Assembly: GCA_902630945.1 (NCBI GenBank)
Contig: CACOWV010000006.1
Coordinates: 1-39,618, forward strand
DNA from: an uncultured Pelagibacteraceae bacterium
GTDB lineage: Bacteria; Pseudomonadota; Alphaproteobacteria; Pelagibacterales; Pelagibacteraceae
Direction: 5' to 3'
DNA length: 39,618 nucleotides
Position 1 is the first letter of the stretch. Every line of letters begins with the position of its first letter. Shown piece after piece: positions 1 to 39,618 of the stretch. The position numbers and the translations under genes were made by a program. The notes under the pieces were generated by a model. That model saw only the letters and a list, made by a program, of their open reading frames with translations, had not been told where the DNA came from and searched no databases.

Positions 1-217
1 CGTATACTGAAACATCCTCAGCAACTGACGAGCTACCCTCACCAACATTTTCTCCAATTTTTATTCTTGCAATAAAATTTTTCCCATCAGTGTCTCCGTA
101 TAAAGCATAACCAGTTGAATCTTCACCTCTATGCTTTAAGGCTTGCAACATCCCTTGTAATTCAGAACCTACGTTTGAAGATTTGTTTCTATGTATTAAT
201 CCTGCTATTCCGCACAT
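1..217 (-). CDS. Class II glutamine amidotransferase-like subunit (MgsA/GlxB type), 3' truncated by window edge
   Basis: Only the first 72 residues are inside the window. The protein begins MCGIAGLIHR, the signature of N-terminal-nucleophile class II glutamine amidotransferases: Cys2 becomes the catalytic nucleophile after Met removal, and the HRGEDSTG stretch near residues 29-36 is the family's HRG(x)DS(x)G motif. It starts 26 bp after the glutamine-synthetase-like gene on the same strand, so the two are probably cotranscribed. In N-methylglutamate pathways, MgsA is the amidotransferase-like subunit of N-methylglutamate synthase (MgsABC), which converts gamma-glutamylmethylamide plus glutamate or 2-oxoglutarate-derived carbon into N-methylglutamate. 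The closely related GlxB of rhizobia has the same architecture. The family call is secure; the MgsA role is inferred from the TMAO/methylamine context, and the partner subunits (MgsB, MgsC) would lie beyond position 1. Confidence 0.85.
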   Translation of the reverse strand, partial: MCGIAGLIHRNKSSNVGSELQGMLQALKHRGEDSTGYALYGDTDGKNFIARIKIGENVGEGSSSVAEDVSVY

Positions 218-243
218 AATTTTCTATATATATCTTTTTAAGT

Positions 244-1713
244 TTAAGGTAAACAATCAAGATAAGTATCAAGATCCCATTGAGTTGTTGCCCCAAGAAA
301 TCTTTCCCACTCATCATTTTTATACCAGTGAAACACTTTATACATTTCATCTGGCATAGCAGATTTTATAACCTCATCCTCAGCAAGTCTCTCTAAAGCT
401 TCACCTAAACTTAAGGGTAGTTTCTTAACGTCTTTTCCAGCTTTCTGAGCCTCATATATATTTCTAGACTCAGGAGCAGCAGGTTTCATTTTGTTAGAGA
501 TACCTTCATCACAAGCCTTAAGCAGTGCAGCACCTAATAGATATGGATTATGCATAGAGTCAACAGATCTATATTCAAATCTTCCTGGCGCTGATACTCG
601 TAATCCACAAGTTCTATTTTGATATCCCCAATCTGCATAAACAGGTGCCCAGAATCCCTGATCCCATAACCTTCGGTATGAATTTACAGTAGATGATCCT
701 AATGCTGTTAAAGCAGGCAAGTGTTTCATTATTCCTGCAATTGATTGTAAACCAATTTTTCCTGGTAATTGCATATCTTTGGTATCTGGCATAAAAGTAT
801 TTGTTCCACCTGATACATAACTAAAAACTTCTTCTACACCAGGTAAAGTTTTATGACCAAGTTTGTTAACTGATATTTTTCCACCTTTCCATAAAGACAT
901 ATTTGTATGGCACCCACTTGCAGATACACCCATAAATGGTTTTGTCATAAAACATGCTATCAAATTATGTTCTCTTGCAACTTGAGCACATATTTGTCTG
1001 TAAGTTGATAATCTATCTGCATTTCTCAATACATTGTCAAAAGTCCAATTAAGCTCTAATTGACCAGGAGCATCTTCGTGATCTCCTTGAATCATGTCTA
1101 AGCCCATTGCATTTGCATATTCAATTACTTTCATAAACACCGGTCTTAAAGATTCAAATTGATCAATATGATAACAGAATGGTTTTGAAAAACCTTTCCC
1201 AGTTGGTGTTCCATCAGGATTCTTTGTAAGCCACATCATCTCAGGTTCAGTTCCAACTCTTAATTCTAAACCGTGTTTATCTTTAAATTCATCCATGAAG
1301 ATTCTTAAATTTCCCCTACAATCAGAAGTTAAATGACCTCCAGGATTTTCTCTTTCTTCTCTATTTCTAAAACAAGTGCAAAAAACCCTTCCTATTCTTT
1401 TATCCCAAGGTAGTTGAACAAAAGTTTCTGGGTCAGGAATACCAACAAGCTCCATTGCTTCAGGTCCATAACCAATATAATTATTGTGTCTATCTAAAAA
1501 AAGATTTGCTGTAGATCCATAAACCAATTGAAATCCTTTTTCTGCAGTTCTTTCCCAATGGTCCGCGGGAATACCTTTTCCAACAACTCTTCCAGTTACC
1601 GATATAAATTGGAAATAAATATAAGTTATTCCTAACTCTTTAATTTTTTCTCTAACTCTTTTGACTAATTTATCTCTGCCTGGTTGGTTTACGTGTTTCT
1701 CTAGATCGGTCAT
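244..1713 (-). CDS. Glutamine synthetase family ligase (type III / GmaS-like), probable gamma-glutamylmethylamide synthetase
   Basis: 489 residues with the full glutamine synthetase fold: N-terminal beta-grasp, then the metal/ATP-binding catalytic domain. Visible signatures are GTEPEMMW (154-161), GDHEDAPGQLELNW (210-223), SGCHTNMSLW (266-275), NSYRRLW (344-350) and RFEYRSVDSMHNPY (378-391). Such enzymes join glutamate to ammonia or an amine with ATP hydrolysis. It lies between an FAD amine oxidoreductase and a class II amidotransferase-like gene, in an operon headed by TMAO demethylase, so methylamine is the likely amine substrate (GmaS role). However, the N-terminal third does not look like the GmaS/GlnT sequences I remember, so a plain GS or another glutamyl-amide ligase remains possible. 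A clear Shine-Dalgarno (GAGGGG) lies just upstream of the ATG, inside a 68-bp gap, unusual here and suggesting strong independent translation. Confidence 0.8.
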   Translation of the reverse strand: MTDLEKHVNQPGRDKLVKRVREKIKELGITYIYFQFISVTGRVVGKGIPADHWERTAEKGFQLVYGSTANLFLDRHNNYIGYGPEAMELVGIPDPETFVQLPWDKRIGRVFCTCFRNREERENPGGHLTSDCRGNLRIFMDEFKDKHGLELRVGTEPEMMWLTKNPDGTPTGKGFSKPFCYHIDQFESLRPVFMKVIEYANAMGLDMIQGDHEDAPGQLELNWTFDNVLRNADRLSTYRQICAQVAREHNLIACFMTKPFMGVSASGCHTNMSLWKGGKISVNKLGHKTLPGVEEVFSYVSGGTNTFMPDTKDMQLPGKIGLQSIAGIMKHLPALTALGSSTVNSYRRLWDQGFWAPVYADWGYQNRTCGLRVSAPGRFEYRSVDSMHNPYLLGAALLKACDEGISNKMKPAAPESRNIYEAQKAGKDVKKLPLSLGEALERLAEDEVIKSAMPDEMYKVFHWYKNDEWERFLGATTQWDLDTYLDCLP

Positions 1714-1781
1714 TTTCCCCTCGATGAATTATTTTTTTTTCAAGCGTAACTGAAAAATTTATTAGTGTCTAGGCTTGAAGT

Positions 1782-3128
1782 TTAACTCCAAGGAAACGGA
1801 CTGTTCGAAGTAGGGTGAAGTTCTCCCTTCTCGTAACGGTTGAATCTAAACGGTTTTAATAAATCACTCTCAGTTCCCAGAATTTCTTTTGCTACTAACT
1901 CACCCACACCTATCATTTTGTATCCATGATTTGCATCAGCAATCATATAAACATTTTCAAAAAATCTATCAAAGATTGGAAATGAGTCTGGTGTCATACA
2001 TCCAAGCCCACCTGATGGACCTTTTCTATATAAATCTGACTTTCCCTCAAATCTTTTTTGGCAATGTGCTAAAGCCGAACACCACATTTCACTAAAAGCA
2101 CTGGTCGTTTGATATTCTGGAGACTCAATTCCATAGGGATCAACATTTACTTGATCAAAATGTTTTTTCACTATGTACGGAGATGTTCCGCCTTGAACTC
2201 CTAAACCTTCAATATCAGGCTTGTAGTAAATTCCCCAAATTTTATCCGTAATTAATTTTTTCGTTTTATCAGAATATAATGGAGCGGTTGAGTCAACGTG
2301 AACTACAGGAGGCTGTTTGCCATCGTTTGTTTTTAAAAAATCTGGTTCAACTCCAATAACACCTTCTTGAAGCATCCAATAAGTCCACATGTCAGCAACA
2401 TGCATCTTGCCATCTTTACCTTTGATGTTTGCAGTTTTAGGTAATTCTAGCATATTCCAGAAATCTCTTGCCCACGGTCCAGCTCCAATGACTACTTGTT
2501 CACAGTCAATAGTGCCTTTATCTGTCTCTACACCAGTAACAGCTTTACTATTACTTCCTCTTTTAAAGCCAGTGACTTTTACACCTTTCATTACTTGAAC
2601 ACCATTAGATGTGGATTTATTTTCTAATGCTTTTATAGAATCTTTATTAAAAGCGTACCCACCTTTTTTTTCATGAAGAATTGAAGTAATGCCTTGAGCT
2701 TGCCAATCGTCAAACATGCCCTTCATATAATTCATGCAATCTTTTTCTCCTTCTATGAAGTTAGAATCATAACCTATTGCTTTTTGTTGCTCATAAATGC
2801 TTGCAACATCTTCATGCATTACTTCTGGTGAAATTTGTAAATAACCAACAGGATTATATTTAAAAGCTTTTGGATCGCTTTCCCACACAGAAACTGAGTG
2901 AGCCATTAATTCTCTCATTGCTGGTTGAAAATAATTATTTCTCACAACACCACACGCTATTCCACTAGCACCTGCGGCTGTATCTTTTTTTTCTAAAACT
3001 ATGATATCACCAGGGTTTTTATAAGTTTCTGATAATTTCCAAGCAGTACTTAAACCGTGGATACCTCCACCTATTATAACTACTTTTGCTTTTGTCGGTA
3101 ATGACATATTCCAATCTTTATTTTTCAT
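1782..3128 (-). CDS. FAD-dependent amine/N-methyl amino acid oxidoreductase (DAO family, SoxB-like)
   Basis: 448 residues of the D-amino acid oxidase / sarcosine oxidase beta superfamily. The Rossmann dinucleotide motif VVIIGGGIHGLS sits at residues 16-27 with an acidic strand end (VLEKK) about 25 residues later, typical for FAD. The C-terminus carries the family's closing FAD segment (MIADANHGYKMIGVGELVA). A possible second start is Met8. It is a free-standing subunit: no delta, alpha or gamma partners adjoin it, unlike the separate soxBDAG set at 15.9-21 kb. Position between tdm/regulator and the GS-like ligase suggests it oxidises a methylated amine or N-methylglutamate-like intermediate, perhaps the dimethylamine or N-methylglutamate step. 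The substrate cannot be read from the sequence. Confidence 0.8.
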   Translation of the reverse strand: MKNKDWNMSLPTKAKVVIIGGGIHGLSTAWKLSETYKNPGDIIVLEKKDTAAGASGIACGVVRNNYFQPAMRELMAHSVSVWESDPKAFKYNPVGYLQISPEVMHEDVASIYEQQKAIGYDSNFIEGEKDCMNYMKGMFDDWQAQGITSILHEKKGGYAFNKDSIKALENKSTSNGVQVMKGVKVTGFKRGSNSKAVTGVETDKGTIDCEQVVIGAGPWARDFWNMLELPKTANIKGKDGKMHVADMWTYWMLQEGVIGVEPDFLKTNDGKQPPVVHVDSTAPLYSDKTKKLITDKIWGIYYKPDIEGLGVQGGTSPYIVKKHFDQVNVDPYGIESPEYQTTSAFSEMWCSALAHCQKRFEGKSDLYRKGPSGGLGCMTPDSFPIFDRFFENVYMIADANHGYKMIGVGELVAKEILGTESDLLKPFRFNRYEKGELHPTSNSPFPWS

Positions 3129-3189
3129 GCGACGTAAATATATAATTTTTTATATATATAAAATTTATAAGTAATTAATTACTTTTTCT

Positions 3190-3540
3190 TTAGAAGCTTA
3201 GATTTTTTAATGTTTCCAGATATTGGTTAAACTCCTCAATAAACGAAACGCTTGGTTTAATGTGTTTTTTTCTTTGATCACCCGAAGTTTTTTCTAAGAA
3301 AAAAAAACCTTTTTCACATGCCTCATTGATCATCAAAGCAGACTTTGGTCGCGAGGTTTTAAAAAGCTTGGTTTTTAGTTCCTCTACCGTTAAATTTTCT
3401 TTATATTTATAAGCATGCATTACTAGAAGCATCATATGATAATGTGATGGAGACTTTCTAAAAAAATAATTACTAGATGTATGAGAAAGTTTCATTTGAT
3501 CCTCCCAAAATTCCAATAAATCTTTAGTTGTTTTCGCCAT
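3190..3540 (-). CDS. MarR-like winged helix-turn-helix regulator (small), coupled to tdm
   Basis: 116 residues. The middle reads as a winged helix: a helix-turn-helix from about residue 49 (LTVEELKTKLFKTSRPKSAL), followed by a recognition helix region (MINEACEKGFF) and a basic wing (SGDQRKKHIKPS), the layout of MarR-type repressors, with a C-terminal helix (FIEEFNQYLETL) for dimer contacts. Its ATG overlaps the stop of tdm as TAATG, so it is translationally coupled to TMAO demethylase. The natural inference is an autoregulatory or pathway-specific regulator of the tdm/tmoX divergent promoter, responding to TMAO or a methylamine. It is shorter than classical MarR proteins (about 140-150 residues), lacking part of the N-terminal dimerisation helix. 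No ligand site can be assigned. Confidence 0.6.
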   Translation of the reverse strand: MAKTTKDLLEFWEDQMKLSHTSSNYFFRKSPSHYHMMLLVMHAYKYKENLTVEELKTKLFKTSRPKSALMINEACEKGFFFLEKTSGDQRKKHIKPSVSFIEEFNQYLETLKNLSF

Positions 3541-5879
3541 TAAGATCTAACTCGAGTCTTTTTAGGATCAAAATGTGGAAACCCTACAACTTTTGCTGAG
3601 ATCCTTTTTTGATGACCGTCAATTTTTCCAACTTCGACCTCTGTACCAAGCTCTGAATATTGAGTATCAATTCTACATAAAGCTATATTTTTATTTAGAG
3701 TTGTTGATAAACAACCACTAGTAATTATTCCAACTTGTGATCTTCCTATGTGCACACAATCACCATGACCAGCATGTTCTTTTCCAATAAGCTCCAAACC
3801 AACAAGTTTCTTTTGTGGATTTGCTTTTCTTTCTTTTAAAATTTCTTTTCCTATAAAATCTTCTTCTTTTGTTTTAAGTGGAACTGCAAAACCGATACCA
3901 GCTTCAAAAGGATCCTGTTGACCGTCAAATTCGTTACCAAATAATATTAAACCTGCCTCAATTCTCAATTTATCTAAAGCTGCAAATCCCGCAGGGATTA
4001 GGCCGTGATCTTTTCCAGCTTCCATAAGTTTGTCCCACACTTCAGGTGCATGTTTTGGATGACACCAAACTTCATAACCAAGCTCACCGGTGTAACCTGT
4101 TCTTGAAACTATTAGTGGGATGCCCTGAAGTTCCTCAACTCTACAAATTGTAAATCTAAACCACTCTAATTCATCTATCGATGGTTGAGTAGGGGGAGTA
4201 AAAATTAATTTTTTTAGTATTTCTCTACTTTTTGGTCCTTGAATGGAAACATTACTAATTTGATCGGTAGAATTTTTTACATTTACTTTAAAGTTTTTTT
4301 TCTTAGCCACTTCCTTTAACCATTCACCTGCATATTCATCACCACAAATCCATCGAAAACCAGTTTCACTTAATCTTAATAATGTGCCGTCATCAAACAT
4401 CATTCCATTTTCATAACACATTGCAGAATAAACAACTTGGCCAACAGAAAGCTTTTTGATATTTCTTGTTAACGTATAATTCATTAACTCCTCCGCATCT
4501 GGTCCAATAACTTCAAATTTTCTTAAAGATGATAAATCAATTAGTACTGCTTTTTCTCTGCAAGCATTATATTCTTCAACTACACCATGTTTAGTGTAAT
4601 CGTTAGGTAACCAAAATCCTCTCGCATCAATAAAGTTTCTTGTTAATTCTGATGTTCTCTCGTAAAAACCAGAGTTTCTTGTTAGTTTTTTTTCAGAGTC
4701 TGTTTTCATTCTAAAAGCAAATGATTTTGAAAATTCTTTTTTCTTGTCGTAAGTTCTAACAAAAATATCAGTTGGATTCCACGAATTACATGCATCGATA
4801 TCACTTGGACATGCAGTAGTTCCAATCGTTAAATCTTTAAGAGCTCTAAACATAACATAATCACCAGGCCTAGCATATGACTCATCAGAAATAACAGAAT
4901 TTAATCCTGAAGATGAAGTGTTAAAGAATAAGTTTATAGCATGCCAGCCTTTTTGTTTTTGAACACCATATTTAGACATTGAACTAGTTAAATTATCTGA
5001 GCAATTCGGATGGCCAAAATATCCCGCATCTTCATAATATTTCGAGGTACAAGCTAGATTAAATGTATCATGTTTTCCAACTGTATCTCTTATAACCTCA
5101 ACCAATGGCTCATGATCAGTATCATAAAACTTTGAGAACAATCCTGGTCCTGGAAACGTATTGCCCATGAAAGTTCTTGTTGTTTGCCAATCAAGGCCTT
5201 TTTCAATTTTTTTATCAAGTTTTCTTGTATCAAATGCCACAAAGTCAGAACATTGTCTTCCTGCTGGACTTATAATTTGAATATAATCTCCCTCTTTAAC
5301 CTGATAAGAAATTGAAGTTTGTCGATCAATATTTTTTTCGTAATTTGGTTCAAAAACTGGATCAGGTATTACCGATAATTCTTTGTCATTAACAATTTTT
5401 GCTCTTTTTATGAAAATTGTTAAATCGCTAGAGGGATTTTGTTCACTAATCAACATATCATTTTGTGGTGCTGAGAAAATTACATAACATTTATCTTTTG
5501 ATTTAATCTTTATTTTTTCACCACTAGGAGTTTTGTTGTCAAAGAGAATAGATGATTTAGATTTATTAATATCTAAATTTCTTTTTTTTAATTGTAGATT
5601 GGTAATTAAAGAATTTTCATCATTCCTATTTAAAATTTCTTTAATAAAACTTTTTTTACTATTTTCTTTTTGATTTAAAATCCCAAGTTCAGATTTTCCA
5701 TCTTTATCAAAACAAACTATTTCACAAATTTGATTTCCTTCATCATTAATTATCTCTATCTCATCATCTGGAAAAATTTGTAAACCAGTAAGACCACCTG
5801 CATTTACAACGTGTCTTTCAACTCCAGGTGGTAGCACATTTAATCCTGGCTCTTTAATATCTAATGTAGTTTGCGACAT
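3540..5879 (-). CDS. tdm: Trimethylamine N-oxide demethylase (TMAO aldolase) Tdm
   Basis: 779 residues, with an N-terminal/central DUF1989 region (about 20-380) and a C-terminal GcvT-type tetrahydrofolate-binding domain (about 410-775), the diagnostic architecture of Tdm. Tdm converts TMAO to dimethylamine and formaldehyde; the folate domain captures the formaldehyde as methylene-THF. Cys277, Cys293 and Cys357 in the DUF1989 part are spaced as expected for the conserved three-Cys zinc site of this family, and GYTGELGYEVW (595-605) plus FDD (495-497) are GcvT hallmarks. It heads a leftward operon with a MarR-like gene, FAD oxidoreductase and glutamyl-amide ligase, and is divergent from tmoX, so import and first cleavage share one regulatory region. 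Residues about 65-170 form a lysine-rich stretch that looks less conserved. Confidence 0.92.
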   Translation of the reverse strand: MSQTTLDIKEPGLNVLPPGVERHVVNAGGLTGLQIFPDDEIEIINDEGNQICEIVCFDKDGKSELGILNQKENSKKSFIKEILNRNDENSLITNLQLKKRNLDINKSKSSILFDNKTPSGEKIKIKSKDKCYVIFSAPQNDMLISEQNPSSDLTIFIKRAKIVNDKELSVIPDPVFEPNYEKNIDRQTSISYQVKEGDYIQIISPAGRQCSDFVAFDTRKLDKKIEKGLDWQTTRTFMGNTFPGPGLFSKFYDTDHEPLVEVIRDTVGKHDTFNLACTSKYYEDAGYFGHPNCSDNLTSSMSKYGVQKQKGWHAINLFFNTSSSGLNSVISDESYARPGDYVMFRALKDLTIGTTACPSDIDACNSWNPTDIFVRTYDKKKEFSKSFAFRMKTDSEKKLTRNSGFYERTSELTRNFIDARGFWLPNDYTKHGVVEEYNACREKAVLIDLSSLRKFEVIGPDAEELMNYTLTRNIKKLSVGQVVYSAMCYENGMMFDDGTLLRLSETGFRWICGDEYAGEWLKEVAKKKNFKVNVKNSTDQISNVSIQGPKSREILKKLIFTPPTQPSIDELEWFRFTICRVEELQGIPLIVSRTGYTGELGYEVWCHPKHAPEVWDKLMEAGKDHGLIPAGFAALDKLRIEAGLILFGNEFDGQQDPFEAGIGFAVPLKTKEEDFIGKEILKERKANPQKKLVGLELIGKEHAGHGDCVHIGRSQVGIITSGCLSTTLNKNIALCRIDTQYSELGTEVEVGKIDGHQKRISAKVVGFPHFDPKKTRVRS

Positions 5880-5979
5880 TTTTTATAATCTATTGTTATA
5901 TTATATAAATATCTAGGTGTTGACTATCATTTTACTTAGGCACATACTATTAACACTTAATATTAAGAAAGGGGAATAA
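5880..5979. promoter_or_regulatory. Divergent tdm / tmoX promoter region
   Basis: The 100-bp gap between the divergent starts of tdm and tmoX. Seen directly: a TTGACT hexamer (5920-5925, + strand) with AT-rich CATACTAT 17-19 bp downstream as a possible tmoX -35/-10; a TATAAT on the minus strand (5900-5905), about 20 bp before the tdm ATG; a strong Shine-Dalgarno AAAGGGG (5968-5974) five to six bases before the tmoX ATG; and an imperfect inverted pair GTGTTGA (5917-5923) / TTAACAC (5950-5956) flanking the presumed tmoX promoter. Assignment as promoters is inference. Confidence 0.5.
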
Positions 5980-6927
5980 ATGCGAAAAATAATATCATTA
6001 GTATCTGCAATGATAATCTCAGCAGTTAGTTTTGCTGGAATATCAAATGCAGCAGATAGTAAAAAGCCCATCGTGATCCCAACTCATAACTGGTCAAGCC
6101 AAATTGTAATGGCTTACGTTATTGGTGGAATTATGGAAGAAATGGGAAATAATGTTAAATATGTTAACGCTGACTCTCAAGCAGTATACGAGTCAATTAG
6201 AATTGGTGACGTAACTCTATCTCACGAGGTATGGGAATCTGCTTTTGGTAAATCATTTACAACAGCATTAGACAAAGGTGGCTTACTAGACTGGGGAGAT
6301 CATGAAGCAAGAACTCTTGAGGATATGGGTTATCCTAATTGGGTTGCTGAAAAAGGATTATGCCCAGGGTTACCAGACTGGACTGCTTTAAAAAATCCTG
6401 ACTGTGCTAAAAACTTTACAACACCTGACTCTCCAGATGGAAAAGGAAGAATGTTGGAAGGTCCACAAACTTGGCATGGTGATTTAATTCCACAAAGAGT
6501 TGATGCTTTAGGTTTAGGAGATCTTTGGTGGGTTAAGTTTGCTGGAAGTGCGGATGCACTTTGGGCAGAGTTAGCAGCAGCTGAAAAAGAAGGAAGAGGA
6601 ACAATCATCTTTAACTGGACACCTAACTTTACAGATGGTGCTGGTTTTACATTTATTGATTTTCCTCCATACACAGCAGGTTGTAGACCTGAAGATGGTG
6701 GAGATGGTAAATGTGGTTCGCCAGATGGTTATTTGAAAAAAGCAGTTAACGCTGATTTTCCAAAAACTCATCCAAAAGCAGCAGCTATGTTTAAAAAACT
6801 TTCTTTCACAACAAGTCAAATTGGTGCAATGGCAGCTTTAGTTGACGTTGATAAAATGACTCACGAAGATGCTGCAAAAGCATGGTTAAAAAAGAATAAG
6901 AAAGTTTGGAAAGCTTTTACTAAATAA
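5980..6927 (+). CDS. tmoX: TMAO-specific ABC transporter substrate-binding protein TmoX
   Basis: 315 residues, OpuAC-type periplasmic binding protein. A signal peptide covers about residues 1-25 (SFAGISNAA, then DSKKP). TmoX proteins hold TMAO in a tryptophan cage; candidate cage residues here are W38, W85, W165 and W213, all in conserved-looking loops (THNWSS, HEVWES, PQTWHG, FNWTPN). A Cys-bracketed acidic glycine loop (Cys235 to Cys245, with PEDGGDGK between) is the right kind of segment for the calcium-binding loop described in TmoX. It is divergent from tdm and ends in a strong terminator, so high-level monocistronic expression is likely, as usual for an abundant SAR11 binding protein. 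Glycine betaine/choline binding is the main alternative, made unlikely by the adjacent tdm, tmoW, tmoV and tmm. Confidence 0.9.
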   Translation: MRKIISLVSAMIISAVSFAGISNAADSKKPIVIPTHNWSSQIVMAYVIGGIMEEMGNNVKYVNADSQAVYESIRIGDVTLSHEVWESAFGKSFTTALDKGGLLDWGDHEARTLEDMGYPNWVAEKGLCPGLPDWTALKNPDCAKNFTTPDSPDGKGRMLEGPQTWHGDLIPQRVDALGLGDLWWVKFAGSADALWAELAAAEKEGRGTIIFNWTPNFTDGAGFTFIDFPPYTAGCRPEDGGDGKCGSPDGYLKKAVNADFPKTHPKAAAMFKKLSFTTSQIGAMAALVDVDKMTHEDAAKAWLKKNKKVWKAFTK

Positions 6928-6950
6928 GGTTTAGAGCTATTAATCTTTAA

Positions 6951-6985
6951 ATCTCTCCCAACAATGTTGGGGGAGATTTTTTTTT
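6951..6985 (+). terminator. Rho-independent terminator after tmoX
   Basis: An inverted repeat with arms ATCTCTCCCAACA (6951-6963) and TGTTGGGGGAGAT (6965-6977), one wobble pair and a tiny loop, is followed by a run of nine T (6977-6985). It starts 24 bp after the tmoX stop and separates tmoX from the downstream small genes and from tmoW/tmoV. Confidence 0.88.
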
Positions 6986-6994
6986 AAAAAAGAT

Positions 6995-7456
6995 ATGAGA
7001 AAATACTTTTTAAGCATATTCATTAGTTTATTATTTTTTGGTCAAACTTTTGCAGAAGATGTAAATATTAATGAGGATATTGATCTTGAGTTTATTTGTG
7101 AATTAGAAAAAAAAATAATTAAAAATTCAGAATACAATTACCAAACTTTTTTAGCCAATGATTTGAACGAAAAAGGTTTGGATAAATTTGAAATTCAATC
7201 AAAACAACCAGAGACACTTTTAATTAGAGGATTATCGTTATTTCTCTCAGACACAGAAAAATTGAATGTTAAGGTTGTTAATAAAGATGTGGTTTTATTT
7301 AAATCAATTGATCGAGAAAAAAATTATTCAGAGTCAGGTATTATCACGAGAAAAACAGGAGAGTTAATTCATGAAATTACAAGAAATATAAAAAGTGAAA
7401 ATGCAGAAAAATATATTTCAATATATTCATGCATTAAACATGACCAAAAAGTCTGA
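6995..7456 (+). CDS. Small secreted protein of unknown function
   Basis: 153 residues with a clear signal peptide (MRKYFLSIFISLLFFGQTFA, cleavage probably before EDV). The mature part has a few cysteines (FICELEKK near the start and SCIKHDQ at the end), which could form one disulfide, and a mix of beta-rich charged segments with the phrase FKSIDREKNYSESGIITRKTGELIHE. No family recognised. It starts ten bases after the tmoX terminator and lies 34 bp before the MORN-repeat gene, whose signal-peptide coding region is noticeably similar. Probably periplasmic. Confidence 0.7.
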   Translation: MRKYFLSIFISLLFFGQTFAEDVNINEDIDLEFICELEKKIIKNSEYNYQTFLANDLNEKGLDKFEIQSKQPETLLIRGLSLFLSDTEKLNVKVVNKDVVLFKSIDREKNYSESGIITRKTGELIHEITRNIKSENAEKYISIYSCIKHDQKV

Positions 7457-7490
7457 TTTTTTTTTGATAAATTTTGTGTAAAATATTGTT

Positions 7491-7868
7491 ATGAAAAAAT
7501 ATCTTTTCAGCATAATTCTTAGTTTATTAATTACATCAGTTGCTCTAGCACGAAGTACTGGCTGTAAAGAAGGAAATTGTGAAAATGGTTTTGGTAAATG
7601 GGTTTATACAGATAAAACTACTTATGAAGGAGAATGGGTAGGAACAAAAAAAAATGGTCAAGGAGTAGAAACTTGGCCCAATGGATATATCTATAAAGGA
7701 GAATTTAAAAATAGTGAGTGGAGTGGAGTAGGTGTTTTAACTTTCCCAGATGGTTCAACCTATGAAGGTGAGTGGGCTAAAGGATTTATGAACGGAAAAG
7801 GAACTTTCACCTCTTCAGATGGGACACAAAAATCTGGCTTATGGAAAAATGGAAAGTTGCAAGAGTAA
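7491..7868 (+). CDS. Secreted MORN-repeat protein
   Basis: 125 residues. Signal peptide 1-20 (ending SVALA), then a Cys pair (GCKEGNC, residues 24-30) and about three to four MORN units of 21-23 residues between residues 35 and 112: the pattern YxGEWxxxxxNGxGxxTxPDG is seen as TYEGEWVGTKKNGQG, IYKGEFKNSEWSGVG and TYEGEWAKGFMNGKG. MORN repeats form elongated beta-hairpin arrays in envelope-associated or membrane-tethered proteins. The gene ends directly against the next ATG (7868/7869), so it is cotranscribed with the membrane protein downstream. No link to TMAO transport is visible other than location between tmoX and tmoW. Confidence 0.85.
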   Translation: MKKYLFSIILSLLITSVALARSTGCKEGNCENGFGKWVYTDKTTYEGEWVGTKKNGQGVETWPNGYIYKGEFKNSEWSGVGVLTFPDGSTYEGEWAKGFMNGKGTFTSSDGTQKSGLWKNGKLQE

Positions 7869-8420
7869 ATGTCAAAAGAAAACTATTTAAACAAAATTAA
7901 AGATTTACCAGAAACTATAAAACAATTTGGAGGCTTGGTGCTTATAGTTCTTATCATATTTATTTCTTTTTCTGTTTTAAATGTCATGTTTGGCGGGGGA
8001 GATGAATTGGTAAGAAAAATGAAGTTAGAGGAAGAAAGAATTGCTCAAGAAAAAAAGTTAAGTGAATTAATATCCAAACTACCTTCAGGAATATTAGTTA
8101 CTTTTGATGGCACTGAACACTTTAAATTAACAGATGAGGTATATGAACAGGTCTGTAAAGCAACAAAATTAATACCTCAAAGAGCAATTATGGGTGCTAA
8201 TTTTTTAAATTTTAGAGCGCATGAGATTTATACGATTAATGGAAATAAGATTGATGAAACATTTGTAAAGTGGGATGAGGAAAAAAATAAATGTTATGCA
8301 GGTTTTACAGTAAGTGGAGATAATGTTGGAGTTAACGAGTCCATAAGTGTTAGTGGTGAGGCATTAAGTTTTTTAAGCACTGGAATTGACACTAGAGTTT
8401 ACTTTATTAAAAATTTTTAA
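7869..8420 (+). CDS. Inner-membrane-anchored protein of unknown function
   Basis: 183 residues with one N-terminal transmembrane helix (about 23-42, LVLIVLIIFISFSVLNVMF), then a short charged coiled-coil-like linker (MKLEEERIAQEKKLSELISK, about 53-72) and a C-terminal domain of roughly 110 residues, probably periplasmic, with two cysteines (QVCKATK, NKCYAGF) that may pair. The start codon abuts the stop of the MORN gene. No domain recognised. The arrangement of anchor, stalk and small beta-rich domain suggests an envelope role. Confidence 0.68.
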   Translation: MSKENYLNKIKDLPETIKQFGGLVLIVLIIFISFSVLNVMFGGGDELVRKMKLEEERIAQEKKLSELISKLPSGILVTFDGTEHFKLTDEVYEQVCKATKLIPQRAIMGANFLNFRAHEIYTINGNKIDETFVKWDEEKNKCYAGFTVSGDNVGVNESISVSGEALSFLSTGIDTRVYFIKNF

Positions 8421-8486
8421 GGGGGAAAAACAACAATATTATGGATTTAATTTTATCTTAATTTCATATAACTTGATTAAAAATTT

Positions 8487-9515
8487 ATGTCAGATCCAGT
8501 AATCAAATGTGAAAATGTTTATAAAATTTTTGGAGCAAATGCTCAAAAGATGCTTCAAGATTCTAATGGCAATGTTGATGCTAAAACTTTTCAAGACAAT
8601 GGATGTATTGTTGGAGTAAACAATGCTTCATTTGAAGTTTCTAAAGGTGAGATGTTGGTTGTTATGGGTTTGTCTGGTTCAGGAAAATCAACTTTATTAA
8701 GATGTATTTCAAGATTAACGGATGCAACTGGGGGAAAAATTTTTATTGAAGGTCAAGATTTATTACAATTAAACAACAAAGATCTCATTGATCTCAGAAG
8801 AAATAAAATGGGAATGGTTTTTCAAAGTTTTGCTTTGCTTCCACACAAAACTGTAGTTGAGAATATAGCTTTTCCACTTCAAATAAAAGGAGTGAAAACT
8901 GAAGAAAGTATTAGTAAAGCAATGGATATGGTTAAGTTGGTTGGACTGGATGGAAGAGAAAATTATTTTCCGAGAGAGTTATCAGGAGGACAACAACAAA
9001 GAGTAGGTATAGCAAGATCATTAGCTGTAGAACCAGATATATGGTTTTTAGATGAACCTTTTTCTGCTTTAGATCCATTAATTAGAAAAGAAATGCAAGA
9101 TGAGTTTTTAAGACTTCAGGAAAAATTACAAAAAACAATTATGTTTATTACTCATGATTTTGATGAAGCTTTAAAACTTGCTGACCGGATTGCTATCATG
9201 AAAGATGGCATAATTGAGCAGCTAGATACACCTGCAAATATAGTTTTGAATCCTGCTACGGAATACGTGAGAAAGTTTACAGAGGAAGTCCCTAGAGAAA
9301 AAGTCTTATTAATTGAAGATGTAATGGATAAATCTAAAGATAATCTTGGTGATTTAAAAGTTTCAAAAGATGAAATAATAGAGAATGTTGCTGAAAAAAT
9401 TTTAACTCAAGAAAAATCTGTTGCTGTAGTTGATAGTAATAACGAAATTATTGGTTCTATTAATCCGACTAAAATAATTAACACAGTTTTTGGAGGGAGA
9501 AAAAATAATAATTAA
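8487..9515 (+). CDS. tmoW: TMAO ABC transporter ATP-binding protein TmoW
   Basis: 342 residues, OpuAA/ProV-type importer ATPase. Walker A GLSGSGKST (61-69), Q-loop in MVFQSFALLP (about 110-119), signature LSGGQQQ (165-171), Walker B IWFLDEP (185-191) and switch His in FITHDFDEA (about 221-229) are all intact. The C-terminal 90 residues form a regulatory extension resembling a degenerate CBS region (ending AVVDSNNEIIGSINPTKI). It lies 3 bp before tmoV, the permease, and energises TMAO uptake with TmoX. Upstream is a 66-bp gap without a good Shine-Dalgarno, which may hold its own promoter because the tmoX terminator blocks read-through. Glycine betaine/choline transport is the alternative specificity. 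Confidence 0.9.
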   Translation: MSDPVIKCENVYKIFGANAQKMLQDSNGNVDAKTFQDNGCIVGVNNASFEVSKGEMLVVMGLSGSGKSTLLRCISRLTDATGGKIFIEGQDLLQLNNKDLIDLRRNKMGMVFQSFALLPHKTVVENIAFPLQIKGVKTEESISKAMDMVKLVGLDGRENYFPRELSGGQQQRVGIARSLAVEPDIWFLDEPFSALDPLIRKEMQDEFLRLQEKLQKTIMFITHDFDEALKLADRIAIMKDGIIEQLDTPANIVLNPATEYVRKFTEEVPREKVLLIEDVMDKSKDNLGDLKVSKDEIIENVAEKILTQEKSVAVVDSNNEIIGSINPTKIINTVFGGRKNNN

Positions 9516-9518
9516 ATT

Positions 9519-11672
9519 ATGGAACTTTTAAAAAAATATCCAAAAATATTTCAATGGTTGTTTTTATTAGTTGTATTTTTTGCTTTATGTTTTGCGATTG
9601 AAGTTCCTGAAACATATAAATTCATTAGAGGTCAAGCAGAATTCGTTAAAGATCCCAATCAAAGTAGTTATGTATTTTTAGGTAAAGAGGTAAGATATTA
9701 TGCTTTTGATGTCTTCTGGAGGTTACCTCCATTGCTTGGATGGTTGCCAATTTGGATTAATGACTCATTATTTTTCTTGATGAATGAGTGGATGCCAATT
9801 GAAGTTTGGAATGAAGATACTCAAGAATTTAAAAGTCGCCCAATAGTTTTACAAATTAGTAGAAACTTGACTGCCTTTATGACTTTTTTAATAGAATTAA
9901 TAAGAGAGATTTTACTAGGTGGTCTGGAAACTATTGTTGCCTTTACTAGTTGGGATTGGATAGATAAAAATCCATGGGCTGAATTACCTGGATTACCCTG
10001 GACTATTGTTGCAGCAGGCGCAGCATTACTTTCTTATAAGCTAAGTGGGAAAGGTTTAGCTTTGTTTGCTGGGTTAACTATGGTTTATATTTCAGTGTTT
10101 GGTCAATGGAAGCCATCTATGCAAACGCTATCATTTATATTAGTTGCTGCTCCCTTATCATTTATTTTTGGTTTAGGTTTAGGGATAGCTGCCTTTAAAA
10201 GTAAACGTGTAGAAAAAGCTTTATATCCAATATTACTTGTGATGCAAACAATGCCACAATATGCTGTTTTGGTTCCAGCACTAGTTCTTTTTGGAGTTGG
10301 TGATCATGCTGCTGTAATTATTACAATGGTTGTAGCAATACCACCGATGATTTTGTTAACTCTATTAGGTTTAAGGGCAGTGCCTCCAGAAGTTATTGAA
10401 GCAGGGAGGATGAGTGGATGCAATAATTTTCAATTAATGTTTAAGGTTTTAATTCCAACTGCTAGGAGAGATATTCTAATTGGAGTAAATCAAGTCATTA
10501 TGGTGTGTTTTTCGATGGCAGTTATTTCAGCTTTTATTGGGGCTAAAGGTTTAGGTTTTAATTTATTATTAGCATTAAACCAGTTGAATATTGGATTAGC
10601 TTTAGAAGCAGGCTTGTGTATTAGTTTAATTGCAATTCTATTAGATAAGATGTCTTTAGCTTGGGCAAATAAGCAAACAGATTATTTTGGCAATCTTACA
10701 TTCTATCAAAGAAATAAAAATCTTATATTTTTTGGTGTTATATTTGTTATTGGAATAATACTTTCTTACGTTGGAACTTTTTTATTTAAAGGTACTTTTA
10801 ATTATTTATTTGAAATTCCACATAACAAAGGAATATCAACAGCAGATTTTTGGAATAAAGGTGTAGATTGGATTTTTGATACTTTTTTTGTTTATATCAA
10901 AGCATTTAATACTTGGTTAATTAAAGAGGTGCTCCAACCAATGAGAGCACTGTATTTAAGGATGCCAGCAATAGCTACAATAGTTTTAGTGGTTGGTGCA
11001 GGATATTTAATTGGTGGTATACGTTCTGCTTTGGTGGTTTGTGCTTTAACCTTATTTATCGCATTTAGTCCATGGTGGGATAGAGCTTTAGTTACAGCAT
11101 ATATGGCAACCTTTGGAGTAATCGTTTCTTGTATTATTGGATTTACGGTAGGAACATTATGTTTTCAAAATAAACATTCAGCAAACTTTATGTTAGGCGT
11201 TTGTGATATTTTTCAAACATTCCCATCATTTGTATATTTAATTCCAGTAATGATGTTATTTGGTATTACGGACACATCAGTGCTTATTGCAGTAATTGTT
11301 TATGCGACCATACCTGCAACAAGATATACAATTGAGGGATTACGAAGTGTTCCAGCAGGTTTACACGACGCAGCAACTATGTCAGGCGTAAATAAATTTC
11401 AAAGATTGACCAAAATAGAATTTCCTTTGGCATTCCCACATATGATGCTTGGTATAAATCAAACTATTGTATTTGCATTGTTCATGGTAATTATTGGAGC
11501 ATTCATTGGTACAGAAGATTTGGGTCAATATATTTTAAAAGCATTATCAGACAAAAAAGGTGCAGGCATTGGATTAACACTTGGTATATGCGTAGCATTT
11601 ATTGCTTTAATATTTGATAACTTAATCAGAGCTTACGTTCAAAAAAGAAAAAAACACCTAGGTATTGATTAA
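9519..11672 (+). CDS. tmoV: TMAO ABC transporter permease TmoV (tandem double permease)
   Basis: 717 residues, about twice a normal OpuAB/ProW permease because it holds two fused BPD_transp_1 domains. Each carries the EAA loop that docks the ATPase: GLRAVPPEVIEAGRMSGC (first half, about 285-305) and GLRSVPAGLHDAATMSGV (second half, about 608-625). Each half also has the family's QTMPQYAVLVPALVLFG or QTFPSFVYLIPVMMLFG helix. N-terminal residues 1-150 add a hydrophobic and periplasmic-loop region. The fused arrangement is the known layout for TmoV and lets a single chain act as the translocation pore with TmoW. Its stop lies 7 bp from the convergent tmm stop, with no obvious terminator between. 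Confidence 0.9.
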   Translation: MELLKKYPKIFQWLFLLVVFFALCFAIEVPETYKFIRGQAEFVKDPNQSSYVFLGKEVRYYAFDVFWRLPPLLGWLPIWINDSLFFLMNEWMPIEVWNEDTQEFKSRPIVLQISRNLTAFMTFLIELIREILLGGLETIVAFTSWDWIDKNPWAELPGLPWTIVAAGAALLSYKLSGKGLALFAGLTMVYISVFGQWKPSMQTLSFILVAAPLSFIFGLGLGIAAFKSKRVEKALYPILLVMQTMPQYAVLVPALVLFGVGDHAAVIITMVVAIPPMILLTLLGLRAVPPEVIEAGRMSGCNNFQLMFKVLIPTARRDILIGVNQVIMVCFSMAVISAFIGAKGLGFNLLLALNQLNIGLALEAGLCISLIAILLDKMSLAWANKQTDYFGNLTFYQRNKNLIFFGVIFVIGIILSYVGTFLFKGTFNYLFEIPHNKGISTADFWNKGVDWIFDTFFVYIKAFNTWLIKEVLQPMRALYLRMPAIATIVLVVGAGYLIGGIRSALVVCALTLFIAFSPWWDRALVTAYMATFGVIVSCIIGFTVGTLCFQNKHSANFMLGVCDIFQTFPSFVYLIPVMMLFGITDTSVLIAVIVYATIPATRYTIEGLRSVPAGLHDAATMSGVNKFQRLTKIEFPLAFPHMMLGINQTIVFALFMVIIGAFIGTEDLGQYILKALSDKKGAGIGLTLGICVAFIALIFDNLIRAYVQKRKKHLGID

Positions 11673-11679
11673 TTCTAAT

Positions 11680-13011
11680 CTATTTATCTAAAAAAGTTTT
11701 TAATGAATCATCCATAGCAGTTGCCCATGGTGTATGATGAATTGGAGCAACAGAACCCGTCACAGGTGAAGAAAAAGATTTGTTTCTATAAGTTAATATA
11801 TCTTCAACTTTATGATGTTCCCATTCTTTAAAATGCTTTCTTATTAATTCAAAATCAATTTTTGGATAATCTGACATTTCATGAAGTTCTTTTGTATATT
11901 CAGTTTGAAAATCTATCATTTGATCTGGATTTTCTAATTTTTCCTCCATAGCAACCCATTTATTGATATCACTCTCAATTTCTTTATCATTTGGTATTTT
12001 AATTTTATTCATTATTACATCCCTTGCGTACCAAGCCTGACAATCAAACATATTAAATGTATGAAACTGATCCTGCATGCCAAGATATAAAAGTTTATGA
12101 TTATCCTGCCAAACAACTCCTTTATATAGTTTTGGTGGGTATAATCTATTTCTAGTTTTTAATTGTAAACTCTCTTCTAAAAAAGGAAAATGATGAAGAT
12201 AACCAGTGCATAAAATTATAACATCTGCTTCTTGTTCTGTGCCATCTTTAAAAATTGCCTTTTTGCCTTCCAATTTATCAAGGTAATGAACTTCTTTCAT
12301 TCCTTTTGGCCATTTAAATCCCATTGGATTGTGACGGTAACCAATAGTAACACTTTTAGCTCCGTATTTATTGCACTGAAGCGCAATGTCTTCTGCTGAG
12401 TAACTACTTCCCAGCACTATTACATTTTTATCTCTAAATTCTTCTGCATCTCTAAAGTCATGAGAATGCATTATTCTTCCAGGGAATGTATCCATCCCTT
12501 TGTATTCTGGAATAAATGGAACTGAAAAGTGACCTGTTGATACAACAACAAAATCAAAATTATCTTTTAATATTTTGCTACTAACTTTATCTTGATAACT
12601 AAGCTCAAATTTTTTATTTTTAAAAATAGTATTAATAACTCTAGTATTAAATTTTATCTTTTTTTTTAAATTCCCCTTACTTGCTCTTCCAACAATATAA
12701 TCATATAAAACTTCTCTAGGCGGGAAAGATGGTATTGATTTCCCAAAGTGCTCATCAAAGGAGTAATCTGCAAATTCTAAACACTCTTTTGGTCCATTTG
12801 ACCAAAGATATCTATACATACTATTAGGAACAGGGTCTCCGTATTGATCAGATCCTGTTCGCCAGCTGTAATTCCATAAACCTCCCCAACTATCTTGTTT
12901 TTCAAAACAAACAACTTCAGGGATTTTTTCACCATTTTTTTCCGCTAATTCAAAAGACCGTAACATTGATAGTCCACAAGGCCCTGCACCAATAATTGCT
13001 ACTTTTGTCAT
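11680..13011 (-). CDS. tmm: Trimethylamine monooxygenase Tmm (bacterial FMO)
   Basis: 443 residues, a flavin-containing monooxygenase. FAD site GAGPCG (8-13), NADPH site GSSYSAEDIA (201-210), FMO identifying region FPGRIMHSHDF (176-186), SNGPKE segment with Asn72 expected near the flavin, and LCTGY (267-271) are all present. The length and the bacterial-type C-terminus match Tmm, which oxidises trimethylamine to TMAO with NADPH and O2; bacterial Tmm can also oxidise other tertiary amines and DMS. Context with tdm and the TMAO importer makes this assignment strong. It is divergent from gpsA across a 77-bp AT-rich gap that carries two copies of a perfect palindrome. Confidence 0.92.
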   Translation of the reverse strand: MTKVAIIGAGPCGLSMLRSFELAEKNGEKIPEVVCFEKQDSWGGLWNYSWRTGSDQYGDPVPNSMYRYLWSNGPKECLEFADYSFDEHFGKSIPSFPPREVLYDYIVGRASKGNLKKKIKFNTRVINTIFKNKKFELSYQDKVSSKILKDNFDFVVVSTGHFSVPFIPEYKGMDTFPGRIMHSHDFRDAEEFRDKNVIVLGSSYSAEDIALQCNKYGAKSVTIGYRHNPMGFKWPKGMKEVHYLDKLEGKKAIFKDGTEQEADVIILCTGYLHHFPFLEESLQLKTRNRLYPPKLYKGVVWQDNHKLLYLGMQDQFHTFNMFDCQAWYARDVIMNKIKIPNDKEIESDINKWVAMEEKLENPDQMIDFQTEYTKELHEMSDYPKIDFELIRKHFKEWEHHKVEDILTYRNKSFSSPVTGSVAPIHHTPWATAMDDSLKTFLDK

Positions 13012-13088
13012 TAATATACCAAATTAAATAATTATTTATGTATTTTACTAACAAAATGATGACAATTACAATAAAATAATTATTTGTT
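13012..13088. promoter_or_regulatory. tmm / gpsA divergent promoter region with paired palindrome
   Basis: The 12-bp perfect palindrome AAATAATTATTT occurs twice in this 77-bp gap, at 13026-13037 and 13074-13085 (48 bp apart). The first copy extends to 14 bp (TAAATAATTATTTA). Position beside both start codons suggests operator or promoter function, but the base composition (A/T only) makes chance occurrence plausible. Confidence 0.35.
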
Positions 13089-14051
13089 ATGAAAAATATC
13101 TTAGTTATTGGCGGAGGTGCTATGGGCTCTGCATTTACAATCCCAAGTTTAGAAAATAAAAATAATGTGACAATTACAGAACCTTATAGCAAAAGATTTA
13201 TTAAAGACCTATCCTCTAAAAAAAAATTTCATTCTGCTCTAAAGATAAAATTACCAAAACAAGCAAAATTTAGAAAATTTTCCAAAAATTTATTAAAAGA
13301 AAATTTTGACTTAATAGTAATAGCCTTAAGTCTTCCAGGTATTGATTTTATTGGTAAAGAATTAAAAAATTTAAGAGTTAAAACACCAATTTTGGTTTTG
13401 ACTAAAGGTCTAAAATTTGAAAAAAAAAAGAATAAGATTTTAACAATTCCAGAACAGCTCCAAAAAAACTATAATTTAAAAAATGTTTCAGTCCTTAAAG
13501 GACCTTGTTTGGCAAAGGAATTAGCCAGAAAAAATCAAACTAGTGTAATTATAGCCAACAAGAATATTAAAATTGCAAAATCTATTGGTAGAAAAATTTC
13601 TACAAAATATTATTTAACAGAATACTCCAAAGATGTGGTTGGAGTAGAAGTATGTTCAGCAATAAAGAATATATATTCAATGATTATTGGAGCTGGTCAA
13701 AACCTTAATTCCTCATCAAATTTATTTCAAAAAGCAATTCTTGAAATGAGATACTTAAACAAGTTTTTTAAAGGCAAAGATGAAACAATCCTAGGGCTTG
13801 CTGGGGTAGGTGACTTATATGTTAGTGCCGCAGGTGGAAGAAACAGTAAGATGGGAAGTTTTTTAGGAAAAGGATTTAAATTTAAAACTGCAAAAAAAAG
13901 ATTTATGCCCAAAGAGACTGTTGAAGGTGAAGAACTTGCAAAAGAGATTGCACCATTCATTTTAAAAAAAATTGATAAGAAGAAAATTCCATTAATGATT
14001 AATTTACTAGAAACAATTAAAGAGAATAAAAAATTTAAGATAAAAGTTTAG
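13089..14051 (+). CDS. gpsA: NAD(P)-dependent glycerol-3-phosphate dehydrogenase GpsA
   Basis: 320 residues. N-terminal NAD(P) motif GGGAMGSAF (8-16), KGPCLAKEL (137-145), catalytic Lys193 in [13 protein letters not shown], and GLAGVGDL (236-243), all diagnostic of GpsA. It reduces dihydroxyacetone phosphate to sn-glycerol 3-phosphate for phospholipid synthesis. The protein is lysine-rich and about 15 residues shorter than typical GpsA. It shares a divergent promoter region with tmm and converges on fhs, whose stop overlaps its own by 4 bp. A metabolic link to methylamine use is not evident; proximity may reflect genome compaction only. Confidence 0.9.
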
Positions 14052-15733
14052 AATAGACCTTCTATATCACCATTTTTATTAAGCTTAATAGAGTCAGCTG
14101 CGGGTACTCTTGGAAGTCCAGGCATTGTCATGATTGCTCCACAAACAACAACTATAAATTCTGCACCTGATGAAAGCCTAATCTCCCTAATTGGTAAAGA
14201 GTGACCTGTCGGAGCACCTTTTAAACTTGGATCTGTAGAGAAACTATATTGAGTTTTCGCAACACATATAGGTAATTCACCATATCCAGATTCCTCAAAG
14301 TTTTTTAATTGATCTCTGATTTTTGTATCCGCAATAACTTCATCAGCTCTATAGATTTCTTTTGCTATAGTTTCTATTTTTTTGAAAAGTGGAGTTTTAC
14401 TTTCGTATAAAAATTTAAATTTTGCTTCATTTTTCTCACATAAATCTGTTACATGTTTAGCTAAATCTTTTGTTCCTTCGCCACCATCAGCCCAGTGCTT
14501 ACAAACACTAGCATTTACTCCCAGCTTTTTACAAAATTCAACTAAAGCATTTACCTCTTTATCAGTATCTTTTATAAAATGATTTATGGCTACGGCCACT
14601 GGTAAACCAAATTTTTTTACGTTTTCAATATGTCTCTCAAGGTTTATCAATCCTTTCTTAAGCGCATCGACATTTTCATTTTTTAAATCATCTTTTGCAA
14701 CACCACCATGCATCTTTAAAGCTCTTATGGTTGCAACTATAACAACACAACTTGGTTTTAAATTTGATTTTCTACATTTTATATCTAGAAATTTTTCAGC
14801 ACCTAAATCTGCCCCAAAACCTGCTTCTGTAACGACATAATCAGCAAGTTTTAATCCAGCTTTAGTTGCAATTACTGAATTACATCCATGTGCAATATTT
14901 GCGAACGGTCCACCATGAATTATTGCAGGATTATTTTCTAAAGTTTGTGTAATATTGGGTCTGATTGCTTCTTTTAGCAAAACAGTCATCGGCCCATGAG
15001 CATTTAAGTCTTTAGCATAAATTGGTTTTTTCTCTCGTGTGTATGCTACTGTGATATTTCCAATCCTATTTTCTAAATCCTCAAGATTATTAGCAAGACA
15101 AAAGATAGCCATTATCTCAGAAGCAACCGTAATATCAAAACCATCTTCTCTTGGAAAACCATTAGCGACACCGCCAAGATTAATATTTATTGATCTTAAG
15201 GCCCTGTCGTTCATATCCATAACTCTTTTCCAAACAATTCTTCTGACATCTATGTTTAATTTATTTCCCCAGTAGATATGATTATCAATTAAAGCTGACA
15301 AAAGATTATGAGCAGATGTTATAGCATGAAAATCTCCAGTGAAGTGAAGATTAATTTGTTCCATAGGAACTACTTGTGCATATCCGCCTCCTGCAGCGCC
15401 ACCTTTCATTCCAAAAGATGGACCTAAACTTGGTTCCCTTAAGCATACAATAGATTTTTTTCCAATTTTGTTTAATCCATCATTTAATCCAACAGAAGTA
15501 GTTGTTTTACCTTCTCCAGCAGGGGTTGGAGTTATTGCTGTAACTAAAATTAATTTACCATCTGGTTTATTTTTTAATGTATCTAAATATTCTAAGTTTA
15601 TTTTTGCAATATGCCTGCCCATTGGACTAAAAGCTGAGCTTTCATCTGGAACATTTACCTTTGCTAAAATATCCTTAATCGGAAGCATTTTTGCTTCACG
15701 AGCAATTTGAATGTCTGATTTTATGTCGCTCAT
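14048..15733 (-). CDS. fhs: Formate-tetrahydrofolate ligase
   Basis: 561 residues, the usual length of Fhs. The ATP-binding P-loop is [11 protein letters not shown] (68-78); [20 protein letters not shown]-type substrate loop follows near residue 100, and the C-terminus has the family's [11 protein letters not shown] segment. The enzyme interconverts formate + THF + ATP with 10-formyl-THF. In a methylamine-oxidising cell it is thought to run toward formate to recover ATP from methyl groups entering as methylene-THF. Divergent from the sox/mgd operon and only 4 bp overlapping gpsA at the 3' end, it is placed to act on the C1 units produced by its neighbours. Confidence 0.95.
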
Positions 15734-15859
15734 CGAATATTATAAAAAATATAAAAAAACTGGTCGATTAGTATCTCTTTTTCGAGCCTTTGGAAATATC
15801 TAAAAATTATATATAAAAAAAATATGAACTATTTATACTCATTATTATAAAATTTAACC
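15734..15859. promoter_or_regulatory. Divergent fhs / sox(mgd) intergenic region
   Basis: 126-bp AT-rich gap between divergent starts of fhs and the sarcosine oxidase/N-methylglutamate dehydrogenase-type operon. It must contain both promoters. TATAAA/TATAAT-like hexamers are abundant (for example around 15739-15746 and 15845-15850), so none can be singled out. A less AT-rich island lies at about 15761-15800. I see no riboswitch-like structure. Confidence 0.4.
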
Positions 15860-17116
15860 ATGCAAAAATATTCAGTTTTTAGTCTTGTTAAAAATGCACT
15901 TTCAAATCACGAAAATTGGGACTTGGCTTGGAAAGACCCAACTCCTAAGAAAGAATATGATGTTGTAATTATTGGTGGCGGTGGGCACGGCTTAGCAACA
16001 GCATATTATTTAGCGAAAGAACATAATATTAATAATGTTGCTATAATTGAAAAAGGTTGGATTGGGGGCGGTAATGTTGGTCGAAACACCACAATAATCA
16101 GATCAAATTATATGCATGATGATAATGCATTATTCAGCGAATTTGGAATGGATCTTTGGAGAAGAATGAGTCAAGATTTAAATTACAACGTAATGTTTTC
16201 TCCAAGAGGAATAATAAATCTCGCTCACTCAGATGCTCAAATGAATATATATGCTCGAAGAGGGAATTCGATGAGATTAAATGGAATCGATGCAGTGCTT
16301 TTAAATAGGGAAGAGGTTAAAGAAATTATTCCCATGGCTGATTTTTCTGAAAATGTAAGATTTCCAATCTTTGGTGGATTAATGCAGCCTAGTGCAGGAA
16401 CAGCTAGACATGATGCTGTTGCCTGGGGTTATGCACGTCAAGCAGATGATATGGGTGTTGATATAATACAAAATTGTGAAGTAATTGGGTTTGATGTGTC
16501 CGCAGGGAAAATTAATGGAGTGAGAACTTCTCGTGGAGACATTAAAGCAAAAAAAATTGGATTATGTGTTGCGGGAAGTACAAATATTTTAGCAGAAAAA
16601 TTAAACATGACATTACCAATTGAGACTCATTTATTACAAGCATGTGTATCTGAGCCAGTGAAACCAGTTTTAGATAAAGTAGTTACTTTTGGTGCTGGAC
16701 ATTTTTATATCAGCCAGTCTGACAAAGGAGAAATGGTAATGGGTGGTGATCTTGATGGCTATAATAGTTATGCTCAAAGAGGCAATCTTCCAACACTTCA
16801 ACATGTTCTGACAGAAGGAATAGCAATGATGCCTTTCTTGAGTAAATTAAAAATGCTTAGAACTTGGGGAGGAATAATGGATATGTCTATGGATGGTTCT
16901 CCCATAATAGATAAAACGCACATTGAAGGTTTGTATTTGAATTGTGGTTGGTGTTATGGTGGATTTAAAGCAACACCTGCATCTGGTTGGACATTTGCAC
17001 ACACTATTGCACAAGATAGAGTTCATGAATTAAACGCAGGTTATAGTTTAAATAGATTTAATACTGGTCACTTACTTGATGAAAAGGGACTTGGCACAAA
17101 AACTTGGATTTCATAA
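15860..17116 (+). CDS. soxB: Heterotetrameric sarcosine oxidase / N-methylglutamate dehydrogenase-type beta subunit (SoxB/MgdA)
   Basis: 418 residues, the expected size for SoxB or MgdA. FAD motif GGGGHG (39-44) within DVVIIGGGGHGLATAYY. His184 in TARHDAVAW corresponds to the region where heterotetrameric sarcosine oxidase covalently binds FMN. First gene of a tightly packed four-gene operon (beta-delta-alpha-gamma order), with its stop immediately before the delta-subunit ATG. SoxBDAG oxidises sarcosine to glycine; the homologous MgdABCD oxidises N-methylglutamate to glutamate, both passing the C1 unit to THF. Because Tmm, Tdm and glutamyl-amide ligase genes lie nearby, MgdA is a reasonable functional reading, but sarcosine from dimethylglycine (a DMGDH gene is at 36.4 kb) is an equal possibility. 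Confidence 0.88.
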   Translation: MQKYSVFSLVKNALSNHENWDLAWKDPTPKKEYDVVIIGGGGHGLATAYYLAKEHNINNVAIIEKGWIGGGNVGRNTTIIRSNYMHDDNALFSEFGMDLWRRMSQDLNYNVMFSPRGIINLAHSDAQMNIYARRGNSMRLNGIDAVLLNREEVKEIIPMADFSENVRFPIFGGLMQPSAGTARHDAVAWGYARQADDMGVDIIQNCEVIGFDVSAGKINGVRTSRGDIKAKKIGLCVAGSTNILAEKLNMTLPIETHLLQACVSEPVKPVLDKVVTFGAGHFYISQSDKGEMVMGGDLDGYNSYAQRGNLPTLQHVLTEGIAMMPFLSKLKMLRTWGGIMDMSMDGSPIIDKTHIEGLYLNCGWCYGGFKATPASGWTFAHTIAQDRVHELNAGYSLNRFNTGHLLDEKGLGTKTWIS

Positions 17117-17386
17117 ATGCTTTATATAAATTGTCCACACTGTGGAATGAGATCACAGAATGAATTTTCTTATGGTGGGGATGCAAGCGTAAAAAGGCCT
17201 GAGTTAGGCAAAGAAGTATCGGACCAAGAGTGGAATAATTTTGTTTATAATAGAAAAAGCTTAAGAGGAAAACATTGGGAGTTGTGGCAACATTTGTTTG
17301 GGTGTCGACAGTGGATTAAAGTTGAAAGAGATACAGCTACACACGAAATTTTTAGTACATTAAAAGCTAATGAGGAAATTTCATAA
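17117..17386 (+). CDS. soxD: Sarcosine oxidase / N-methylglutamate dehydrogenase-type delta subunit (SoxD/MgdB)
   Basis: 89 residues, a small zinc-binding subunit. Cys6 and Cys9 (INCPHCG) with His59 and Cys63 (QHLFGCRQW) form the expected zinc site of SoxD. It contributes to assembly of the complex and contacts the alpha subunit. Its ATG follows the beta stop directly, and its own stop overlaps the alpha start by one base (TAATG), indicating translational coupling and fixed stoichiometry. Confidence 0.92.
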   Translation: MLYINCPHCGMRSQNEFSYGGDASVKRPELGKEVSDQEWNNFVYNRKSLRGKHWELWQHLFGCRQWIKVERDTATHEIFSTLKANEEIS

Positions 17387-20382
17387 TGCCCCAAGACTTT
17401 AGACTTAAAGATGGTGGATTGATAAATAGAGATAAAAAAATCTCATTTAAATTTAATGGAAAAGAATATTTTGGTTATGAGGGAGATACTTTAGCATCAG
17501 CTCTTATAGCTAATGGAGTCCATTTAATTGGTAGAAGCTTTAAGTATCATAGGCCAAGAGGTTTTTTTGGAGCAGGAGTTGATGAGCCATATGCAATAAT
17601 TCAACTATATAGAAATGGTGAAACTGAACCAAATATTAAAGCTACAGAACAAGAACTTTTCGAAGGTTTGGAGGCAAAAAGCGTAAATTGTTGGCCAAGT
17701 GTGAATTTTGATATAGGTGCAATAAATAATTATTTAAAAATTTTTCTTCCAGCAGGTTTTTATTACAAAACATTTATGTGGCCAAAAAGTTTTTGGTATA
17801 GAATTTATGAACCATTTATTAGAAAAGCTGCTGGATTAGGAACTGCCTCAATCAAACACGATAAAGAGAGATATGAACATAAGTATGAATATTGTGATTT
17901 ATTAGTTACTGGCTCAGGTCCATCTGGCTTAGCAAGTGCTTATGCAGCTGCTAAAAATGGAGCGAGAGTAATTTTGGCAGAGGATAAATCTAGATTTGGA
18001 GGAAGTTTACTTACGAGCGAAGTAAATATAGGAAATCAATCTGGAAAAGAATGGGCTGATAGTATTATTTCAGAGCTTAAAGAGATGCCAAACGTAACCG
18101 TCAAAAATAGATCTCAAGTTTTTGGTTATTACGATCATAATATGCTTGTAATGTCTGAAAGAATTAGTGATCATTTACCACAAACAAAAAAATTTCATCC
18201 TAAACAAAGACTTTGGTATATAAGAGCTAAAGAAGTTTTAATTTCATCTGGATCAATTGAAAGACCAATAGTGTTTGGAAATAACGATACACCAGGTGTG
18301 ATGTTATCTTCAGCAGCTAAAGAATATATTAAGGTTTACGGTGTTGTGGTTGGGAAAAATCCGCTTATATTTACAAATAACGATAGTGGTTATGAAACAG
18401 CAATTGAGTTTAAGAAGAATGGTATTAATCCAATTATTTTAGATACGAGAAAAGATCCTAATTCTGAAATTGTTGATGAGGCAAAAGATTTGGGAATTAG
18501 TATAAAAAATTCATATGTAGTTGTTGCTGCCCAAGGATACAAGAAAGTAAAATCAGCTGATATTGCAAAAATTTCAGATGATAAAGAACAACTTGGTGCA
18601 ATAGAAAATATAAAATGTGATTGTATTTGTGTTTCAGGGTTTTGGACACCGACAATACATTTAGCTTCTCAATCAGGAAATAAAACTAAGTTTAACGAAA
18701 ATATAGATGCATTTGTTCCAGGAATATCTAAACAAAATGAAAAGACAATAGGTGCTGCTAATGGAATTTTTACTTTAGATGAAACATTGAAGAGTTCATT
18801 TACAATAGGCCAAGAACTTTCAAAAAAAATAACAAATAATGATAATAAATTTTCTTTCCCAAATGTTGTTGAAAAAAAATCAACCGCACATGATAAATTT
18901 TGGTGCGTACCACTACCTAAGGGAAAAAATTATAAGCGGTTTTTGGATTTTCAAAATGATGTTGCTGTTTCAGATATAGAGATTGCTTTAAAAGAAGGTT
19001 ATCGTTCAATTGAACATGTAAAAAGATACACCACCCTTGGGATGGCCACAGACCAAGGTAAAACAAGTAACCTTAATGGATTACAATTGGTCTCAAAAAT
19101 AGAGAATAAAGTTGTTCCAGCAGTTGGACACACTACTTTTAGACCACCTTATACACCTGTTTCAATAGGAGCAATTGTTGGTAGAGAAGTTGGCAAACAC
19201 TCTAAGCCAACAAGAAAATCTCCAATGCATTCATGGCATGAAAAGAATAATGCTGTTTTTGTAGATGCAGGTGTATGGTTAAGACCTAGATATTATAAGC
19301 GAGGAAACGAAAATTTATTTGAAGCGTCAAAAAGAGAAGCTAAAAATGTCAGAACAAATGTTGGAGTTTGTGATGTTACTACACTTGGTAAAATAGATAT
19401 TAAAGGTCCAGATGCAGCAGAGCTTTTAAATAGGGTTTACACTAATGCATGGTTAAAGTTACCTGTAGGAAAAGCTAGATATGGCGTAATGTTAAGAGAA
19501 GATGGGATTGTTATGGATGATGGTACCACAACAAGAATATCTGAAAATCATTACCATATGACAACAACAACTGCACAAGCTGCAAATGTACTTTCTCATT
19601 TAGAGTATTACCTTCAATTAGTTTGGCCTGAGTTAAATGTGAATGTAGTTTCAACTACTGAACAATGGGCTGGGGCTGCTATCGCAGGACCAAAATCAAG
19701 AGATTTATTAAAGAAATTATTCCCAAAATCTGATGTATCAAACGAAGGACTTCCTTTTATGGGCTATTTGGAAGGTGATTTATTTGGCGTAAAAGCAAAG
19801 ATTTTTAGAATTTCATTTTCTGGTGAGCTTGCATATGAGGTGAATGTTGAGTCTGACAATGGAAATTTCATGTGGGAAAAAATTATTGAGGCTGGCCAAG
19901 AATTTAAAATTCAACCTTATGGTACTGAAGCATTATCAACTCTTCGAATAGAAATGGGACATGTTGCTGGCTCTGAATTAGATGGAAGAACTATCCCTTA
20001 TGATAACTCACTAGAGGGATTAATAAGTAAAAAGAAAGATTTTATTGGAAAAAGATCTCTATCAAGAAAAGCATTTACGGCAGACGATAGACAAAAAGTT
20101 GTAGGCGTAGTTCCTTTAGATAAAAAAACAAGTATTCCAGAGGGATCCCATTTGGTGAAAGACTCTAAAGCACCACTTCCAAATCCGAAATTGGGTTATA
20201 TCTCAGCTTCTTGCTGGAGTGTTGAGCATGATAATCCCTTTTCTTTAGCTATTATCAAAGATGGAAAAAACATGATTGGAAAAAAATTATTTGTAATGTC
20301 ACCACTTAAAAATAAGATAATACCAGTAGAAATAGTGTCTTCGCATTACGTTGATCCTAAAGGTGAGAGAGTAAGATCATGA
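17386..20382 (+). CDS. soxA: Sarcosine oxidase / N-methylglutamate dehydrogenase-type alpha subunit (SoxA/MgdC)
   Basis: 998 residues in three parts: an N-terminal Fer2_4-like segment (about 15-100, with [18 protein letters not shown]), a pyridine nucleotide-disulfide-like NAD(H)-binding region with GSGPSG (176-181), and a C-terminal GcvT-type folate domain (from about 615, with [10 protein letters not shown] and [12 protein letters not shown]). Oxidation of the N-methyl group occurs in the beta subunit; the iminium/formaldehyde equivalent passes to THF in this C-terminal domain as 5,10-methylene-THF. Overlaps the delta gene by one base and the gamma gene by four (ATGA). The full length rules out truncation. 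Substrate choice (sarcosine or N-methylglutamate) cannot be read from the sequence. Confidence 0.9.
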
Positions 20383-20966
20383 GTTCAATATCAGCTTTGG
20401 CTAACATTCATTTATTAGGAAAATTTGGTGATCAAGAAGGAAAAAAAGAAAATGATCTGATAAAAATTTCTGAAATTAAAAATCTATTAATTGTTCAAAT
20501 AGTCCAATATAAAAGTTCTACAATTTCTCCTGATAAAATAAATATTGACAGTTTAAGTTTCGTTAATGAACCACTAAAAGTAATTTGTAATGATAATACA
20601 AGAATTTTGTGGAATAGTCCAAAAAATTGGTTTTTAATCTCAACTAAAAAAGAATTACTCAATAATATTTTATCAACATTTAAAGAGACAGATTTTGCAA
20701 TTACTGATTTGTCTCATTCAAGAGCGATAATTGAAATGGAAGGAAAAGATGCAATAGAGGTATTAAAAAAAGGATGTCCATTTAATTTTAATATTTTAAA
20801 GAAAAATAATTCAATTAATTCTTCATATAACAGCATAGCATTTACATTAGATATAATTAATGACAATCCAAACAGATTAAGATTGTTTGCACTCAGAAGT
20901 TTTGGTGAGTCTTTATATCACTCGATAACCGATGCTTCGTTGGAGTTTGGATATAAATCAATATAA
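20379..20966 (+). CDS. soxG: Sarcosine oxidase / N-methylglutamate dehydrogenase-type gamma subunit (SoxG/MgdD)
   Basis: 195 residues, a GcvT-related SoxG-type subunit. Recognised by position at the end of the beta-delta-alpha operon (4-bp ATGA overlap), size, and the segments [13 protein letters not shown] and [28 protein letters not shown], which match the SoxG pattern of an LGPDEWL-like strand followed by DxSxxR and a GxxAxxLLxKGCP motif. It stabilises the complex against the alpha-subunit folate domain. Ends 5 bp from the convergent EamA gene. Confidence 0.85.
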
Positions 20967-20971
20967 AAACT

Positions 20972-21820
20972 CTAATCTCTTGTCGCTATATAAACACCTA
21001 TAGAAGTAATTAAAAAGCCCACAATATCCAAAGTAGTTAAATTTTCATCTAAAAAAAACCATGCCATGATAGCTGAAACTGCAGGAATTAAAAAAAATAT
21101 TGATACCGTTTTACTTGCAGAGTTTTTTTTAATTAAGAACATTAGTATAGTGAAAGCTCCAAATGAAACTAAAAATATTTGGTGCCCCATAGCTATTAAA
21201 AAAGTAGATGAAAAATTTATATATGCTTCAGTAAAAAAAATGACTATTAAAATATGGAATAAACATCCCCCAATAGCTTGATAGAAATTACTTACAGTGA
21301 GAGGAAGGTTTTTACTTAGTTTTTTTTGCCAAATCGTAGATGTTGTTATCGCAGTCAATGCTATTAAAGTTGCTACTAAACCAAAAATAGGTATTTCTGA
21401 GCCCAAATCTAAACCTAAAACTAACGCCGCTCCAATAAATCCTAGAAAAGCACCGATCCATTGTTTTATTGTAACCTTCTCATTAAGTATTGGTCCGCTT
21501 AATATATTTGTTAATATTGGCTGTAAAGTTACAATCAAAGCAGCTATTCCTGTTGGCATTCCAATTGAAATAGAAAAAAAAACTCCTCCCAAATAAAATC
21601 CATGAAACAAGACTCCGCTTAAGGTTGACTCAATTAAATTTGATCTTTTAATAAATATAGAGTTTTTTGAGTAAATTGAAAAAATATAGAATCCAACTGC
21701 AACAAAAAAAAATCGAAAAGCTAAAGCTGAGAAAGGATCGCTATTGTCCACTATCGGTTTCGTAGTTATAAATGCTGACGACCAAAGTAAGATAAAGGTT
21801 ATTGGAAAAATTCTGATCAT
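20972..21820 (-). CDS. EamA/DMT-family membrane transporter
   Basis: 282 residues, about ten predicted transmembrane helices in two EamA repeats (ILLWSSAFITTKPIV at the N-terminus; second repeat begins near LVATLIALTAITTSTIWQKK). The motif order AALIVTLQPILTNILSGPILNEKVTIKQWIG-type is typical of the 10-TMS drug/metabolite transporter family. Usually an exporter of amino acids or other small metabolites. Stands alone, with 136 bp upstream before the divergent lipoprotein gene. Substrate unknown. Confidence 0.88.
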   Translation of the reverse strand: MIRIFPITFILLWSSAFITTKPIVDNSDPFSALAFRFFFVAVGFYIFSIYSKNSIFIKRSNLIESTLSGVLFHGFYLGGVFFSISIGMPTGIAALIVTLQPILTNILSGPILNEKVTIKQWIGAFLGFIGAALVLGLDLGSEIPIFGLVATLIALTAITTSTIWQKKLSKNLPLTVSNFYQAIGGCLFHILIVIFFTEAYINFSSTFLIAMGHQIFLVSFGAFTILMFLIKKNSASKTVSIFFLIPAVSAIMAWFFLDENLTTLDIVGFLITSIGVYIATRD

Positions 21821-21956
21821 TTTAGGTTTTATAAAAAAAATTTACTTACATTTGATTCTCAAATTTAGTTAAATTTGTCTATGAAATTAAAGCCTTTTGA
21901 GTATAAATATAATTCTACCTTGAGTTGTATATCAAAATCCTTAAGATTCTCAAACA

Positions 21957-22280
21957 ATGATAAATAAAAAAATTTTAATTGGACTATCTATTTTTGGGCT
22001 TCTGAGCGCCTGCACGTCTCCAACTGTTATGATTGGGCCGGCATACACTTTCACCTCAACTGGAAGCATAGCACAAGCTGGATTAACCTACGGCTCAAAT
22101 GAACTGGTCACAAATTACACTGGAAAAACTGCTATTGAAAATTTAGAGACAATAACTTCAAACAACTTATCCATAAAAAAAAATATTCATAAAAAAACTT
22201 TGGAAAGTGAGGATTTCTATCACTTAGTTAAAAATAGAATCAAGAAAACGAGAAATATTATTAAATCTTCTAGTCAATAA
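21957..22280 (+). CDS. Small putative lipoprotein
   Basis: 107 residues. An N-terminal lipoprotein signal ends in lipobox LLSAC (Cys19), so the mature protein would be lipid-anchored in the envelope. A glycine/threonine-rich middle (GPAYTFTSTGSIAQAGLTYG) is followed by a basic C-terminal tail (IKKNIHKKT, KNRIKKTRNIIKSSSQ). Similar small SAR11 lipoproteins have this layout. Function unknown. Its 3' end overlaps the convergent 145-residue gene by 11 bp. Confidence 0.72.
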   Translation: MINKKILIGLSIFGLLSACTSPTVMIGPAYTFTSTGSIAQAGLTYGSNELVTNYTGKTAIENLETITSNNLSIKKNIHKKTLESEDFYHLVKNRIKKTRNIIKSSSQ

Positions 22281-22707
22281 TATTGAGAACGATCAAATTA
22301 TTTTTTTTTGTTTCTTTGCACCATAATTCATAGCTTTCACACATTCTCCATAAATGGTCAAAAGCACGCTGGGATATTTCAAGTGGAAAATGACTTTTTG
22401 CGTAATAAAGTTCAGGAAATTTAATTAATTGTTTTATCATAACATCTTTTTGAATTTGGAGTAATTTTAATGTTTCTTCGGGTATTTTCTTTTTAGTTCT
22501 TTTGTCAATAAAACCATTTTTTTTTAACTTATTTATAAGGGTATCATGAAATTTTCCACTACTTATTTCTTGATAAGCTTCAGAACTAATAAATGCTTCA
22601 ATTGCATTGATGTTTGTAAAATCTGGATTTTTTTTTTTAATTTCACAGACTTTTAAGTATATTAATTCAGCTGCTAGCAGCACATAAGGCTTTTCTTTTG
22701 ATCGCAT
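22270..22707 (-). CDS. Conserved-looking helical protein of unknown function, coupled to a racemase gene
   Basis: 145 residues, predominantly helical, with two cysteines near the C-terminus (WRMCESYELWCKET). No signal peptide or membrane helix. Family not recognised. Its ATG overlaps the stop of the upstream aspartate/glutamate racemase gene by one base, so the two proteins are made together. The second half (LEISQRAFDHLWRMCESYELW) is rich in aromatics, suggesting a folded domain rather than a spurious reading frame. Confidence 0.6.
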   Translation of the reverse strand: MRSKEKPYVLLAAELIYLKVCEIKKKNPDFTNINAIEAFISSEAYQEISSGKFHDTLINKLKKNGFIDKRTKKKIPEETLKLLQIQKDVMIKQLIKFPELYYAKSHFPLEISQRAFDHLWRMCESYELWCKETKKNNLIVLNIID

Positions 22708-23456
22708 TATTTATTTTTATATTTTTTCATTGCAGCATTAGCTAAAATTAGGTTAGGGTCTAGAAATATTTTGGAAGATTTAATTGTTTTCAAAGATTTA
22801 AAAGCAAATATTGCTATAGGAAGTTCAGTACATCCAAGAATTATTTTTTTACATTTTTTTTTAATCAAATAATTAATTGCAGGTTTAATAATTTTGTTTG
22901 CTAATTTAACTTTTCCCATTTTAACCAGTCTTATTGCTTTATTTACTGATTTATCTTGGGTAATTTTATTAGGAAAAATTAGTTTATAGTCTTTATCAAA
23001 AAATTTATTATAAATTCCAGTTTTTAAGGTTCCTTCAGTTGCAAGTAAACCTATTGAAGAATTTTTTTTACATTTTTTTTTTGTATAATAAAAAACTTCC
23101 TCAGGCATGTTAATTATCGGTAACTTTATTTTATCTTTTAAGTCATTATACCAATAGTGAGCTGTATTACATGGAATTACTATAAATTTGCATTTACTTT
23201 TTTTTAAAAGTTTACATCCATTCTCTAAACTTTTTAATACTGATAAATATTTTTTTTTATTTTTTTTGTTTTTAATTTTATTAGATAATTTTTTCGTATG
23301 AATTCCTATTGACTCAGGTCTTCCTGGTATATTTGATTTATTATACAGTAAGAATAATGGATAGTCCTGGTCTATGTTTCCTCTGTATAATTTTGCAAGT
23401 TTATTACAAAAATCAAGACCAGCTTGGGTTCCCATTCCACCTAAAATACCAATCAT
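22707..23456 (-). CDS. Aspartate/glutamate racemase family protein
   Basis: 249 residues. N-terminal GILGGMGTQAGLDF and the two catalytic-cysteine motifs, VIPCNTAHYWY (about 97-107) and IILGCTELPIAI (about 206-217), show the PLP-independent Asp/Glu racemase superfamily. Such enzymes interconvert L- and D-aspartate or glutamate; other members are hydantoin racemases or maleate isomerases. It has an unusual lysine content, with runs such as KNKKNKKK. Followed on the same strand by the 145-residue unknown gene. Physiological substrate not assignable. Confidence 0.88.
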   Translation of the reverse strand: MIGILGGMGTQAGLDFCNKLAKLYRGNIDQDYPLFLLYNKSNIPGRPESIGIHTKKLSNKIKNKKNKKKYLSVLKSLENGCKLLKKSKCKFIVIPCNTAHYWYNDLKDKIKLPIINMPEEVFYYTKKKCKKNSSIGLLATEGTLKTGIYNKFFDKDYKLIFPNKITQDKSVNKAIRLVKMGKVKLANKIIKPAINYLIKKKCKKIILGCTELPIAIFAFKSLKTIKSSKIFLDPNLILANAAMKKYKNK

Positions 23457-23567
23457 AGTAAATCTTACTAGTTCTATATTTAGATTGCTTAATTGGCTAC
23501 AAAAATAAATTAACTTTAATTAATAAAAATTAAAATAGTTTATAGCCAATTAATGATTGTGTGAAAA

Positions 23568-23774
23568 TTATGCAGTTTTTAAGTTAACTGCTGAAGGACC
23601 TTTAGGACCATCTTCAACATCGAAAGTCAAAGCTTGACCCTCATCTAAACCGTTCATACCAGCATCTCTTACAGCTGAAACATGTACAAACACATCTTTT
23701 TCTTTATCTTCTCTTTCAATAAAACCAAAACCTTTGGTTGGATTGAACCATTTTACTTTACCTTGTAGACTCAT
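23568..23774 (-). CDS. cspA: Cold-shock domain protein (CspA family)
   Basis: 68 residues, a single cold-shock domain. RNP1 KGFGFIER (residues 14-21) and RNP2 VFVHVSAV (28-35) are intact, with the starting [11 protein letters not shown]. Binds single-stranded RNA/DNA as an RNA chaperone. Stands alone with an AT-rich leader of about 115 bp containing an 8-bp perfect hairpin, which fits the general theme of structured csp leaders. Confidence 0.95.
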
Positions 23775-23806
23775 ATTTATCTTCTTACTTATTGTTATAT
23801 TAATTT

Positions 23807-23826
23807 ATTACTTATAATTAAGTAAT
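23807..23826. promoter_or_regulatory. Inverted repeat in cspA leader
   Basis: Perfect 8-bp arms ATTACTTA (23807-23814) and TAAGTAAT (23819-23826) separated by TAAT, ending 33 bp before the cspA ATG. Could fold in the mRNA leader or serve as an operator. All bases but two are A/T, so the hairpin would be weak and temperature-sensitive. Confidence 0.35.
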
Positions 23827-23890
23827 TCAGCTTTCTTTATAATTTGAGGGGTTTTGTCAACAAAATTGATTACATTCGAGACTTTTTATC

Positions 23891-24358
23891 TTAATTGTTG
23901 CTTATAAGTTTTGTTAAATAAATTGAATTTATATCCTCTTTGTAGTGAGCAAAGGGTTTACATGGCTTAAAATCACATTTTTTAAATAGTTTTCTTGCTG
24001 GATCAAAAAATTTTCCAGCACCAGTCTCAATACTTATTCTTTTTATACCTAATTTTTTAGCCTCACCTATCAAGTGTTCTATAACTTTAATACCATTACC
24101 TTTATTTCTAAAATTCTCGTGAATTCTTATTGATTTAAACTCACCATGATCTTTATTTAAAAATTTTAAAGCTCCACATCCAAATATTTTTTCATTTTCC
24201 CATAAGCTCCAAAATTTAATTGTTGAAACTCTAAGTCCTGGGATATCTAATACGTGGGCACTTCCCTCTGGTGATGCTGCTCTTAATTCAATAAAATGTT
24301 TTGTTAAAAGTCTATTTACTTCTGGATGATCAAAATTTCCCTCTATAGATTTAAGCAT
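23891..24358 (-). CDS. GNAT-family N-acetyltransferase
   Basis: 155 residues. The acetyl-CoA binding motif is ESIRIHENFRNKGNGIKVIEHLI (written in parts: IRIHENFRNKGNG, IKVIEHLI), the R/Q-x-x-G-x-G/A signature of GNAT proteins, near residue 80-100. The N-terminus (LLTKHFIELRAASPEGS) and the phrase ISIETGAGKFFDPARKLF resemble the YncA/ArgA-like small acetyltransferases. It is the last gene of a purE-purK-GNAT unit and overlaps the purK stop by one base (TAATG). Substrate unknown. Confidence 0.85.
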   Translation of the reverse strand: MLKSIEGNFDHPEVNRLLTKHFIELRAASPEGSAHVLDIPGLRVSTIKFWSLWENEKIFGCGALKFLNKDHGEFKSIRIHENFRNKGNGIKVIEHLIGEAKKLGIKRISIETGAGKFFDPARKLFKKCDFKPCKPFAHYKEDINSIYLTKLISNN

Positions 24359-25404
24359 TATATTAAAGTTGTTATATGGCCCATTTTTCTTTTTTCTTTA
24401 ATTTCTTTTTTAAGGTAATCAAAGAAAAATTCATTATCATTTAATTTGATATTCTTTCTATATGGTTCTATTTGTTTTCCAATAAGATTAACCATTTTAG
24501 CATTATGTAATTTTTTAAGTGGAATTTTTTCAAGAGAACAAACAGCTCTTATATGGTTTTCAAATTGACTTACGTTATATGCATTTATAGTTAAGTGACC
24601 AGAATTATGGACTCTTGGAGCAATTTCATTAACATACAAATTTTCATTTCTATCAATAAAAAATTCAACACATAAAGTTCCAATGTATTTTAATTCCTCC
24701 GCAATACGACTTGCCCAATCTTTAGATTGATCCAATATATTTTTAGTTATATCGGCTGGAATGATTGAATATTTAAGTATTTGATCTTGATGAGTATTTT
24801 CAATTGGTTCATAAATCTCATAATTATTAATTCCAAATCGAGTAACAATTACAGAAATTTCTTTTTTTAGTTTTACTAATTTTTCAAGAATATAACTTTG
24901 TGAAAAATCGATGTTGAGTTTATTGATATCTTCAATAGTTTTTATTGGAAACTGACCTTTACCGTCATATCCCATTGTCGTTGTTTTTAAAATACCTGGA
25001 AGAAAATCACCCAAAGTTTCAATATCAGATTTTTTTTCCACCGAAACATATCTTGTTGTCCTAATATTGAGCTTATTAACGAAATCCTTTTCAGCAATTC
25101 TATGTTGAATTAATCTATTAACAGATGGCTTTGGTAAAACAGGTTTAAATTTATTAATTTCATATAAAGTATCGAATGGAATATTTTCAAACTCATAAGT
25201 TACTAAATCAACCTTTTGAATAAAATTTTGTATCTTTATTTTATCATCATATTTTCCAAATATAAAATCATCACAAAAATTTTGTGCAGGTGCATCAAAA
25301 TCATCACAATAAATAGTAGTTTTAATATTTAACTTTTTTGCAGCAACTGAAAGCAAACTACCTAATTGACCTCCACCAATAATACCTATTTTTTTTTCAG
25401 ACAT
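24358..25404 (-). CDS. purK: 5-(carboxyamino)imidazole ribonucleotide synthase PurK
   Basis: 348 residues, ATP-grasp enzyme. N-terminal IGIIGGGQLGSLLSVAA (about 5-21) and the ATP-grasp core with TTTMGYDGKGQF and CVEFFIDRNENLYVNEIAPRVHNSGH identify PurK, including the conserved EIAPRxHNSGH motif. It forms N5-CAIR from AIR, bicarbonate and ATP in purine biosynthesis. Located 3 bp downstream of purE and one-base coupled to the GNAT gene. Confidence 0.96.
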   Translation of the reverse strand: MSEKKIGIIGGGQLGSLLSVAAKKLNIKTTIYCDDFDAPAQNFCDDFIFGKYDDKIKIQNFIQKVDLVTYEFENIPFDTLYEINKFKPVLPKPSVNRLIQHRIAEKDFVNKLNIRTTRYVSVEKKSDIETLGDFLPGILKTTTMGYDGKGQFPIKTIEDINKLNIDFSQSYILEKLVKLKKEISVIVTRFGINNYEIYEPIENTHQDQILKYSIIPADITKNILDQSKDWASRIAEELKYIGTLCVEFFIDRNENLYVNEIAPRVHNSGHLTINAYNVSQFENHIRAVCSLEKIPLKKLHNAKMVNLIGKQIEPYRKNIKLNDNEFFFDYLKKEIKEKRKMGHITTLI

Positions 25405-25407
25405 TCT

Positions 25408-25890
25408 TTATTTAGGATTTTTTTTTACAGATTTTGTTTGTGTCAATCTCCAACTTTTTAATCTTTTATTGATAGTGGGATTATCTATTCCAATTATTGA
25501 TGCAGCTAAAAGAGCTGCATTTATAGCTCCATCCTCTCCAATCGCTAAAGTTCCAACAGGTATCCCTTTTGGCATTTGAGCAATAGATAGTAGGCTATCT
25601 AATCCTTTAAGTTTTTTGCTTTCAATTGGTACACCTAGAACTGGAATTGTAGTTAGTGCTGATATCATTCCAGGCAAATGAGCAGACCCACCAGCCCCAG
25701 CAATTATTACTGATATTCCGTTTTTTTCAGCATTTTTCGCATATTTAAACATTCGTTCAGGCGTTCTATGAGCAGATATAATTTTTGTTTCAAAACTGAT
25801 ATTTAATAATCTCAAAATTTTTTGAGATAGTTTCATTATTTTAAAGTCAGATTGACTCCCCATCACTATAGATACTTTTTTAGACATCAA
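25408..25890 (-). CDS. purE: N5-CAIR mutase PurE
   Basis: 160 residues. [24 protein letters not shown] and [11 protein letters not shown] are the class I PurE signatures, including the catalytic His in SAHRTP. Converts N5-CAIR to CAIR. First gene of purE-purK-GNAT; 118 bp separates it from the divergent FkbM-like gene, which holds both promoters. A second potential start is at residue 2 (MMSKK). Confidence 0.96.
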
Positions 25891-26008
25891 AATTCATTTA
25901 TTAAAAGTAAAGGTTATTTCAAAATACTTTAAATATTTCAATAAAAATAGAATGTTAATTAAACTTAATTGGATGGCCTTTTATATGAAATACTATAATA
26001 ATTAAGTT

Positions 26009-26863
26009 ATGGAAAGATATTCTCAAAATGATGAAGATGTATTTATATTAGAAATGTTTAAAAAAAAAAGCCTAGAGAATTGTTTTTTTTTTGAATTTGG
26101 GGCCTGGGATGGAATTTATTTAAGCAATTGTAGACTTTTATACGAAAATAATTGGTCAGGTTGTTTTGTTGAATATGATAAAAAAAAATTTCAAGAATTA
26201 CAAAATAATTATAAAAATAGTAATAATATAATTTTGATTAATGATAAAATTGATCCTGAAAAAAAAAATATTAATGAATTAATTAAAAATTATAATATTT
26301 CAAAAATAGATGTTTTGTCTATAGATGTTGATGGTAGAGATTTGTCGATTTGGAAAAGTCTTAACATTTTATCTCCTAATATAGTTGTAATAGAATTTAA
26401 TGACACAATACCTTTTGATACAATTTTTGAAGATATGACAAATAAAAGTATAGGCAGTAGTTTTCCAGCTATTAACAATTATGCAAAAAGTAAAGGATAT
26501 GAATTAATTAAAGCAACAAGGGATAATTTGATATATTCTAAAAAAGAATTTAACAATGGCATGTTTAAACCATTAACTCAATTAGAATTATACGATCTGT
26601 GTAAACCCATTAGAGTTGGTTTTAATAATTTTGGTGAATATTTGTTTTTTAATAATCATAAATTAGAATTCAATGAACTATTTAGAAGTCCTCTTGTAAA
26701 ATCATTTATAACGTTTCAACCTATTCCAAAATTTTTAAGAAAAATGACAGATACAAATGGTAAGGGAGCAAAACTTTTAAAAAGAATTTATTCATTAATA
26801 GTATTAATTTTATTGCGACCAAATTTATTTATAAAGTATTTATTTGGGAAAATTAGGAAATAA
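26009..26863 (+). CDS. FkbM-like SAM-dependent methyltransferase
   Basis: 284 residues. The FFFEFGAWDGIYLSNCRLL segment (about 26-44) is the FkbM-type SAM-binding GxxxGxxS-like motif I, followed by acidic CFVEYDKKKF (motif with ribose-binding Glu) and VLSIDVDGRDLSIWK (motif post-II). FkbM proteins O-methylate sugars, polyketides or glycans. A C-terminal basic helix (SLIVLILLRPNLFIKYLFG) looks amphipathic or membrane-associating. It is two bases from the M19-like gene and so probably cotranscribed with the unknown four-gene run, though its role there is unclear. Methyl acceptor unknown. Confidence 0.78.
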   Translation: MERYSQNDEDVFILEMFKKKSLENCFFFEFGAWDGIYLSNCRLLYENNWSGCFVEYDKKKFQELQNNYKNSNNIILINDKIDPEKKNINELIKNYNISKIDVLSIDVDGRDLSIWKSLNILSPNIVVIEFNDTIPFDTIFEDMTNKSIGSSFPAINNYAKSKGYELIKATRDNLIYSKKEFNNGMFKPLTQLELYDLCKPIRVGFNNFGEYLFFNNHKLEFNELFRSPLVKSFITFQPIPKFLRKMTDTNGKGAKLLKRIYSLIVLILLRPNLFIKYLFGKIRK

Positions 26864-26865
26864 TT

Positions 26866-27831
26866 ATGAATTATAAAATCGATAATTTACAATATTGTAA
26901 TTGGTCTAGAAAAATTTTTGAAATAAATAGAGAAGCAGGCTTGGATGCTGTTCATGTTACAATTGTTTATCACGAAGATTTTAATGAATTATCAAAGGAA
27001 ATAAAAAAATGGGAAAAATTATTTAAAGATAATTCAGATCTAATTTTTTTAGGAAAAAATTTTAGTGACATTGAGAAAGCAAAAAAAGAGAATAAAACAG
27101 CAATCTTTTTTGGTTTTCAAAACTGCTCTCCTATTGAGGATGATATAAATTTGGTAGAAAAAGTTTTCAGACTTGGATGTAGATTTATGCAATTAACTTA
27201 CAACAATCAATCTTTGTTAGCCACTGGTTGTTATGAAAAAATAGATAGTGGAGTTACTAATTTTGGTCGAGAGGTAATTAAAGAAATGAATAGAGTTGGA
27301 ATTGTGGTTGATATGTCTCATTCTGCTGAAAAAAGTACTTTTGATGCAATAGAAATAAGTCAAAAACCAATTGCAATTACACATGCAAATCCTTCTTTTT
27401 GGCATGCAGCAAAAAGAAATAAATCTTCTGAGTTGTTAAAAGTTTTAAGTGAAAGTGGAGGTGTTTTGGGATTTTCAATTTATCCCCATCATTTAAAAGA
27501 TAATACTAACTGTACTTTAGAAAGTTTTTGCGAAATGATAGCAAAAACTGCAGAAATTATGAGCGCAGCCAATATAGGAATAGGCTCTGATCTTTGCTTA
27601 AATCAACCCGATAAAGTTGTTGAGTGGATGAGGAATGGTACGTGGTCTAAGAGTAAAAATTATGGAGAGGGTTCAAAAAATAAGCCAGGCTTTCCTAAAC
27701 AACCTGAATGGTTTAAGGATGCAAGGGGTTTTAGTAATTTAGAAAGAGGATTAAAAAAAGTAGGTTTTTCTGAAACTGAGACCAATGGGATACTTGGTAA
27801 TAATTGGTACAATTTTTATAAAACTATTTGA
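26866..27831 (+). CDS. M19 (renal dipeptidase-fold) protein lacking canonical metal ligands
   Basis: 321 residues, membrane dipeptidase superfamily: VVDMSHSAEKSTFDAI (His152), ITHANPS (His173) and IGSDLC (Asp242) are the conserved beta-barrel motifs. The N-terminal HxD metal pair typical of M19 is absent (the start reads IDNLQYCNWSRKIF), and the bridging Glu position looks like Gln85 in GFQNCSPIED. Loss of those ligands argues against ordinary dipeptidase activity. As I remember it, a similar variant lies next to dimethylglycine demethylation genes in Pseudomonas (dgcA region), which fits the methylated-amine genes here. Its TGA is followed within a few bases by the 553-residue gene. Probably cytoplasmic: no signal peptide. 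Confidence 0.75.
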   Translation: MNYKIDNLQYCNWSRKIFEINREAGLDAVHVTIVYHEDFNELSKEIKKWEKLFKDNSDLIFLGKNFSDIEKAKKENKTAIFFGFQNCSPIEDDINLVEKVFRLGCRFMQLTYNNQSLLATGCYEKIDSGVTNFGREVIKEMNRVGIVVDMSHSAEKSTFDAIEISQKPIAITHANPSFWHAAKRNKSSELLKVLSESGGVLGFSIYPHHLKDNTNCTLESFCEMIAKTAEIMSAANIGIGSDLCLNQPDKVVEWMRNGTWSKSKNYGEGSKNKPGFPKQPEWFKDARGFSNLERGLKKVGFSETETNGILGNNWYNFYKTI

Positions 27832-27833
27832 AA

Positions 27834-29495
27834 ATGAATATAGATTTGCGTGATCCAAACGAAATTATGAAACTTTCCAGACTTGGATCGTTTCATCAGT
27901 CCAGATTGTCTTTTTTAAGAAGTTTTTTAGATGAATTTAAAGATTGGAATTATAATAGAGATTTATTTAATTTAGATAAAAATGGATTTGGAACTGCAGT
28001 TTATTCTTTTAAAAAAAAGGATAGAGTTTATTCCTTAGTTTGTTTTGCAAATGAAATTCATGAACATGAGAGATCTGATAGAGTGATCGCAACAAAATGG
28101 GATGCTGCTTTTACTTTACATGATGGTCAACCTTCAAATGAGGATATAGAAAGGTTGAGGAGTCAAGTCCCAAAACAAGAAGTTGGTCGACTATCATATA
28201 AAGAACTTACATTGTCTCGAGCAAATAAGTCGATAAGAGTATTTGATCATGTTGTTGAATCCTTAAGCAGAGGTACTCAACCAAATTTAGATTTACTGAG
28301 CAAAGTTGGTTATTTATATAGAACAACAGCAGTCTATGGTTCAGGAAAATTTGGATTAGCTGATCGTTTTAGAATAAAAAATAGAAATGAAATTAATGGA
28401 CCTTTTAGATTAGAAATGATGCTTGTATATTTGGTAAGACAATTTACTTTTGATCAAGTAAATCATGTCGCGAAGAGCAAAGATCCAAAAAAGGCAGTAA
28501 AACTTGATTTAAAAATTTGTAAAAATCTTGGTATTGGAAATTCTACTGGATTAGGTATGGCGCCGTTTATAGTAAATCACCCAACATTACTTAATAATTG
28601 GATTCTTTGTAGAGAAACTGCATTAAAGGAAATTAGACAAATTAAAAATGTTAAAAAAAAAGATAGTGACTTATTTAAAAGATGTGTAAGAAATTCTATA
28701 AAAAATATCACAAGTTGGAATACTGACAGTAAATATCAATTAGGAAAAATTAAATCTTTACTAAGAGATGTAAAAAAGTTTTTAAATTTTGTTGAAAATG
28801 TATTTGACTTTAATCAGGACTACGCATTTAATAAAATTTACTTGTGGATTGAAAAAGAAACTTGCGAAGAGTGTATAGAGTACATCGTTTCATTAATGAT
28901 GGAGCCATATAGCGAAATTGTTACCCCATTAGTAAAAAAAATGAGTTCAGATGAAGAAAAATATTTTACAATTCCAACAGATCGATCAGTAGGAGAATTA
29001 AAAGATATTCTTGAAAAAAAATATAAAGATGTACTAGAAATTGATTTTAACAGAAAAGAAAATTTAAAAAAATTTTGGTTTATTTCAAAAAATAAAGAAG
29101 AACCAAGGCTTGCTGACCGTTATGAGGAAAAAGGATCTGAGTTAGAACAGCCTTTAGCAATAGCAAGAGATATTAAGAGACTTTATGAAAAATTAAAAAA
29201 TTTTAGTAATGATTTTACTTTAGATTATTTTTTAATTGAAAATCCAGATGTTAGACATGTTGTAAGAAGAGCCTTTATAATTGAAAAATTTCCTTATTCA
29301 GAAATTCAAGATAATACAATTGGAAAAAATTTAGTACCAATTGATATGTTAAGACTAAAGTTATCTTTTTTTGGCGCTTTGAAATTTGATCCTAAGTCTG
29401 ACAAGTGGCTTCGAATATGCATGTTTCAGGGAGCGCCTTTGCCTTTTGAATTAAAAGATTATGATGAGGAATGGGTTTATAAGGCTCATTTTTAA
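27834..29495 (+). CDS. Large protein of unknown function in M19-DUF3726 cluster
   Basis: 553 residues from ATG 27834; a TTG at 27828 overlapping the M19 stop could add two residues. No signal peptide or membrane segment; the protein is charged and mostly helical. Distinct segments that look conserved: DLRDPNEIMKLSRLGSFHQSRLSFLR at the N-terminus (in parts), HDGQPSNEDIERLRSQVP, YRTTAVYGSGKFGLADR (about 165-185), GNSTGLGMAPFIVNHP (about 235-250) and a C-terminal IENPDVRHVVRRAFIIEKFPYSEIQ. I do not recognise an enzyme family. The glycine-rich and aromatic motifs suggest a real catalytic or ligand-binding domain. Tight coupling to M19-like and DUF3726 genes is the only functional clue. Confidence 0.72.
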   Translation: MNIDLRDPNEIMKLSRLGSFHQSRLSFLRSFLDEFKDWNYNRDLFNLDKNGFGTAVYSFKKKDRVYSLVCFANEIHEHERSDRVIATKWDAAFTLHDGQPSNEDIERLRSQVPKQEVGRLSYKELTLSRANKSIRVFDHVVESLSRGTQPNLDLLSKVGYLYRTTAVYGSGKFGLADRFRIKNRNEINGPFRLEMMLVYLVRQFTFDQVNHVAKSKDPKKAVKLDLKICKNLGIGNSTGLGMAPFIVNHPTLLNNWILCRETALKEIRQIKNVKKKDSDLFKRCVRNSIKNITSWNTDSKYQLGKIKSLLRDVKKFLNFVENVFDFNQDYAFNKIYLWIEKETCEECIEYIVSLMMEPYSEIVTPLVKKMSSDEEKYFTIPTDRSVGELKDILEKKYKDVLEIDFNRKENLKKFWFISKNKEEPRLADRYEEKGSELEQPLAIARDIKRLYEKLKNFSNDFTLDYFLIENPDVRHVVRRAFIIEKFPYSEIQDNTIGKNLVPIDMLRLKLSFFGALKFDPKSDKWLRICMFQGAPLPFELKDYDEEWVYKAHF

Positions 29496-29496
29496 A

Positions 29497-30108
29497 ATGA
29501 AATCTTTAAGTGAAATAGAGACAACAGCAAAAAGAGCAAGTCGAGCTGCCGGATTTTCTTGGGGAATAGCTGAGGAAATTGGTAAAAGTATTAGATTATT
29601 AGAACTATTTGGTTTACCAGGAATAAAAAATTTGAACCAATATTTTCATAATGAAGATAGAAAAAAATTTGAAAATATTAAATTCATACATGAAAAGAAT
29701 ACAATTAAAAAATTTTCTTATTGTCCAATCACACTTGGCATAGGTTTTCTTGATCAGGCAAAAAAATTAGAGAAATTCAATAAATGTAATTTTCAAGATC
29801 TTGCATATCCAATATTGTTATTACCATTTTTAAGTAGATGTTCTGAAATTACAGGAAAAAAAATTTGTTTATCATTCAATGAATATTATTTTGTATTAAA
29901 TTTTAATATCAAAATTTTATCAAATTTTTTGAAAGAAGATTTTCCCACAAGAGCAAAAAATGTTGAAGTTAGTTTTTTAGAGAACAAAGATAATTTTAAT
30001 GATCAGGATTGGAAAAAACTTTATAAACTTTCTGAAAATACATTTGTAGAAGAGTCTGATAGTCTAAAAGAAAGCGCTGCAGGAGCAGGTTTAACAGATA
30101 ATGACTAA
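29497..30108 (+). CDS. DUF3726 family protein
   Basis: 203 residues from ATG 29497; an in-frame upstream extension overlaps the previous gene and is not needed. The N-terminal SLSEIETTAKRASRAAGFSWGIAEEIGK and the C-terminal SAAGAGLTDND (quoted in part) match the DUF3726 signature as I know it. No membrane segment. Function of the family is unknown to me. It starts one base after the 553-residue gene and its end overlaps the 53-residue zinc-ribbon gene by 8 bp, so the cluster is polycistronic. Confidence 0.72.
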   Translation: MKSLSEIETTAKRASRAAGFSWGIAEEIGKSIRLLELFGLPGIKNLNQYFHNEDRKKFENIKFIHEKNTIKKFSYCPITLGIGFLDQAKKLEKFNKCNFQDLAYPILLLPFLSRCSEITGKKICLSFNEYYFVLNFNIKILSNFLKEDFPTRAKNVEVSFLENKDNFNDQDWKKLYKLSENTFVEESDSLKESAAGAGLTDND

Positions 30109-30262
30109 TCAAAAAGAAATTCAAGAAAAAAACTTAGAAGATTTAGATGATATTTGTGACGAATGTAGAGAAAAGGATGAAAGTGTATCACAAAATTTAA
30201 TCATGACAGGATTTAAAATATGTAAATCATGTAGAATTTCAAAAACTATTTTTCCAATTTAA
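30101..30262 (+). CDS. 53-residue double-CxxC zinc-ribbon-like protein
   Basis: A short gene overlapping the end of DUF3726 by 8 bp in another frame. The 53-residue product has two CxxC pairs: Cys19-x-x-Cys22 (DICDECRE) and Cys41-x-x-Cys44 (KICKSCRI), separated by 18 residues, the classic four-Cys zinc ribbon or small rubredoxin-like spacing. Acidic first half, basic second half. Position and the cysteine pattern make it a real gene in my judgement. It would be missed by gene callers with a length cut-off. A role as a metal-dependent partner of the upstream proteins is a guess. Confidence 0.68.
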   Translation: MTNQKEIQEKNLEDLDDICDECREKDESVSQNLIMTGFKICKSCRISKTIFPI

Positions 30263-30816
30263 CTTATTGTACCGCTATGAATATTTGACAGTATACTGAT
30301 AAAATAAATTAATAAGATAAATTGTGGAGCTAATGAAATTATAGTTGGTTTTAAATAATTCTCATATTTTAATACCTGCTTCATGCCCACAATTAGAGTT
30401 AGACAGTACCAAAGATAAACAACAAAGGTTAGATAGATTAAGCTTATGTCAAATATTAAAATGTAAAAAATAAATGGACAATGAGCGTAAGCTACTGTTA
30501 CTAAAAGTTTTCTAAAATTACAATTTGTTGATTTACTTGGAAACATTACAACTCCTACAAAATAAAGATAAGCCGTCTTAATTACCCATACTATATATGA
30601 TATTAAAATAATCTGTCTTAATGGGGGACCATCAGTCACAAAAAAATTACCAGTGAGCCTAGAAAGTGCCGAAGCAGGGATAGTTCCTACCATTGAAATT
30701 ATAAAAATAATTATTATTGAATAATATATTGATGCTTCACCAAAATTTTTGTTATCAGCATAAAATGACTTATCTAATTTTATTGATCTAAAAAAAATAT
30801 TGAAAAAATCAGTCAT
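30259..30816 (-). CDS. Yip1-like multi-pass membrane protein
   Basis: 185 residues from ATG 30816, chosen because a longer in-frame start at 30891 runs through the small upstream gene. About five transmembrane helices, with the arrangement ASIYYSIIIIFIISMVGTIPASAL, YIVWVIKTAYLYFVGVVMFP, LLVTVAYAHCPFIFYILIF (in parts), typical of bacterial Yip1-domain proteins (the AYAHCPF segment resembles their conserved Axxx-P helix). Function in bacteria is unknown. Its ATG overlaps the TGA of a 34-residue membrane peptide gene (ATGA). The 3' end touches the convergent zinc-ribbon gene by 4 bp. Confidence 0.68.
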   Translation of the reverse strand: MTDFFNIFFRSIKLDKSFYADNKNFGEASIYYSIIIIFIISMVGTIPASALSRLTGNFFVTDGPPLRQIILISYIVWVIKTAYLYFVGVVMFPSKSTNCNFRKLLVTVAYAHCPFIFYILIFDISLIYLTFVVYLWYCLTLIVGMKQVLKYENYLKPTIISLAPQFILLIYFISILSNIHSGTIS

Positions 30817-30917
30817 TTTTTTTTGTTTTTTTGTGCTTTGTAAGAAACAAATAATGGAAAGAGTATTAAACCAATAGCAATGATAATGCAAATTGCTATT
30901 AAGAAACTTTTTGTCAT
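30813..30917 (-). CDS. 34-residue single-span membrane peptide
   Basis: The peptide starts MTKSFLIAICIIIAIGLILF, continues PLFVSYK and ends in a Lys-rich tail (KNKKK). One transmembrane helix spans about residues 5-24; the tail would be cytoplasmic by the positive-inside rule. Its stop overlaps the start of the Yip1-like gene as ATGA, the same junction used between other cotranscribed genes here. Too short for standard callers. Could be a partner subunit or leader peptide for the Yip1-like protein. Confidence 0.55.
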   Translation of the reverse strand: MTKSFLIAICIIIAIGLILFPLFVSYKAQKNKKK

Positions 30918-30929
30918 TTGTAATTTTAG

Positions 30930-30954
30930 AAAAAAAAAGGGGGGTCTCCCCCCC
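30930..30954 (-). terminator. Rho-independent terminator of the GcvT-like / MetF-like operon
   Basis: On the minus strand a G-tract (six to seven G), AGA loop and six C form a short, very GC-rich hairpin followed by a nine-base T run. It lies 11 bp after the stop of the GcvT-like gene. It is one of only two clear intrinsic terminators seen in the window. Confidence 0.9.
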
Positions 30955-30964
30955 TAAATAGATA

Positions 30965-32323
30965 TTAACCTTTTACAACTTCCCTAGTATTCGCATTGAA
31001 AGATTCTTTGAATGGAATATCAACAACTACTGCATCCACGGGTGTTCCAGGTTTATCTGAGTATTTTTCAGGCAAATGTACTTTATATTTTGTTCCAACC
31101 TTTCCTTTTGGAAAACCATTTGAATTCAAAGTTCCATCAAAAGGAACATATCCCATAGCAATATTCTTTTTTTTTTCTGGGTGATACCAAGGAGAAGTAA
31201 TAAATCCGACAGGATTCCCACCTCCTTCATTTGAAACAAGCCAAAAATCTGGCGCATAGTCTTCAATTGGTTTTCCGCCCATTTCAAGACCGACTAGTTG
31301 AAGTTTGTATGGTTTCTTTCCGTCCTTGAGTTCATTTTTCATTTTTTCAAGAGCAGTTTTTCCAACATAATCTGCTTTTTTATTCCATTCTCCTTTACCG
31401 GATAGTGAAACTTGATAACCTAGGTTACACTGAAAAGGATTGTGTTGTTGATCCATGTCCTGTCCCCAGGAAAGTATCCCAGCTTGAATTCTTCTGTGAT
31501 GAGCAGGAGCAATTACCATTAGGTTATGTTTTTTTCCAGCCTCAAGCACAGCATTCCACATATCTTCAGCATATAAAGTTGCATTTCTTAAATATATTTC
31601 ATACCCAGCTTCACCTGAAAAGCCTGATTGTGAAATTACACAACTTCTTCCACCTACTTTAACCTCTGCTAATCCATAGAAAGGCATATTATCAAAATCA
31701 ACTTGATCTCCACAAAGATCTTTCATCAAAGCTTTTGATTTAGGACCTTGAATTTGAACTGGACATGCATCTATTTCCTCAACAGTACAATTAAATCTTC
31801 CATCAGCGTTAACACCTTGAAGGTACATACCTATATCAGAGTCTGATAGAGAAAACCAAAATTCATCCTCTGAAATTCTCAAAAGTATTGGATCATTTAA
31901 TACACCACCATAAGCATTACATAAAATTACGTACCTCGCCCTCATTGGTGAAATTTTAGTTGCATCTCTAGTTATAACGTAGTCAGTAAATTTCTCTGCA
32001 TCAGGACCTTTAACTCTAATTTGTCTTTCAACAGCAACATTCCACATAGTTACATGATTTACTATCGCATCATACTCAACCATAGCTCCACCATCTTCTG
32101 GTTTTACATATCCCCTTGGGTGATAAATACGATTATAAACTGTCGCTCTCCAGCAACCTGCTTGCATTGATAGATGCCAATAAGGTGATTTTCTTACTCT
32201 TGTTGAAATAAGCATTTCAACTTTAGTTGGCCCACTTTGTCTTAAGTTGTATGGTACTTCTCTATCTGATTGATCAACAGAAGTAACATGTTTCAATTTA
32301 GTATAGTCAAATTCTTTAGACAT
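30965..32323 (-). CDS. GcvT-fold tetrahydrofolate-dependent methyltransferase (aminomethyltransferase-like, possible demethylase)
   Basis: 452 residues, the fold of GcvT/DmdA/LigM THF methyltransferases: VERQIRVKGPDAEKFTDYV (about 99-117), YGGVLNDPILLRI (138-150), VQIQGPKSKALM (189-200) and SGFSGEAGYEIY (233-244). It lacks a lipoyl-partner context and is longer than glycine cleavage T-protein. One Asp of the usual Gly-Gly-x-x-Asp-Asp folate loop is Asn here (GGVLND). Overlaps by 8 bp with a MetF-like gene, a pairing seen for demethylases that pass methyl groups to THF and then oxidise methyl-THF. It does not resemble DmdA closely, so DMSP demethylation is possible but not favoured; the methyl donor is unknown. 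Confidence 0.82.
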   Translation of the reverse strand: MSKEFDYTKLKHVTSVDQSDREVPYNLRQSGPTKVEMLISTRVRKSPYWHLSMQAGCWRATVYNRIYHPRGYVKPEDGGAMVEYDAIVNHVTMWNVAVERQIRVKGPDAEKFTDYVITRDATKISPMRARYVILCNAYGGVLNDPILLRISEDEFWFSLSDSDIGMYLQGVNADGRFNCTVEEIDACPVQIQGPKSKALMKDLCGDQVDFDNMPFYGLAEVKVGGRSCVISQSGFSGEAGYEIYLRNATLYAEDMWNAVLEAGKKHNLMVIAPAHHRRIQAGILSWGQDMDQQHNPFQCNLGYQVSLSGKGEWNKKADYVGKTALEKMKNELKDGKKPYKLQLVGLEMGGKPIEDYAPDFWLVSNEGGGNPVGFITSPWYHPEKKKNIAMGYVPFDGTLNSNGFPKGKVGTKYKVHLPEKYSDKPGTPVDAVVVDIPFKESFNANTREVVKG

Positions 32324-33044
32324 AACTATTCTCCTTCAACCACTTGTTAGTTTCCTTCAAGCCGCCGAATGTATAAATGTGGAAGAAATCAGTATGTGAT
32401 TTAACTTTCCCAATTAAATCATTAGGGTCTTTAGGTTTCAATAAATCTAACGCCTTAGTAAAATTAGATTTAAGAAAGTTAAGAGAATTTTTTGCCCCTA
32501 CAATATTAGCAAATTTTACTAAGCTAGATATTTTTAAAGGCCCAGTAATTCCCACATGAACTGGTACGCTTTGCTTAGATATAAAATCAATGATAGGCTG
32601 AGGATCTAATAACCATTGGGTTACAATATAGTCAGCATAAGGCTTTTTATCTATCATAGCTTTTTCTAAAACTGAGTCGGATATATCAGGACTCCCCTCG
32701 GGGTGTCCAGCTATTCCTATTGTCATCTTCTCAAAATAACCAGTCTCTAAAAGCTGGAATGAGCTATCAAATTTTCCAACTGGCTCTCGACCCCCGCCGA
32801 TTACCAATACTTGTTTAACCCCTCCATCTTTGCATCTAGAGATATAATCTTTAAGCTCTTTTTCATTATGCATCGATCTAGCAGGAAAATGAGGCACTGG
32901 ATTAAAGCCCTTCTTAACTAACGCAACTGCTTGTTGTGCTGTCTCTTTATAATCTCCGCCGGGTAACATTGTTATGTAAATATCATTAACTGGAGGAACG
33001 CTATCAAGATCTGTTGTTGGGCTTATTTCTAGAGAAAAATTCAT
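32316..33044 (-). CDS. MetF-like methylenetetrahydrofolate reductase domain protein (short)
   Basis: 242 residues from ATG 33044 (FSLEISP start is the natural domain beginning; an upstream ATG at 33080 adds 12 residues). The N-terminal LEISPT strand, HFPARSMHNEKELKDYI (about 75-90), VLVIGGGREPVG (about 100-111) and GIAGHPEGSPD (about 130-140) match the MTHFR TIM barrel, including the IAGYPEGHP-type motif. Shorter than full MetF (about 290-300). The paired GcvT-like gene and DMGDH suggest work on 5-methyl-THF or 5,10-methylene-THF from demethylation, probably in the oxidative direction. Lacks part of the usual C-terminal helices, so activity should not be assumed identical to MetF. Confidence 0.8.
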   Translation of the reverse strand: MNFSLEISPTTDLDSVPPVNDIYITMLPGGDYKETAQQAVALVKKGFNPVPHFPARSMHNEKELKDYISRCKDGGVKQVLVIGGGREPVGKFDSSFQLLETGYFEKMTIGIAGHPEGSPDISDSVLEKAMIDKKPYADYIVTQWLLDPQPIIDFISKQSVPVHVGITGPLKISSLVKFANIVGAKNSLNFLKSNFTKALDLLKPKDPNDLIGKVKSHTDFFHIYTFGGLKETNKWLKENSYV

Positions 33045-33148
33045 TTTATAGATAATTATCTTTTTTGAAAAAGCTGTCAAAGAATTTTATTAAATGACGC
33101 AATGAAATTTGTTGCTTAAATTGAGTGAGTTGTTAACTATTTAATGAC

Positions 33149-33556
33149 ATGAAGATTATATTAATTATGGGTTTGCCAGGCTCAGGTAAAACGACTTTAG
33201 CCTCTGAGTTAGTGCCGTTATTAAAGGCAAAGTGGCTTAATGCTGATGAAGTTAGAAAAGAGGCTAATGATTGGGATTTCTCAGCTGAGGGCAGGACAAG
33301 ACAGGCAAAAAGAATGTGGGCTAAGGCTGAGGAATATAGGGATCAAGGGAATCACGTTGTTGCAGATTTTGTTTGCCCGACGCCGGCTGCAAGAGCACTA
33401 TTCCCTGCTGATTTTATTATATGGGTAGACACCATTAAAGAAGGTAGATTTGATGATACCAATAAAATGTTCGTTAAACCTGAGAAGTATAACTATCATG
33501 TTACGACTCAAGATGCTAAAAATTGGGCACCAAAAATATTTAAGAAACTAACATAA
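33149..33556 (+). CDS. APS-kinase-like P-loop protein
   Basis: 135 residues, small P-loop kinase. Walker A GLPGSGKTT (8-16), LNADEVRKEANDWDFS (30-45) and NHVVADFVCPTPAARALF (68-85) parallel the LDGDNVRxxLNxDLGFS and ITAFISPFRxxR blocks of CysC. Shorter than CysC (about 200), and the active-site Ser segment reads VCPTPAAR. It is followed by a nucleotidyltransferase whose ATG overlaps its stop (TAATG). Since SAR11 is thought to lack assimilatory sulfate reduction, a role as true APS kinase is doubtful; phosphorylation of another adenylylated or small substrate is possible. Confidence 0.75.
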   Translation: MKIILIMGLPGSGKTTLASELVPLLKAKWLNADEVRKEANDWDFSAEGRTRQAKRMWAKAEEYRDQGNHVVADFVCPTPAARALFPADFIIWVDTIKEGRFDDTNKMFVKPEKYNYHVTTQDAKNWAPKIFKKLT

Positions 33557-33930
33557 TGTCATACAAATGGGACAATAAAAAACCAACTGCTCAAATGCTT
33601 GGAAGATGGCAGCCATTCCATGATGGTCATTATACTTTATTTAGAGAAATAATTAAAAAAACTGGACAAGTTTGTATACAGGTAAGAGACGTAAAAGGTG
33701 TAGACGATAATCCATTTGATTTCGAAACAGTAAAAAAAAATATCGAAGAAAAACTTAATCCAGAATTCGAAGGACGTTTTAAAATAATACTAGTTCCTAA
33801 TATTACAAATATTTGTTATGGAAGAGGTGTAGGTTATAAAATAGAGGAAATTGTTTTACCTGAGGAAATTCAAAAAATTTCAGCTACAAAGATAAGAGCA
33901 AAGATGAGAGAAGAGGGTAAACTAAAATAA
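33556..33930 (+). CDS. Cytidylyltransferase-like nucleotidyltransferase
   Basis: 124 residues of the HIGH-type nucleotidylyl transferase superfamily. GRWQPFHDGH (16-25) is the ATP/CTP-binding motif and ISATKIR (108-114) matches the ISSTxIR motif. This is a minimal domain, resembling NadR/NadM, CoaD and TagD-like enzymes that adenylate or cytidylate phosphorylated substrates. Coupled to the upstream APS-kinase-like gene by a TAATG overlap. The substrate is unknown. Kinase plus nucleotidyltransferase suggests a two-step phosphorylation-nucleotidylation of one metabolite. Confidence 0.82.
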   Translation: MSYKWDNKKPTAQMLGRWQPFHDGHYTLFREIIKKTGQVCIQVRDVKGVDDNPFDFETVKKNIEEKLNPEFEGRFKIILVPNITNICYGRGVGYKIEEIVLPEEIQKISATKIRAKMREEGKLK

Positions 33931-33935
33931 TATTA

Positions 33936-34709
33936 ATGAATATTAGGACCATCAAGCAAAAAAAAGACATTGCAAGGGTAATAATTGACGAACCAAAAAC
34001 TTATAATTCTCTATCAACCAAAAATTTAAAAGATCTAATAAGTGTTTTTAAAAAGTTAGATAAAGATGATAAAGTTAAAGTAATAATTCTTGAAGGAGCT
34101 GGAAAAGGTTTTAGTGCAGGGCATAATTTAAAAGAAGTAAGAGGTTTGAAAAAAAGAGATAAATTTCAAAAATTATTTAACCTTTGTTCAAAGCTAATGT
34201 TACAAATAGTTGAGGGTAGAAAACCAGTTATAGCAAAAGTTCATGGCGCTGCTTATGCTGCTGGATGTCAATTAGTTGCAAGTTGTGATCTAGCCTACAG
34301 CACAAATAATGCTTTGTTTGCTACACCAGGTGTGAACATAGGATTATTTTGTAGCACTCCAATGGTTGCTGTGAGTAGAAAAATTAATAGAAAACCAATG
34401 ATGAAAATGTTGTTGACAGGAGAACCAATTAAAGCAAATTATGCTAAGGAAATAGGATTGATTAATGATTATTTTTCAAAATCTAAATTAAATAATGAAG
34501 TTCTTAAAGTAGCTAAAAAAATTGCGTCAAAATCTAATCTAACAATTAAAATTGGAAAGCAAGCCTTTTATAAACAATTAGAAATGCCATTAAAGAAAGC
34601 ATACATTTATACAAGTAAGATGATGACACTTAATATGATGGCAATGGATGCAAAAGAAGGAATTTCAGCTTTTTTAGAAAAAAGAAAACCAAAATGGAAA
34701 AATAAGTGA
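33936..34709 (+). CDS. Enoyl-CoA hydratase/isomerase family protein
   Basis: 257 residues, crotonase superfamily. GKGFSAGHNLKEVR (55-68) and HGAAYAAGCQLVASCDLAYS (103-122, in part) are the two oxyanion-hole and CoA-binding motifs; the second Glu usually required for hydratase activity near residues 135-145 reads ATPGVNIGLFCSTPM, like the ECHDC3-type proteins, so true hydratase activity is uncertain. The protein sits 5 bp downstream of the nucleotidyltransferase and overlaps the next start (GTGA). Substrate unknown. Confidence 0.88.
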   Translation: MNIRTIKQKKDIARVIIDEPKTYNSLSTKNLKDLISVFKKLDKDDKVKVIILEGAGKGFSAGHNLKEVRGLKKRDKFQKLFNLCSKLMLQIVEGRKPVIAKVHGAAYAAGCQLVASCDLAYSTNNALFATPGVNIGLFCSTPMVAVSRKINRKPMMKMLLTGEPIKANYAKEIGLINDYFSKSKLNNEVLKVAKKIASKSNLTIKIGKQAFYKQLEMPLKKAYIYTSKMMTLNMMAMDAKEGISAFLEKRKPKWKNK

Positions 34710-34894
34710 AAATTAAAAATATTATTACTATTATCTTAATAATCGTTGGTCTTTATTTTATTTTTACTTTCAGAGATCATAACTTTAAAAGGGCTATAGA
34801 TGCATGCATTGCAGGCAGTCAAAAATTAGAAAAACCCATGACTGTTCAAGAGGCAAAGAAGTTTTGCGAAGACAAAATTATGAACAAGAATTAA
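34706..34894 (+). CDS. Small membrane protein of unknown function
   Basis: 62 residues with GTG start overlapping the enoyl-CoA hydratase stop (GTGA). One N-terminal transmembrane helix or signal anchor (residues 4-20, NIITIILIIVGLYFIFT), followed by a short exposed part with two cysteines (DACIAGSQ, KKFCEDK) that may bond. The cysteine spacing, about 20 residues apart with an amphipathic helix between, resembles a small helical-hairpin protein. No family recognised. Confidence 0.65.
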   Translation: MKIKNIITIILIIVGLYFIFTFRDHNFKRAIDACIAGSQKLEKPMTVQEAKKFCEDKIMNKN

Positions 34895-34899
34895 TCTTA

Positions 34900-35301
34900 A
34901 TGGAAAACACAAAAGAAATTTTAGAAAAATATAAAAAAATTGCTTTAGTAGGTGCAAGCAAAGATTTAACAAAGACTTCTTCAGTTGTGATGAAGTATTT
35001 GCAAGAATACGGATATAAGGTTTATCCTGTTAATCCATCTATGAAAGGAGAACAAATATTAGGAGAAAAAGTCTTTGGAAGTATTACAGAGATAGAAAGT
35101 CCAGTTGAAATAATCGACGTTTTCAGACCTTCAAATGAAACAATTGAAATTGCTAAAGAGGCTGTAAAAATTAATGCAAAAGTTTTGTGGTTGCAATTAG
35201 ATATCAAAAATAAAGAGGCAAAAAAAATTGTTGAGGCAAATAACATTTTGTATATTGAAAATAAATGTACAAAAATAGAGTTTGAAAAGTATTTTTATTA
35301 A
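34900..35301 (+). CDS. CoA-binding domain protein (YccU-like)
   Basis: 133 residues from ATG 34900 (upstream in-frame extension overlaps the previous gene and is not conserved in character). The Rossmann fold of the CoA_binding_2 family: IALVGASKDLTKTSS (about 12-26), YGYKVYPVNPSMKGEQILG (about 37-55), KVFGSITEIESPVEIIDVFRPS. Related small proteins bind CoA and are proposed to act in acyl-CoA or redox regulation. Stop overlaps the next ATG by one base (TAATG). Confidence 0.88.
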   Translation: MENTKEILEKYKKIALVGASKDLTKTSSVVMKYLQEYGYKVYPVNPSMKGEQILGEKVFGSITEIESPVEIIDVFRPSNETIEIAKEAVKINAKVLWLQLDIKNKEAKKIVEANNILYIENKCTKIEFEKYFY

Positions 35302-35870
35302 TGAAAAAAATAATCCTTATATATGGACATTACAATGATAAATCATTTAATGCTGCAATAAGAGATACCTTTGTTGATGCAGTAAAAGAAAAAGGTCATT
35401 CTGTTGATGTTATTGATCTTTACAAAGAAAAGTTTAACCCAGTTTTTGCAGGTGAGGAACCAGATAATACAGTTTTAAATCACAGACAAAAAATAGAAAA
35501 TTCTGATGCTATTGTTCTGATAGCTCCCATATGGAATTTTAGAATGCCAGCTATTGTTGAGGGTTGGATAGATAAAGTTCTTGCTCCACCATGGGCATTT
35601 AGATTTAAAAGATTATTTGGAAATTATGGTTATCCTTTGGGTAACCTAAAAGGTAAAAAAGCAGTAGTATTTTGTACTTATGGTTCTCCTCAATTTGCTG
35701 TAAGAACTTTCTTTTTAAATATGCCAACTAAACGACTGAGAAGAGGAGTTTTTAATATATGTGGCATTACGGATGTTGTTTACAGAAGATATTTTGCTGT
35801 ACCATTTGTTAGTGATGAAAAGCGAAAACAGTTTCTCAATGATGTCAAAAAAACTGCTCTTAACGTTTAA
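35301..35870 (+). CDS. NAD(P)H-quinone oxidoreductase-like flavoprotein (NQO1/flavodoxin fold)
   Basis: 189 residues, flavodoxin-like fold of the NAD(P)H dehydrogenase (quinone) family. N-terminal ILIYGHYNDKSFNAAIRD (phosphate-binding loop), APIWNFRMPAIVEGWIDKVL (about 75-94, the PxxWxxxPAxLKxWxDRV-type motif) and GSPQFAVRTFF. Uses FMN/FAD with NAD(P)H to reduce quinones or other acceptors. Overlaps the previous stop by one base; the following gene begins within its 3' end. Confidence 0.82.
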   Translation: MKKIILIYGHYNDKSFNAAIRDTFVDAVKEKGHSVDVIDLYKEKFNPVFAGEEPDNTVLNHRQKIENSDAIVLIAPIWNFRMPAIVEGWIDKVLAPPWAFRFKRLFGNYGYPLGNLKGKKAVVFCTYGSPQFAVRTFFLNMPTKRLRRGVFNICGITDVVYRRYFAVPFVSDEKRKQFLNDVKKTALNV

Positions 35871-36315
35871 TATCATTTTACTATATCTTTTAACTACTAC
35901 TTCACTTAAAGCTGAGTTAATTTATCCGAGTAATTCGATAAAACCAAAGGAAGTAATTCAAATTCAACTCACTGGATTAATGAAAAATGATGATAATTTT
36001 AAAGATAGTGGTATTGAACAGACTTGGAATTTTGCACATCCTGAAAATAAAAAAAATACTGGACCACTATCTAACTTTAAGATGATGATTAAAGGGAGAT
36101 CTTATCAAATGCTTTTAAACCATTTAAGTCATACAATTACCGAGGTAGGAAGTAGTGACAAATGGGCTCAATTTGAGGTAATAATTTTGGATAGTGAAAA
36201 AATTTATCATAAATTTAATTGGCAGGTCGAAAAATACATAGAGGATGGGCCATTAAAAGATTGTTGGTTGACCACTATGGTTTCAAGCCCTGTTCCTTTA
36301 GGAAGTTCAATTTGA
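35839..36315 (+). CDS. DUF4864 family secreted protein
   Basis: 158 residues from ATG 35839 (MMSKK; the second Met at 35842 is equally good). Signal peptide of about 25 residues (LLLTFNIILLYLLTTTSLKA, cleavage before ELIYPS). The mature part carries the DUF4864 pattern: an early QIQLTGLMKNDD, then QTWNFAHPENKKNTGPLSNFKMMI and YQMLLNHLSHTITE (in parts), where the WxFAxP and FxxM segments are the family hallmarks. Function unknown. Overlaps the NQO-like gene by about 30 bp; lies upstream of dimethylglycine dehydrogenase by 56 bp. Confidence 0.75.
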   Translation: MMSKKLLLTFNIILLYLLTTTSLKAELIYPSNSIKPKEVIQIQLTGLMKNDDNFKDSGIEQTWNFAHPENKKNTGPLSNFKMMIKGRSYQMLLNHLSHTITEVGSSDKWAQFEVIILDSEKIYHKFNWQVEKYIEDGPLKDCWLTTMVSSPVPLGSSI

Positions 36316-36371
36316 TCATCCACAATACAATTTTGTTTCGCAATGAATAAAAATTTAGTAGGAATCAGTTT

Positions 36372-38804
36372 ATGAAATCTAAAACAAAAGTTGTAGTTGT
36401 TGGTGGCGGAGTAGTTGGTGTAAGTGCACTTTACCACTTAGCAAAAAAAGGGTGGTCAGATGTTGTTTTAGTTGAAAGAAAAGAATTAACGTCTGGTTCA
36501 ACTTGGCATGCAGCTGGACTATTACCTCTTTTTAATATGAGTTATTCAGTCGGCCAACTTCACAAATATGCAGTTGATCTCTATAAAAAATTGGAGGAAG
36601 AAACAGGAAAAAATGTAGGTTTTAGTGTTGTATCAAATATTCGTTTAGCAAGCACCAAAGATAGAATGGACGAGTATCATCAATATGCTGGGGTTGCAAA
36701 AACTATCGGAGTTGATGTAAAATTTTTAACTCCTCAACAAGTAAAAGAGATTTGGCCTTTATGTCATACAGATGATTTAGTTGGAGCAATTCAACATCCT
36801 GAAGATGGATATATTCAGCCTGCTGACTTAACTCAAGCACTTGCAACAGGAGCGAGAAATATGGGTGCTGAAATTTATAGAAATACAACAGTGCTTAGCA
36901 TGAAACAAACTAAAGATGGATGGATTGTAGAGACTGACAAAGGATCAATAGAATGTGAACATGTAATTTCTTGTTCAGGAAATTTTGCAAGACAAACGGG
37001 AGAGATGGTTGGATTAGATATTCCAGTTATACCTGTAGAACATCAATACATTGTAACCGAGCCACATCCTGAAATTCAAAAAAGAAAAAAACAAGGACTT
37101 CCTGAAATGGGTGTATTGAGAGATAGTGATAGTCGATGGTATATGAGAGAAGAGGCTGGTGGATTAATTTTGGGACCTTATGAAGATGGAGCTCCAGCAT
37201 GTTATGTTGAAGGACCATCAAAAAATTCTGAATATGAACTTTTTCAAGAAGATTTAGATCGGCTTGCACCCCATATCGAGGGAGCAATCCATCGTGTGCC
37301 AGCATTCGGAGAAGTCGGTGTTAAAAAAGTTTATAATGGAGCAATTTGTTATACACCAGATGGTAATCCGATAGTTGGGCCTGCTTGGGGATTAAAAAAT
37401 TTTTGGATTAATGAAGGTCACAGTTTTGGTATTACTGCTGCTGGAGGAGCAGGTTGGCAATTAGCAGAATGGATTGTTGATGGAGAACCAACGATTGATA
37501 TGCTTGGAGTAGAACCAAGAAGGTATGGAAATTATGCTACAAAATCTTATTTGAAAGCTAAAAATGAAGAAGCCTATAGTCATGTTTTCATTGTTCATTA
37601 CCCAGATGAAGAAAGACCAGCTGCTCGACCGTTAAGAACGGCCCCATGTTATGAGAGAATGAAAAACTTAGGTGCAGTATTTGGACAAAAATTTGGTTGG
37701 GAAAGGCCAAACTTTTTTGCAACAGATGGAATGGAGCAAAAAGACGATTGGTCATTTAGAAGATCAAAATGGTTTGATGCAATTAAAAAAGAATGTGAAA
37801 ATGTAAAAAAAAATGTTGGACTTTTAGATATGACTGCTTTTGCAAAATGTAGAATTAGAGGTCCAAAAGCTGAGGAATTTTTAGATTATTTAGTTGCCAA
37901 CAAACTTCCAAAAAAAATCGGTAGAATAAATTTATGCCATGCTCTTAACACAAAAGGGGGAGTTCATTCGGAATTTACAATTATGAAAGAAGCTGAAAAT
38001 AGCTATTACCTAGTTTCTGCAGGTGCTAATTTAAGATTAGATCATGACTGGATTCAAAAATGGATGCCTACTGATGGATCAGTAATTTTTGAGGATTTAA
38101 CTAACAGCACTGGCGTTCTTGTTGTAGCTGGACCAAAAGCTAGAGAATTGATGCAAAAAGTTTCTCAGGATGATTTTTCTAATGAGAATTTTAAATGGCT
38201 TACAGCTAAAAATGTTAATGTTGGATATGCTCCCGTTAATGCAATGAGAGTAAATTTTGTTGGAGAGCTTGGATGGGAATTACATCATCCGATTGAATAT
38301 CAGAATCATATATTTGATAAGCTAATGGAGGCTGGAAAAGATTTAGGAATAAAACCTTTTGGTATTAGAGCCATGAACAGTTTAAGAGTTGAAAAATCTT
38401 ATAAACTAGTTGGAACTGAACTCTCAATCGAATACTCACCTTATGAGTCAGGCCTTGATAGATTTATTCACCCAAACAAAGGTAACTTTATTGGTCTTGA
38501 GGCTTTGAATAAATGGAGAGAAAAAGGCTTTGATAATAAATTAGTTACACTTGAAGTTCACAATACCACAGACTCAGATGTATTAGGAAATAATCCAATT
38601 TATAAGGATGATAAAGTAGTTGGAAGAGCTACAGGTGGTGAGTATGGATTCAGGCTTGATAAATCTATTGCATTAGCAATGGTACAACCAGATTTAGCAA
38701 ATGTAGGGGAAAAACTTAAAGTTGATATTCTTGGAAAGATGTATGAAGCAACGATTCTTGAGGAAAGTCCTTATGATGCTGAAAATAAATTATTGAGAGC
38801 TTAA
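36372..38804 (+). CDS. Dimethylglycine dehydrogenase family protein (FAD oxidoreductase-GcvT fusion)
   Basis: 810 residues: FAD domain (about 1-400) with [20 protein letters not shown] (7-26), then a GcvT-type THF domain (about 480-805). SGSTWHAAG has His46 at the position where dimethylglycine/sarcosine dehydrogenases covalently bind FAD. The C-terminal domain includes [10 protein letters not shown] and [11 protein letters not shown]. Oxidises dimethylglycine to sarcosine (or a related N-methyl substrate), passing electrons to ETF and the methyl-derived C1 to THF. The adjacent etfB and etfA genes, in one-base overlap, support the ETF-linked reaction. Sarcosine dehydrogenase is the main alternative. 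A good Shine-Dalgarno (TAGGAAT) precedes the ATG. Confidence 0.9.
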
Positions 38805-39553
38805 TGAAAATCTTAGTCGCTGTAAAAAGAGTAATTGATTATAATGTTCAAATAAGAGTAAAAGAGGATGGCTCTGGGGTTGTTACAGACAATGTAAAGA
38901 TGTCAACTAATCCTCCTGATGACAACGCAATAGAGGAAGCTGTGAAAATAAAAGAAGCAGGTAAAGCATCAGAAGTAGTTGCCGTTTCAGTTGGAGATGA
39001 AAAAGCACAAGAGACCGTTAGAAAAGCTTTGGCTGTAGGTGCTGATAGGGGAATTCTCATAAAAGCCGACGGAGTTATTGAACCATTAGCTGTATCTAAA
39101 ATTTTGCAAAAAGTTGTAGAAAAAGAAAAACCAGATTTAGTTTTCATGGGAAAACAAGCTATCGATGATGATTGTAATCAGACTGGACAAATGTTAGCAG
39201 CTTTACTGAATTGGCCTCAAGCAACTTTTGCATCTAAAATTGATGTTAAAGATAAATCTTTAGAAGTAACCAGGGAAATAGATGAAGGTTTAGAGACTAT
39301 AGAGGTTAATGTTCCTGCGATTGTGACATGTGATTTAAGATTAAATGAGCCTAGATATGCTTCTTTACCCAACATTATGAAGGCTAAAAAAAAGCCAATT
39401 GAGCAAATTTTAGCTTCAGATCTTGGCATTGATACAAAACCAAGGATAGAACAGATAAAAGTTGAAGAGCCTCCAAAAAGAAAAGCTGGGATTAAAGTCG
39501 CAAGTGTAGAAGAATTAGTACAAAAATTAAAAAATGAGGCTAAAGTAATATAA
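38804..39553 (+). CDS. etfB: Electron transfer flavoprotein beta subunit
   Basis: 249 residues, the expected EtfB length. [19 protein letters not shown] start, [15 protein letters not shown] (about 38-52), [20 protein letters not shown] (about 111-130) and [28 protein letters not shown] (in parts, about 166-193) identify it; the last region corresponds to the ETF recognition loop with the conserved Leu. The protein accepts electrons from flavin dehydrogenases such as the DMGDH just upstream and passes them via ETF-ubiquinone oxidoreductase. TAATG junctions at both ends (overlap with DMGDH and with etfA) mark translational coupling. Confidence 0.97.
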
Positions 39554-39618
39554 TGTCAGTTTTACTAATAGCAGAACATAATAATAAAGAATTAAAATCT
39601 TTTACATTAAATGCAATC
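39553..39618 (+). CDS. etfA: Electron transfer flavoprotein alpha subunit, 3' truncated by window edge
   Basis: Only 22 residues are in the window, beginning [17 protein letters not shown], the typical EtfA N-terminus. Its ATG overlaps the etfB stop by one base. Assigned mostly from position after etfB. Confidence 0.85.
   Translation, partial: MSVLLIAEHNNKELKSFTLNAI

Follow-up and report, generated by a model that had tools for sequence, protein, structure and literature searches.

A co-inherited trio of genes in Pelagibacteraceae and its probable part in the breakdown of homarine

Which genes of a densely packed SAR11 locus belong together, and what might their products do? SAR11 bacteria are among the commonest in the ocean. 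The window analysed here, a stretch of 39,618 nucleotides from an uncultured Pelagibacteraceae bacterium (contig CACOWV010000006.1), contains five genes between positions 26009 and 30262, all on the + strand. An earlier note on this DNA had described them as lying head-to-tail and as a candidate undescribed system. The coordinates bear out the arrangement: the first four genes are separated by 2, 2 and 1 bp, and the last two overlap by 8 bp. The first gene (26009 to 26863) encodes an FkbM-type methyltransferase (Pfam Methyltransf_21, 1.3e-9) and the last (30101 to 30262) a mini protein of 53 residues with four cysteines, for which a Pfam search returned no family. Between them lie the genes of an M19-family variant (26866 to 27831), a 553-residue protein (27834 to 29495) and a DUF3726 protein (29497 to 30108; Pfam DUF3726, 1.6e-23). 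The 553-residue frame was taken from the ATG at 27834, while a TTG six bases upstream would give 555 residues, and the DUF3726 frame is also open from a further upstream ATG at 29461. Rfam and tRNA scans of the window returned nothing.

The unit and its bystanders

The M19 variant, the 553-residue protein and the DUF3726 protein are a co-inherited core that extends well beyond SAR11. The gene of the 553-residue protein is present in 43 of the 289 genomes sampled from the class; DUF3726 accompanies it in 35 of these 43 and is found in none of the remaining 246, all 35 genomes with DUF3726 having the 553-residue protein. The neighbourhood check suggested in the earlier note, co-occurrence outside SAR11, found the trio kept in most named and class-wide loci. 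Among named loci with enough flank, M19 is placed upstream of the 553-residue gene in 77 of 78, and DUF3726 accompanies it in 77 of 77; the corresponding figures are 26/33 and 31/34 for the class-wide loci, and 19/20 and 20/20 for the SAR11 loci. The M19 variant occurs in all four chosen SAR11 genomes that have the 553-residue gene and in none of the 12 that do not, and in Mesorhizobium the 553-residue and DUF3726 genes are naturally fused. None of the three core proteins was matched by PADLOC, so a role in defence was set aside.

The tight packing is more than chance for these three genes and local for the outer two. FkbM was found in a single one of the 20 other SAR11 loci (L129, which has the same five genes) and not in the other 19, and the four-Cys protein is present in six of the 12 chosen SAR11 genomes without the 553-residue gene. 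Because of these counts both are regarded as bystanders, and a five-gene system made of FkbM, M19, the 553-residue protein, DUF3726 and the CxxC protein, for which the packing in the window's genome and the L129 locus would speak, is hardly credible and was set aside.

The mini protein travels instead with Yip1, DmdA-like and MetF-like genes, and in another SAR11 locus (L135) it adjoins Yip1, apart from the core. DmdA-like and MetF-like genes are the downstream neighbours of the trio in the window (30965 to 33080) and lie directly downstream of it in 13 of the 20 SAR11 loci; a DmdA-like gene or a piece of one is also present in three loci (L096, L087 and L093). Such proximity is what would be expected if the trio worked with them in a THF-dependent demethylation. 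However, two SAR11 genomes devoid of the trio (L191 and L192) hold Yip1, the mini protein and the DmdA-like and MetF-like genes together, and since these empty sites keep the two genes, their cooperation with the trio seems improbable. Moreover, in five loci from other genera the two genes were unseen in four of the stretches, some of them short, and lie about 5 kb away in the fifth.

The three core proteins

The earlier note had pointed to the loss of metal ligands in the M19 protein, and this loss proved general. The Pfam Peptidase_M19 match spans residues 15 to 318 (5.2e-70), but in the window the N-terminal HxD is absent (IDNLQYCNW) and Gln occupies position 85 in place of the bridging Glu. 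Of the 106 loci surveyed, 104 yielded an M19 relative; position 85 is Gln in 103 of these, the remaining one being unaligned, and HxD occurs in none of the 103 aligned N-termini. His152, His173, Arg184, Asp242, Cys122 and Glu124 are identical in all 104. We take His152 and His173 to be the second metal site and Asp242 to be at the catalytic position. The variant has in common with renal dipeptidase (Peptidase family M19) the full-length Pfam match, the two second-site histidines, Arg184 and the catalytic Asp, whereas HxD and the bridging Glu are lost. It appears, as judged from its residues, to retain half its metal site, and is unlikely to be an ordinary dipeptidase. The nearest solved structure is 2i5g, named 'amidohydrolase' (2.3e-57). 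The ligand-poor M19 protein thus has a solved relative, which is presumably the Pseudomonas variant, mentioned in the earlier note, beside the dimethylglycine genes. A literature search on 2I5G gave nothing related.

The earlier note's reading of the 553-residue protein as one without a known family stands: no Pfam family at E<=1 and no NCBIfam model matched it, and among 54 relatives one had a single, chance-level Pfam match. The AF2 model is of high score (pLDDT 88.5, pTM 0.91); searched as a whole chain it had no match at E<=0.001 in the PDB (best 0.43, TM 0.10) or in a viral fold library, and the best VIA score for the whole chain, among the matches listed, was Z 4.3 over 86 residues. In the PDB sequence searches phmmer returned nothing and the profile chance-level matches only (best E 0.56). 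No known oxygenase or flavin motif was seen in the sequence, and a literature search found nothing on the role of the protein.

The relatives of this protein are not uniform. A distant subfamily (S. meliloti, Alloyangia) has a different gene order and transporter, with an IclR gene, the 553-residue gene, a DUF3726-like gene, M19 and a spermidine-type transporter, M19 not being annotated in one of its loci (L235). Around a haloarchaeal 553-residue gene no M19 was found within a stretch of 21.6 kb, where an Ldh_2-like partner, an aldehyde dehydrogenase and a BCCT transporter are present, and some single genomes carry second copies of the 553-residue gene. These three observations would suit a module of broader use, which acts on N-acyl or N-heterocyclic acids in several pathways with different substrates, homarine being one of them. 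Nevertheless, the protein of the window belongs to the main subfamily, being 44-46% identical to those of Ruegeria and Phaeobacter, and we consider such a general module quite unlikely.

The model of the DUF3726 protein (pLDDT 83.7) resembles in VIA the Ldh_2 family (malate/L-lactate, ureidoglycolate and delta1-piperideine-2-carboxylate reductases). Z values of 8.3 to 10.3 were obtained with 15 entries, all those with Z of at least 8 being Ldh_2, and the next entry scored 3.1; the best match was 4h8a (Z 10.3 over 158 residues). Foldseek gave a best E of only 0.03, the DUF3726 profile reached only chance level against the PDB (best 0.93), and hhalign joined DUF3726 with the operon Ldh over 40 columns only, at a probability of 13. 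Therefore, what links DUF3726 to Ldh_2 is its fold, together with the haloarchaeal protein in the DUF3726 position that matches Ldh_2 at 4.8e-9 with 36.2 bits, the Pfam cut-off being 38.8. Ldh_2 proteins have about 335 residues against the 203 of DUF3726, about 105 being missing within the aligned range. The Ser-His of the Ldh_2 SHG motif is missing as well: it falls in a gap in all five proteins taken from the DUF3726 position, and although 15 of the 63 alignment rows have some His in the Ser-His columns, none is conserved. The model thus depicts DUF3726 as a shortened Ldh_2 fold deprived of the Ser-His motif. A literature search found no paper with DUF3726, PA5396 or PA5397.

Partners of the core and a candidate route to glutamate

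Elsewhere the core is often accompanied by a LysR gene, an aldehyde dehydrogenase, a reductase and betaine transporters, and in some loci N-methylglutamate-dehydrogenase-type genes lie beside it; these transporters and dehydrogenase-type genes agree with the link to amine metabolism that the earlier note had suggested. The operon of Ruegeria TM1040 consists of LysR, aldehyde dehydrogenase, M19, the 553-residue gene, DUF3726 and Ldh with a BCCT gene inside, and in the soil bacterium Aminobacter the same six genes are followed by a betaine ABC transporter. The aldehyde dehydrogenase is adjacent in 59 of 74 named loci and the reductase in only 34 of 76. The profile of the operon Ldh (19 of the 34 found) had as best PDB chain 1wtj, a delta1-piperideine-2-carboxylate reductase (6.7e-68; next 2.5e-45). 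Ldh_2 occurs in 77 of 147 SAR11 genomes, a count that is uninformative on the core. In the window's genus only the trio is together, and the aldehyde dehydrogenase and the reductase must be elsewhere in the genome.

The window also holds SoxBDAG-type genes (15860 to 20966, + strand), with SoxB at 15860-17116, SoxA at 17386-20382 and SoxG at 20379-20966. In 144 operon loci nine SoxB-type genes were detected (E<=1e-20, at least 150 aa); all resemble MgdA (58-74%) more closely than they do canonical sarcosine oxidase (49-51%). In the trees the Rhodobacterales SoxB-type genes fall in a clade with two N-methylglutamate dehydrogenase (Mgd) sets that lie beside gmaS-mgs; the clade that we term Mgd is anchored by these two loci only, another member adjoins purU and hutG without gmaS, and gmaS/mgs were not found in the remaining stretches examined for the clade. 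Thus Sox-type genes beside some operons share the clade of MgdABCD, whereas the window copy, with a SoxB at 59% to R. leguminosarum MgdA, is a long-branched neighbour outside it that joins the Mgd side with support of 100/98 (SoxA tree, where its unlike letter make-up was flagged) and 99/94 (SoxB tree). A separate canonical sarcosine oxidase is present in two related SAR11 genomes. Mgd-type SoxB was detected in 28 of the 43 genomes with the 553-residue gene against 32 of the 246 without it at an identity of at least 60%, and in 37 against 42 at E<=1e-150; this association is not specific, because canonical sarcosine oxidase, used as a control, tracks the gene likewise (35 of 43 against 62 of 246). 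By its sequence the window set is possibly an N-methylglutamate-dehydrogenase-type enzyme, which would provide the last step of the route proposed below.

Taking together the conserved unit with its partners and neighbours, the folds predicted for its proteins and the lost ligands, we infer a substrate and every reaction of a pathway. We propose, with a probability of about 60%, that the core trio serves to convert an N-methylated ring acid of betaine-like character, homarine (N-methylpicolinate) being the likeliest, to N-methylglutamate, which Mgd would turn into glutamate in the final step. In the model, activation and opening of the ring would fall to a complex of the 553-residue protein with DUF3726, the former as ring-activating or ring-opening subunit; contact between the two is suggested by co-occurrence, tight gene coupling and the natural fusion. 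The M19 variant would be a one-metal amidohydrolase cleaving an N-acyl, probably N-formyl, bond, and N-formyl hydrolysis would explain the one carbon lost from homarine to N-methylglutamate. The aldehyde dehydrogenase would oxidize a semialdehyde, and the delta1-piperideine-2-carboxylate-reductase-like enzyme would reduce the C=N or C=C bond adjoining the carboxylate. A bolder version, which we hold only tentatively and consider somewhat doubtful, would make the 553-residue protein a first-of-its-kind enzyme of new fold that opens the homarine pyridinium ring only as a heteromer with DUF3726; the latter would be a pseudoenzyme of reductase origin, deprived of its catalytic motif, and would act as a substrate-holding or activating subunit, the N-formyl product passing to the single-metal M19.

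The same partners could be read as an operon for another betaine, such as stachydrine or N-methylproline, degraded via an N-methylated five-carbon semialdehyde; the aldehyde dehydrogenase would then make N-methylglutamate and Ldh would act on pyrroline carboxylate. BCCT and glycine-betaine-type transporters adjoin the operon, one SAR11 locus, L135, has a Rieske gene some 2.5 kb past its aldehyde dehydrogenase, and enzymes of the Ldh family reduce pyrroline carboxylates too. However, in four operons viewed with 9-15 kb of flank to either side, one each from Phaeobacter, Mesorhizobium, Ruegeria and Aminobacter, the annotations name no Rieske demethylase, and to our knowledge stachydrine is broken down with no need for an amide hydrolase or for a novel protein to open the ring. 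Another betaine is therefore unlikely as the substrate, although it is the least improbable of the alternatives to homarine considered here.

A homarine operon, homABCDER, reportedly occurs in Rhodobacterales and SAR11 and has N-methylglutamate as its product. It would resemble the operon described here in its number of genes (a LysR gene and five enzymes), in its hosts and in being linked to Mgd, whereas the window's genus has just three of these genes together. The operon is probably the homarine operon published in 2026 and thus already known, so that the claim of an undescribed system is probably wrong. PMC13390433 cites a recent report in which Mgd takes part in homarine catabolism, and its references include Ferrer-Gonzalez et al. 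2026 (Nat Microbiol 11:1531) on the homarine catabolic pathway of environmental bacteria; a literature search found no further paper on the homarine operon genes. Marine diatoms use homarine as an osmolyte, according to PMC9723723 and PMC12817926, the latter also stating that Ruegeria pomeroyi takes it up. The megaplasmid of R. pomeroyi, the one replicon searched, contains no 553-residue gene.

DUF3726 receives a first structural meaning, as a predicted shortened Ldh_2 protein tied to the family of the 553-residue protein. If the assignment to homarine holds, that family, present in 43 of the 289 class genomes and with no fold match found, would carry out an unexplained step, and the SAR11 version would have its three core genes as one removable block between purE and a four-Cys gene.

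A three-gene core in SAR11

The five genes lie at 26009-30262, where the earlier note had placed them, all on the forward strand and separated by at most 2 bp or overlapping. Pfam assigns a family to three of the four larger proteins; the fourth, the 553-residue protein, has no Pfam and no NCBIfam family, and among its 54 scanned relatives one gave a single, chance-level Pfam match. From the proposed five-gene unit a core is retained, formed by the M19 variant (26866..27831), the 553-residue protein (27834..29495) and DUF3726 (29497..30108), whereas FkbM (26009..26863) and the four-Cys mini protein (30101..30262) are bystanders. The 553 gene is present in 45 of the 147 genomes of the window's family, that of the window included, and 20 of these regions were taken for neighbourhood counts. 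M19 lies directly upstream in 19 and DUF3726 directly downstream in all 20, while FkbM is present in one and the mini protein follows DUF3726 in 14. Among 16 chosen genomes, the M19 variant occurs in the four with the 553 gene and in none of the 12 without it; the corresponding figures for the mini protein are 4/4 and 6/12. In two trio-less genomes, G051 and G113, purE adjoins the mini protein, Yip1, DmdA-like and MetF-like genes (loci L191 and L192), and hence the trio is a removable block.

At 30965-33080 the window also carries a MetF-like gene paired with a DmdA/GcvT-like one of 452 residues, whose product scores 232 bits against a DMSP demethylase cut-off of 410; many SAR11 genomes, whether or not they have the trio, keep this pair beside Yip1 and the mini protein. 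At 244-13011 a trimethylamine/TMAO catabolic cluster was recognized by NCBIfam scores: the monooxygenase Tmm reaches 735.5 bits (cut-off 675) and the demethylase Tdm 1082.1, just below its cut-off of 1100. Transporter genes separate the two; the cluster also has a type-III-like glutamine synthetase, which scores far below its cut-off.

An aldehyde dehydrogenase adjoins the core in two of the 20 SAR11 regions, L135 and L137, both outside the genus of the window. In L135 (3116-8224 and 11539-14361) an OpuAC binding protein and a bile-acid-symporter-type gene precede the core, and the aldehyde dehydrogenase downstream is followed by a HalD/WelO5-like gene and a Rieske oxygenase. One Ldh_2 gene was found in the window genome (assembly 69% complete), on another contig and with 36% identity to the operon-type Ldh.

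The core and its partners in other lineages

The trio co-occurs outside SAR11 as well. A named scan gave at least 581 relatives; the best 80, mostly Rhodobacterales because they were ranked by a Ruegeria query, also include Acidimicrobiales, Granulosicoccaceae and Rhizobiaceae MAGs. When the count is restricted to loci with sufficient flank, M19 is located within 3.5 kb upstream of the 553 gene in 77 of 78 (the remaining locus, L113, has it in divergent orientation) and DUF3726 accompanies it in 77/77, with an aldehyde dehydrogenase in 59/74, LysR in 52/71, operon-type Ldh in 34/76 and a BCCT or glycine-betaine-type transporter in 33/63. In the 34 class-wide loci the values are 26/33 for M19 (29/33 counting the whole locus), 31/34 for DUF3726, 13/32 for Ldh and 9/32 for the aldehyde dehydrogenase. 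The 553 family occurs in 43 of 289 class genomes, and the 35 genomes with DUF3726 all fall inside those 43 (Fisher p ~1e-37, kinship ignored). In Mesorhizobium both are one fused protein, and soil Aminobacter has the full gene set plus a betaine transporter.

A distant 553 subfamily (S. meliloti, Alloyangia, Neorhizobium) differs in gene order and transporter; in L234 (8237-16626) and L007 (9139-17438, with gene names of our own assignment) IclR, 553, DUF3726-like and M19 genes are followed by a spermidine-type ABC transporter. A haloarchaeal plasmid (L005, 7035-15285) carries the 553 gene, an Ldh_2-like partner, an aldehyde dehydrogenase and a BCCT transporter; no M19 relative was found in its 21.6-kb stretch. 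The 553 gene of one MAG (L090, 10001-11686) has an internal stop, and the copies in genomes G194 and G218 also look broken. The P. inhibens plasmid W02 holds two 553 operon copies, one adjoining Mgd-type genes and the other a DMSP demethylase gene (154710-156365 and 198581-200227 being the two 553 positions). On the R. pomeroyi megaplasmid no copy of the 553 gene was found.

Structural features of the three core proteins

The ligand losses ascribed to M19, absence of HxD and presence of Gln85, were confirmed in the window protein. Both are common to all 103 aligned relatives (104 found among 106 loci), indicating a real, old variant and not local decay; His152, His173, Arg184 and Asp242 are kept in 104/104. 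By the analogy of NagA-type amidohydrolases, one metal at the second site could make hydrolysis feasible.

The DUF3726 model (pLDDT 83.7) resembles Ldh_2 enzymes in fold. In the VIA overlay 15 Ldh_2 entries have Z 8.3-10.3 before a drop to 3.1, and Ldh_2 chains occupy Foldseek ranks 1 to 15, the best E being just 0.03. The haloarchaeal protein at the DUF3726 position matches Ldh_2 in sequence at 4.8e-9, slightly below the cut-off. The Ser-His of the Ldh_2 SHG motif falls in a gap in five of five proteins from this position, and therefore DUF3726 is not expected to be a dehydrogenase.

For the 553-residue protein (pLDDT 88.5, pTM 0.91), no PDB entry reached E<=0.001 in Foldseek (best value 0.43, TM 0.10, the long model being searched as a whole chain), viral models did not match either, and the best VIA hit had Z 4.3 over 86 residues. 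Since its domains were searched jointly, the model is a candidate new fold. Across seven divergent members, Arg and Gly account for many of the invariant columns and Trp, Asp and Glu for several more; the stretches RxNxSxR, GxGN and EPR are among them. Predicted confidence drops below 50 only at 170-172, within a GSGKFG loop that could be a mobile lid.

Mgd-type genes and probable homarine breakdown

Homarine is N-methylpicolinate and carries the pyridine-2-carboxylate ring, the reduced skeleton of which is acted on by delta1-piperideine-2-carboxylate reductase. This reductase is the nearest solved protein to the operon Ldh (6.7e-68; next, 2.5e-45). Conversion of homarine to N-methylglutamate would remove one carbon. 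If the ring were cut between C5 and C6, this carbon would remain as an N-formyl group, a substrate for the M19 hydrolase, and a semialdehyde would arise for the aldehyde dehydrogenase. A homarine operon named homABCDER is reported to occur in Rhodobacterales and SAR11 and to give N-methylglutamate; the operon studied here comprises five enzymes and a LysR gene.

Sarcosine-oxidase-type genes adjoin the operon in several loci. With a filter of E<=1e-20 and at least 150 aa, which excludes remoter FAD proteins at 22-28%, nine SoxB-type genes were obtained in 144 operon loci, which without exception resemble MgdA (58-74%) more than canonical sarcosine oxidase (49-51%). In trees, the Rhodobacterales operon-adjacent genes share one clade with two Mgd sets adjoining gmaS-mgs (L142 and L174). 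Only these two loci anchor the name of the clade, gmaS and mgs having been found in none of the remaining stretches examined, and for this reason our confidence that the trio is the core of a pathway from homarine to N-methylglutamate was slightly lowered, to a probability of about 0.6. For a part of Mgd in homarine catabolism, PMC13390433 cites a 2026 paper. On a Pseudosulfitobacter plasmid (L143, 1297-11462), SoxBDAG genes of the Mgd-like clade lie beside purU, formimidoylglutamate deiminase and N-formylglutamate deformylase (hutG) genes, and gmaS is absent.

Across genomes, Mgd-type SoxB at 60% identity or more occurs in 28/43 with the 553 gene versus 32/246 without it (37/43 versus 42/246 at E<=1e-150). 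Canonical sarcosine oxidase, the control, tracks the 553 gene equally (35/43 versus 62/246), so the genome-wide link between Mgd and the 553 gene is one of lifestyle as much as of pathway. The homarine reading is further weakened by the lack of a 553 copy on the R. pomeroyi megaplasmid, by the few SAR11 regions in which an aldehyde dehydrogenase adjoins the core, and by the deviating gene order and transporter of the distant 553 subfamily.

Both trees place the window's own SoxBDAG-type genes (15860-20966, forward strand) on the side of Mgd and apart from canonical sarcosine oxidase; their branch is long, and an unlike letter make-up was flagged in the SoxA tree. Canonical sarcosine oxidase was not found in the window's incomplete genome; two related SAR11 genomes, G003 and G017, have a separate one, and thus the window set may be the Mgd of SAR11.

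The earlier note proposed a candidate undescribed system; in view of the 2026 homarine paper cited in PMC13390433, the operon as such is probably known. The present analysis adds three things to it: the member in SAR11, the resemblance of DUF3726 to the Ldh_2 fold, and a 553-residue protein whose whole-chain model found no match among the PDB and viral folds searched.
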